A DNA stretch of 64,000 bases, from positions 33,318,322 through 33,382,321 of the forward strand of contig NC_064753.1 in NCBI RefSeq assembly GCF_011397635.1, written 5' to 3'. The position numbers and the translations under genes were made by a program. The notes beneath the pieces were generated by a model that was not told the DNA's origin, did not search any database, and worked only from the letters and a program-made list of their open reading frames with translations. Shown here in pieces: positions 1-64,000 of the stretch. Source of the stretch: Epinephelus fuscoguttatus. Lineage: Eukaryota; Chordata; Actinopteri; Perciformes; Serranidae. How positions within the stretch are numbered: position 1 is the stretch's first letter; each line of letters begins with the position of its first letter.

Positions 1-1155
1 TTAAAGGGATAGTATACCCAAAAATGAAAATTCAGCCATTATCTACTCACCCTCATGCTGAGGAACGCTCTGGTGAAGTTTTCCTCCGAGATTCCTCACA
101 TCCCTTGCGGAGATCGGCAGGGGGATTGGCCAGCACACCTAATGGCAGACGGCGCCCCAGACTAACGTCCAAGAACACAAAATTGAAACCACCAAGTATC
201 TCCATATTGATCATCCGTAGTGATCCAAGTGTCGTGAAGCCCCAACATAAAAAGTTGTTTCAAAAAACGTCATTTGAACTCTGTTTTTAGCCTCATTGTA
301 GCCTGTAGCTCTGACTGTTTCTCTGTGCTCCGCGCTCACGTGTGCGTGCTCAGGGTGATCGGTGATGCAGGGTCTCTGAAGAGCAGCAGTCTCGTCAGTA
401 CTGATGTCCATATTCTCAAGTGCAGGCATCGCCAATTTCCAGTCTGAGCAGCAAAGACTTTCCTCATCCAATGGCATTGCTTTGCATTTGAAACAACTAC
501 ACCACCAGGTGCTCGACTCGGGTATTCTGCGGCTGGCTGAGGGTTAGGCTCATGAGCTGCGGCGGCTGCTTTGTCCAGTAGCCTGAGTTCCGCGTCCGTA
601 TACTCGGGCTCAAGCAAATACGGCTCAACAAAGAAATGCTGTTCCTCCTCAATTTCAAAGTCTTCAGACATGTTGGGCTGTCCTTTGCTAACAGACCGTA
701 GTGCAAATTATCTTTTAGCTACTGTGGTTACCGTTGTCTCCCCCTGCGGTGCGCGTGTCACGTGATGTAAACACGGGTAAGCAAAGCTCATGCTTTCGCT
801 GGTCTCGCGCAAGCATGCACACCTGAGTGCGGAGCACAAAGAAGCAGTCAGAGCTACAGGCTACAGTGAGGCTAAAAACAGAGTTCATATGATGTTTTTT
901 GAAACATCTTTTTATGTCGGGGCTTCAGGACACTTGGATCACTACGGATGAGCATGTTGGTGATATTTGTGGATTCAATTTTGTGTTCTTGGACGTTAGT
1001 CTGGGGCGCCATCTGCCATTAGGTGTGCTAGCCGCTCCCCCCGCTGATCTCCGCAAGGGATGTGAGGACTCTGAAACTTCACCAGAGCCTTCCTCAGCAT
1101 TGAGGGTGAGTAGATAATGGCTGAATTTTCATTTTTGGGTGCACTATCCCTTTAA
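1..1155. mobile_element. TTAA-flanked DNA transposon with ~350-bp terminal inverted repeats
   Basis: The left end (TTAAAGGGATAGT...) and the reverse complement of the right end match over roughly 350 bp with few mismatches, so the inverted repeats are about 1-350 and 800-1155. Both ends sit on TTAA, the target duplication used by piggyBac and Kolobok elements; the superfamily cannot be decided here. The unique middle holds a P2X7-ballast-like gene fragment on the minus strand and no transposase, so the element is non-autonomous. The high similarity of the arms suggests a fairly young insertion. The window begins exactly on the element's first base. Confidence 0.8.
211..677 (-). pseudogene. 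P2X7 ballast-like domain gene fragment inside the transposon
   Basis: Reading from 671 leftwards, the minus strand starts MSEDFEIEEEQ and soon gives the motif EPYLLEPEYTD, typical of the first exon of the many 'P2X purinoceptor 7-like' genes of fish. In another frame near 500-430 it gives WWCSCFKCKAMP followed by DEESLCCSDW and, near 370, CITDHPEH. This is the Cys-rich zinc-binding signature (WCxCxxCxxMP...CC) shared by these genes and the P2X7 cytoplasmic ballast. The two parts are in different frames, so there is either an intron or a frame break between them. The family's function is unknown; here it looks like cargo. Confidence is good for the domain and low for a working gene. Confidence 0.6.
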
Positions 1156-1989
1156 ATGAAGCTCTAGCAAAAGTTCAGTCAGGGAGACAATGCTTTTCAT
1201 GCTCAGGCTGGTCATTTCTGTCTCACCCTGTCTTTCACTTCTTGCTCGCACGCTCACTTCTTCTCTAGGGATCGTCTGGGTCTGTCAACTGAGTCATCAG
1301 CTGATTCACAATCAACCAGTAACACAGTGACACAACTTTTCTGTCAGTCTATCATTTAACTGCTCCTCATTTTAAATGTAGTACTTTCTCTGCCGTGGTT
1401 CTTTCTTGTTGCAGTCATGCGCACCCTCCACCTTTCCATCACCACCTAGCCTTTATAGATTCATCAGCTTCATCTGCCTCAGCAGTCCACAACCTCTGAG
1501 TCAGCAGCCACCACTAGTTTCTAGACTCCATGGGAGGATTCATCCTGCTGCCGCTCAGTTGTCCCTCGATTACAAAATATTTCCCTCCGGTGTCCAAACG
1601 CCACAGACTTCTGATAAATCTTAATCAGCACAAATCATCTGTTGATCTGTACACTCGTATTCTGTATTAAATATTATCTTTACTTCTTTCTCCTGTTGCT
1701 CCTGATTGAACCAACAAAACACGGAATGGCTTTTTAATGTGAAACAGTAACAGTCAGTGTATTTGTCACAGAGGTTAGCACTGATCATTTTAACCACTTT
1801 TACTTTGCCCTGTTGTTGTGTGACAAACTTGTAGCGCCGTCTGGACCAGTTACTGACTGATTTCTTTATTAAACAATGGGATTTTTTTGGCTGCACTGGA
1901 AACAGATGCTCTTCTGGGGGTATTTCATATAGCTACCCGTGGAGTACCAGGACTGAAATCTTACAACTTTAATGTTGAGCTCTACTCAC
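1156..1989. other. No recognisable gene; presumed ccdc81 intron
   Basis: I see no coding exon or known repeat here. The short open frames have no domain signature and no sensible splice sites. The stretch lies 3' (in ccdc81 orientation) of the last ccdc81 exon I can identify and is most simply part of the next intron. Confidence 0.4.
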
Positions 1990-4900
1990 AGGAAAGAGAG
2001 GGCAGTGAGTCTTCTCTTTCTTCTCTGACATGTGCAGGTTGTAGGTAGCAACTTGCTTTGCATGCTCACGCTGCTCATTCAGCTTCTCCTGCCACATGAA
2101 CACACAAAAACACACACCTTTTATCCTAATATCCTTGACTAGAAAACAAAAGATATTGAGAGCATGACTTAAACTGACCAGGGGAAAAAATGAACTTTTT
2201 ACTGAACCGTTAAATAGTATTGGCAAAAACAGCTTGCAAAGCACTTAAAGTTGTTTCATTTTGAATTTTAATATCCCACATGTCCCACACCTCTTTTCCA
2301 GTGCTGTGAAGAGGACGAAGCTGTTCTCTCAGCTCTCTGGCCCCAACCAGTCTGGAACCACCCTTTACTCCTCAGTTGTTCAGATGGTTTTATTGTTCAT
2401 GTTTTTATGGCTGCTTTTATTTTCTCTTGACATAATGGTGTGAGTTTTAACTTACTTCTGCCTCTCACAATCCAATCAACTGTTTCTACTTCCTCAGCCT
2501 GTGTGTTGTGTTGTTTTCTGATCCCTTTTTTCCTCACTAGAAAAAAACAAAAAAAAAAAAATCTCCAGAGCACTCATAAATCACCCCAGTAACCTAAAGC
2601 AGACATATGTTAACATATTTTTTTTTTTACAGTACTAAGGCCCTTTCCCACTTGACCTGCACAGTCATAGTCTTTCACCACACCACACAGTTCCCTTGGT
2701 CAGTCAGTCTGTGGTTCAGTCCACGTCTACAGTATCCTGACCGCTATCACATGAATTGCTATTTGTTTCCAACATTCATGTTCCCCTCGGGATCAGCTGT
2801 AATAACTTTGGTGATCCCTCAACATAACAACTAGCGCCACCATCAGGTCAAAATGTTCTTTTATCCAATACTTTGGTTTATTACCAAATACGTGCAGAAC
2901 AAATCGCATCTCGCTCTGCCTCTGCTGTTCGACTTAGTTACCAAATGTTAGCACGCTAAATTAATGTAGTGACCACGGTAACCATTACACCTGCTTAACA
3001 TCAGCCTGCTAGCATTGTCGTTACGAGGAAACTGCCATGCTGGAATGAGCATACTGTATGTAGGCGTTGTGAGGTGTGGCTGTGGACTTTTATGGTGTGT
3101 ATCCACAGGATTGGTCATTTCCACGCTTCCCATTAATTGTCTATGTAAGCAGCTATGCAATACGTTCTAGTAGCAGAGCGTTGTGTTTTAAGGAGTCTAG
3201 TATGCACTCCTCAATTGCATAAAGTTGAATTCAGACTACTTCATACAAATCAGGGGTATCCAGTGTGACTTGCCTCCTTTCCCAGAAACTTTAAATATTA
3301 TTATTTGTATATATTCATTTAACATTTATTTAACCAGAGAAAACCTTAACATTAAAAACAATAAAAAATAATAAAAATACAGAATAAAAATGCACAGCTA
3401 CAAAACAAGCAAAATAAAACACAAAGTAAGATTACTATAAAGAAAAGCCAAAAAGTTTGTTAATAAATACTATAAATTAACCGTAAAAACGCAAAAAAGC
3501 GGCAACTACACATGATTACAAAGACCAGCTAAGACACGCTGTGATATTGGAATATGAAGATTGTGTACAAAAATCCTACAACAGTGCTTTGGAACAGCCG
3601 AGATGAACCAATGAGTGCAACTGTAAGTCCTCCTGCAGAAGATTCTACATATAAGGAGCTGCGTACATACATGCTTATTTACCAAACTCTGTACGTACCC
3701 TTGGTACAGACAATAAAAACATGTTCTGTGAACAGAGAGCATTGCTATTTTCATTTTTTTGCTTTATGTATGCACATAAGTATGCTGGAAGTAGGCCAAG
3801 AATAGCTTTATATACAAGGAGGATGCCAATGAAAAAGTCTACGAAATTGAAAGGAGAACGAGCCAACCCAAGTATACAGATTCATTCACAGTTGTTGATG
3901 TAAAATGAAGACAGACTGATACAATGAGAAACAGAAAGAGAAAATTTCCAAATGAGCTACTATTTTGATCCGGTTGTTATCTGGGAGCAGCCAGCCGATG
4001 GGCCTAGTTGCATTCTTATAAACCATCAAATGCTGGGAAGAGGTGTGACCGCCCACATATCAAAAAACACCCCAGTAGACACCTGCGATTAGTGCATGTT
4101 CAGACAGAAGTGAGGCAAACTTCTTTATATTTATTTTGTAATCTGAATGTCTGTCAACTGCAACAAACATGCAGAGACAAGAGGAACAAGAAGGAAGACT
4201 GGAGGGAAATAACTAAAAGACCAGGTAAAACTGTTGAGTCCTGAAAAAAGAAAAGCTGAAAAAGAAAAAACACACACACAGACAATACATTCCCAAGGAC
4301 AGAGTTGGTACATCCATTTCTAGTAAGCTTAGAGCTAACATTTGTACAATCTGTACATTCGATGTTTGGGGGACTAATGCATCCTAAGATAGCGACATCA
4401 TGTCCCACCCTACTCTGCCTTACTCTACCTCTGACTGACTAACCTGACATTCTTACCCTAACTCTATCCAATCTCACTCCATCGCTAAACCTAACCAATC
4501 CAACCAATGAAGGCAACACGTACCAGCCAGTCAGAGGGAGAGTAAGGTGTGGCATTACTTTGCTATTCTAGGATTCACAAATTTGCCTTTAGGAAGCCAA
4601 ATATATATTGTTTCCGATGATGGTGAAGGCATGGCACTGGCTTATGCTTGTTGCCTTCGTTGGTTGGATTGGTTAGGTTTAGGTATGGAGAGAGATTGGT
4701 AGGCTTAGGGCAAGATCACACATAAGCGACTGCAGGCGAGTGACTATCACCTGCCGAGACGCCATTTGCGCTGATTCTGGGTAGTACCGAATTTGACGCA
4801 CATGGAAAGCTAGCTTGTTAGCTAATGTGAGCGAGCTTGTTAAGACATATAGCAAAATGTAATGTTGTTGCGACATTCTCAGTTTTCTTGCACTCCATGC

Positions 4901-6805
4901 CTGTCTCCTGACTCACTGCCAGCCAGGCACCATCTGACACCATGAAGGGCAGTTTACTTTTTTCCTAGCCAGTATTACACAATATTGGCTGGTCAGACAC
5001 AGCAACAATCCATCAACAATATCCTCTACACATACTTCTTTGCTATTAGTTGTGGCTGAGATTTCACCAGTCAAGGTTCACCAAAGGTAAATTCCACACA
5101 ATGCGAAGATGCAATTTACCTTGCCACCGAAAGCAAATGTTTTGTTTGTTCATGCTGAATGTAAGTGAACAGGAAGTGATATTTGCCAATGTTAAATTCA
5201 TTCATGTGTGACTGATGAACGTACCCTTAGGGTAAGAATATCAGGGTAAGCCAATCCTCAATCAATCCGCCATCCTCAAACACACAAACAAACACATGTA
5301 CTCGCCTGTTCTTTGTCCATGTACTGCTTGTCTCTCAGTTGCTCTTTAAGCAGTAAGAGTTTCTCCTGAGCTTTCTCCTCTGCCTGCTGCTGCTCCCTCA
5401 GGTAGACTGGAACGTTTCTTTGGGCCCGCTGCATACACAGGTAGCACAGCTCCTACGACGACATGACAGTTGCTACTTTACACGCTGTAATTAGTTAGTA
5501 ATGTAAACATATAACCATTTTACTCACCGACTTTCCGATACAAACAATTTGTAGATAATGCATTGTTTGGGTTTTATGTTATATAGATTTAAGAACATCC
5601 CTACAGCCCCCTTGACAGAGACCTGCTTTCTAAATGCAATAAAGCTTTGAATCTGGTGTATTATCAAGCTCTGTAAAGTAATTTCATTCTCCAGCTCTCC
5701 ATTTCCTAAAATACTTATCCTGTGCATGTTCTCATAGGGCTGGAGTCAGTCAGAGCACACACTGGGTGCAAGACTAGGTACATCCAGGGCAACATTATAC
5801 TCCACCAAGAAAGTGAATCCACCTTGAATTTTAGAGACTACTATTAAACCCAGATTAGATTTATACTTATTATACTTACACACCTACAGTATACAGATGC
5901 ATGAGCGCATCCACGCATGCAGACACTCACCTGTCCAGCACGGGTGTGACCAGAGCAGCTGACGTTCACATGAGGTTCGACCAGTTTGGGAGTGGCCTCT
6001 GGTGGTGTGATGGAGGTGGTTGGCCTGGGAGTGGGAACAGATTCTTTACCACTGTATACTGTTAATCAAAGAGAACGACCTCCTAGTGTATGTGCAGTTT
6101 GGTGTTATTATGGTAAAGTGTATTATTTAACCAGTGATCGCCTAAGAATTTATGATTAAATGTTACAATGTTCATAGACTAGACATAGATTATATTAGTG
6201 TTGACATGTCTGCATGAACATTGTATAAATCTACATGTTATTTGTTGTTATTTGATCACATGGGGCATTTTTGCATCATAGACATGTGTCTCAGGGGTGA
6301 AGGGGGCTTGAAAGGCCCAAACACACTAAAAGTGAAAATTGATGCGCTTCATTTGCCGCATGTCAAATGATGCTCCTATGGCGCAATGCAGGCTTCCAAT
6401 TCCAGCATCACACAACTGAATGTACTCCAAGAGAAGTTTGTATGCTTATCCCAATAATTTACGGAGCAAATGTCACTGTCAGCTGTTGCACAAACTGTTG
6501 TATGCTATCACTGCATGTGCGCCACTCTGTACCACCTCTCTGCCTTTCTGACCTTTTGTCGTTGGGTCTTTATTTGACACTCCACAATTAAAACAAGGTC
6601 GGAGCAGCAGTGTCAAAGCAGTCAACCGTCATCTGTTATGACACTGAAAATCAGCTGCTGGTGCATAGAGGGTGTTGGTGGACTTGCAACAAGATGAACA
6701 ATCATTTGAAACTTTAGAGAGGATCTTCCTATTGTAGTCAGGCTCAGTCTTATTCCCACATTTTATAATTTTTCGCTTCAGATTTTTTGTTTAACAACAA
6801 TTTAC

Positions 6806-6847
<42 letters not shown>

Positions 6848-8226
6848 ACAATGCAGGGAGGTGATGACAGAGGAGGAATCTGTCCCATGAGTAGTTTTGC
6901 ATCATTGATGGAGTTGGAAACTGCCTTGGGGCGGTAACAATATAAGACCACCACTGAGCTCTCAGCTCTCGCTGACTCATCTACCTGCAAACAACAGCTA
7001 TGTGCACTGCAAACTGAACCTCTCCATAGAGACTGTGTGCTGTCTTTGTGTGTGCTGTACTTGTCTGTGGCCTCCGTGGGGGGGTTCGGATTTAGTTCTT
7101 CAGACAGGCTGACAGCTTTCATCTTGGCCGGCTGCAGTGGCTGATGGGATTTAGATTCTCTATGTTGGGGAATTCCTGTAGAGACACACAACACTCTGAG
7201 TAGCTGCACTTGTCTCGCTCTTCATAAGGCAGCTTCAAATCTATCATTATTTGTTCTGTCATTCTGGACTCAATGGCCGTTCTTTCTTTGCTGTATTTCA
7301 ACCTCTGTTGCACCCAATTAATTCTGTTTTTCATCGGGATGGGTTTCAACAGCCAGTTCCAATTTGGTAAAATGCCTGGACTCGTTAAGCTCTAACAAAT
7401 CCAGTCTTTTATAATTAGCTGTTTATTAGAGTTGTTCATTCTTAAAGAGACAGTTCATCCCATAATACAAAATACATATTTTTGCTCTTACATGTAGGGC
7501 TATTTATCAGTCATGGTGTGAGTTACAGTAGAGTGTTGTAGATATCAGCAGTAGAGACGTATGCCTTCTCTTGAATACAATGGAGCTAGATGACACTTGG
7601 CTTGTGGTGCTCAAAGCGTCATAACAACACACTAAAAAACCCAACAGCAATATCTCTTTCCTGAAATCATGATACTCCACAGACCTTGTTGTAAGCGCTT
7701 TCATGTATTAACTTTTTAACACTGTGCAGAGGGAAGCATACAGCTACCACAGACTGTAGGAAATAATGGATGTAGCCACCATGACGTCACCCCCATTGAT
7801 TTGTGGACAGAGTTTGGTATTTTGGACGTCGCCATCTTATCAGAGCTAGAAGTGACCATTTTTGGTTGACAGGTGTAGCTGTGGAGGATCAGCGGCCGAA
7901 ATCTCCAACACTCATCTTCAAGTGCAGCTAGAGTTTAAAGGAATAGTCTGACAGCTTGGGAAATACTTAACCATTATCCTGACAAAAGTTTGACGAGAAG
8001 ATTGATACCACTCTCGAGTCTGTGCGATGTGATCAAAATTTGGAGAGCTGGTTAATTCTTAACTAAAGAAGTTTCAAGAGACTTGGATGCATGTAAAGAA
8101 GCTCGACTGAGGAGAATCACTGTCAAGCAGTATAGTGAATACCTTGTATGTCATCCCAGGGTTCAGGAGGTGTCCTTTAAAACAGGGCCTATTTAACTAT
8201 TTGGTATCTTTAGAAAAGTATACGTG

Positions 8227-8292
<66 letters not shown>

Positions 8293-10674
8293 AGGATTCT
8301 ATTAGTTATTGTTTCTAAACAAGAAACAGAAGCTGTTCTTACCTGACTTAACCTTAATCATGCTTCCTGTCCCTGAAGTCCCGCACAGTGCACTCTAAGC
8401 AGCGATAGTAAGTCTGCCAAAGCCTGAGGCATGTAGCAACCTATCTCACCCTGACCTTAGTTGCTGTGGAGACAAATGCATCCAGCTCCTCTTATCAGGG
8501 CATGTGACACAGCTGTGTCATATTACAGCAGAAGGAAGACTCTAAAAAGGAAAAATTGCTTTGCGTGAAATAAATATGAAGCTAAAGCATTAAAAAACGG
8601 TTCACTTCAAGTCAAGTCAAGTCAAGTCAAGTCAAGTCTTTATTGCCACCTCGAAAAAACATAGATTGGAATTCACTTTGGTGTGTGAGGCCCACACAAA
8701 AGAGTACAAAAACAAAGTACAACAGCTTAGCTGAGCATAGGAACTTGAAGCATTGGGAAGCAGCTAGCCTGCATGTACAAAAACCCTTTTGAGTCCTGTC
8801 ATTCTTGTAAGGTTGCCAAGGAAACCAGCTGAGACTCCAAGAAGTCACTTCAAATATAGATGGACGTGGCTACTGTAGCAGCAAGGAATATGCTAAACAC
8901 CATAAAACACTGACCAACCACAATGATTCCCTATTTGATTTCGTATTTTGGAGGGAGAAATCATATCTATATATTTGTGTTTTTGTTGAGCAGCCATTTT
9001 AGCCATGAATCGTAGACAGAGAAGAGCTCTTGTTGTAGTGCTACTTTACATCTGGAGGAGGCAGCGACCTCGCCACTTGGTCCACCCTAGACTGCATGTT
9101 GTTCCAGAGAGGGAAAGTAAACGAAACGTCGCGACAGACCACCACCGAGCTTGCTCCCCATTGGATAGTGTCTTCACGTCTGACGGGTTAATTTGCATAA
9201 AGTTGAGTCGCAGTCAACTTTTGGATGCGCCGGAGCTGCTCAAACGGCCATGCCGCCTACCCAAAATGCTTTGTGGGGACATCAGCAACGGTTTGACGTG
9301 ATCCATAGGAAATGAATAGGCATAAGCGCCACAGCGGACACAAAAAACGCCAGTGGATCCCAGGCGTCATTAGCACACAGTGCTTATATTATTAATAAGA
9401 GCTAACATAATTTCCGCCACATCTTGTTTATTTCAGCTTCGACAGCTATTGTAGCCCCAGCTCAGCCTCACAGTAAAGAACAAAGGTCTCTTTCCAATGC
9501 AGCAAGTTGCTGAGACATTTGAAAGAATTTGGATTTGATCCAATACTTAATTTAGATTCATTAAAATGCTATCAAACCCCAAATTGTCAGCCTTGTGCAA
9601 AAAGCTCTTTCACCTCCTGCATTCCTCTGGTCTGGAGTTGGTGACAAGCACCATAGATCTTTGTCACCGGCTTTGTTGTCTGGCTGAGGAGAGCAGACAG
9701 TTGGCAGGGTGACGGCAGTCCGTGGCCTCTGAAGCCTGGACAGGCCACCAGAGAGTAAAGAGACACTGCTCCCAGGTCTCTGCAGGGGTAAATGTACAGA
9801 TGATCTGCATGGATACATGGACTGTGCATTCTTTAAACAAACACACACTTCTTTATACTCACATTGTTAAAGGTCAACAGCAGACGACCAGTTCCATCCA
9901 TGGCATTAATAAAATCTCTGTTGAACTTCATCCGCACCTTTGAACAACATCCGATGAGATTAGATTTAACACAAAACTAGTGGTCATAGTCCACAACTAG
10001 GAAACAGAATGAGCAGGTGAGCCACCTTGTTGTTCTTAAAGGACAAAACTCCAATTCCCTGGAAGGTGAGGAACACGTTTTGTTCAGAGGCCAAAGCTCT
10101 GAAGAGGAAAAGAAGAGTTTCTCTGATGCAGCCCTCCACTACATCTCGACTGAAAGGAGTCTCTTGTGACACAGCTGCAAAGTTCAGTTGCACCACTGGT
10201 AGGTGTGTTGCTGCAAGGGACACACACACATACACAATCCTTATTATAATATCATGTTATAGTTGTTGTGACATCACAATCTCAACTTTCCTTATCAGTG
10301 TTGTGTGGTTTTAACAGATTCGATCAACAGCGACCAAACTATAATCAGATTCCGATTTTTCAGAAATTTTCAGGGCCTCTCATTTTCCTGATATATATAT
10401 ATATTTTACCCAGTCTGCAGTACTCATTTTTTGATTTCCACATGAGTGTGTGGTAAAATACATCCTCAGGCTCTTCTTCAAAGCATGTGCTCACCTGCAG
10501 CCAGGGGCTTGACCTGCTTTAAACCCAGAGACTGGACTAGTTTCCCAGCCAGGAGGAAGATGGGTCTTTGGATCACTGTGAACTTGTTTCCTATGTCCAG
10601 CTTCTGCTGAGAGAAGCTGAAGGTCCCCAGTCCTGCCAGGTGGACCCCCTGTTACAATGGAACACTCAATTAAT

Positions 10675-10736
<62 letters not shown>

Positions 10737-12554
10737 ATCCATGTACATCTAACAGTCCATCTAACCACCATGATACGCGCCCAATTGCTGTTATAGATTA
10801 ACAGCGCCCAGCAGCGTCAGGGGGAAATGCGGCCGGACAAGGATGAAAGTTAAGGCGGAAAAAGTGCTAATAGGGCGGGTGGATGGGTCCACTGCTTGGG
10901 CCTCTGCTTTGATTTAGACTGAAGATTTCTAAAAATTTTTTAAAAAGCTTGCACTGGTGGCGTATTACCCAACATACTTTCCTTCACTGTTACATCACCC
11001 AGGAAATTACCTAATAAATGTCACCAAACTGGAGAGCCCGGTCTCACTCCGAAGCCATCAAAATCCGGCACTTGGGCAGTGACTTGTGGCGTCAGAAACC
11101 AACGAAAAAGGCGTCCTTCGATGTTGGCAAAAAGTATGCAGCTTGTTGCTGTTATAGATGAACGGCTATCGCTAGCATTGGGGGAAATGCAGCGGGACAA
11201 GGACAAAAGTTAAGGCGGCAAATGACTGAGTGGGGCGGGCATGAGGGGTGGTGGATGGGTCGAACAAACACAAACTTTCACCTGAGAGAGCAGTGTTTGC
11301 ATCCCGTAAGATTCTAAAGCCAAATCTTGGTATTCCAAACCAAGACAATGCATGTAACAGGCAGAACTTGACACGGTGTCCCAGAACGTCAACAATAGAG
11401 ATGTACCGATACCACTTTTGCCTTCCCGATACCGATTCTGATCCCTGAACCTTAGGTATCTGCCTATACCGAGTACCGATCCGATACCAGCGTGTAAAAT
11501 AAAAATGGATGGGATATAATTGTTGTATGTCTCAGCTCCTAAAACTCTATGTAAAATATTAAGAAATAAATACATAATAGTAGAATGAATGCAATAAAAC
11601 CTTTTTTTATTATTATCCAGTGTTGACACAGATCAAGACACAGGTTAAAGTGCAGCCACACAATTTGGTAAAAAAAGACATTTTAAAGGCTACAGTAGAA
11701 TGCTTTTTAAACTCCACTCCATTTCCATTTTGTTTGCTTGTAGTGTGCGTATGTGTAATGATGTGAGGCATTAGGTGGTATCGGATTGGTCATAGGCTGT
11801 ACTCGCCAATACCCAATACAGCATTTTAGGCAGTATCGGAGGCATTACCGATACTGGTATTGGTATCAGTACAACTCTAGTCAACAACCAGCACCCAGGG
11901 TACCTTGCACTTCACATGTGGATGTGGAAAGTCCATGACCAAGCATATGTGACAAGGTTGGAGGAGTGAGAATGTGCTGGTTAAACCGACTTTTCCAGCA
12001 AGTGTTATGGCCTACCCTCTGCCTGTTACAATAAACCCCAACCATGGGGTACATTGTAGGAAACACTCCCACCACTTCTCGGTGCAATTGTAGAAGAAAG
12101 GGAAGTTCTAGAAAAAACAATAACTGTATATTGTAGCGAGATGTGCATGTTGTTAGAATAAAACAAAAAAATAATTCAAATAGTTTTAATAACATTCAAC
12201 CCAAACTAAAATGTGTTACGTTGTAGATAGGCTAACCTTCTGCAAGGTCATCTGACGTTCAATATAGGCGGACACATCAGCCCAAATACAGTTCAATCTG
12301 AAAAAAACGGCGACATGGAGACACATGAGCATTTCATCAGCAGTGTATGCACAGAATATAAACAACCAGCAGCTGTATGAAGAGTTCGTCACAGAGTCAC
12401 TGCTTTAAATAAAACAGTGACTCTGTGACGAACACAGAGTCACAGAGTCACTGCTTTAAATAAAACTTTGTGTCAGACCGTTTTCAGAGAGCTGGGAGAG
12501 AGTTTGGAAGATCCGCCTGTCCACTTCTGACATCAGCCGCAGTATGTCAGTCAT
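1990..12554 (-). CDS. ccdc81: Coiled-coil domain-containing protein 81 (N-terminal two thirds; runs off the left edge)
   Basis: CCDC81 is a centrosome/cilium-associated protein with two N-terminal HU/IHF-like domains and a coiled-coil C-terminus. Exons I can place, 5' to 3': 12479-12554 (start MTDILRLMSEVDRR), 12237-12300 (CIWADVSAYIERQMTLQK), 10495-10648 (GVHLAGLGTFSFSQQKLD, first HU domain), 10026-10210 (PFSRDVVEGCIRETLLF, second HU domain), 9863-9937 (VRMKFNRDFINAMDGTG), 9614-9779, 6985-7175, about 5933-6058 (ends CSGHTRAGQ), 5306-5452 (ELCYLCMQRAQRNVPVYL) and 1990-2088 (KQVATYNLHMSEKK). Order and motifs follow human CCDC81 closely. Human CCDC81 continues for some 250 residues past the last exon, so more exons should lie to the left. 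Unresolved: the exon 1-2 junction is out of phase with canonical sites, the join between 6985 and 6058 lacks a base, and the exon ending at 5306 seems to use a GC donor. Confidence 0.88.
2089..5305. other. ccdc81 intron with dispersed repeats
   Basis: No exon is recognised in this 3.2-kb stretch. About 3300-3900 looks like an old dispersed repeat: AT-rich, with minus-strand text resembling LINE-derived 'LLVYKAI'. About 4370-4570 holds a repeat (runs of 'taccctaactct') whose relative recurs near 43690-43950. The remainder shows nothing I can name. Confidence 0.35.
6808..6844. repeat. (TG)n microsatellite
   Basis: Uninterrupted TG dinucleotides lie in the ccdc81 intron, about 140 bp 3' of the exon at 6985-7175. 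Confidence 0.95.
7442..7735. repeat. Dispersed TTAA-type repeat, one recognisable end
   Basis: It begins TTAAAGAGACAGTTCATCCC, a form typical of abundant fish non-autonomous elements with TTAA ends. I could not find a matching right terminus, so the right boundary is a guess. Confidence 0.35.
7935..8180. mobile_element. Short TTAA MITE
   Basis: The left end is TTAAAGGAATAGTCTGAC and the right end is GTCCTTTAA, giving an inverted repeat of about 8-9 bp on TTAA. The interior (attgataccactctcg) matches the element starting at 63885 (gatagataccaccctcg), so the two are copies of one family. Confidence 0.6.
8224..8290. repeat. (TA)n(TG)n microsatellite
   Basis: A TA tract runs directly into a TG tract inside a ccdc81 intron. 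Confidence 0.95.
8608..8637. repeat. (CAAGT)n pentanucleotide repeat
   Basis: About six near-perfect copies of CAAGT precede 'ctttattgccacc'. The combination resembles the terminal simple repeat of a 5'-truncated non-LTR element in antisense orientation, but no coding part is visible. Confidence 0.7.
8975..9310 (+). pseudogene. PIF/Harbinger transposase N-terminal fragment
   Basis: From 9005 the plus strand reads MNRRQRRALVVVLLYIWRR, the usual opening of fish HARBI1-like transposases. After about 35 residues the similarity stops and the reading continues into unrelated sequence. No DDE domain follows, so this is an internally deleted remnant in a ccdc81 intron. It is a plain DNA transposon with no sign of host use. 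Confidence 0.45.
10674..10736. repeat. (GATA)n microsatellite
   Basis: About 15 near-perfect GATA/TAGA units lie just upstream (minus orientation) of the ccdc81 HU exon at 10495-10648. Confidence 0.95.
10780..11235. repeat. Dispersed repeat containing two copies of one block
   Basis: The block around 10786-10862 (gttatagattaacagcgccc...aaagttaaggcgg) recurs at about 11148-11220. Between them lies the text of 11035-11110 (ctcactccgaagcc...cttgggcagtgacttgtgg). The whole unit reappears in opposite orientation in the signalling receptor gene at 29060-29255. It is an unnamed mobile-element family. Confidence 0.55.
11396..11879. mobile_element. Non-autonomous hAT element, 484 bp, perfect 8-bp target duplication
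   Basis: The ends are TAGAGATGTACCGATACC and, on the other strand, TAGAGTTGTACTGATACC. GTCAACAA flanks both sides (11388-11395 and 11880-11887), the 8-bp duplication expected of hAT transposition. No transposase is encoded. It is inserted in the ccdc81 intron between the exons at 10495-10648 and 12237-12300. Confidence 0.9.
12384..12433. repeat. Perfect 19-bp inverted repeat with 12-nt loop
   Basis: GTTCGTCACAGAGTCACTG at 12384-12402 is matched exactly in reverse complement at 12415-12433. The segment cagagtcactgctttaaata also recurs downstream at 12440-12463. It lies in the first ccdc81 intron, close to the start codon. Confidence 0.9.
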
Positions 12555-13186
12555 CTCCGTCGGAGATATCCTCACTGGGTACAGCTTTTAAAGAGGTTTC
12601 TCTGCAGTCTTGTCTTCTCTGTCTTCGTCTTTGCCCGTAGCAATCATAGACTGAAGCTATGCACCCCCGCGGGGCGCGCAGCGCAGTGACTCCTCTGTCA
12701 CTGTTACTGCGGCTGACGCACAACTACAACAAAGGTTTCAGAGTTCAGGTTTCATTATTGTAGTTACCGTCAATGGGCTGTAATGTCATTAAAAAATGTC
12801 ATGTTCAGGACAGTGCACTGGACACAGTCCAACTTACGCAATGATAAGACCCAAACACCCTCCTCTCTACCACATATGAAATATTAAAATAAAAAAAACA
12901 TAATGCTTTTAGTTGCTAAAGTCCCTTGTATGAAAGGAAACACAGGCATATTTGTATCCTTTTAATGCTATGTATTTGCTTTAAGTAAGTGCTTATAAAC
13001 ACAGCCCATAGCCTATAAATGGGACATGTTAAATGGGCGGAACTTAGGTTTCACTTTCCACTGTCACCAAGATTTTTTGTTTTGTTTTACTACTACACAA
13101 CCCAACATTCTGACTCAAAGGACTGAGGAGCTTCTGAGAAGACACTGGTGACTCTTCTGGATCCCTAGGGGAAAATATTCATCACA
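12555..13186. promoter_or_regulatory. Head-to-head intergenic region, ccdc81 / il1r2-like
   Basis: The start codons of ccdc81 (minus) and the decoy receptor (plus) are 632 bp apart, so both promoters probably lie here. A GC-rich patch at 12664-12685 (cccccgcggggcgcgcagcg) is the only CpG-dense spot. No convincing TATA box or named transcription factor site was identified. Confidence 0.45.
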
Positions 13187-16100
13187 ATGACGGCGAAAAT
13201 AGGCTTACTTCTGATTCTCCTGCTAACCTTGTTGACAGGTAAGACCTGATCACGACTGCTTCATCATACAGGCTGAATAATGTGTTTTCTTTTTAGTAAA
13301 AAAGTATATATAGAATATAATATTTATTGTGTTGCTTTGCATCTTTTCAATCTTTATTGCCCAACATTAATCAAAAAGTAGTCAAATGTAATAAGTTACA
13401 TCGTTTTAATTGATTAATTAAGATAGTTACATTACTTATTACATTTCTAACTGGATAACTAATCTACTACATTTCAAAAATAATTTTCCATCAATGTATG
13501 TTGTGTTAAATTTTCAGCTTTCAAAGTGTGGCTAACCATCACCTCATCTACATCTATTGTTCTTAAATTGATAGTCCTGCAAGAATATGCTAATAAGTAG
13601 CTATACTTTCCTCCAGTATTTCCATTTTAAACTACAAAATTTCAGGGAAACATACTGTAGTGTTTACTCAACATTAATGTGACAGATGTAATTACTAGTT
13701 ACTTTTTAGATTCAGACTCTGGTAAATGGTAAATGGACTGCTCCGACCACTCAGAGTGGTCAAGTGTCACATTCACACACACATTCACACACTGCTGGCC
13801 GAGTCCACGTGCTATTCAGTAACCATTCACACGCACTCACACACCAATGGGACAGCCATCAGGAGCAATTTGGGGTTCAGTATCTTTCCCAGGGATTCTT
13901 TGACATGCCTGGAAGAGCCGGGGATCAAACTGCCCATCTTGACTAAACTACTGAACCTTATATAAAGTAGGCGAGGCTATTAAAACTAGCTCCAGCTCCA
14001 CCAACTACAACAGTTAAATGCTTATTACACATTGTTGCATCAGTAACAACAAGCCTAATAGTATTACACTGACTTTTGCTGTTAATACCTCTGTACTTTA
14101 AGTATGGGTTTTAGTAGGAGTTTTACATTGTTGCCATGGTATTTTTACCAGCGTCTTGAAAAGTCTTGAAAAATAATGAAAACAGAAACAAACACAACGT
14201 TATGTGCGATATTAATTCTTGGCCATGTACACTGATAATAGGTCTAATAATCAATCCTGTGGTGTTGTTGTCACCTTGAAGTTGCCAGGCAACCAGAGAA
14301 ACTCAAATATTTTGTAACATTTGGACAGAGCTGAGCCACTGTTTCCCTCTGTTTCCAGTCTTTCTACTAAGCTCACCATGTCCTGACTACAGCTTCATAT
14401 TTATCATACATAATTATCTAGATTTTTACCACCATTTATTCACACCTGAGCAGCACTGACAGTGTTAATAGAGTCCCGTAGTACACAGATAACAGTGTAT
14501 CTTACCTTTTGTGAAACAATACAGCGCTGTATGACGTTTCTTGCAGGCTAACCCGGAAATTAGTGCTGCATTAGTTCCCTTGTCAAAAAACAAATGTTAT
14601 TTTTCAGTTGGATTATTGCAGGAAATGAGCTCTGTGGTAAATAAACATTGATTATACTTACACATCTTCGTCAGCAAGATAATCTCCACAACACCATCGT
14701 TATGATTTTTGAAGCATAAATGTAAACGCCAGAAATAAAAAAGCTAACGTTAGGCTATAAACCAGAACAAGTGTGTATTATTGGTTACTGTTTATGCCAC
14801 TTATTATGCTTCTGTGCATTGATAGCTTTTTTATATATATATGATATCTGACTGGGGAGGGTCACATATAAAGATATACATATATATATATATATACTTT
14901 GTATAAGCTAGAAAAAACTTTCAGTTGGTTGTCTGCTGTTGAAAATGTCTGGCCCATTGATATTTTCTGGTTTTAAAATCTGGCCCAGTTGAATTTATAA
15001 TTTAGCAGCACTGCAGTAGATCATCATCTCATAATGGGTGTCAGTTTCAGCAAAAATGTGAATGAATTCTCTTATACTCTTATCTGGACCCAAGTCATGT
15101 TAATTATTATATTGCTAGTTATTTTTCTTCTGTAGTCCTGGTAAGTACTGATAAAAATATGATATCAATCTTAATAAATGCATGTATTTAATAAATAATT
15201 TTAGGCCTTATTGTCCCTACTGGTTTGATTGCGAAACAGGTATTACATCACATTCTATCTGATATTAAAAAGTCTTAATCTAATATCGAAAATTGAATTT
15301 GGTGGACACTGCAGACACCCTGTTTACTTACATTTAATAATAAGAGGAATGACAATAGAGTCAGTGTAATGTGACAGGAACAAGACTCTATAATAAAAGA
15401 ATAGGCAATAAAATATCTTAAGGAACAGATCCTCAGTTTCCAAAGATTGTCAGAGGTCATCAACAATTTGAATATTCGTAATATAAGAAAAGCTGACATG
15501 TTGAATAAAAAATGTTTCCAGTGTTGTTACAGTTTAACTGTTATGATAATGTGCACATTCAAACTACCAATCCCACATTGTGAAATATCCATGCGATTAT
15601 GAGATGTGTCAAATAGCACGAACAAAGCATTCATCATCAGTGCTGAGTACTTCTGCAGAAACCGATTAACTTGCCTTTAAAAGGACATTACAAGGCCAAT
15701 AAGGAATTGGGAAATGGGATGTGGTCAGTTTGTAACGTAGTATTGTAGTTATGTCACATGAGTTCACGGTACAGAGTGATGCAGGAATGACTCCTGAAAC
15801 CTGAAAATGAATTTTAGCACTCGTGGTTTCCTCGTCTCAAAGTCAGTAGATTTTTTTGAATGGGTTTTTAGTTAGATGCCTGAAATAAGGTCTGCGGCTA
15901 ACACAAGCTTAAGAGACTGCCGTGTTTTGTTCTACGACATAAAATCCGTGAGCAAATACCCCATTCGTGAATTTTGAAACCTACATGTCCTAAAAAAAGG
16001 CGGTTGCGGTGGCGACACTGAAGTCTTGCGATTGCAATTATGCTTCAAAAATCATAAAAGTGATGTTCATTTGTGAAGATTATTCTGTTCTTTTCTTGTT

Positions 16101-19100
16101 CAGAGCTCATTTTCTGCAATAATCCAAAATCCAAATGAAAAATAACATTTGGTTTTTGACGAGGGAACCAGTGCGACGCTATTTTCCGAGTCGGCCTATC
16201 CCAGCTGACACTAGGTGAGAGGTGGGGTACACCCTGGACAGGTTGCCAGACTATCACAGGGCTGACACTTAGTGACAGACAACCATTCATTCTCACATTC
16301 ACACCTACAGCCAATTTAGAGTCACTAATTAACCTGCATGTCTTTGGACTGTGGGAGGAAGCCGGAGTACCTGGAGAAAACCCATACCGACATGGGGAGA
16401 ACATGGGGCTCCCTCCTGGGATTGAACCAGGAGCCAGCAGTAAAATGTCCATGAACAGACTTTTTTTTTCTCAATATCCACAAACAATTTCATGTTAATT
16501 TTAGAAAATATATTAAAATTTACAACACTTGTTCACAGGTGTGTGTCCTCAGAGACCCAGAGACGTAAATGTCAAGGCAGGTGAGATGGTGGCGCTGTAC
16601 TGCCGCCCTGACAGGAGGAATAATCATGGCGATGCTGGAGTGATCTGGAGAAGTTACACCACCCAGGAGATGAATTTGACCGCCATGTCATCAGCTGAGC
16701 AGAAGCAGATGGGCCTGCTGGTTCATGGGAGGAGTCTCGTCATTCTCAGTGCTTCTGTAAAGCATCAGGGGAACTACTCGTGCTCTCAGGGGTAAAGTCC
16801 AACAAACGATAAACAACATTACTCTATTGCAAGGAGGCAAAATTCCATGAAACCACATCTAAACTGTTTTTATTCCTGAGACTGACATTGAACAAGACTA
16901 AAAGGGCCATAAATAGTTCGGGCATGTAAACAGGATTTACTCCAGAGGGATTATTTTGGTCAAGATCACTGATGAATAAGGTTTTACATTAGTAATTTCT
17001 AATAGTAGCTTCATCCTAATGAAGATAAAGTGCAGATGTTTTATGTAAATGATATATTAGAAAACAGTATTGCTCATATTCTGAAAGCAAGGTTTGTCCT
17101 GTGTTCAACAACAGCAGCTTTTATACTCGCACAGAGCCACTGAACTTGTTGCTTGAGCATTAAAGGGGAACTATGGCCATTTTCAAAATTTGTATGTTAT
17201 TCCTACGGTCTAAGACAGTCCAAAAATATCAGTAAACATGAACAACTCTCTCCAAAATCCCCAAACTAGAGTGTTTAAACTCAAATCTGTGATGTCATCC
17301 AGCATGAAGCTGGAGTTGCTCCATAGACAGTGAACCCGGGAGAGATGTCACATGGCACTGAGAGCACCATTTCATTTCATCATTCATTGCCTGTGGAGCA
17401 GCTCCAGACTTTATACTTGACTTAATTCTGTGGCTTCTGGCTTTCTTACTTCATGTGGTGTTCCCCTTTAAAGAGTAAACTAGAGTCTGTCGCGGCACTA
17501 GCAGCTCTAGCAGCATGATTATCTGAACCAAATTTCATGGCAGTCCATCTAGAAGTTTCCAGTCCCAAAGACATTTCACTCAAAACCACAAGATTAAAAG
17601 TCAGAGAATCACCAGAGTCATTCAGGATGAATCCTGACTTTCTGGGAACGCTGAATGTCTGTGCAACACATCTTTTCTCAGCAATCCATCCAGTTTGTCT
17701 CTACCAAGGAGATGGACTAGCGGACAGTGCCATCCCTAGAGCAATGGCATGATTAAAAGGAGCTCTTACTCTCAGATTTGTCTCTCCATCCAGGCAGTTC
17801 TGGTGTGATTTTATTCTTTGCAGCATGAAACCTTGTCTCACATGAAAAGCCACTGCAGAATGTTTAAAATCTGAATGTGAAACCTTTATATTAACTTTTT
17901 CTTTGATGACATGACAGGGACGCCGGCAGCCAGGCCTGGTTCAGGCTGACAGTTTACACAACACAGAGAGAGGGTGAGGAGATGAGCCAGTACCCTCAAA
18001 CCTGTTACGCACAAGAGGCCTGCACATTGTATTGCCCTGATGTTAATGTCCCTGCTGAAGGTATTCTAAATATTACCAGCAACGACATAATATGGCGCAA
18101 GGTATGTAACTATGAGTGAGAATAAGATTTGATTGAGAAATAAGGAACTGCATCATGCTCAATTTCGTGTTTTAAAGCTAAGCTTTATGTTTCATCTTGT
18201 AGGTGGGCGAGTCATTGCCAATACATGGTTACTTCTCACGTGTGAAAGAGAAAGACCATGGTGCCTACACCTGCAGCAGATCTTACCTATATAATGGTCA
18301 AATATATAACAGGACCTTTACTGTGCTGCTTGACGTCAAACCAAAGGGTGAGAAAGAGCACTTCTTTCTATTCATGTTGATGTTCACAGACTTTAATATG
18401 TTTATTTGTGTTACATGTTTCCTGTTTTTGTGGCACAGAAAAATCTGGAACACCAGTAATACTTTCACCACTCGGTGGTGATGTCTTTCATGTAGATTTA
18501 GGTGAGTTATATGTCCTATTTTGTAGATGCATTCACGTGTATACACATGGCTATTATAACAGGTGAAAGTAACAAAAATTATTTTGAAAAATGTAGGTTA
18601 TGAAAATGCATGTGAATTGAAAAACTGAGATGTAAACATTGATGTTAAAAAATAGTGATAAATTATCAAGAGATTTGATTAATTTGTCTACCATTCATCA
18701 TTCACAACATCCAAGTGGGAAAACACACTGACTAACTGTTGAAGGTTTTGGCTCTCACAGGGAAACTTTGCGGATTTTCAACCAGCTATGTGTCACTGCA
18801 GTGCGTGCAAACACACGGTGTTTCTTTCCTCACCAGAGCTCCCGGCTCATCCGCTGAGGTTATGAGACAATGGGCCCCTAGGCACAGATATGCAAAGGGC
18901 CCCACCACCTCTTCTACATAGGAGCAAGACACAAAGACTATGTAGTGGTTTGGGTCTCTTTGTCGTTATGCATCATATAATGGTTTTGCATCTCTATGTG
19001 GTCAGTTTGCCTCTCCTTGTGCTGGTTTTGTGTCTCTTTGAAGTCATGTTGTGTCTCTTTTGGCTCGTTTTGACTCGTTCGGTTCTTGTTAATGTCCATT

Positions 19101-20995
19101 CATCCATCCATTCATTTTCATCCCCTTATCCGAGGTCGAGTTGAGGGGGCAGCAGGCCAAGCAAGGCACCTCAGACATCCCTCTCCCCAGTAACGTTTTC
19201 CAGCTCCTCCTGGGGGACCCCAAGGCGTTCCCAGGCCAAATGATATATGTAATCCCTCCAGTGTGTCTGCCCCAGAGCCACCCCCGCGGGAGCCGCCCAG
19301 GATCAGATGCCGGAACCACTTCAACTGACCCCTTTGATGCAAAGGAGCAGCGGCTCTACTCCGAGTTCCCTGTGGATGTCCAAGCTCCTCACCCTATCTC
19401 TGAGGCCCTTGCTCTGAAGGGCTAGTTTCATACCCACTACCCCTTGTTATGCCCCCTACCCCTACATGCAAAAAGGAATTGGGACACCCCTACCCCTAGG
19501 GCCAAAGGGTAAGGCTAAGGGGGGGTATTGGGACAGGCCCTAAGGATGAGCCCAGCCACCCCACAGAGGAAACTCATTTCGGCTGATTGTACCTGCGATC
19601 TCATTCTTTCCGTCACTACCTAGAGCTCATGACCATATGTGAGGGTTGGGAAGTAGATGGGCCATTAAATCAAAAGCTTCGCCTTCTGGCTCAGCTCCCT
19701 CTTCACCACGACGGTCCAGCGCAGCGCCCGCATCATTGCAGAAACTGCGCCAAACCACCATTCCATCTCACTCTCCATTCTACCCTCACTCGTGAACAAG
19801 ACCCTGAGATACTTGAACTCCCTTGCTTGAAGCAGTAACTCTCCCCAAACACAGATGGGGCAATCCACCGGTTTCCGGCAGAGAACCATGGCTTCAGTTT
19901 TGGACTTGTTAATGTGCGTAACATTTTGTTAGTGAAGGCCAGGGGACACCTTGGGCCTCTGGGCCTGTGCCCGGTAGTCCTGTTCAGTAATCTAGCCATG
20001 GTTGTGAATGATGAATGACAGATGGGGAAAATGATTAAACATGGCTCTGTTTTTATCACATCACAGCTGTTTTAATCAAATAGGGTATGAATTAATTAAA
20101 TCACATAATAACCTCCATTTGTATCATTTAATTTTTGTACTGCTGCCACTCCTCACAGACTATAGCTTAAAAAAACATAAACTGCGTTAACTCTGCTTTT
20201 TCTAGGCTCAACAAAGGTGATTGATTGTGAAGGTGTCATGTATTCAGACTTTGATGGCATGTTCTGGTACAGCGGGGAGTCAGTTGTAGAAACAAAAAAC
20301 AGCTATTCAATTTTCTACAATACAACACGGTAAAGATTTTGTATGAGAAAAAAAGTTTGGAAGCACAAATGTTAAAGGCAGCCACATTTACACACATGCA
20401 CATTGTAGCTAACAGTCGTCTTTCTGGATTTTTTTCTTTCCTTTTCTTTACAGGGAAAAGAATGCTGGAGAAATAAAGATGACAGCATCTCTCGTCTTCA
20501 AAAAAGTGTCAGAGGTGGATTTATCAAAAAATTACACCTGTAAACTTACATCTGTCTCTGGACACTCAAGCTCTGTCACCATCACTTTGGCCCAAAAAAG
20601 TATGTAAGGTGTATGGAATTGCTATTGTATATGTATTATTCCAGAGGTGTTGTGTACGATTTATGATACTAAAGCTTGAACCAGTTCAACTGAACTGTAC
20701 TTGTTAATCACATCTCCAATTAACACACATTTAAATTATGAGGAAGTTTCATCTGCTGTCTGCTACTTTAAATAAATTTTAAGAGTTATTTGTCCTTTAT
20801 ACGCCTACAGCACCTCCTTCCTCCTTCTCCCTGGCTCTCAGCATTCTCTGTGCCGTGGTGGTGGTGGTGGTGTTCGTTGTAGCAGTTGTTGTTATTGTGA
20901 AGCTATCCTTGTCCAAGATCTGGCCTGCTGCACACCACCCATGCAGCGTTTGTGGAGCAGCAGACCCACTTGATCCAAGACTGAGTCACAATTAA
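13187..20995 (+). CDS. il1r2: Interleukin-1 receptor type 2-like decoy receptor
   Basis: Coding exons: 13187-13238 (signal peptide, MTAKIGLLLILLLTLLTG), 16539-16791 (Ig1, cysteines in LYCRP and YSCSQ), 17918-18101 and 18203-18347 (Ig2, LYCPD...YTCSR), 18439-18501 (linker), 20206-20329 and 20454-20599 (Ig3, IDCEG...YTCKL), 20811-20995 (TM plus tail). All junctions are GT-AG and in phase; total 383 aa (human IL1R2 398). Sites such as NLT, NYS, NIT, NRT and NTT suggest heavy glycosylation. A hydrophobic run (AVVVVVVFVVAVVVIV) is followed by about 30 cytoplasmic residues and no TIR domain, so it should bind IL-1 without signalling. The tail is written over a TIR-exon fossil. Ig1-Ig2 exons are nearly identical to those of the signalling gene at 24373, so strict orthology to IL1R2 is inferred from architecture rather than proven. 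Confidence 0.88.
13721..13962. repeat. Dispersed 'ggtaaatggactg' fish repeat
   Basis: It starts with the duplicated ggtaaatggtaaatggac and continues with cacattcacacacacattcac and, near its end, gagccggggatcaaactgcc. This string order belongs to a repeat family found widely in fish genomes. It lies in intron 1 of the decoy receptor. Confidence 0.6.
14822..14895. repeat. AT-rich simple repeat
   Basis: Two short TA tracts (14833-14843 and 14876-14896) lie in intron 1 of the decoy gene. The rest of that intron (about 13963-16190) shows no exon or named repeat to me. Confidence 0.6.
16192..16440 (-). mobile_element. DANA-like tRNA-derived SINE, 5'-truncated
   Basis: The reverse complement contains the hallmark body ccaaagacatgcaggttaat and the tail ccagggtgtaccccacctct...agctgggatagg, matching the fuller copy at 32677-32997. 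The tRNA head is mostly lost. It lies just upstream of exon 2 of the decoy gene and is absent from the same position in the signalling paralogue. Confidence 0.8.
17160..17471. mobile_element. TTAA MITE, 312 bp
   Basis: It begins TTAAAGGGGAAC and ends GTTCCCCTTTAA, a perfect 12-bp inverted repeat including TTAA. It sits in intron 2 of the decoy gene and is missing from intron 2 of the signalling paralogue, so it inserted after (or was not covered by) the last exchange between the two. Confidence 0.85.
19085..19960 (-). mobile_element. RTE/Rex-type LINE reverse transcriptase C-terminus, degraded
   Basis: The minus strand reads VLCRKPVDCPICVWGELLL and EFKYLRVLFTSEGRM at 19890-19700, then DPGRLPRGW and ITYIIWPGNALG at 19300-19200. 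These are the end of a reverse transcriptase widespread in fish. The two coding parts are in different frames and are separated by an insertion near 19440-19545 with ends resembling 'gggacacccctacccctag'. It accounts for most of the size difference between intron 5 here (1.7 kb) and in the signalling gene (0.1 kb). Confidence 0.7.
20909..20990 (+). pseudogene. TIR-exon fossil forming the decoy receptor's cytoplasmic tail
   Basis: From 'tccaagatctggcctgctg' to 'cagacccacttg' this DNA aligns with 29620-29680 in the TIR exon of the signalling receptor (tctggcctgctg..., ccatgcag, ttgtggagc, gcagac, cttg), with only a handful of mismatches and small gaps. The old TIR frame would read SGLL..HAAFVEQQTHL against SGLLSAIHAALVERQTRL, and closes at a stop soon after. 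The decoy gene reads the same bases in another frame (KIWPAAHHPCSVCGAAD). Confidence 0.85.
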
Positions 20996-23900
20996 AATAT
21001 CATGTCAGTGTTTTAGTATAATACATATATATTTAGCTCACACTGAAAGATGACTCACTGCTGTCATACTACGCTTTATATAACAGAAATATATTTTTAA
21101 AGAAATAATTTTTAATGTTTAAATATTTTAAGGTTTTGTTGGGATTTATAATTTACCTTAACACTATTTTTTAAGATCCTCTACCTCACTGTTTTCCTTC
21201 TCATATGTTCTCCATCCTCTCACCTCTGAAACTTTTTTCACCTGCCACTCCATATGTCATAAGAATACAATGTCCTAGTGTAGTGGTGCCCCCTCCTGGT
21301 GAGCTCCAGCACTGCAAATATTCCATCTGATCATGAGCTCTTGATGGTTGGACACATCTCATTGAGTGAAAAGCTTCTTTTCACAGCACACTTTTTGACT
21401 TGACCTCATATAAGCTTATATTTCAACCCCTAGGCATATTTTGAATGTGGATAGGGCAAGTATCTTTATCTCTTATTTATTTATATATTAATTCATTAAA
21501 AATGATCATTTTACATCATTTTTAGAATTTGTTTTATGTTTTTTTTTAAATTTTTTATTATTATTTTTTTTTTTAGCTCAGAACAAGGTGCCTCAACCGT
21601 CCCAGGGAGGTGGAATTCTGGGAAAATGCATTCCTTGTACATTCACAAGTTTGGGTAAAGCAAAATATGTGTTCTGAGTTTGTGATTAAAATAAATGGCA
21701 AGTAAATAAAATTAGGTTTCAAAATTGTGAAATAATCAGCAGCATTCTCTGCTGAGACGCTCTTGAAGAACAAGAGCCACTCCAAAGCGACGGACTCTCG
21801 TTCAGCAGCTCACAGCAGCTAACATTAACTCAGAGCACACACCTACAGCAGTGAGCAGTAACTGTCTAAAGGTATGTCGGTGATGGTCATTTTGCCTGGG
21901 GTTATATGATTGTAGCATTTAACAGTTATTTATTCATGTATGTATCAGGGGTGTCAAACTCATTTTAGTTCATGGGCCACATACAGCACAATTTGATCTC
22001 ATATGGGCCGGACCAGTAAAACCATTGCATAATAATCTCTACATAACAAAGCTTTTAAATATGTACCTCTCTTTTAGTGTAATGAAGTAACATTACAGGC
22101 AGCTTACACCCTGAAAACACTGACAATAAATAAATAATCCATAAACAAAATCAATGATGAACAGCCTGAGTTAAAACCTAAAAGATGACAGAAAAATAAG
22201 TGCCATTTCAATAATATGTCTGTTTTTCAGCAAACTCACCCTCAGAGTGCCACTTTGATGCTGTTCCATCTGCAATAAGGTAGCTAGCTAGCTTTCACAG
22301 CTGCAATGCCGATCTCTCAACTAAAACTAAAACCAAACTTGTTTCCTCAAACCTGCCGACAATTAAATTTATCTTTTCTCTTAGTTGTCCTTGCAAGTTG
22401 TTGCATTTTTGCTGTCATGAGTTTGATAGTGGTGCTAAATACAATATTTCTTATGCACTGAAAGGTGCTGCGAGCATACCAAGCTCACTGGCTTCCCATT
22501 TACCTCTGTCGGGCAATCAGAGTTAGTTTATTTGGACAAATAGTAATAGTAGTGCATTTAATTGAAAAATTAGAGTTAATGACTTCTCTGCAATTTTAAC
22601 TTGAAATTTATTGAGTGGGCCGTTTGGTGGGGGCCGTATGTTTGCCACCCCTGTATTAGACTGAAAGAGCTAAGAGAGCTTGTGGAACGTAGTGAAACCA
22701 CATTCACACATGGGGTGAGCTAAATGACTCTGATCCGTTAGTAGTAGCATAACTCTATATAGTAGAGGTGAGGTTATGATAGGATGGTGTCTGTGCATCA
22801 TAAGATTTCAGGCCCGCCCAGAAAATCCTGGGCACAGGAACTCCGCAATGCAAAATGACACTGTTCACAGACACAGTATTTTCTAGCATGTATAATGTAT
22901 TTAGAAAGAAATGATTAATTCTTCTTGAACAAAACTGTGCCTTTTCACATTTCAGTTACCCTCGAAAAAACTTGATAGCAGCACTTGATAAATTGTTAGC
23001 AGACGTGTAGTTCTGTTCAGGGATCAAATCATTTTTTTTTACTGTCCAAGTAGTCTGTGTGTAATGGAAAGTTATTATGTGTCGATATAAAAGTGTCCCA
23101 GCCGACCCCACTCTCACCCTCTGCGAGTACTGAGTGGAAATGTGAGCCGCCACATGGAAATGGAAACCTAACTAATTTCCCGCATAAAGGTCATGTTATC
23201 ATGCAGAGTGCCACTCAGTCTGTGAAAGCAGTTAGTGACTGTGTCTCTAAAGATAACCCTCAGTGATTTAGTCAGTGAAAAGATTCTCTCCTGTAGAATC
23301 CAATGTCTTTTTGCATTTGTTTTTTTTACGTGTGCTTTAATTTATCTGTATATGTATATATGTACACATGTATGTATATATATGATGTGTATTTATTTTT
23401 TTAACTTTTTATCTTTGTATTTCGATACTTGTATGTGTGATATGGATATGTTTTTTTATCTTTATATTTCTATATTTGTAACTGTATGATGGCACCTTGG
23501 GGCTGGGAGAAAGCGCAGGTTCGTTGCCATGTACCATTAAAGATATCTCTGCTGCTATCTGGCTCTTGTGAGTACCCTGACTTTATGGAAGTGCAACACT
23601 ATATTCCTGGACTGCTTTAAAGCTTTGAGGTTTTGCCTTGTCACACCTTACTGTAAAATGAAGCTGTGTCCAGTTTGTCTTTTGGTTGTTACAAGTTTAC
23701 CCAAAGAGCATGTTTAAGTCAATGTACCGGCAACAGTCGTGGACTCAAGCATTATGTTTTCAGGTTGTCCATACGCCCATCTCATTCTTGTGAATGCAAT
23801 GTCTCAGGAGCCCCTTGAAAGAATTTGTTGACTTAACGATGAACTGATTTGATTTTTTGTGGTCAGCAGTCAAAGGTCAGAGGCCACTGTGACCTCACAA

Positions 23901-24372
23901 ACATGGTTTTGGCCATAACTCGAGAATTTATACGCTAGTCATGACAAAATATCACACAAATGTCCAATATGATAAAGTAATGACATTTTATGTCCAAAAG
24001 GTCAATGGTAAACTTTACTGTGACATCCTAATGTTCTGAAAAATCACTTTTCTGGCCATTATTCAACGCCATAACTCAGGAACAAAAGGGAAGACATTTA
24101 GTCAGATAGTGAATTGGTGACACTAACTTTGGGTGTCCATCTTGAAACTTTGCTGACATAGCGGTCTTCTGTGCTGTCTGATTGAAATGCATGTGTTGCC
24201 ATTGCGGTGACAATTAATGTGACGCTCTTCCTTGAGTTTCACTTTTCGTCATTGTGGTTTAACATGACTGGGGAAGGGTTCAACTCAGCAGAACTGCTTG
24301 TGAAGGCTGTGTGACCACAGTGAGATTTTGACGACACTCTTGAATGTTTGGTGTGCAAAGCTGCAGGCTGTC
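20996..24372. other. Intergenic region between the two IL-1 receptor genes
   Basis: No exon is recognised in 3.4 kb. It holds a hAT-like repeat (21946-22654), AT-rich stretches and, around 23800-24180, sequence resembling a common fish repeat (tggccataactc, caacgccataactcagg). The promoter of the signalling receptor should lie near 24200-24370, but I see no clear core element. Confidence 0.5.
21946..22654. mobile_element. hAT-like non-autonomous element
   Basis: The left end CAGGGGTGTCAAACTCATTT and right end GCCACCCCTG form the terminal inverted repeat of a very common fish family whose interior begins with 'gggccacatacagca'. No transposase is present and I could not match a target duplication. 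A fragment of similar wording (ggtccatgggccacaattcg) lies near 54200. Confidence 0.65.
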
Positions 24373-24511
24373 ATGATGTTGAAAGTGCTCCTGCTCCCTC
24401 TGTGTTTCTTCTTTGCGTCACTAACAGGTAAGAGAATGGTGTCAAAGGGTAAACATTCAGTGTTACGTGTCATTTGGTTTCATTGGACAGATAGATAGAT
24501 AGATGGATAGC

Positions 24512-24559
<48 letters not shown>

Positions 24560-27500
24560 CAGACCGACAGAGCTTATTTTTCTTTATATACTGCTGGGTA
24601 GCTTGTGAATTCTGTCCTATAGGAAACAATAAAGTCTTATCTTAACACATAGTAAGACATCATAATTTATTTTGTGATTATATTCTGTCGTTATTAATGT
24701 GAATCTGCAAAATGACCAATTACTAAAGTCATCAAATAAATCTAGTGGAGGAAAAAGTACAAGATTTGCCTCTGAAGTTTAAAGTAGCAGAAAAGGGAAA
24801 TGCTCAGAAAAAGTACCTCAAAATTGTACTTGAGTAGAGTACTTGTGTAAATTTAGATCAAATCATAGATATTAAGCATCATGCAAATATTACATAATTT
24901 AAATTTTAAATGCATCAGAACATATCTGTCTATCTTAAGGCACTGGACTCATGCTGAATCCCACAAATGACTCATTTTCCGTCAAACTGAAATCATAAGA
25001 TACCAAAAAATAAGGATGTGGTTAAGAACACCCACTTTCAACACTTTACAGCCACCAAGCAAATGCTGTCTCACCAATGATCAGGGCATGAAATTAACAA
25101 AATATTTTGGGGGCAATTTTGGCCCCACGGTCTAAAAAATGGGGGCATTTTCAAAATGTTTGGGGGCCATCAAAAAATTGTAATTATGTTCTAACAATAA
25201 GCACATGAAAAGCAAAACCAACTAAGATAGTGTCTTCACTCTTCAGTAGAAACCACTATAAATGAAATAAATAATGGGTTACATGAAGTTATGGTTGCAA
25301 AATATCACTCAGATTTCCTATAATTCAACCAGTGTAAATGTGATGATTTAACCATTAATCTACTGATAGCAGTACTAAGGTTTCACCACATTACAGTTAC
25401 TTTTACTGTTAAAAAAGCTAAATTACTATAAATTCCTTAGATGCAATCCTGGAAGTAAGTTAATTTAAAATTTAACATTCATTATACCTTAATTTTTCAT
25501 TAATTTGTCATTGTGTACACACATATCACCCAAGAAATGGTTAATTTATACTTATGGTACAGCAAAGCCCCCTCCCCTTCTCTGTCAGATTATTCTCACG
25601 TAATCAGTGCAATCTCGTTGATTATGTCTGGAAAATGAGTTGTAGACGTGACGGTAAATTAATTTAATAAAAATAAAAGTACACTTCTTATACTAATTAT
25701 ACTACTAATGTCAGATTGATTGTAATACTGTTAAAAATTTAAATACATATATTTGTTTCAAAAACTTGGGGGCAATTTTGGCACCCGGAACATGGCTTTT
25801 GGGGGCATTGTTGGATAAATTGCGGGCCAAATGGCCTGTGGCCCTTGCTAATTTCTGACACTGCCAATGATCCAGTATGAGGTGTTACCAGAGCAGACGG
25901 TAATGATATCCACAAACAAGTTCATGTTAATTTTACAATATACACTCAAATTTACAACACTTGTTCACAGGTGTGTGTCCTCAGAGACCCAAAGACGTAA
26001 ATGTCAAGGCAGGGGAGATGGTGGCACTGTACTGCCGCCCTGACAGGAGGAATAATCATGGCGATGCTGGAGTGATCTGGAGAAGTTACACCACCCAGGA
26101 GATGAATTTGACCGCAATGTCATCAGCTGAGCAGAAGCAGATGGGCCTGCTGGTTCATGGGAGGAGTCTCGTCATTCTCAGTGCTTCTGTAAAGCATCAG
26201 GGGAACTACTCGTGCTCTCAGGGGTAAAGTCCAACAAACGATAAACAACATTACTCTATTGCAAGGAGGCAAAATTCCATGAAACCACGTCTAAACTGTT
26301 TTTATTCCTGAGACTGACATTGACCAAGACTAAAAGTGCCATAAATAGTTCGGGCATGTAAACAGGATTTACTCCAGAGGGATTATTTTGGTCAAGATCA
26401 CTGATGAATAAGGTTTTACATTAGTAATTTCTATCAGTAGCGTAGTGGATAGTGCCGGTGCCCCATGTATAGAGGTGATGCCTCGCTGCAGCGGTTGCGA
26501 GTTTGACTCCAGCTTGCAACCCTTTGCTGCATGTTGTCCCCCCACTCTCTCTCTCTCCCCCATTTCACACACTATCCTGTCCATTAAAGGCAAAAAGCCC
26601 CAAAAAAATATCTTTGGCAGTCCATCTAGAAGTTTCCAGTCCCAAAGACATTTCACTCAAAACCACAAGATTAAAAGTCAGAGAATCACCAGAGTCATTC
26701 AGGATGAATCCTGACTTTCTGGGAACGCTGAATGTCTGTGCAACATCTCTTTTCTCAGCAATCCATCCAGTTTGTCTCTACCAAGGAGATGGACTAGCAG
26801 ACAGTGCCATCCCTAGAGCAATGGCATGATTAAAAGGAGTTACTTACTCTCAGATTTGTCTCTGCATCCAGGCAGTTCTGGTGTGATTTTCTTCTTTGCA
26901 GCATGAAACCTTGTCTCACATGAAAAGCCACTGCAGAATGTTTAAAATCTGAATGTGAAACCTTTATATTAACTTTTTCTTTGATGACATGACAGGGACG
27001 CTGGCAGCCAGGCCTGGTTCAGGCTGACAGTTTACACAACACAGAGAGAGGGTGAGGAGATGAGCCAGTACCCTCAAACCTGTAACGCACAAGAGGCCTG
27101 CACATTGGATTGCCCTGATGTTAATGTCCCTGCTGAAGGTATTCTAAATATTACCAGCAACGACATAATATGGCGCAAGGTATGTAACCATGAGTGGGAG
27201 TAAGATTTGATTGAGAAATAAGGAACTGCATCATGCACAGTTTGATTTTACATCATTTGTGTTTTAAAGCTAAGCTTTATGTTTCATCTTGTAGGTGGGC
27301 GAGTCATTGCCAATAGATGGTTACTTCTCACGTGTGAAAGAGAAAGACCAGGGTGCCTACACCTGCAGCAGATCTTACCTGTATAATGGTCAAATATATA
27401 ACAGGACCTTTACTGTGGTGCTTGACGTCAAACCAAAGGGTGAGAAAGAGCACATTTTGTATTTGTATTCATGTGTTGAAAAAAAGATATAAAGTGTTTT

Positions 27501-29891
27501 CTCCTTTTTTTGCACAGAAATAGCGAAATATCCGAGCATCACGAAACCAAACAAGGGTGATAACTTTACTGTAGATTTGGGTGAGCTTCAATGAAACGTC
27601 AAGACACACACTAAGATTTACAAGCATTTACTGTCTTTCTGAATTACACTCTGTAGATCTCATGTAAACCCCTGTGTTTCTAGGCTCAACAAAGGTGATT
27701 GATTGTGAAGGTGTCATGTATTCAGACTTTGATGGCATGTTCTGGTACAGCGGGGAGCGGTACGGGGAGTCAGTTGTAGAGAAAAACAACAGCTTTCCAG
27801 TTTTCTACAATACAACACGGTAAAGATTTTGTATGAACAAAAGAGGTTTGGAAGTGCAAATGTTAAACGCAGCCACATTTACACACATGCACATTATAGC
27901 TAACAGTCGTCTTTCTGGATTTTTCTTTTTCCTTTCCTTTTCTTTACAGGGAAAAGAAAGCTGGAGAAATAAAGATGACAGCATCTCTCGTCTTCAAAAA
28001 AGTGTCAGAGGAGGATTTATCAAAAAATTACACCTGTAAACTTGTAGCTGTATCTGGACACTCAAGCTCTGTCACCATCACTTTGGCCCAAAAACGTATG
28101 TAAGATGTACTGGTAGAGCTTCGGTTTTAGCTTTGCTGCTATTGTATATGCATTTTTCCAGAGGTGCTGTGTACTATTTACTATACTAAAGCTCCAACCA
28201 GTTCAACTGATGATCCCAGGATGCACTTAATTGTACTTGATAATCACATCCCCAATTAACACACATTTAAATGATGAGGAAGTTTCATCTGCTGTCTGCT
28301 ACTTTAAATAAATTAAATTTAGTTACTTGTCCTCTATACGCCTGCAGCATCTCCTTCCTTCCTTCTCCCTGGCTCTCAGCATTCTCTGTGTCAGCGTTGC
28401 GATTGTTGTAACAGTTGTTTAGTCTTCAAAAAAGTGATAGAGGAGGATCTATTTAAAAAACAAAAACACATGTAAACTTGAATCTGCATCTGGACACACA
28501 AACATCACCATTGCCTTGACTCAAAAGCATATGTTGGATGGATGGATAGATTTTTGAGTGGGGCTGCAGTTAATTGTTATTGGACATCTATCATTGTTAT
28601 CATTTTTGGGTTCATGAATTGGAATGATGTCATTTTTCAGTCTATTATGAGTGTTTTAATTAGTAATACATTTATTCTCTCCCTACATTTTCTACAGCTC
28701 GCCCTTCTTATGTGTCCCTGGTTGTTGCCTTTGCCAGCACCACGCTGGTGGTGGTTTTTACAGTACTTATCTACGTGAGGTTCAAAATCGACATCACTCT
28801 GTTCCTAAGAGACACTCTTGGCTGCCATAGCAGCACCTCAGGTGGGAATCATGTTTTTGGTTTACTAACAACTTGTGTTCAAGGTAACGCTCCACCCGAA
28901 GAATAACCATTTGTGTATCAATTACTTACCGTGTGTTACCTCAAATTAAGGAAGGAAAATGTTTTTCTCTCATGCCTCCACAGTAAACAGAGTATCCAAA
29001 AAAGGCAAACATTCATAATGAGCTGAAGTCAACAACTACAAAACTAGGCGGCATACTGGTGCAGTGGTTAGCATTGTCACCACTTGTCCTGCCGCGTTTC
29101 CTCCTGACGCTGTTGGGCGCTGTTAAACTACAACGGCAACTGGCCACATATATGCTGATGTTAAAGGACAGCTTTTTTCTTGGTTTCTGATGCCACAAGT
29201 CACTGCCCAAGCGTCAGATTTCAACTTCGGAGTGAGACCTGGCTCTTCTTTCAGGAAGGACAGCAGTGACAAATCTGTTGTTTTTTTGTTGTCTGCTTAG
29301 ATGGAAAGAGCTATGACGCCTTTTTGATGTGTTACAAGAGTGACACAGATGCAGGACTAAATGCTCATGACAGAAGATGGCTGGAAAGTGTTTTGGAGGA
29401 AGAGTTTGGTTACCGTCTCTGCCTTTATGATCGTGACATCTTGCCAGGGAAAGGTATGTATTTCAGACATACTTAAAATAAAAATCTACCTTAAAATCCT
29501 AAGGAATATAAATAATATTAAATCTGAACTCTGGTTGGTTGCAGCTGTAGCCGAGGCAGTGCTGGACAGTATAGAGCAGAGTCGCACCATGATTTTGATT
29601 CCCACCTCTCCAGATCTCGGTCCAGGCTCTGGCCTGCTGAGTGCAATCCATGCAGCCCTTGTGGAGCGGCAGACTCGCTTGGTTTTCATCAAAACTGAGG
29701 CAACAGAAGTGCAGAAATCTGGTTCGTTACCAGAGGCCTTACAGCTTCTTAGCAAAGCTGGAGACTGTGTCACATGGAAAGGCGAAAGCTCCATGCGGTC
29801 CTCCTCCTCTTTCTGGAAGCAGCTACGTTATTACCTACCCACCCCACAGCAGCATGCACCACAAATAAGGCTTTCAACTCAAACGATCTAG
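24373..29891 (+). CDS. Signalling interleukin-1 receptor (IL1R1/IL1RL1-like) with TIR domain
   Basis: Exons: 24373-24427 (signal peptide MMLKVLLLPLCFFFASLTG), 25971-26223 (Ig1), 26996-27179 and 27295-27439 (Ig2), 27518-27580 (linker), 27684-27819 and 27950-28095 (Ig3), 28698-28841 (TM and juxtamembrane FKIDITLFLRD), 29301-29453 and 29545-29891 (TIR). All junctions are GT-AG and in phase; total 541 aa, close to IL1R1 (569) and ST2 (556). TIR box 1 is YDAFLMCY, box 2 GYRLCLYDRDILPGK, box 3 FWKQLRYYLP, so it should recruit MyD88-type adaptors. The ectodomain is a near copy of the il1r2-like decoy upstream, whereas TM and TIR are of signalling type. Intron 7 holds dead exons that record this join. 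IL1R1 and IL1RL1 cannot be separated without a tree, so no symbol is given. Confidence 0.9.
24488..24560. repeat. (GATA)n microsatellite
   Basis: Imperfect then perfect GATA units in intron 1 of the signalling receptor, 60 bp after the signal-peptide exon. Confidence 0.95.
25082..25863. mobile_element. Non-autonomous hAT element, 782 bp, perfect 8-bp target duplication
   Basis: The ends are CAGGGCATGAAATTAACAA and, on the other strand, CAGTGTCAGAAATTAGCAA. CCAATGAT flanks both sides (25074-25081 and 25864-25871). Sub-terminal blocks rich in 'gggggcaattttgg' occur at both ends. It lies in intron 1, ending 107 bp before the Ig1 exon. Confidence 0.9.
26436..26605 (+). mobile_element. tRNA-derived SINE (second family)
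   Basis: It starts 'agtagcgtagtggatagtgc', an A-box-like head, followed by 'ggttgcgagtttgactcc', a B-box-like element, and a CT-rich body ending 'aaaggcaaaaagcccc'. It is unlike the DANA-type SINEs here. It occupies intron 2 of the signalling gene at the spot where the decoy gene has its own sequence plus a TTAA MITE. Confidence 0.7.
28349..28421 (+). pseudogene. Dead copy of the decoy-type transmembrane exon
   Basis: catctccttccttccttctc and the following 'cctggctctcagcattctctgtg' match the start of the decoy gene's TM exon at 20811. The upstream intron (28096-28348) is collinear with the decoy intron 20600-20810. The copy breaks off after about 70 bp at gttgtaacagttgttt, where a second exon remnant begins with no gap. 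It has an intact AG acceptor but would terminate at once if used. Confidence 0.88.
28421..28535 (+). pseudogene. Dead second copy of the Ig3 (3' half) exon
   Basis: gtcttcaaaaaagtgataga through 'tgtaaacttgaatctgcatc' and 'accattgccttgactcaaaa' matches the Ig3 exon at 27950-28095 (and 20454-20599), but is more diverged from both than they are from each other. It reads TCKLESASGHTNITIALTQK, with a frame slip upstream near 'aaaaaacaaaaacac', and lacks the 5' part of the exon. It is probably the original Ig3 exon of the signalling receptor. Confidence 0.88.
29041..29260. repeat. Inverted copy of the repeat at 10780-11235
   Basis: tgatgccacaagtcactgcc and 'cttcggagtgagacctggctc' are the reverse complement of text at 11035-11100, and 'gctgttgggcgctgttaaac' matches the 10786-10820 block. 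It sits in the intron between the TM exon and the first TIR exon, ending about 40 bp before that exon's acceptor. Confidence 0.6.
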
Positions 29892-30689
29892 GATGTTAAC
29901 TAGGTTAAAGTGTTGAGCCATGTCAGAATTCATAGCTTATATCTATTTTCAGTATATGACTGAAGACGATAGATTAGTCCCAATTTTATTTGTGTGAGAA
30001 GATCGACAATCAGAGTTTAAATGTGTAAACTGTAAACAACTTACACAAATATAAAGTGCAGAATTAAAGAATTAAAATATACACATAAAAACTGAATTCA
30101 CTGGATTTACTCACTTTATTTTAATACATTTCCTGCTATGCCGCTGTGTGTATGCAAGTATTCTATGGGAAACATTAACATACAATTATTTAAATATATT
30201 TGTACTGTCACTGTCATGCTGCTCTTCATCCTTGTTCATTTCCTCTATCACTGCATGTACTGTACCATAAAATGTGTTTCTGTGATGCCCTAAAGCATGT
30301 CTGAACTGTATTTCAAAAATATATTGTATTTTACAGCTATATTCATTAATATTTCTTTAATATTAAAATCTACTGAGAATTATGACCAGACTTTTTGTTT
30401 TGTCTTTACTAACTGTACAACAGCACAATAATACACATGCTATATGGCTGAGTCTGTAACCATACTGTGCGATCCAAAGAGACAGACTGGCTGATTTTAC
30501 ATTATTGTAGTAGTATAGTATAGAAGTATAGATATTGCACAATACTGATATTGTACCTGAGTGATTAATTGTAAGCAGTAAATATTTTACAGTTGGTATA
30601 TTCAGATATAGACATTGCACATGAGTGATGATTGAAAGACTGACAGAAGTCATGGGGTGATTATTAAAAGTTAAAAGCATGAGTATCTG
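29892..30689. other. 3' flank of the signalling receptor
   Basis: AT-rich sequence without coding features, presumably the 3' UTR and downstream DNA. Candidate weak poly(A) signals (attaaa) occur near 30063 and 30361; none is clearly preferred. Confidence 0.4.
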
Positions 30690-32345
30690 TAAAACAGTCT
30701 GGTTGATTTTCATATGTGTGGTCTAGTGGGAGCAGTGCTGGTTGTATAGTCTGACAGCAGCAGGAAGGAAGGACCTGCAGTATCTCTCCTTCAAACACTG
30801 CAGGCGAAGCAGCCTGTCTCTCAAGATGCTGCCCAGTGCTGACAAAGTGTCCTGCATGGGGTGGGACATGTTGTCCATAAAGAATGATAGCTTGGCTGTT
30901 GTCAGTCTTGGAGATCATGTGTCTGAGAAAGATGACCTCTGTTTTGGGGTTGCACAAGGGAGCTTGTCGGCCCTAAAACAAAAAGAGAAGTGCTTCTTAA
31001 CAATCTGTGTAATTTAACTCCCTGGATTAAATCTGAGGTGACAAGTGTTGGTGTGATCCTGATTCAGACCTAAGCTGCAAGTCCCACATTAACAAGACGA
31101 CCAAAACATCATTTTTCCACCTTAGAAACACAGCTAAGGTACGACTATTTTTAATTGAATAGGAGGCCAAGATATTGACTCATGCCTTTATTTCAAACCG
31201 ACTTGACTACTGTGACGCATGTTTTATCAGCTTCACAAAAAACACCACTGAGTGACTTCAGCTCATTCAGAACTCTGCAGCTCGGCTATTAACCAGAGCC
31301 AAGAGGAGAATGCACATCAAGCCAGTCTGAGCTGCTCTGGACTGACTTCCTGTGACATTTAGATTTGATTTTAAGGCCCTCCTCCTTGTATACAAAGCGA
31401 TAAATGGACTAGGACCAAGCTATATTGCTAACTACCTTGTTAACTATTTGCCTCCAAGAATACTGCAATCATCTGCTGCTGGTTTATTGGATGTTCCCAG
31501 CAACAGCTGGAAGAAGATCAGGGATGCAGCCTTTGTCAGTTACGCCCCAAAGCTATGGAACACACTACCTATAGATATCAGGGAAGCTAGCTCACTAAAT
31601 ATTTTTAAAAGAAAGCTAAAAACATTTCTGTTCACTTTAGGCTTTGACTTTCCTGATACAGGTCTGAAAGTCTTTCTTTTTACACTTCACACTGTTGCAA
31701 CTCTTAAAATCTTATTGATTTTATGATTTATAGTTTTACAGCTGAGTAATTTAATGAATCAGTTCTGTTTTATGTTCATTCTGTCTATTTTCATGTGAAG
31801 CACTCAGTGCTTATACTGCCCTTATTGTAAAGCACTTTGTGCTGCATTTCTCATATGAAAGGTGCTATGTGAACTAGAAAAGCAGGTCAGATTTCCCGCC
31901 ATTTTATGCACTTCACTTCATTTATGCACTTTGCTTCAACCGATCACCACCAAAATTGATCTTATCATCTGTTCCTTGTCCCATTATCCACCTTTCCTGA
32001 AAATTTCATCAAAATCCAGACAGACAAACAGACCATCGCTGGCGAAAACATGACCTCCTTGGCAGAGGTAATAAAGTTTATCATTATTATTATTATCATC
32101 CTTTCTCCCACCACCTCCAGCAGGTCAAGAGAGCATCCTAGGACAGAGCTGGCCTTCTTTATCAGTCTGTTGAGTCTCTTACCATCAGCTGTCAAGAAGT
32201 TGCTGCCCCAGCAAACCGCTATTTAGAAGATAGCTGATGCCACCACAGAGTCATAGAAGGTCTGCAGGAGTGCCCCCTGTACTACAAAGGACCTGAGTCT
32301 CCTCAGCAGATAGTCTACTCTGTCCTCTCTTGACATATACAGTGT
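30690..32345. mobile_element. Nested LINEs: a minus-strand LINE 3' end split by a plus-strand LINE
   Basis: The minus strand at 32345-32100 reads ADGKRLNRLIKKASSVLGC and LLEVVGER, and at 30950-30720 LTTAKLSFFMDNMSHPMQD and LKERYCRSFLPAAVRLYN. These are consecutive pieces of one reverse-transcriptase C-terminus. Between them (about 30965-32095) lies plus-strand L2-like text at 31350-31660 (FKALLLVYKAINGLGPSYI, APKLWNTLPIDIREASS, FKRKLKTFLF) ending in an (ATT)n-type tail. The second element therefore jumped into the first. Both are 5'-truncated. Confidence 0.75.
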
Positions 32346-32490
32346 ATGTATATTCTCCCCGTGTCAGCGTGGGTTTTCTCCAGGTACTCCTGCTTCCTCC
32401 CACAGTCCAAAGACATGCAGGTTGGATTAATTGGTTACCATAAATTGGCCGTAGGTGTAAATGTGAGTGTGCATTTTTGTCTGTCTCTAT
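32340..32490 (+). mobile_element. DANA-like SINE, truncated
   Basis: attctccccgtgtcagcgtg, 'cctcccacagtccaaagacatg' and 'aaattggccgtaggtgt' match the middle of the copy at 32677-32997; head and tail are missing. Confidence 0.75.
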
Positions 32491-32493
32491 GTG

Positions 32494-32548
<55 letters not shown>

Positions 32549-32604
32549 CTGTCAAGAAATTATTGTTGTACTCTACTATATATAATGTTATAATACATGC
32601 TGTA

Positions 32605-32677
<73 letters not shown>

Positions 32678-32678
32678 G
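32494..32678. repeat. Compound microsatellites (TA)n, (CA)n, (TA)n, (GT)n
   Basis: TA at about 32494-32546, CA at 32605-32639, TA at 32639-32667 and a short GT run to 32678. They lie between two DANA-like SINE copies and probably grew from the SINE ends. Confidence 0.9.
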
Positions 32679-32997
32679 GCGGCACGGTGGTGTGGTGGTT
32701 AGCACTCTCGCCTCACAGCAAGAGGGTTGCCGGTTCGATCCCGGGTGTGGGAGCCCTTCTGTGTGGAGTTTGCATGTTCTCCCCGTGTCAGCGTGGGTTC
32801 TCTCCGGGCACTCCGGCTTCCTCCCACAGTCCAAAGACATGCAGATTGGGGACTCTAAATTGTCCGTAGGTGTGAATGTGAGCGTGAATGGTTGTTTGTC
32901 TCTATGTGTCAGCCCTGCGATAGTCTGGCAACCTGTCCAGGGTGTACCCTGCCTCTCGCCCGATGTAGCTGGGATAGGCTCCAGCCCCCCGAAGCCA
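32677..32997 (+). mobile_element. DANA-like tRNA-derived SINE, near full length
   Basis: The head ggcggcacggtggtgtggtg includes an A-box-like segment, and 'gccggttcgatcccgggtg' is a clear pol III B box. The body has 'gcatgttctccccgtgtcag' and 'ccaaagacatgcagattgg', and the tail 'ccagggtgtaccctgcctc' and 'gctgggataggctccagccc'. It is the best preserved of five copies in the window. Confidence 0.85.
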
Positions 32998-34095
32998 AAA
33001 TGGCTTACGAAGATACCTCCCCTATTAAATAACAACAATCATACATAAAGCAAAGATTGTATAATGAACAAGAGTTCCAGACTGAGAGGTAATTGTAAAA
33101 GCTGTACAATTTACAAAAATGTGTTTACAAGCTGAAATGCATTACAAATAAATCAAAAAATAGTCTTTGCAAATTACAGTCCTTTTCAGATGTTTCTGGA
33201 ATAATGATAATGTAGATGATGATGTAAAGATAGAAGTAGGTTGTTCCAAAGATACGGCCCTCTGTATTTGTATCTGTATCTGTATTGTATTGAATATGCG
33301 AGTCTTCTGAAGAGAGAAACAGATGATTTGCATTTTAAGCAAAGCTAGTCACTCTCAAACATTTCTTTTGAACTCAAAGAATCTTATTGAGATATCACCA
33401 GTAAAAACAGTTCAAACAAACATAGCAGCGACCAGTAAGAGCTCAGTAAAATTTTTGCTTCATTAGAAGCAAAGGAAGAGAGACCTGTTACAGCAGAGAA
33501 GGAGATGTAGGGCAGGTTGTATGCTGGGATTAGAATCTAGGTCAGTGAAAGTACAGGTACGCCCCAGAAAACTGGGGTCTTAACCACAGCTTAAAGCAGC
33601 AAGCATGTGCACCATGCATTCAGTCTCTAAATTTAGACTTTAAAACTGTATTTGTGTTTCACTTTAGTGTTCTCATCTGAATGTCATATCAAAAAGTATG
33701 CCTTGCATATGTCTATATGTTTGTTGTTCTTTAAAGAACTGTGTTATCAACCTTTTCTGTCTCTGATTGTCAGCGTGGGCCACTAGTTAAGCACTTCGTA
33801 TTTTTTTTACGCTTAGAAAATCATGGAAACAACATAGTAAATATGATGCAACTAACAGCTCCTCTGTGGTTCACTGACTACAGGAAAACAAACAGTTGAA
33901 ACAGTTTAAAGTGAGACAGGAAATGTTTGTGTGTGTCCCGTGAAAACGTTTCACCACTTTGACGCCCAAGACGAGGTGTGAATACAGTGGAAGGAAAGAA
34001 CGTACCAAGAAATTCAGATTCTTGGTATTTTACCTGTGGTTACACACGGAAATGCTGGTATCAGTGAGTCGTGTTAATAGATTTTGAGACACAGA
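32998..34095. promoter_or_regulatory. Upstream region of il18rap
   Basis: No gene is visible between the last SINE and the il18rap start codon. The proximal promoter should lie in the last few hundred bases. I found no TATA box or immune-response element I would defend. Confidence 0.35.
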
Positions 34096-36433
34096 ATGCA
34101 AACTGGATACATTCTGTGTTTTTTAATCGTTCCCGTTTTCTTGGAGGGATGCTGTGTGGGAAACCATCGAAGGAAAAAAACAGGTATTTCACTCAAAGAC
34201 AAATCGTGTTTCAGTTTTACAGCAGAAAAATTGTGCTGTTTGATTTGTGTTTAAATGGATGCATGTGTGTAAACACTCGTGTCCCAGACCTTGTGGTCAG
34301 AAAATGAAACCAAATCACAACTCTCTCTAGTTCTTCAGCAGGTTACACACCGGCGCTACAAAGCTGTGAAGGGCGAAATCTTTATGATACCGTGCATAGA
34401 ATCTGTGAACCAGCACCTAACTGCAAGTACTGGAGAAGGCAAAGAAGGAAATGAAGCCCTGTCCTTTGTCTGTGGAAAGAAGTTTACTGCTGAAGCAAAA
34501 CATACTGGAAACTACACATACAGGTAAATAATCATGTTTTTATTCACAAATTGAAAGCATCTGACTAAACCTAGACATATTTATGCACCTGAAATGAATG
34601 TCTTCAAAACAGGTTGTGTAATCAAACAGTACAATTATGTTTTTCCTTTATGATATTGCATAGGAGGAAAATAACGTGACTTTAAAATATTAGTGTTTTC
34701 ATTCAGGAATTTTGAACCATAGATTTACATGTTTTAAAGTTTCTCTTAAAACAACACTCACATGGTCATATGTACATTTAAACAATAATAATGACAATGA
34801 TAGTTTCTTAAGTTTCCAAATTAAGTCCCAGTCTCTGTGTTTCTACTCCTAAATAAGTCATACTGTAATCAGTCACCACCAATTGTGAGGCCACTTTTTA
34901 AAATGAGTATTGATTACTTTCAATTAAACGGTATAACATTTAAAAGTAAAATGATCAGGTATCCTGTGGTTTGGTGCTTGTCACACATTTATTGTCTGTG
35001 TTCTCTTCTGCGATGCCAAATGCAGCTTTCCCTTCAGTAAAGTGACTGGCTGTTTTTGGAATGATTTAAAGAATACGCTTATCTGTTGCCAGGAAAATGA
35101 ACTGATGATTTGCTGCACAGTTAGTATTGACAAAGGCTACATACAAGGCTACAGTCTAAGCTAACTCACGAGTTTTTGTCAAAATCGAGTTGCATGGCTT
35201 TTTACAATGTGCAGTTTTTAACCACCAGTAGCACTATGGAGTGATGACTTTATGAGTGGGTTCCAAGTGGCAACTACAGAGGTAGTCTTGCGTGACCAGC
35301 CTCCCTTACTTCGAAATGGGAGTCTGGGGACATTCGACTTCCGTTTTGTAATAGAAATGGGCGGGGATATCCAGACCACGTGACGGCGTTGCCATAGGTG
35401 CAGCACCTGTGTTACATGTAACAAAAAATGAGACGTTGCAGCTCTGCAATATAGCTGAATCAAATTAAATCATATCCATTTTAATCTCTTCTTGCGATGC
35501 ACTGAACACTTCCTTTTCTGTTGTACTACGGACAACAATTTGAGGAACAGCAATTCCGGTGTAGGCGGGTGTAAGGCAAAGCTAATCAGCCGTTGGTCGA
35601 GGAAGTACCAAAGTGCACGGATTTGGATCCAATCTGCCGCTGCCGCTGGGAGCCAGCGCTAGTTCTATTACAACTTTCCTATGGGAATATCCACAGATGA
35701 CAGAGTCAGCCAGCGTGCTGACGTCATCGCCGTCTGTGTAACAGACTACTACAGAGGCTGAAAGATAAAGCCAATGTCCAAGTGCCAAAAACTGCCACTA
35801 AAGGCTGGATCCCAAAGTGAGGTAATCCCCATGAACCCTTGTGTTAAAATGTCCAACTTTACAGCAGAAAAAAAAAAAATGAAACATGTTGTAAAATAAA
35901 CTTGCCTTGCTTTATAGTCATCAGTAGCAACTTTAAAAGTCTTTACTGGATATCATAATTTTGTTGTGTATACCGCATATGATTGAACTTCAGGTCTTTG
36001 CTGTCCAGTGGCAGCAAGTTGTTCATCAGTCTACAGGTGGTGGAGCCAAACAGTCTGAGATGCTACGAGCCAAAGGAGAGCAATGAAATACTGTACGCGA
36101 GTGCAGGTGGGGTCATCTCATGCCCAAGTCTCAACTGTAGTGACAACGCAGATGCCATCTGGTTCAAGGTAAAGTGCACACACAAGCAGGATTATCCATC
36201 TCACAGTGGAAATATAAATTACAGTTAAGACTCAGAACAAGTGTGTTTCCCTTACAGGGTAATGAACCTGTGTCTGAGCAGCGCAGAGCCATCTGCCAGA
36301 AGAAGGGACAGTTACATCTCTGCCAAGTCAGATACAATGATAAAGGTGTATATTTCTGTGATAGAAAGATAGTTGAACAAGGAATCACATGGACATTCAG
36401 GAGGGCTGTTAACGTCACAGTTGAACGTAAGTG

Positions 36434-36485
<52 letters not shown>

Positions 36486-39400
36486 GTGGGGTAGAGCTTA
36501 AACATATGGGGAGTGGAAAAAACAAAACACATGCACACCAGTACCTTTAGCATGTACCTCCCTGCCTAACTTGCACTTCATCTAACCTAGCTGACCTAGT
36601 TAGGGTTAGGCACAGGTATGGTGTTTAGTGAAGCTACAGGTCAGCTGCAATATCCAGTAATGTGTGGCACTACAGCTAACACTAAGAAAATAGTGGGAAA
36701 AACTATTTTTATTCATCAAAGTAGGAAATATATAAATACAGTGAGGGATGTCTACACCTCAACCTACGGGATACCCTATGATACATTATAATCCACCATT
36801 TGAATTTTCATTTCAAACATGATTGGTAGCACGGTGGTGCAGTGGTTAACATTGTCGCCTCACAGCAAGAGGGTTCCTGGTTCGAACTCAGGGTGGGGGG
36901 TTGCCCTTCTGTGCAGAGTTTACATCATCTCCCCATGTCAGCATGGGTTTTCTCCAGGTACTCCAGCTTCCTCCCACAGTCCAAAGACATGCAGGTTAAC
37001 TGGTGACTGACAATGGTCGTCTGTCTCCATGTGTCAGCCCTGTGATGGTCTGATGACCTGTCTAGGGTGCTCCAGGCCCCCCTCAACTCCCAACAGGATA
37101 AGCGCTTACAGAAAATGAATGATTTTCCGTAACTGAATGATGAATGACTTCTGGATCAGTTGGAACACATTTTTATACAGGTCTGTAAGAACTTTAAAAA
37201 GCAACACAAAGTACAAAAAAAACAAAGAAATAAGCTTTTGCAGAGCAATCCAATAATAATAATAATAATAATACATTTTATTTCTTAGGCGCCTTTCTGT
37301 CACTCAAGGACACCTTACAATGGATAAAAGACAGTGCACAGTACACAATAAAATCAATTAAAATAATTTAAAATAAGATTACAAAAGAAAATCACAAAAA
37401 GTACACGCGAGTAAAAACAGTTAGATGTGGACAGGAAATGGGGTTAGTGAAGGGAAAAGGTGATCTTAAACAGGCGTGTTTTGAGTCGGGACTTGAATTG
37501 TGATAGTGTACTGATGTTCCTTATTTCGGGTGGAAGAGAATTCCAGAGCTGGGGAGCAGAGCGGGTGAAAGCTCTGCTCCCCATGGTGGTGAGACGGGCG
37601 GAGGGGACAGTCAACAGAATGGAGGAGGATGATCGGAGGGTGCGAGAGGGAGTGGCGATGTGGAGAAGACTGGAAAGATATGGGGGGGCAAGATTATGGA
37701 TGGCTTTGAATGCAAGCAGAAGGATTTTGAAGTCAATGCGGGACTTGACCGGGAGCCAGTGGAGCTGCTGTAGGACCTGAGTTATGTGGTGGATGGCGGG
37801 GGTTCTGGTGATAACACGGGCAGCTGAATTCTGGACCAGTTGAAGTTTGTGCAGGGATTTGTGGGTGAGACCGGAGAGGAGGGAGTTGCAGTAATCCAGG
37901 CGGGAAGTGATGAGACTATGGACAAGGATAGCAGTGGCATGGGGAGTAAGGGAGTAAGGGAAAGTAAGCAGACCGGGTGATGTTGTTGATGTGAGATCGG
38001 AAGGAAAGTGTGCTGTCAAGGATGACACCCAGACTTTTAACCTGTGGGGAGGGGGAGACTGAGCAGTTGTCAATGGTGAAGGGGAAACTGTCAGTTTTGG
38101 AAAGTGTTGACTGTGTGCCAATGAGAAGAATCTCGGTTTTATCAGAGTTGAGTTTCAGAAGATTTGAGGTGAACCAGGATTTTATTTCAGTTAAGCAGTC
38201 AGTAAGGGAGGAGGGTGGGAGGTTGGCAGTGGGTTTGCTAGCGAGGTAGAGCTGGGTGTCATCCACCTAACAGTGAAAGGTGATGTTATGTTTGCGGAAG
38301 ATGCTGCCAAGGGGAAGAAGATAAATGATGAAGAGGAGGGGCCCCAGGACAGAGCCCTGGGGCACACCTGAAGTAACAGGGGAAGGTTGGGATGTGAAGT
38401 GTTTGAGCTGGATGAACTGAGTGCGGTGAGAGAGATAAGATTTAAACCAGTCTAGATAAGTATGAGTGATGCCGATGGAAAATAGTCTGTTGAGGATTGT
38501 GGTGTGACAGATGGTGTCGAAGGCTGCACTGAGGTCAAGGAGGATGAGGATGGAGAGTAAACCAGAATCAGCTGCCATGAGGAGGTCGTTGGTTATTTTT
38601 GTGAGTGCAGTTTCTGTGCTGTGGAGAGGGCGGAAACCAGACTGGAACTGTTCATACAGGTTGTTGTGTGAAAGATGGGAGTGGAGTTGAATTGCTACTG
38701 TTTTTCAAGAATCTTGGAAATGAAGGGGAGATTAGAAATTGGACGTAGGTTATTGAAGTTGGTGGGATCTGCACCGGGTTTTTTTCAGAATTGTGGTAAT
38801 TGCAGCGGTTTTGAATGGTGTAGGAACAGTTCCAGTGGAGAGAGAGGAGTGGATGATGGAAGAGATGAGAGGGATCAGGGAAGGGAGGCAGGCTTTGACC
38901 AGAACTGTGGGGAGAGGGTCGAGCTGACAGGTGGATGGCTTGGACTTCCGGATAAGATCTGAAATTTCTGAGGTGGTGGGGAGCTGGAAGGAGGAAAAAG
39001 AGTGGGTAGGAGGGGGAAGTTCGGGTACGACATTGAGGGTGGGTTGTGAGCTGAGTTGCTGATGGATCGTCTGGATTTTCTGACTGAAGAATGACATGAT
39101 GGAGTTACAGAGAGCAGTAGAACAAAGGTGAGTTGGTACAGATTCCGGGGCTTGTGTGATATTCTTATACAGTGAGAACAGTGATTTGGTGTTACTTTCG
39201 TTGGAACAGATAATACCGGTGTAGTAGTTTGATTTGGTTTGAGTAATGCAGTCCTTATAGTGTAACATATGGTCTTTGTAAATGTCTTTGTGAATATGAA
39301 ATCCAGTTTTTCTGTAGAGCCGCTCGAGTTGCCGTCCTTTGGCTTTCATGAGCCGAAGTTCAGGGGTAAACCAGGGGGCGGAAAGGGAAAAGGAGACAGA

Positions 39401-42400
39401 CTGGGTTTTTAGCGGAGCAAGGGAGTTGAGTATGTGATGGAGTCCAGTATTGTAGTGTGAGACCAGCTGTTCAAGGGTGGATGAATTCTGAGTAGCCATG
39501 TGGGAGTCGATACAGGAGGAGAGGGAATCTAAGTTAATGTCCTTAATATTGCGAAAAGAAATGAGACAGGGGAGCTTGGTAGTGGAGAGGGGGAGTCTGA
39601 TACTGAATGAGAGGAGAAAATGGTCAGTTATGGGGAGATCAACTGTTGTTTGGTCAGAGGGGAAGACACCAGAGCAGCAGATTAGGTCCAGGATGTGACC
39701 CTTAGAGTGAGTGGGGGTATCGGTATGCTGTTTAAATCCAAGACTATCAAGGCAAGATGTGAAGTCTTTGGTGAGAGGGTTGTTGGTATTGTCTACGTGA
39801 ATGTTGAAGTCTCCGAGCACTATGCTGTTTGGTGAAAGGGTGAATAGGTGGGTGAGCAGAGCAGCAAAGTCATGTAAGAAGTCGTTGTTTGGTATTGGGG
39901 GCCGGTAAACAGTTGCAATGATGGTGGGAGTAGGTCCAGAGAGTTGACAGACAGTGGATTCAAAAGAGGTGAAGGCAGGGGTAGGCACCAGCGAGACTTT
40001 CCACTTTTCGCGATAAATTATCGCGATACCTCCTCCCCGGCCGGTGCCACGGGGTTGACAGATGTAAATGAATTCCGGGGGAGTAGATTCATTTATTTGG
40101 GAGAAGTCATTGGGTTGTTGCCAGGTTTCGGTTAAACAGAAACAGTCAAAGTTATGGTCAGTGATGAGATCCTGGATGAGATGACCTTTGCTTGTGGGTG
40201 AGCGGATATTGAGTAGACCGAATTTGACAGTGGTGTTTTCAAAATTGGCAGTGGTGTTAGCCAACCGGGGTAGGCAGGCTAGCACACTGTGGTCAACGGC
40301 CCGACCGTGTTTCGTGGAGGGGGACGGAAATTAGACCAGATGGATTTTATTGACTGGTTGGGAGGGACGGGGGCGCTAGTGAGCTGGGTTGTGCTTTGTG
40401 CTGCTGCTGGCGAGGGGTGAGGAAGAGTGTCTATGGCGGGAGTGTGTGGTGTAAATAGTCAGTCACGTGGAGCATAATGTACGGAATACTGCTTGTTGGC
40501 TGCAAGCATGCGACCACCTGTGGTGTTGGGATGAATGCCATCGGACTTAAAAAAGGAGGGGCGGTTCCAGAAAAGATTAAAATTGTCCATAAAGTTAAAA
40601 CCTCGAGCGTAGCAGGCAGGCTTGAGCCAGGTATTGAGCATGAGTAATCTGGAGAAGTGCGCGTCACCGTGACCAAATGTGGGGATGGGACCAGAAATAA
40701 AAACAGACTTTCCACAGGTGTGAAGGAAGTCCAAGATTGAGATAAAAGCACGTTTTGTCAGCTCAGAGGCACCCCGAGCCAGGTCATTGGTCCCCACGTG
40801 CACCACTAGACGGGTTACGGAGGACGGGAGTGACCGCAGCAGGCCAGGGAGCTTTCCCAGGATTTCCAGGACTGTGGCTCCGGGGAGGCAACAGGTGGTG
40901 GCGTTGAAGAAGCGGATATTCCGAGTAATGGAGTCCCCAATGATCAGGGTGGTTGGTGGGAAGAGTGGACGAAGATGAGGTTGAGCCGGGAGGGATGGTG
41001 GTGAGCCAGCGTCCGGGGCGTGTGCTGACGGCAGGATCGGTGACTGTGCCCGGCAAGACAGGTGTTGCGGTGTGTCGGCCGCCCCGGCCCCAGGAGGAGG
41101 AAGAGGGGAGTCCGCCAGCGGCGTGGGGTGGCGCACGCCTCCAGAGCGTCAGAGAACGGCTTCTTTCAGGAATTTGCGGCGAGAAGTAGAGGTAGGTGTC
41201 CTGGAAGAGGGCTGGCGATACGTGACCGAAGCACAGCGGCTCCGGGCACCGGCGGGGAAGATGGCCTCGCAACACCCACGGGCGCCGGGCCGCCGAGGCG
41301 GCGAGCCGCGAGGACTGTCAAGATGATCCCGGGCGCGGGGCAACCGGAGCGGGGAGAAGACGCACCAGCAGCCGCCGAGGCGCCGGGGACCACGGGGCCA
41401 TCGGAGTGGGAAGCCGCAGGGACGCCGCCAGCCGTAGGTGTAGGACCAGCCGCCCCGGACGTGGAGCCGCTCGGGCCCGAGGACGGAGCACCAGCGGTCA
41501 CAGGCGGAGAGGGGCCAGCGGCTCCCCCAGGCAGGGAGCTACCAGAGCCAGGCGGCGGGGCCTCCCGGCACCGGGTGAAGATCTGGGTTGTCGGCCAGGG
41601 CCTCGAAGCGGTTGGAGAGGCTCAGACGAGGAGGAGAGGCAGTCGCATCCTGGACTCCCTTTCTGCCACGGATCATGACCTCGGCCCAGGACAACTGGAG
41701 GCTAGGTGTTGAGGAAGTGAAAGGCCGCGGACAGGTGGAGATATCCCATGGAGCAGTATCCTGGAGAGCCGCTTTGAGTGAGACTATTTGCATGGATTGT
41801 TCGTGGGCAATGTCCAGAGAGGAGGTCAACAGGGCCTGTTTATTCTGCAGCTCCTGGGAGAGTCGACGGATGTCATCTTTAAGGTCAGAGATTTGTTTAT
41901 ATGATTTTGTGAGGGTGGTGGTGTTGCAAGCCATGGCTGTAGCTCATATACTAGCGTAGGCTGAGCTAGCCGGCTAGTTTAACATGTACCGTTTGCTGCG
42001 ATGCTAATCCTGTAGCCTGGAGCTGACCTGGTGGTGAAGGTTGTTAGCTGGTAGCCTGGTAAAGGTTGTTAGCTGGTAGCCTGGTAGCCTGTGTCGAGTC
42101 CCATTGACTGAGTGTGTTGAGTCCCACTCAATTGACCTGCAGCCGTGAGTTGTGGAGCATGAATTCTTGCTGCTTTTTAAAGTTTGCATCCATGGATCTG
42201 GACATGAGAACTCCCATGGTGGCGCTGTTACTGTTGACCTAATATACTTTGACGACGTTTAGCTAAATAATGAAATGATACTCGTCACAACAGCGGGGCT
42301 GACAGGGTTTTCAAGGACATGACATGAAAACAAAAATGTGTACACCGCCTCAGAACTAACTGACTTCCTATATATCACATACCTCTGAGAAATGGTTTTT

Positions 42401-42559
42401 TCACACATTTGCACAATCTGGGTTTGTATACACCATGCTCTCATTACTCACTGTGAGAAAACTCTGAACACTCAACCTTTAAGCTGATTCATATCTGACT
42501 GATAAACCAAAAAACCACAAGGCCTCCTGCACAGCAGGTGGTTATCTATCTATCTATCC

Positions 42560-42594
<35 letters not shown>

Positions 42595-45500
42595 ATCTAT
42601 TGCATGTTTGTACATCCTGGAAGAGTGATCCCTCTTCAGTTGCTCTTCTAGAGGATTCTACCATTTGTTTTTCCCAGTTAAAGGTTTTTTTTTTTGAGGG
42701 GAGTTTTTCCTTATCCGCTGTGAGGGTCTAAGGGAGGGATGTCGTATGCTGTAAAGCCCTCTGAGGCAAATTGTGGTTTGTGATACTGGGCTTTATAAAT
42801 AAAACTGAATTGCTTAATTGTGCAGCAAAGCAGGTTATGGAGGCAAAACCTTCAAATCAGGTATATCCTGAAAGGAAGGACTAGTGAAGGACATATCAAA
42901 TGGTATCACAAGACAGTTCTTCTTTAGTGGCCTTGCACACAGTTTGTCATGACTAGGCTGTTTCCCTTAACTTTGCCACCATTTGTAACAATTCTCCATT
43001 TGGTACAGACATTCATGCACCCCTCAAAACAAATGTACTCATTTTGGTGATCATCTAACTTTTCATCTAGTGCTGTCATTAGGTCAAAATTGTAATTAAT
43101 CCCCCATTGGTTTGTAACCAAATACCTGCAAACTTATCAGCCTCAGCTGATCATTGTGTTTAATGCTGATTAGGAAATGTTTGAGGTATCATGGCATTGT
43201 TCCAACAGCCCATTATTCTGAAATCCCAAATGTTCCATTGGACCAAACATCTATTTCTAATAGCCCATTATTCAGAGCCCATTGCTCCGAAAGTCCATTG
43301 AAACATTCTCCTTGTATTCACAAGGAGGTTTTCAGGCTTGGGATTATGTGCATTAATTTCTCCAGACTCTCTGAATCTTTTGACGACACGGATTTTAGAT
43401 GTTTAAATCCCTAAATTCTTTGTAATTGTGTGTTGAACAACACTTTTATTGAACTGTCTGACTGTTTGCCCATGCAGTTTTTCACAAAGTGTCCATCCTG
43501 TCCAGGTATTAAATAAGTGTAGAAAAGTGATAAAGTTTATCAGTCTGAATATTACATTTTTCTCGTCTTTGGATTGTATTCTGTTGAATACAGGTCAAAA
43601 ATAATTTGCAAATCATTGCATTCTTTTATTATTTACAGCATCCTAACTTTTTTTTGGATTCATCACCTGAAGTCAGTTGGTCCTGCAGCGATACGTTTTT
43701 TCCTACTATGGCGAAGGGATGATCCACCCTACCGTGCCTCTGATTAGCTTACCCTGATATTCTTACCCTAACCCTGATACCAGTCTCAATTCGCATGCCT
43801 AAACCAAACCAACCCAACCAGCCATCTTCCAATGAGCCTCTGGAAGAATGGCCGTTTGTTTTTGGGATAATGCCGCACAAATGGGCTTCCGAACCAGTGG
43901 AACATTCTTCAGACTATTGGGGTTTCAGAAGTTTCCGAACAATGGGCAGTCCTCATGTTAGCATGCTAAAATGCTAAACTAAGATACTAAATATAGTAAA
44001 CATTATACCTTCTCAGCATCAGCATGCTAGCATTGTTAATATGAACATAGCATGACATTAGAATTTATCTCAAAGCTCTGCTGTCCCAGAATGCAGCCTT
44101 ACTGAGCTGTTAACATAGCTGAAATGAAATACACCTCAACACACCTTCTCATTCCTTTTAATATGTTTTTCATTTAATTGTGATTCAGTAAACACATACA
44201 TAAAAGATATGTGGTATTTCACTGTATTTCTTTGATGTGATTTCATTTAGATGTTTCAAATCTTCCATACTGAACTTGCCTCATCATATAGAGTGGAAGT
44301 TGGCGTGTGTCAAAGTAGAGCTCTGATCTGGCTTATACAGAATGTGTGTTTCTCAGACACACAGTACAGTGGACAGATTCAAATACAGAACTGTGTGACT
44401 TTATTTCCCATACCCAAACAGCTGGCCCATCAAGTGACCCTCCCAGGATTCTCAGTGGCATCAACCCAGAACCAGTGGAGCTCGGTATGTGTGTCCAGAT
44501 GTGCTAAGTCCGTGGCTATCGGGGTTAACAACTTGTTCAGATGTTTTACACGGTTGTCACAAGAGGTCAACACTTTTACCAAATATCCTAAAGGTTCTAT
44601 TATAATGGCCATATTTTTGTTTTTCGTTGTAGGTCAGAGTCATATTCTGGTGTGTACTGTATATTTTCCTTTTGAGAGGCCATTTTCGCGGGAGGTGCAG
44701 TGGTACATGAATTATGGTGGCAACATGGAGAATATGACTCTACTGCCCATGGAGAAGTGAGTCACTGCAGACCCATAGCAACGTCTTTTTTTACGCAGCA
44801 CCAACATTTCCTGGTTATATTTTGTAAAACTGTAGACATGATCATTCACCTTGGCTTGCTTTATAAGTGTTCATTGGGAAATAAGGGAGCTGAAATTCTT
44901 TCCCTGATTCAGACAGCAAAAATATGAAGAGTATGAAGTCATAAGAAGAGCCATCATAAAAGTGGTGAAACGAGAACACTTGAACAACACATATACCTGC
45001 GTTGCCAACAATGCTTTCGGAAGCTGCAGGATCACTATCAAGCTCAAGGAGAAAATTAAAGGTGCTGTTGTTTATTTTGTCACTGCCATGTCTTTATTGT
45101 GTTCATGATGTATTTTGTCATAACATTGTTATGTTCCAGCTCAAATGAATGTCATTGCTCATGCTGTTCATCCAATAGGTCAAAAATGTAACCAATCCAG
45201 TGAGGTCAGTGGTAACACATCCATAAGGCAATTTATTACTGAAGCCATTTTAAAGAGCATGTCAGTGTCTCAGCAACTTGACCTTTTGCTAAGCTCCGCC
45301 CCTTTGTGATGGTTCGACAAGCTTCCAGAGTAAGCTTGGAGCCCACACTGTAACTGCATTCCCTGTAGAATTATTATATTGTTGGAAAAAGTAAACAGTG
45401 ATTCCAAAGAGGAGCAGACAGAGGGGTCTACAGTGTGTGTGTTTGAAGGATATATCCAGGATGTCAAACTGACTCAGCAGCAACAACAGGTTAAAAAGAC

Positions 45501-48371
45501 AAAGATAGTTAGAAGCTAAAGCGAACTTTAGGCTACAGATCACAGTGTAAAAGTGAACCACCACATCACTGCTCATCGCCACAGCAGACAATGAATATAA
45601 AGGGAAACTTTGCTGATATTGAACCAGCTGTGTGGCATCACAGTGTGTGCAGATGAACCGTGTTTGGCTTCGCCCTCGTGCCGCTGCCAGGCAGGGATCT
45701 CTGGGGGAAGTCAAATAACTTTCACCTGCGCACAATGTGATAACACACAGCTGGTAGAATATCAGCAAAGTTCCCCTGCTTCCCTTCACTGGTTCCTGTA
45801 CAGCAGGGTCGGTCTTTGTTTCACTGTTATAATCATTAAAAAGCAAAAGCAGCATGTGTATACATTCAGTAGGCTATATTTTCAGTAGCTAGCTAGCTAA
45901 CCCTACGCTTTTCAGGGTTTGATTTTGGTCATGGAACAGAGAAGAAATGTATATCTTTTTCCAACCTCTCCAGGTAACAAGTATTAATACACGACGTGCC
46001 CCAGACACAGCATTTAGCTCCAAATCCACAAAACCAGCCTGAAAATGAAGGAAATCTGAAACAACTGCATTAGAGTCAATGAAGCACAGCTGTGTTGTTG
46101 TTGGACCCTGGTCTGAGTTTCCCGATGCTACGTTATGACTGGCCAGTCTGCGTCAGGCAATGTTAGAAACTAGCAATGAGGAAGGTGGTGGACATGGAGT
46201 GAATGTGAATCCTGGACTTAGAGTCATCAGGTGGACTCAAACAGGACTCTATATGAATGCTATGTTGCTCTGTTTTTGCTGGGTGTGTAACCAAATAACA
46301 GTTTGAGAATAAGTTCACCATATCAACTTTATAAGGTAGTAAAATCTGTGTTTACAGCTCATTTATGCTGCCCCAAAGTCAATTATTGCTGATTTTATAA
46401 CATAAGACAATCCAATGTGCATTTTTCTCTCTCTGGGTTTCAGAAAAATGGCCGTCTCTGGTTGGGTATCCCATTGTGTCCCTGTTGCTGGTAGCTGGAC
46501 TGGGAATCGTTTTGCATGTGAAATGGCTTGAAGTACAGCTTATCTACAGATCCCACTTCCAACATAGAAAACATGATGGAGGTCAGAATGCACGTCTTTA
46601 CACACAATATACTGTAGAGTGGCAAACGGCAAATATATTTCTCTGTTATAATTTCCCACCAACAACAATAATAATAATGATAATAATAATAATGATAATA
46701 ATAACATGATAGTTCGGCTGTACTAGATATTTGATATATTCAGTAGATTTATTTTTTTTTACGACTCTATTTAACAACAAGCCGCAAAAAAACTAACATT
46801 ACAATCCCCAAAACGCCGTTTCTGGAGTATTAGGTAAAATATCTGAAATTAGCCGACATTTTAACTTTTTCTTAACATAGTTCATCTAGGTGCAGTGTAA
46901 TTACGAGTTTGGCTTTACTAGATATTTGATATATTCAGTAGATTTACTTTTTTACGACACTATTTGACAACTCTAATATCATTCATTTATTCATTCATCC
47001 ATCCATCTTCTAACCGCTTCATCCTCTTGAGGGTCGCAGGGTGGCTGGAGCCTATCCCAGCCGACATCGGGCGAGAGGCAGGGTACACCCTGGACAGGTC
47101 GCCAGACTATCACAGGGCTGACACATAGAGACAACCATTCACGCTCACAACTCTAATATCTTTAAACTGATATTTGTTTGTTGTTAAATGTTTAATTATC
47201 TTGTACTTTGTATTTTATTGTGTTTTACTCTGTAAGGCGACCTTGAGTGTCATGAAAGGTGCCCAGAAATAAAATGTATTATTACTATTAAAACCAGAAC
47301 AATCAGTCCCAAAAACGCCATTTCTAGAGAACCTGCTAAAATATTTAAAATATACCATCATCCTTTTCCTTTTTTCTTAACATATTTCATCTAGGCGCAG
47401 TGTCATTACTAGTTCGGCTTTACTAGATATTAGAAATATTCAGCAGATATATCTTTTTACAACCCTACTGCGTTAGTTAGCAAACATTAACGTTAGCTTA
47501 CCTGTCCAGAAGAAAAGTGACAACCTCTGCGTGGCTTTTTAGCCCTTTTTCTGCCTTCAGCTGACACCAACAATCAAAAGCTGAACGGATGTTGATTCTG
47601 GTTTTGCTTCTCTGTTGGTCACCTAGAATTTGCGACAGATAGCGCTGGGACGACGGCATATCTCTGCAGCTATCACAATCTGGCAACCCTGAGCTCCCCC
47701 TCGTAACCAACGTAACCAAATCAAAATATTGACATATTTTGGACCCGTCAAACATTCTAAAACAATTATTTCTCTACTGTACCAGTAATTATTTTTTTCA
47801 GGAAAATATAGACTAATTCTACACCTTTCTAGACGTTCTATGGATGTATTTTTTTTTTATATATATATATATTCGTTTTGATTAAACAGCCATACGTATG
47901 ACCTTTAACTGAAATGACAATCTCACCACTCAAAGTGTTAGCACAGCTGCATGTATAATCTATTTCAATTTCTAATGTTTTGGTTTCAAAATTGTCTTTT
48001 GCATTCCCCACCACCACCGATCAGATGAGAAAGGGTTTGATGTGTTTCTGTCGTATGTGTGGAGTCCTCCCTCAAAACTGGTGGAGGGAGTTTTGACCCT
48101 TTCCTACCAGAAAGGACCTGACACTGATGAGGAAGGTAGGGCAGAATATTCAGCTGATATCACGATTCAATTCTCAGGGAACTATAAGTTAATTAACAAT
48201 TGCTTTTAATGGCAGCACATTTATCCAGCATGGACCTGCTGAGCACCGAGGAGGGTAAAGCCAGCCAGGGGCCACTGGAAGTGCTGCTACCCAGAGTGTT
48301 AGAGGACCAGTGGGGCTACCGCCTCTGTCTGCCAGAGAGGGACATGCTCCCTGGAGGAGGTCAGAGGACTG

Positions 48372-48416
<45 letters not shown>

Positions 48417-49901
48417 ACTGAAAATGTTACTGATGGTTTCCACTTTGTATTGCAGCATACACAAATGACGTGGTCCTTGCAATACAGAGAAGCCAAATGC
48501 TCATCTGTCTCCTGTCGGCTGACTACCTCTCCAACAGCAATGCTGTGTTTGAACTGGAGTCGGGAGTCCAGGTAGGCAGACGTTAGAACAAGAGCTAAAG
48601 ACTACAACTTTTAACTTCCACGTCCCATTACTACTGGGAAATGTATCTGAAATTGGTCCAGTATTGAAAGAGACCGTTGCAGCCAGCAGCCACGAAAACC
48701 GCTGCAGTGTAATTCCTACAGGCAATTATGCACCATCAAGGTACATCCACTACAAGTTCTTGCTTTTGCACATTTGCATTCTGGCTCAGATTATTTGAAG
48801 TGCCTGACAATAGTACAAAAAAGGTCCCATCGGGAAATGAAACATTTTCCCTCGCCACTTGCTGATACACTCTGTTTGTCAATGTGTTTTCACATTGTCA
48901 AAATCAGCTAAACATTCAGCCATGACTGTACACAACAAACTCTTCCTGGCACTTTTCTCTCCAACTCTCACTTATGTTTCCACTGTTGTTTTTTTTCTGC
49001 AACATGTCACATCTTTCGACATTTCAGAACAAGATTTGGTTACGCACAAAAACAAACAGACCGGATCGAGCCAAAGGGAAAGAAATACATTTAATTTCTC
49101 TGTAGGATCCTCTCTGTAATGTTGTCACACACTTGTAACAGCAATCTCAGCCTGTCAGGAGGAACAACAAGCACTTTTAATGAAAGTAAATTGATGGTGC
49201 ACAACTACACTGGGGGTTACACTGCAGCACTCTCCCTCAATACTGGATCTATTTCAGAGTCCAGGGTAAAACAAACAAACAAAAGTTTTCCAGATTGCAT
49301 TTGCTTTACTGCCAACCACTTTCTTGACATTACTTTAACCTTTCCCATTATTGTTCTCCTTTCCTGCCAGTCACTTTTTTTTCCATTTTGTTTATTGCAA
49401 GAAATTATTGTCTTCTTGGCTTGAGTTCCCAGCAAAATAAATCCTGAATGAACTTCTAACATAACCTCATTGGTTTAATTTTATCAATTAAGTGGCATTA
49501 ACTGACACCAGTAGGTGTTTGGGTGGTAGGAAAATCCGTCTGTGGTTTTCTTTGATGATAAATCCACTTTAGATGTTTTTTTTTTTTTAACCAACATCTT
49601 TACAGTTCATTCAGAAAAACACAATTCATTACTGATTTTTCTTCTCGGTCCATATCTTTAGGCATTGCTGCAAAAAACTCCCCTCAAAGTCCTCCTAATA
49701 TGGACCAGTAGAGCCTCAGCCTCCCTCATCCAGCCAGAACCACCGTTGCCTACACTGGTCCAAAGGGCCCTGAGGGTTCTGCCCAGTCTGGATTGGACCG
49801 CAGGCAAACCAGCCACAGCCACCAGCCATTTCTGGAGGTCTTTGAGGAAGGCCATGCCCGATCAGAGAGTGAAGCTGGTTTCACTCACACAGGACCGATG
49901 A
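34096..49901 (+). CDS. il18rap: Interleukin-18 receptor accessory protein
   Basis: IL18RAP is the signalling beta chain of the IL-18 receptor. Exons: 34096-34183 (signal peptide, [18 protein letters not shown]), 34331-34523, 35994-36168, 36258-36426 (Ig1-Ig2), 44422-44484 (linker, [15 protein letters not shown]), 44633-44756 and 44913-45061 (Ig3, HILVCTVYF...YTCVANN), 46444-46581 ([17 protein letters not shown], then WLEVQLIYR), 48025-48135, 48216-48359, 48456-48571, 49662-49901 (TIR). Every junction is GT-AG and in phase; 569 aa against 599 in human. TIR boxes: [44 protein letters not shown] near the end matches human ALRVLPTVTW and separates it from IL18R1. Intron 4 (8 kb) contains a long antisense L2. 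No il18r1 neighbour is present in the window. Confidence 0.93.
35215..35830. repeat. Possible dispersed repeat in il18rap intron 2
   Basis: GC-richer than its surroundings, with phrases such as 'aaccaccagtagcactatgg' and 'ggcggggatatccagaccac'. I cannot name a family and see no coding potential; called a repeat only from its composition. Confidence 0.3.
36434..36476. repeat. (GT)n tract next to the il18rap exon 4 donor
   Basis: The GT run starts about 8 nt after the donor GT at 36427-36428, so it forms the first part of intron 4. Confidence 0.95.
36826..37113 (+). mobile_element. DANA-like SINE
   Basis: tagcacggtggtgcagtggt, 'ggttcgaactcagggtg', 'ctcccacagtccaaagacatg' and 'ctgtctagggtgctccagg' identify the family. 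Its 3' part is shorter and more diverged than the 32677 copy. Located in il18rap intron 4. Confidence 0.8.
37444..40285 (-). pseudogene. L2 ORF2: endonuclease and reverse transcriptase, frame-broken
   Basis: From 40285 the reading gives an apurinic-type endonuclease: [28 protein letters not shown] and [11 protein letters not shown]. Reverse transcriptase follows, with [14 protein letters not shown] near 38330 and VDDTQLYLA near 38260, then [28 protein letters not shown] and [19 protein letters not shown] at the C-terminus. A stop lies just before VDDTQ, and the frame shifts near 38750 and again near 38100, so this copy should not make a whole protein. Confidence 0.85.
40459..41934 (-). pseudogene. 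L2 ORF1 with coiled coil and SGNH/GDSL esterase-like domain, frame-broken
   Basis: It starts [17 protein letters not shown] with a heptad-rich helix (to about 41750). A GC-rich Pro/Ala linker follows, then an esterase-like domain at 41136-40459: [10 protein letters not shown] (block I with GDS), [11 protein letters not shown] (block III-like GTND) and [11 protein letters not shown] (block V, catalytic His). Esterase-bearing ORF1 proteins are known from CR1/L2-type LINEs. The linker and esterase lie in different frames from the N-terminus, so this copy is broken. Confidence 0.8.
42541..42597. repeat. (TATC)n microsatellite
   Basis: Near-perfect TATC units in il18rap intron 4, 300 bp beyond the L2 element. 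Confidence 0.95.
42598..44421. other. End of il18rap intron 4 with dispersed repeats
   Basis: No exon before 44422. About 42650-42830 looks like a LINE 3' tail (ccttatccgctgtgagggtc, 'gggctttataaataaaactg'). About 43180-43960 contains runs of 'cccatt' phrases and 'taccctaaccctgatacc', resembling the repeat near 4370-4570. The open frame at 44251-44760 is not a real exon; the true exon inside it is 44422-44484 in another frame. Confidence 0.45.
45520..45910. repeat. Foldback repeat in il18rap intron 7
   Basis: agggaaactttgctgatatt at 45600-45619 is matched in reverse by 'gaatatcagcaaagttcccc' around 45759-45778, giving two arms about 110 bp apart. One arm is also recognisable at 18763-18800 (gggaaactttgcggattttc) in the decoy gene, so it is a dispersed family. 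Confidence 0.6.
46660..46708. repeat. (AAT/ATG)n simple repeat
   Basis: Imperfect ATA/ATG triplets shortly after the TM exon of il18rap. Confidence 0.85.
46985..47150 (-). mobile_element. DANA-like SINE fragment
   Basis: The minus strand carries the 3' half of the family: 'cctgtccagggtgtaccctgc' and 'ggctgggataggctccagcc'. Confidence 0.75.
47160..47295 (+). mobile_element. L2 3'-tail fragment
   Basis: ctgtaaggcgaccttgagtg followed by 'cagaaataaaatgtattatta' matches the reverse complement of the 3' end of the long L2 at 37250-37320. Extreme 5' truncation is usual for these LINEs. Confidence 0.75.
47498..47755 (-). pseudogene. Transposon-associated N-terminal ORF
   Basis: An 85-residue reading contains [20 protein letters not shown] followed by [14 protein letters not shown]. 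Similar N-termini (INIGxAFxRWRxLKxxKGLKxDAExxxFLLD) occur in many repeat-associated fish proteins of unknown function. No further domain follows. Its placement next to the 46709-47470 units suggests it belongs to the same element. Confidence 0.4.
48377..48415. repeat. (GT)n tract near the il18rap exon 10 donor
   Basis: It starts about 17 nt after the donor at 48360 and makes up much of this 96-bp intron. Confidence 0.95.
48572..49661. other. Last il18rap intron
   Basis: No exon or clear repeat is seen. The plus-strand open frames (48859-49119 and 49119-49424) have no domain signature and lack suitable splice phases. Confidence 0.5.
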
Positions 49902-50332
49902 TTAGACTGGTAACAAAAGCATTGTTTTCCAAGCATTATATGTACAGCTTATTTATTTTACCATACAGCTTGGAATACTGCATTCTGCCCACTGAAGTGC
50001 AAGACGTGAATGAACAAATGTGTAAAGGTAATTTCCATGATGGTAGTGATTCTAAAACAAGTCTCATTTTTACTTGTATGGAGAAAAGTGAGTCACACTT
50101 TATGCCACACTCAGGGCCTAGTCGTGGTCTGTGCTCTGATTTTTGACTTCCATTTGAATGAAAATTAAAATGTTTCAGTTAAAAAAGTGCAAAATTATCA
50201 ATTACCTATTCGCTTTACAAGAATTATGACTATCAGATAAAGGGTTTCTTCTTGTTCACTGATTAACAGGCTGTTTGTATATTAAGTGCTGAGGTGTGGT
50301 TCATCATGTAATGTCACAGCAGACATGTCAGC

Positions 50333-50338
50333 AATAAA
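50333..50338 (+). terminator. Candidate il18rap poly(A) signal
   Basis: AATAAA lies 432 bp after the il18rap stop codon; it is the first canonical hexamer I found before the opposing pcnp signal. Confidence 0.6.
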
Positions 50339-50368
50339 CATTTGACACAATACAAATCATCCAAAAAC

Positions 50369-50374
50369 TTTATT
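50369..50374 (-). terminator. Candidate pcnp poly(A) signal
   Basis: TTTATT on the plus strand is AATAAA for pcnp. It would give a 3' UTR of about 1.2 kb and lies 30 bp from the il18rap signal on the other strand. Confidence 0.55.
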
Positions 50375-51559
50375 TGGCTGACTTACAATATGTGGGGGAA
50401 CTGTCTGATAAAACATGTTGTAGCAGTGGATATTAACGTGATTCATCTGGGGAAGCACAACGGTCAGGTAACCCACAGAAACTCGAGTTTATAGATTTGT
50501 ATGTGGGATCAAAAGGGAGTTTCCAAAAAGTGTCAGGCACAGGGGGAGTCACTGAGGTACCACATTTATCTGAAATGTAGGGATATTTCTGCAGTGTGGG
50601 CTTTCTGATGTAAAAATAGATCATAAAAGTACCTAATCATTGCCGACCTGTATTTTAACCCCTTGGAAATTATTCAGTATGAGTGTTACCAGCCCCTGGT
50701 ATACGTTTGACAGGTGTCAGCTAAAAACACATTAGCAGTCCTTCCACTGTGAACAAAAAAAAGATCACAGCCACATTTTTTTTTGCCAGTTTCAGTGAAG
50801 CAGACAGAAATACAAATTAAATCCAGAACTACTGGCACAAACCTCAAACTAACATAAAACAAAATAAACTGCCAGTGACGTGGCACAGCTGGTGAAAACA
50901 AAGGGTTGTACACTGATTTTGAGAAAATGGGAAAAAAACAAAACAAAAAAAAAACTAACCCATCCACACGCCTAGTCTTAGCCATGCACGCGCGCGCACA
51001 CACACACATACACACACACAGTAACATAACTCTCAAACACCCTTCGTGGATTTAAAAAATAAAACATCACAATTCTATGTACATTTTTACACAAAGATTT
51101 GACAAGCGACACTAAGGGCTTGCTCGGGACAAAACCCAACCAGCTTCAGATAGGAACAAGTATGTCACAAAAGGGGCATGAGGGCTCTAAGATGCTAGAT
51201 TAGCTCATTAGCCAGCAGAAACAACCGTTGCAAAATTTACACAGTTTAAACAATATTCTGGCTAATTCGTTTGTCCCATATCTCCATCACCCCACTATGC
51301 ACCTCTCATCACGGAGTGTTGACACACTGGTACCTCTCCTCTTAGTTAGCATCAGCCGGTAGTGGTCAGAAACTTAAACGTGATTTCATTTACAGAGCAT
51401 CATATTAGGCTTAAAGTATTCTTCATCTCATGTTAACAACACAGAGAACTTGTCAAAACCAAGGCTGCAGTGAGGAATCATTTGAGCCTTCTTAGATATC
51501 CCTGGCATGCTTTGAACTATGTAAAATTATCTATTAGTGACAAAAACTGTGGTAGTGAT

Positions 51560-51919
51560 TTACAGTTTGTCTGCCTGGGCCTTCATCTTCCTCTCCCAAA
51601 GTTTTTGATGATCAGAGAAACCCTGCTTGCCCTTGTTGAAGGAATTGGGTCCCGCAGATGTCGGCGTCTCCCTAAAAAGACAGCAGATGAATCATTTCAC
51701 AAATAACTAAATGTACCATTTGATTTAAAAGAGTTAAAAAGAAGAAGCTAAGCAAACAATTATTATTACACCATATGTATTTGAGTATATACCTGCCAAT
51801 ATTCTTCATCCTCATCTTTGCTTCTGGAGGCATCTCCTCAGGTTCACTCTGCATGGAAAATTAAGGTAAAGTCAGCCTCTTCATATTTGTTGTTAAGGGA
51901 TTTTTACAACTATGACATC

Positions 51920-51957
<38 letters not shown>

Positions 51958-53175
51958 CGCACACACTTACATCATCATCTTCATTAAAAACAGATGCCAG
52001 CCCTGCCTTTTTCGGAGGAACTATTGGTGCAGGCTCTTTGGGTTTCTAGAAGAGATTGTGGACACAAGATTTAGGGAAATGGAAGAGCTTCACACTTCTT
52101 CACTCCATGCATCAAGGGCAAATGACCCTCTGGTTAAACTCTTCAAATGTGAGGATGTGCCGCTTTGACATAATTGATTTATAAATTAATTATATCAATC
52201 GATAACTAATTGTTAAAACAGTTCACGCTGTTATTGTGCATTGCTACACACTCACTGTTGCTCCAAGTTTGATAGATATGGGGTTGGACTTCTTCCCCAT
52301 CTGACCGCTCATGCTAAAGCCTATCTTGGAGACTTTGCGGGGTGCAGGTGGATCCGCTGAGGACTCGTCCTCATCTTCAGGGGTGAGATGCTGGGATGTG
52401 CGTTTAACTGCGGCCCCTTCTCCTCCCACATTGCTACAAGAGACAGGCTTAGTTTTCACTCTGCCTTCCTCCTCCTGCGGCCCTGCTTGAGGCAAGACAA
52501 CTCACCAAGGTGAACAACTGTTTCCTGGGAACTGGGGAATAATAATAAAAGCTATCACCTTTACCTGTGTGGCTAACGTTACATTTAACTTAACCAAATA
52601 TAACCTGGGCTCTTACTATTTTTCTACCACTTAACTTACTGCTTTAAATGTCCACCTGGGGACAGTGTGTAGAAACCACCTACATTGTCAGGGGTTAAGT
52701 GCACCCGTGAATAGTTACAGTGCGCAGGATAAAAGCAGACAATTTAAATTGTGTTAAGCTATTTGCACACTAGCTAGGCTAACGCCAGGTTAGCAAGCTA
52801 ACAAGAGACATGTCTGCTGCAGGCAAATTTGCTTTATTAACTAACTAACGTTTGCTTTCGCAGTAATTTTAGCCAAGTAGTTACACCCTGTGCCGTTTCC
52901 ATAGCCAAACAGGAAACGTTTATACAACGTAAACTGGTACTTCGCATTAGCATTAGCTAGCCAATGATGCTGTAGCTAACATTAAGTTAGCTCAGTGAAG
53001 TTTTACGAACGGGCCTCTGTGTAACATTAGCCGGGGTCAGTTTTAATGGATAGGTAGCAAAGCGAGCTAAGACTAAACACTACTTGTTTTTCAACCACAT
53101 TTTAGACGTTCAAACAGCACAAATATCACCTCCGTCGTCGGTGCCACCTCTCCTGATATGCTCGTAATCCGCCAT
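51560..53175 (-). CDS. pcnp: PEST proteolytic signal-containing nuclear protein
   Basis: PCNP is a small nuclear PEST protein linked to ubiquitination and cell-cycle control. Coding exons, 5' to 3': 53130-53175 ([15 protein letters not shown]), 52256-52482 ([33 protein letters not shown]), 51971-52045 ([23 protein letters not shown]), 51793-51848 ([19 protein letters not shown]) and 51560-51671 ([30 protein letters not shown], stop). Junctions are GT-AG and in phase; 171 aa against 178 in human, with the [16 protein letters not shown] core identical. Acidic Pro/Glu/Ser/Thr-rich stretches are the PEST signals. The C-terminus (ADKL) differs from human. The gene is convergent with il18rap and divergent from stk16. 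Confidence 0.95.
51922..51965. repeat. (GT)n tract beside the pcnp exon 3 donor
   Basis: In pcnp orientation this is a CA/GC-rich tract beginning a few bases after the donor at 51970. Confidence 0.9.
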
Positions 53176-56049
53176 GATTTCTCCTCTGAAACCTGCCAGC
53201 TCATGCCGCTAGTCTTCTTCAGGCGCTGTGTGCCAAACACGCTGCGAAGAAGAAGAAGAAGATTTTTTTTTTTTTTTTGTTAAAGATCAATATTGGCAGG
53301 TCTCTTTTTCTGATTATATAATATTAATAATAATAATAATAATGATGATAATATGTATTATATACTAATGGGTCAAAGATCGAGAACCTCAAACAACTGG
53401 GGCTGATTTTCAGTCCAAGAAAGAAAAGTTATTAGAATAACGCGTAGGCCTACACCAAATTGACAGGAAGTCGACTCTGGAATAAGCCTGGAAAATCTGC
53501 CCTGACTCTGTTTTGTGTCTGTAGAGCCAGAGATTTCAGTCTCAGCTATCAAGATATTTCAGTCAAAGTGTTACATGTAGGTTATGTTCCAGAGTTACTC
53601 ATCAGTTATGTTTATCAGGGGTCCTGCACATGCAGATCCCATAAGACAAATCAGATGTCAAGGAAATAAAGCAGTGTAGGCTGATCATCAGTGTCGGGGC
53701 AGTGAAGCTATAAAATTGATGGAAGGTTTCTGTGCAATTTTATATTTCCTGAGACTTACTTAATATAAGCCAGTATTCAATAGGGGCCAGATCAGATAAT
53801 GGGATAGTACCTGGAGGCCAGCTGCTTCTCACATTAAATGGGTTATTAAAGAAAAAAACACAGACAAATGACACAAATTCAACTGTTTGACCTGTCAGTG
53901 AAAATGTAGGCCTGTTTAACCTTACCTCGCACCTGAGAGCAGCTGCCTTCACTGTGACCATTTCTGCTACACAGCAGGAAATGTTTGCTGTTAGGTAGCC
54001 TAACTGTTCTGTTTGCTTCTTCACCTTCTGTTTATGAAAACAATTCCACCTGTGCAGTGCCTATTGGATGCACGTCTACAGGCTGTAGGATAGTCCTACC
54101 ATTGTGAGGTGAAGGGAAAAAATAAGTAATCTTGCTTGATATATTGTGTGAAGGGCCACATGTAGTATATTTTGAAAGTCAAGCTGAGGGCCTTTTAAAA
54201 TTGGTCCATGGGCCACAATTCGCCCCTGGGTAGGACTCTGGACATGCCTGACATAAGCAAATCAGGGAAAGAAGTTGTCATTTTCAACAAAAACATTAAA
54301 AAGCACACTTAAGATTACAGGTACAGTAAAGCTCCAATGAAAAGCCCTGTCCCAATTAAACACCCAGTCCCTTTTACTAGCCTTGTGCAGCTATTTGACA
54401 AATAAAGGCCTGTCTCAATTAGACACCTGGTCTGGTTGCCAAGCAGTTCATTTTTACATAATTTCTTTGGATGTATAACATCATGTTGTTGACTACCCAC
54501 TTGTGCTAGTTAGCTGCTTAGATTGTGCATACAAATATAAATGTTTAAACTTTTATCAATATGGAGATGCTGCACATATTTAGCTTGGTTGAGTTAATTT
54601 TACTAAAACCATGAGCACCAATGAAGATCGCAATTAATTCAGATTTACCGGCATGACAAAAAACAACAACATAGTGACTACCTTCCTCTGAAGCTGTCAT
54701 TAAACCACTGATCAAAAGATTAAAACGTGTTTTTCATAAAAAAATTAATCCAAATTATGAATATTGTTTTGATAGGATAAAGTGGTGTTGTGTCAGTGTG
54801 CCAGGTACTGTAATCCACAGGTGCTGTGACACAAGTGTCATAATATAAGACATAATTAATATGTTAATTCGAAGCCTAATTTTTATAGTAATATAAGTAA
54901 TAATAAGTAATATTTACTTACTTATTGTTGCACTCTCTGTTTCTTACCACTGGCCTCCACTTGTTTGTTAATTGTTGGTGTGACATGTAATGGCTGAATG
55001 TTGGCTGGTTATGAATGTAGATGCGGATGTGCTGCAAATGAATTGCCTTTCAGGGACCAATAAAGTTGTCTGAATCTGAATCTGATTAAACAATTTGATT
55101 GTATTTCCGTCTTTACTGAGCAATAGTTGTGTGTAAAAGAAATTAAAGGCCTGTCCCATGTAGACGCCCGTCCCTGATATAAGCCTGTTGAGTTCAGTGA
55201 TTTAAGCAATCAGTAGCTGGGGCTATTAATTGAAGTTTTACGGTAAGTGTCCAACTGATTTTGTGAGCATTAATTGAGGAGTCTGTTGCTTTTATTAAGT
55301 ATGAACAGGAAAGGCAATGTGTGAAAGAAGACCTCGGAAAGGCTTTAATTAGTATAAAGACATTAATGTACCTGTCAAGTGGACTAAGCGATGTCATTTT
55401 TTTTGATTGTATATAATATATATATTATATATAATATAATTGTAATGTTGTATTATATATTATCTGTGATTTTATCAAACAAACAGGGTTAATGGTTCGG
55501 ATTTAACCTCTGAACTACACCCATAGACCGAGGGTGGCGCTGTTGCACTGTATAGGCTTGTTGCAAACCGTCGAAGAAAACAAGAAGAAGAGGAAGATGG
55601 AGAACTATGACAGTAAGCTAATTTGGTAAACAGACAGCTAGCTGGTAAGAATAAAGGTGTAAAGCCACCAATTATAGCATAGGTGTGTGATGTTTAGCTG
55701 TTCATTGTGTCAATAGTCAGTAAAAATTAGACTGCGGTTGTGGCTAACGTGTAAAATCTACGTTAACGTCGCCTTTTTGGTTGTTGTAGCCCTGAAGTTG
55801 CTAAGCTAACGTTAGATGTTGATGTGCTGTGTTAGCTAACAGTAAACGTTTGTTGACATACTGTCAGTTAGCTGTCTTACCATATGTTTCTCTACAAAGG
55901 ACATCTTGCAGTTTACTTTCAGTAATACATGTTTTAGCTGACATCGCATGATTTTATGTATTCTTCTGGCTGTTCTTCTCAAGTAACTTTCTTTGTCACA
56001 TTTCCCCCAGGCCCTTAAAAGCTTGGCGTTAAACAATGTACCAGTCAAG
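53176..56049. promoter_or_regulatory. Divergent intergenic region pcnp / stk16
   Basis: The pcnp promoter should lie just right of 53175. The stk16 5' UTR probably starts near 55560-55611 (cgaagaaaacaagaagaaga, then a GTAAGC donor) and resumes at about 56011 after a 'tttcccccag' acceptor. Between them are a simple repeat (53313-53350), hAT-like text near 54190 and a TTAC-ended repeat at 54321-55239. No other gene is visible. Confidence 0.5.
54321..55239. mobile_element. Possible MITE with TACNGTAAA ends
   Basis: The left end tacagtaaagctccaat and the reverse complement of the right end taccgtaaaacttcaat agree at 13 of 17 positions. 'gccctgtcccaatta' near the left and 'ggcctgtcccatgtagac' near the right are related sub-terminal phrases. 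Superfamily not determined. Confidence 0.4.
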
Positions 56050-59000
56050 ATGGGGCAGACCCTTTGCATTTGCTCCCGTGGCTCCGTCACCATTGATAAC
56101 AAAAAATATTACTTTGTCCAGAAACTAGACGAAGGGTAAGAAAACGTGTTGACATTGTTTGTTTTAAACACCACTTAACTAAGTGTGTGGTGTGTGTTTT
56201 ATATTTGCTTGTCACAAGTCCCTTAAAAAGACGAAAATCAATCGATCCTACAAGCCAAAGCCTCATTTTGCTTATTGCTCTGATTGTTGTCCAAAAACCA
56301 CAGTACTCAGTCTCACTATTCCTGCGGGTGACATCTTCCTTCATTAGCATCAGCATGGGCAGTGTACACCGATCAGCCAAAACATTAAAACCAGCAAACG
56401 TAAAATAAGCTAACGCACTGGTGCCAGGCACCAAGGGACACCCTCCAGAGGTCCTGTGTCCATGCCTTAACAGGTCAGAGCCAAGTCCAGTCCAAGGAGC
56501 ACCCACCGTGGATTGGGGGTACCTCTGGGGTACCAGCACTTCCCTCAAATGTTCGATCAGGTTGGGATCCAGGGTATTTGGAGGTCAGGTCGACGCCCTG
56601 AGCTCTTTGTCCCTTTCCTCGGGTTGTGCCTGAGCAGGTTTTTGGTGTGGCATGGTGCATTGCCCTGCTGGGGGGCCACTGAACATCGATAAGTGCCGTT
56701 GCCATGAGGGGGTTTGTTTTGTCTGCAACGGTGTTCAGGTGGGTGGAGCACGTCAGATAGTATCCACATAAATGCCAGGACCCAAGGTTTCCCAGCAGAA
56801 CGTTGCACTGCAACAAGACGATCAGTGTTATTCACTTCACCCACCAGTGGTTTTAATGTTTTGGCTGATCAATGTATATTACCTTCAGTAAATCCTACAT
56901 ATACTGTTCTTCGGCAATAAATACAAACTAACACACCAAACCTCATTTGAAAATAATCCCCATAGAATACACTGTTTATTCTCCTGTGAGAAACGTCTCT
57001 GAAAGGTGTTGTCCTTGGCTGCTATGGGGTAATATTTAGCCTTTGAAAAACCTTATAACTTTATATTTGTGACCTCTTTCCAAAGATTGATGCCTTCAGT
57101 AAAAACAAATGGGCTTGTGTCTGAGAGTCACAGACAAGCAAGGGGAGGTCAGACAGTATTGAGAGACTGACAAATACATTGTTGATTTTGGTCTTTTTGT
57201 GGGACTTGTTGACAGTATCAGAAATCTGGAATAGCACTGGCCTTATTCTTTGAAGTCAAACTTGGATTCATATGCTCCTCCGGAATTCTAATCTCTCTGT
57301 GTCCTTGTTTTAGGGGGTTCAGTTATGTTGATCTGATAGAGGGGGCAAAGGATGGGCGCTTCTACGCCCTGAAGAGGATTCTATGCCATGATCGTGAAGG
57401 CCGTCAGGAGGCTCAGACCGAGGTGGAGATGCATCAGATGTTTAATCACCCCAATGTCTTGAGCCTGGTTGCACACGCCTTTGTTGATCGTGGAGGCAAG
57501 ACTGAAGCCTGGCTACTTCTGCCCTATATTAGAGTAAGTTGCTGCAACAGTTAGTATGACCAGACTAACCCTGAGGGAAATGATCTGATTCCGATAACTT
57601 GGTGTGTTTGTGTGAACAGAAAGGCAGCCTGTGGTCTGTTCTGGAGAAGCTAAGGGATAAGGGGAGCTTAATGCCTGAAAAACAGATTTTGCAAATCTTG
57701 CGTGGCATCTGTGCTGGACTCAAGGCCATTCATGAAAAAGGCTATGCACACAGGTAATACATCTCCACATACACACACATACGTCAAATATTTACATGCA
57801 TAGGATCAGTGTAAAGACTCTTGTGCTGGCTTGGAGTGCCACACTGGTGTCTAATTTCTGGACATTTGCACACCCTGCACTGTGATTAAAAAGCAGAAAC
57901 AGATGTGCCAGGACTAAACTATTTATAAACTATTCAGTAGTTATAATTTTTTGTGGATTCATGGGGGGAAGAGGGTGGCGGAGTTTGAGCCATTTTCAAC
58001 CTATGAAATGCAGATTTAAAAAAAAAAAAGAAAATCAGGTACGGAATGTCAATAATAACAACACTGAAGTTTCATTACAGTACAGTCATATCATCTAGTT
58101 CCACACCTCAAAAAACACATTTAAGTGTGCAGCACCTGTTTAGTATTGATACAATGAGCTCACCTATCTTAGCTCACTAGAATGGTTGACACCAGACACC
58201 ATACAGATAAGAATAATTAGCATTTTATGGTTTTGGATGAGAATTTATAGCTTTGCTCTGAGTCTGTTTTACTGAGAATGGAGGATGTGCCTTTTTCCAG
58301 AGGCAGTGGACGCTGCTAAGCCAGCACCAGCATATCTGCAGGCTAGTACAGGTCTTGCCTCATGAAGTTATCCAAAAATGAAATACCTGATAATTTTATT
58401 ACATTTTTTATTGGCAAAAAATCTCTCTAACAGGGAGACAAAATCATGAAAAAACGCTTAGAGTCTAAATATGGATTACTCATAGTGCTCAAAATGGACC
58501 TCCAGGCAATCAGCTCTGGCACTAAGCCTAATTTCTGCCAAATGAATCCTGCACATTGTTAAAAAAGGGGGAAAAGAACTGTTGTCAGTTAAAGGTTTTG
58601 CAGCCCTTTGCCACATTGTGCGTTTTATCAATCAAGTCAAAATGGCATGATTTGTAAACCATAATGCAGAATTACATTCAGTTTGATTCATTTGATGTTT
58701 TGGGTAGGGCTGGGCGATATGGCCTAAAACAAAAAAACATATCCGATTCATGATTTAAATCGATTTTTTCCCCCCTACTTAAAATCAATTCTGAACTACT
58801 GGCAGATTTTAAAGAGAAACTCAATTTTCATTAAAACAAATCGACCTAAACTACAAATTCAAATTAATCAATAAAATCGATTTATCGCCCAGCCCTAGTT
58901 TTCGGTAAAAAAAATCTGTGTGGAATGTGCAATAAATGTGGATACTTAATCTATTATATCAAACCATCTTTTAATAGTCATATTATCCCTTACTCACTCT

Positions 59001-62000
59001 TCAAAATGGCAGCTTTTTTTTGTTCTTTTTTTATACCAACCCAATTGCAGACTTCTGAACACTATGTGTGCTGAATGTTATGTGTCTGTTGTAATTCAAC
59101 AGAGATCTGAAGCCCACAAATGTGCTTCTGGATGAGGATGACAGGCCTCTTCTGATGGACCTTGGCTCTATGAACCGTGCCAGGATTGAGGTAAGGGCAC
59201 AGTCTGTTCTTCATGTAACATCACAACTAAGACGCTGTGTGGTTTATGAGATGGGACTCTCAGTGTATAATAACAGAGTTCAGTGCCAGTGTCCATTTTT
59301 ATAACATATGTGTTATCTACAAAAAAGGGGGTTTTAAGATTAAGACAAAGCGATCCAAACAAGATAAGACAAATGGCCTGCAATATCGGGTGATGTCTCA
59401 CCACCAAATACTGTAAAAGAGAAATGCATATGTAGCCATGACATTCCCTCTGGCTCCTACTTTCAAGTCCACTGTCAGTGATTAACACCTCAGTACAACT
59501 AGATAACGATATGACCATAATTTGTTAGCTATGTAGATTATTTCAATCAAATATTTTAAAATAACCATACTGTGCTTGATGGCATTTGATTATTTTTGTG
59601 ATTTATTTGGAACTTCCATATAAAAACCCACAACTCCCTCACATGAGACAACACTTGATTTAAAATCAAAAGACTAAATACAGTAAAACTAAAATTCTTT
59701 AATGAAAGCTTTAAGACTCTTGAGAACAATAATTTCAAGTGTTACACAAGCTGTATTTACAACTTCACTCTCTTCTTCCATGTCAGCCCAAATCATGTTA
59801 TCTTGCAAGGCAGTTTGATTTGCCAGATAACACAGCAATTACAAGATCACGCAAGAATCCAGCCCATATTTGCTACATAGCCTGCTCTGAATAGCTCCCA
59901 TGGTTGAAATGGTATTGTCTCTGTCTTGGTTGACACCTTTCTACCATTACATGGTATACATACCGTCATATCACCCAAGCCAAGTTGCAACACATCAGTT
60001 CCTTGTGGGTTTTACTAGATAGCAGAGTAACATTTTTAATGCTAATGAACGGCATTAAAATACCATGCTTCACATCCTTAAAATGTATTTTGATTTTCAG
60101 CTGTGTATGTTGTTAAAGGCCTGTCCTCTGAACATCAGGTCCTCTAAATGATTCACACTATTTCAGGTTAGAGGAACCAGAGAAGCCATGACCATACAGG
60201 ACTGGGCAGCACAGCGGTGCACCATTTCCTACAGGGCTCCTGAACTCTTCAATGTAGAGAGCCACTGCATTATAGATGAGCGCACTGACATCTGGGTAAA
60301 GCCTTGTCTTCTTTATCTTTTGTGTGTTGTGCATTTTGTGACATCACTTGACTAGTTGATTGACATCATTTAGTATCTGAAACCAAACACTAACGTTACT
60401 GTGGATCATTCATTGACTACTTCTTTTTCTCGTCTTTGATGTCTCCCATTCTCCTCCAGTCACTTGGCTGTGTGCTTTACTGTATGATGATGTTGGAGGG
60501 GCCATATGACATGGTATTTCAGAAGGGGGACAGTGTTGCCCTGGCTGTCCAGAATCCAGTGACCATCCCACAGTCTTGCAGGTCAGTCTTCAAACTAGAA
60601 AACAATCTTACAGTGTAACATGAGGAAAGTTTCCTGACATTCACTAATATCTGCGCAGAAATGTTCTTACCCTACACAAAAAATAAGTACTTGCGCAAAA
60701 TCACCGTCGGGTTCATGACACGTGCGTACCGGCCAATTTTGTTCTCACCACGGTGCGTATGTTAGTAAATCAGAACCATTCTAAATTGACAGGCGCGTGT
60801 CCGCGATTTTGCAATCAGCATACTACCACGCCCCCATTTCTCCATATAAGGAAACCGCTTGGCTAGAGTTGATTCATGAATGAAGGAAGCGGTTACGCGA
60901 GGAGAGAAGTAGTAAATTTCACAGTTTGTTAGAAGCGATGGCGCCAGATCTTACAGGAATGCCATGGGTCATTGTAAGATTGTGGAGGACACAGCATGCC
61001 AGGATGATCTTGCACACCTTCTCAGGGGTATAAAGTAGTTTGCCACCAGCTGTATCCGATCCAAACACATCCAACGGCCCTTAAGCACGCCAAAAGTGCG
61101 CTCTACGGCGCGTGTGTAAGCATGTATGTTATTATAGCGCACCTCTTGAGGGGTTTCAGGGTTTGCGTATGGTGTCATCAGCCATGTTTTAAGGCCATAT
61201 GCCCGGTCACCCAAACAATATAACATTTTAACATTAACGGAATAGAGACTTACTGAAAATACTAACTTAAAACAATTGAAATAAAAGACTAGAACAAAAG
61301 ATGCTCACCAACAAGCCATCCACTTCTCACAGCCCCTGCCTCCAAACGCATTCCCACTGTACTGTTTTACAAAATAAATGAGTCGTGGGTGCCTCCTGGC
61401 CAGCGGGCCACAGCCTTAAGGATATGGCAGTCGGCATTACAGATCATCTGCACGCTGATGGAGTGATAGTTTTTCTGTTCATGTTATTTTTAATATTTTA
61501 ATTGTCACAATGATGAGGGTGAACGTGTGTCAATTTCATGGTAATTTAATCCATTTGGCCAATATATTAGTAAATTAATTATTTTAAAAAATGTTAATTA
61601 AATCTCTTTTTCATGAATGTGGTTTTATAGACTCTGCATGTACTTAAAAGGTATGTTTGCATTTTCTAAGTCAGTTCGGCCTTCCTCATTTGTGCGTACG
61701 CATGGTCTGAGGCAGTTCTAAATTTGTTCGCAGAGTAAGAACAAATTCGGGTAAGAAAATATTGATGAATCCCGGATTTGTGCGCCAAACGATCGTACGC
61801 ACAATTTAAGCACAGATTTGTGCGTACGCACTGTTTGTGAATGAGGCCGAATGTGTTCGTTTCTGTTACTGCTCTGGATAGTGGTAGATCCCACCATTTT
61901 TTCCATTGGTTAGTGTGTGTATCAGATGTTAAAGGGCCAGTGTGTAATATTTGGCATGGTTTATTGTCAATCTGAATCTGAATCTGAATATTCTACCCAT

Positions 62001-62064
62001 TAATATGTTTATATAAGTGTATAATCGCTATAATTCGTTTGGTTTTCATAGCCTTATAATTATG

Positions 62065-62111
<47 letters not shown>

Positions 62112-63566
62112 CAAGGGCCTTGCTTTAGAGAGGTCGCCATCTTGCGCCGCCATGTATGTACGGCAGACCGAGCGGACAATCCAGCCAGCCAGAGAACGTG
62201 TTTCGCGTGTATAAATAAACCAACGAAGACAGCGGAAGGAAGGAAGAAGGAGGAGGAAACAGCAGAGAGTGTTAGTAGTTCATTGATGGAGAGTAGTGAA
62301 AAGTTTTTTTAGTTATAAAGTTTGCGAATGGACCACACTTACCATGCAACAGGAGAGAATGAACCTGAACCGTCATCTGCGAGGAAAAGAAGACGCAACT
62401 TCACTCCTTGTGATGCACTCTCTGCGGCGCTTTTCCTCCTGATGATATATCTCCCCAACAATGGTAGCACCAAATCCCATTCTGTGCATTCAGCCTCTCT
62501 TCTCACCCGCTCAGCATCAAATACATGGAATTCCTCATCTGTATGCTCCGGCTCAAACAGGTATGGCTCTGGGTCTGTGTCTGCTACAAGAAACTCTTCA
62601 AAATCTCGTTCAAAGTCGTCCATTGCAGCTACTATAGTCCGGAGATATTGCTAGGCTAAATAAACACCTGAGCTCTGTTTACCGGCTACGCTGTCAGTCA
62701 GTGTGTGGGCTGGAGATTGGCGGAGCAGAGAGGGGAGGGAGGTCCCCATTCGGTATGGTAAACGAGTATGTGTGTATGAAGTGTGTCTGTTATGCTAGAA
62801 GAGTCAGAGTTTGGGACGGAGTCTTTTACCCCCTGGAGTGTTACCGGAGTTTCTGGAGTGCTCAAATAAACTGGCCTTTTTCCCGAACACTCCTCTGGTC
62901 TCCTGCTCGTGAGTGATTCATTACAATATCGTAACATGGTTTAGATTTCTAAATAAACATTCACCTCGTCGCTAGATAGACCTACTCCTGAAAAACTCAT
63001 GCGCAAGGCTTTTTGTCCCTACGAGGCCACCGTCATTTACCCGACGGGAGGGGTGAGTGAGTGAGCCCTGCAATCTAGAATTTGACCACTGATGTCACTG
63101 TTTTCAACCCATTTTACACACTGGCCCTTTAAGGACATAGTTAACAGCGGTCTGACTTATCAAAGTAGTACAAACTAACTGAATGTAGTTTAATTTCTAA
63201 CTGAACAAAAATGCAATGTGAAAACACAAGTTGAATTTTTATGTTATGTTTTTTTTTTTTGTTTATGATCTCATCTCTGTCCTTGAAACCTGACTTCCTA
63301 CAGAATTCATATTGATGATGATCCTGTGATTGATGTTAGTGATGCACGCTTGTGCTAAAGTTTAAAAGTATAAATATGGATCAAATTTAAGTTGCTGTAA
63401 TTTGATGTCTGTTTGTCTTGTGACCAGTTACTCGGAGGGTCTGCAGATGCTGCTGAGTTCCATAATGGTGTCAAATCCCCAGGAGAGACCAAACATCAGC
63501 TGGGTTCTTGACCAGGTACAGGACCTGCAGAGTCGCAGCCCCAACACTCAAACCAACATGGTCTGA
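56050..63566 (+). CDS. stk16: Serine/threonine-protein kinase 16
   Basis: STK16 (PKL12/MPSK1) is a membrane-anchored kinase of the Numb-associated kinase family, acting at the Golgi/secretory pathway. Coding exons: 56050-56135, 57314-57533, 57620-57753, 59103-59190, 60167-60295, 60460-60581, 63428-63566. All are GT-AG and in phase; total 305 aa, the same as human. The N-terminus MGQTLCICSRG keeps Gly2 for myristoylation and Cys6/Cys8 for palmitoylation. Kinase motifs: LDEGGFSYVDLIE (Gly loop), YALKRIL (catalytic Lys), YAHRDLKPTN (HRD), LMDLGSM (DLG in place of DFG, usual for STK16), YRAPELFN (APE), WSLGCVLYCMM (helix F). A non-coding 5' exon near 55600 is likely. Introns carry four DNA transposons. 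The 3' UTR runs towards the window end. Confidence 0.96.
56365..56876. mobile_element. MITE with 28-bp inverted repeats and TA ends (Tc1/mariner type)
   Basis: The left end is TACACCGATCAGCCAAAACA and continues ttaaaacca; the right end is the reverse complement with TACATTGATCAGCC. Both begin with TA, the Tc1/mariner target duplication. It lies in the first coding intron of stk16 and encodes no transposase. Confidence 0.85.
58705..58897. mobile_element. Palindromic hAT MITE, 193 bp
   Basis: tagggctgggcgata at the left and tatcgcccagcccta at the right form a perfect 15-bp inverted repeat. Flanks GTTTTGGG (58697-58704) and GTTTTCGG (58898-58905) are an 8-bp duplication with one change. Inside stk16 intron 3. 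Confidence 0.88.
60650..61860 (-). mobile_element. PIF/Harbinger element remnant
   Basis: The minus strand encodes DDE transposase pieces: HSISVQMICNADCHILKAVA and RWPGGTHDSFI at 61490-61370, then LGDRAYGLKTWLMTPYANPE and RAVERTFGVLKGRWMCLDRI at 61215-61050. A GTGAGC donor near 61310 suggests an intron between the two parts. A stop follows DSFIL, and the N-terminal half is missing. The ends carry GC-rich repeats (gtgcgtacgca) but a clean inverted repeat was not resolved. Inserted in stk16 intron 6. Confidence 0.75.
61929..63132. mobile_element. TTAA-flanked DNA transposon with short inverted repeats
   Basis: It begins TTAAAGGGCCAGTGTGTAA and ends with the reverse complement (acacactggccctttaa), about 19 bp, with TTAA on both sides. 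The interior contains a (TA)n tract (62069-62110) and a P2X7-ballast-like first exon on the minus strand, but no transposase. It is the second TTAA element in the window with this kind of cargo. It lies in stk16 intron 6. Confidence 0.85.
62339..62623 (-). pseudogene. P2X7 ballast-like first exon inside the transposon
   Basis: The reading starts MDDFERDFEEFLVADTDPE and gives EPYLFEPEHTDEEFHV, the same motif as EPYLLEPEYTD in the element at 1-1155 and in fish 'P2X purinoceptor 7-like' genes. An acidic start followed by a basic segment (IIRRKS) is seen. The Cys-rich second part of the domain was not found nearby, so this is at most one exon. Confidence 0.55.
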
Positions 63567-63884
63567 TCTTGCACGGTGCACTGGATGTCGGGTGTTGGAA
63601 ACCTTTGCACACAGAATTGAACGTCTATTATGTTGAGCTTGAAAATGTTTATTTTATTTGTTGACTTTAGCGTAAAAACCTAGGTGCAGACTTTCACTCA
63701 GTTTGGGGAGCTTGGCAACAGCATAAGCTTTAAATCCGACCTGTGTAGACTCTTGTATTCCTCATAGACTTACATTATAAGAAGATTTTGAAATGCCTTA
63801 AATGTAATTTCACCCTGCAATACAATCATTTTTGGCAAGGGTCAACTGTTTCCTCCAACAGTGAAGTGGCTTTATCTTGTAATC

Positions 63885-64000
63885 TTAAAGGGATAGTTCA
63901 GCATTTTGCAAAATACACTTAGTGCTTTTTCCAAGAGTTACATGAGAAGATAGATACCACCCTCGTGTCGGCCCTTTTATTGTGAAACTGGAGCCGGCAG
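63885..64000. mobile_element. TTAA MITE, cut by the window end
   Basis: TTAAAGGGATAGTTCAGCAT opens the element and 'agatagataccaccctcg' follows, both related to the MITE at 7935-8180. The right end lies outside the window. It sits in or just beyond the stk16 3' UTR. Confidence 0.65.

Follow-up and report, generated by a model that had tools for sequence, protein, structure and literature searches.

SIGLEC11 and SIGLEC16 are neighbouring genes whose receptors signal in opposed ways, and their ectodomains are kept similar by repeated gene conversion while other parts of the two genes differ (PMC5701461). FCGR2C has its first six exons of the FCGR2B type and its last two of the FCGR2A type. It originated by one unequal crossover with segmental duplication, and keeps a single type over its whole 5′ part (PMC6786274). 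In the IL-1 receptor family, IL-1R2 was derived from a duplicate of IL-1R1 by an old truncation (PMC5861070), and IL-1R2 has been described in teleosts (PMC7144542, PMC4929537). The literature searched, which took in few subscription papers, yielded no description of exons being exchanged between IL-1 receptor genes.

The window analysed here, a stretch of 64,000 nucleotides from the fish Epinephelus fuscoguttatus, contains two tandem IL-1 receptor family genes, both on the + strand and in the same orientation (Table 1). The first, D, is of the decoy type and the second, S, is of the signalling type. The reading favoured here, to which we assign a probability of roughly two in three (0.68), is that the ligand-binding exons of these tandem neighbours were overwritten by repeated non-allelic gene conversion between D and S, and that two dead exons in S intron 7 represent the scar of one such event.

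Table 1. Features of the locus; positions are counted from the first base of the window
Feature	Position	Strand	Remarks
Gene D, decoy type	13187-20995	+	8 coding exons, 383 aa; model built in this analysis
D exons 1-4	13187-13238, 16539-16791, 17918-18101, 18203-18347	+	Gene model
D exons 5-8	18439-18501, 20206-20329, 20454-20599, 20811-20995	+	Gene model
TIR-exon scrap in D coding tail	20911-20988	+	Like last TIR exon, S 29620-29702, in another reading frame
Gene S, signalling type	24373-29891	+	10 coding exons, 541 aa; model built in this analysis
S exons 1-5	24373-24427, 25971-26223, 26996-27179, 27295-27439, 27518-27580	+	Gene model
S exons 6-10	27684-27819, 27950-28095, 28698-28841, 29301-29453, 29545-29891	+	Gene model
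Tract A, D-like	25906-27454	+	Late intron 1 to early intron 4; resembles D 16474-18362 closely outside intron 2 inserts
Island, not D-like	27455-27676	+	Rest of intron 4, exon 5 (27518-27580), intron 5
Tract B, D-like	27677-28421	+	Exon 6, intron 6, exon 7, 5′ intron 7, dead TM exon; matches D 20199-20890
Dead D-type TM exon	28348 to ~28421	+	Acceptor AG at 28346-28347 (CAG kept); 3′ end missing
Join of dead TM and dead Ig3 exons	28421-28422	+	D TM exon, ~base 80, to S exon 7, base 41
Dead second Ig3 exon	28422-28528	+	S exon 7 from base 41; first 40 bases, acceptor and donor gone
Working S TM exon (exon 8)	28698-28841	+	Phase 1 at both ends, frame open
Third IL-1 receptor family gene	34200-48800	+	TIR exon 48434-48583; extent read from frames
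STK16-like kinase gene	57213-63560		Exon 57213-57551 matches STK16, 107 bits; other exons by eye

The two genes and their mosaic likeness

The S model reads in one open frame through an Ig-like ectodomain, a TM segment and a cytoplasmic TIR domain, as in the IL-1 receptor family, and all nine introns have GT-AG ends. Pfam detects TIR at 49.8 bits (cut-off 21.3) and ig at 40.4 bits. IL-1 receptor family chains head the PDB matches of S; for the ectodomain these are IL1RAP (34.4 bits), IL1R2 (30.1), IL1RL1 (26.4), IL18R1 (25.4) and IL1R1 (18.3). S also has an FKIDI juxtamembrane motif, which we take to resemble that of IL1R1.

The D model likewise has an open frame, with GT in seven of seven donors and AG in seven of seven acceptors. 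The gene model and the Pfam Ig models give three Ig-like domains, a TM segment and a short tail, and Pfam finds no TIR match in D at E 0.001. This is the layout of an IL-1R2-type decoy, and human IL1R2 is the top PDB match of the D ectodomain (37.7 bits), followed by IL1RAP (33.7) and IL1R1 (30.0). D is read as a decoy type, a putative receptor that would bind ligand without signalling, and the order D-S presumably mirrors the IL1R2-IL1R1 order of mammals. The IL1R1 match extends over residues 158-248 of D at 30 bits and over residues 158-235 of S at 18 bits; the shorter and weaker match in S fits with its exon 5 being unlike that of D.

Farther downstream are a third TIR gene, whose nearest PDB chains are IL1RAPL2 and IL18RAP, and a kinase gene. 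A piece of a DDE_Tnp_4 transposase (60972-61304, - strand, 42 bits) lies within the kinase gene stretch. Relatives of S and D were sought in the genome, which comprises 1.05 Gb in 26 contigs. A search with the ectodomain yields 16 rows at E up to 10, with 12 in the S/D locus and four elsewhere at E 0.35 to 9.1. The TIR sequence yields two rows at E 0.001, both of them S, and misses the TIR gene at 48 kb, so that these searches are no proof of absence. The Pfam TIR model gives 32 rows at E up to 1, and the surroundings of part of these were examined. At C5:1870001-1890000 there are two TIR genes on the - strand, one of which is IL1RAP-like by eye and has an Ig3-like exon; this locus was considered as an outgroup and set aside as too distant. 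Flanking sequence searched by tblastn with S and D (30 kb on the upstream side of the window, 10 kb on the downstream side) gave no row at E 5, and six peptide patterns of D have no match in viral contigs.

S resembles D in patches with abrupt edges. Within tract A, which is also visible by sliding identity and BLAST, exons 2-4 differ from D at 11 of 582 bases. The divergence is uneven; five differences fall in the final 41 bases of intron 1, and intron 3 differs at six of 101. Intron 2 carries inserts that are unlike each other in the two genes (D 17010-17537, S 26442-26614) and that have the look of mobile elements by eye.

Likeness is lost about 15 bases into intron 4 and regained about seven bases 5′ of exon 6. 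The island between has no BLAST match to D. Its exon 5 differs at 16 of 56 aligned bases (40 of 61 are alike in another alignment), which sets it apart from the exons of tract A (Fisher 9e-12) and of tract B (1e-6), in tests that treat sites as independent, as do all Fisher tests given here. Exon 1 is also unlike that of D, with 30 of 52 bases alike, and so is most of intron 1. The TM exon of S, exon 8, is only weakly like that of D (score 21, reached by 50 of 1000 shuffles).

Tract B aligns by BLAST at 85% with gaps (D 20199-20852 against S 27677-28390), and its exons 6-7 differ from D at 13 of 270 bases. In exon 6 there is a 12-base in-frame difference (27751-27762) that gives S four residues, RYGE or equivalent, absent from D. 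The differences in exons 6-7 are synonymous at two sites and nonsynonymous at ten, a ratio that gives no sign of strong constraint; for exons 2-4 the numbers are five and six. The introns of the two tracts differ from D to unequal extents (22 of 729 bases in tract A against 26 of 332 in tract B, Fisher p 0.001), as do the exons (p 0.02). Two tracts of differing divergence call for at least two exchange events.

Two dead exons in intron 7 of S

Intron 7 has 602 bases in S, compared with 211 in D. Its 5′ part is collinear with D intron 7, with differences at 18 of 208 aligned bases, and leads to a dead copy of the D TM exon. BLAST aligns this copy to D at 94% over 51 columns (28340-28390 against 20803-20852, E 1e-16). 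The alignment score to the D TM exon is 89, and the best of 1000 dinucleotide shuffles attains 30; to the TM exon of S the score is 15, equalled by 674 of 1000 shuffles, which amounts to no likeness. The copy differs from D at 10 of 71 bases, with one base inserted and a gap of nine, and it lacks the 3′ end, stopping near base 80 of the D exon.

The second relic is a dead Ig3 exon, by which is meant the 3′ exon of Ig3 only. It matches S exon 7 at E 1e-18, with 20 of 102 aligned bases different, and D exon 7 at E 7e-15, with 22 of 102 different; not one of 1000 shuffles reaches its score against either. The relic carries indels, and reads ATATGT at the donor position where S and D have GTATGT. 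At the six sites where exon 7 differs between S and D, it agrees with S at four, with D at one and with neither at one. These sites are too few to decide, and offer no evidence for D as the source of the dead Ig3 exon.

The two relics adjoin directly, with a few bases of doubt on the exact boundary. No long sequence is shared across the join, which is consistent with end joining without homology. Beyond the relics, the stretch 28536-28697 resembles neither D intron 7 (score reached by 56 of 1000 shuffles) nor S 28096-28347 (68 of 1000 shuffles attain its score of 22). When the whole genome was searched at the DNA level with 28200-28720, there were four matches among the best candidates scored, all in the S/D locus, and a third genomic source of the relics is absent from these four.

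The first-pass annotation had described a broken decoy-type TM exon abutting a broken second Ig3 exon, behind an intron collinear with that of D. All of this holds, with the start of the TM relic at 28348 instead of 28349. It had also named random intronic sequence as the explanation that would speak against it; the BLAST E values and shuffle scores rule this out.

The first-pass annotation had further assigned the Ig3 relic to an older receptor, and the relic is indeed older than the D-like DNA that it adjoins. Its divergence from S exon 7 exceeds that of the tract B introns from D (Fisher p 0.0015), and the two sides of the join are therefore not of one age. A duplicate of S exon 7 produced by that event would be expected to lie closer, and the dead exon is best read as a leftover of S's own exon 7 that predates tract B. 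Since it is about 80% identical to exon 7 of D, S and D would be fairly young duplicates or would have been made alike at an earlier time. The fitting phase and the open frame suggest that S splices exon 7 to 28698, skipping both relics.

A proposed history and its rivals

The observations can be brought together as follows. A break or gap in S near exons 6-7 would have been repaired on a D template, with copying that started in shared sequence at the exon 6 acceptor, continued over exons 6 and 7 of D and its intron 7, and took in some 80 bases of the D TM exon. The copied D-type sequence would amount to about 745 bases, taken as the length in S (27677-28421). The new end might then have been attached, with no homology involved, to what was left of S, at base 41 of its exon 7. 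The exon 6, the intron 6 and the first 40 bases of exon 7 that S originally had would have been lost; no trace of these three was seen. From the D-type exon 7, splicing would have passed directly to the TM exon native to S, which has a fitting phase. The scraps, bypassed in this way, would have been neutral, and would have decayed.

Break repair is the proposed mechanism, and the non-homologous right edge of tract B speaks for it. It should be pointed out that a direction, from decoy to signalling gene, is proposed for the tract from exon 6 to the TM exon only. It is based on the D-type TM scrap, and would be reversed if S had once had such an exon itself. More generally, gene conversion is indicated by ectodomain exons and introns that are far more alike than the flanking parts, and more than one tract by the differing divergence of A and B with the dissimilar exon 5 between them. 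Templated replacement is preferred to a single fusion because the latter would make exons 1-7 of S D-like, and exons 1 and 5 are not.

The main rival would leave the same present sequence. It supposes an old tandem duplication within S, from the middle of exon 7 to the middle of the TM exon, followed much later by conversion from D up to the join. The duplication would account for the pair of relics, and the later conversion for the resemblance of the dead TM exon to D. The observed order of exon 7, intron, TM part, exon 7 part, intron and TM is the one it predicts, conversion would end where homology ends, at the join, and the agreement of the dead exon 7 with S at four of six informative sites suits it as well. 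Yet the dead TM exon is without likeness to the S TM exon, 28536-28697 does not resemble 28096-28347, and the same conversion is required plus one extra event. We regard this history as unlikely.

A one-step fusion is somewhat more doubtful. Here a deletion would have joined an upstream D copy to S, from the TM exon into S exon 7, so that exons 1-7 came from D. The first-pass annotation had proposed a history of this type, with a single block of D from Ig1 through part of the TM exon. One join would place a dead TM exon beside a dead Ig3 exon, and D and S do lie in tandem in the same orientation; however, S is unlike D in exons 1 and 5, in introns 4 and 5 and over most of intron 1, and the block as proposed has to be given up. 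An unequal crossover of the FCGR2C type would give exons of a single parental type up to the join, which S does not have. Exons 1, 5 and 8 together with introns 4-5 are not what a single join of two genes should leave behind. Tracts A and B also differ in divergence, and fusion can be upheld only by supposing that the D duplicate was old when it was fused and that conversion in two tracts came afterwards. Of the related proposal that S is a decoy ectodomain on a signalling TM and TIR, what stands is D-like Ig1-Ig2 and Ig3 on a TM and TIR that are not D-like; exons 1 and 5 do not conform.

Two further explanations are very improbable. The dead TM exon might still be used, with splicing into its acceptor giving a soluble receptor with 42 new residues at its end. 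The acceptor and the upstream tract are retained, the frame is open for 42 residues to a stop, and a soluble IL-1R1 form has been reported in orange-spotted grouper (PMC4929537), but the exon has a shifted frame and a lost donor, and 28348-28697 contains no signal of the AATAAA/ATTAAA type and no strong donor pattern. An assembly artefact, with two haplotypes or both paralogues collapsed into a chimeric S, could be suspected from the near identity of D and S over long stretches, but an insertion, a lost donor and indels are damage particular to the relics, and the join has no counterpart in either parent.

The decoy tail and comparison with known systems

The coding tail of D contains a scrap of a TIR exon. 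D 20911-20972 matches S 29620-29681 at 79% over 62 bases (BLAST, E 7e-9), and the score of 60 compares with 29 for the best of 1000 shuffles. According to the exon phases D reads the scrap in a frame other than that of TIR, and translated searches show the likeness in both frames. The likeness comes to about 80 bases in all; none was found in the next stretch of D past about 20988. The tail may have originated by a deletion that removed the TIR and joined TM to the last exon, or by the pasting in of a TIR piece. The TM/TIR junction of D lies at about 20890-20911, and the end of the dead TM relic in S, at D 20890, falls within a few dozen bases of it. The closeness of these breakpoints in the TM exons is a coincidence that the repair model does not explain.

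Perhaps this lineage remade its decoy out of a signalling receptor, by a deletion that linked the TM exon to the interior of the last TIR exon and left a frame-shifted TIR scrap for a tail, and exons have been traded since, with S now carrying the decoy's Ig3 and possibly its whole ligand-binding face. This is a tentative proposal, and rather doubtful. If true, the ligand choice of a cytokine receptor would have been rewritten by its own decoy. The TIR scrap is relevant to the origin of decoys.

To be effective, a decoy has to bind the same ligand as the signalling receptor. Exon bases of S and D are 97-98% identical over Ig1-Ig2, and 95% over Ig3 outside one 12-base gap, so that the two proteins, if both are made, should compete for one ligand. 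Conversion may keep the ligand-binding faces of S and D matching and let the decoy compete. The locus provides a legible record of this upkeep of likeness, with two tracts of different age and untouched islands between. Its non-homologous edge points to the probable donor, and has kept part of the exon that was replaced. Were related fish to show the same pattern, the pair would offer a direct way of testing whether such exchanges recur and are selected.

In its three Ig-like domains, TM segment and short tail without TIR, D is like IL-1R2 (PMC5861070, PMC4929537). It differs in having an ectodomain nearly identical to that of its signalling neighbour, and in the recognisable TIR-exon scrap of its tail, which would speak for a younger TIR loss or a later transfer. 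S is like FCGR2C in that one neighbour's ectodomain type stands on another tail type, and in having an exon that is present and, as predicted for S, spliced out. It differs in that its 5′ part is mixed, exons 1 and 5 being unlike those of D.

SIGLEC11 and SIGLEC16 offer a close likeness, as D and S are also neighbouring receptors of opposed output with similar ectodomains. The former are inhibitory and activating lectins, for which several primates and binding assays have been reported, whereas D and S are a decoy and a signalling receptor known from the sequence of one genome. Dead exons mark the edge of an exchange in S, and go unmentioned in the abstract of the SIGLEC11/SIGLEC16 account (PMC5701461). 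Exchange by gene conversion between paired receptors is of a known kind; in S its scar is unusually legible.
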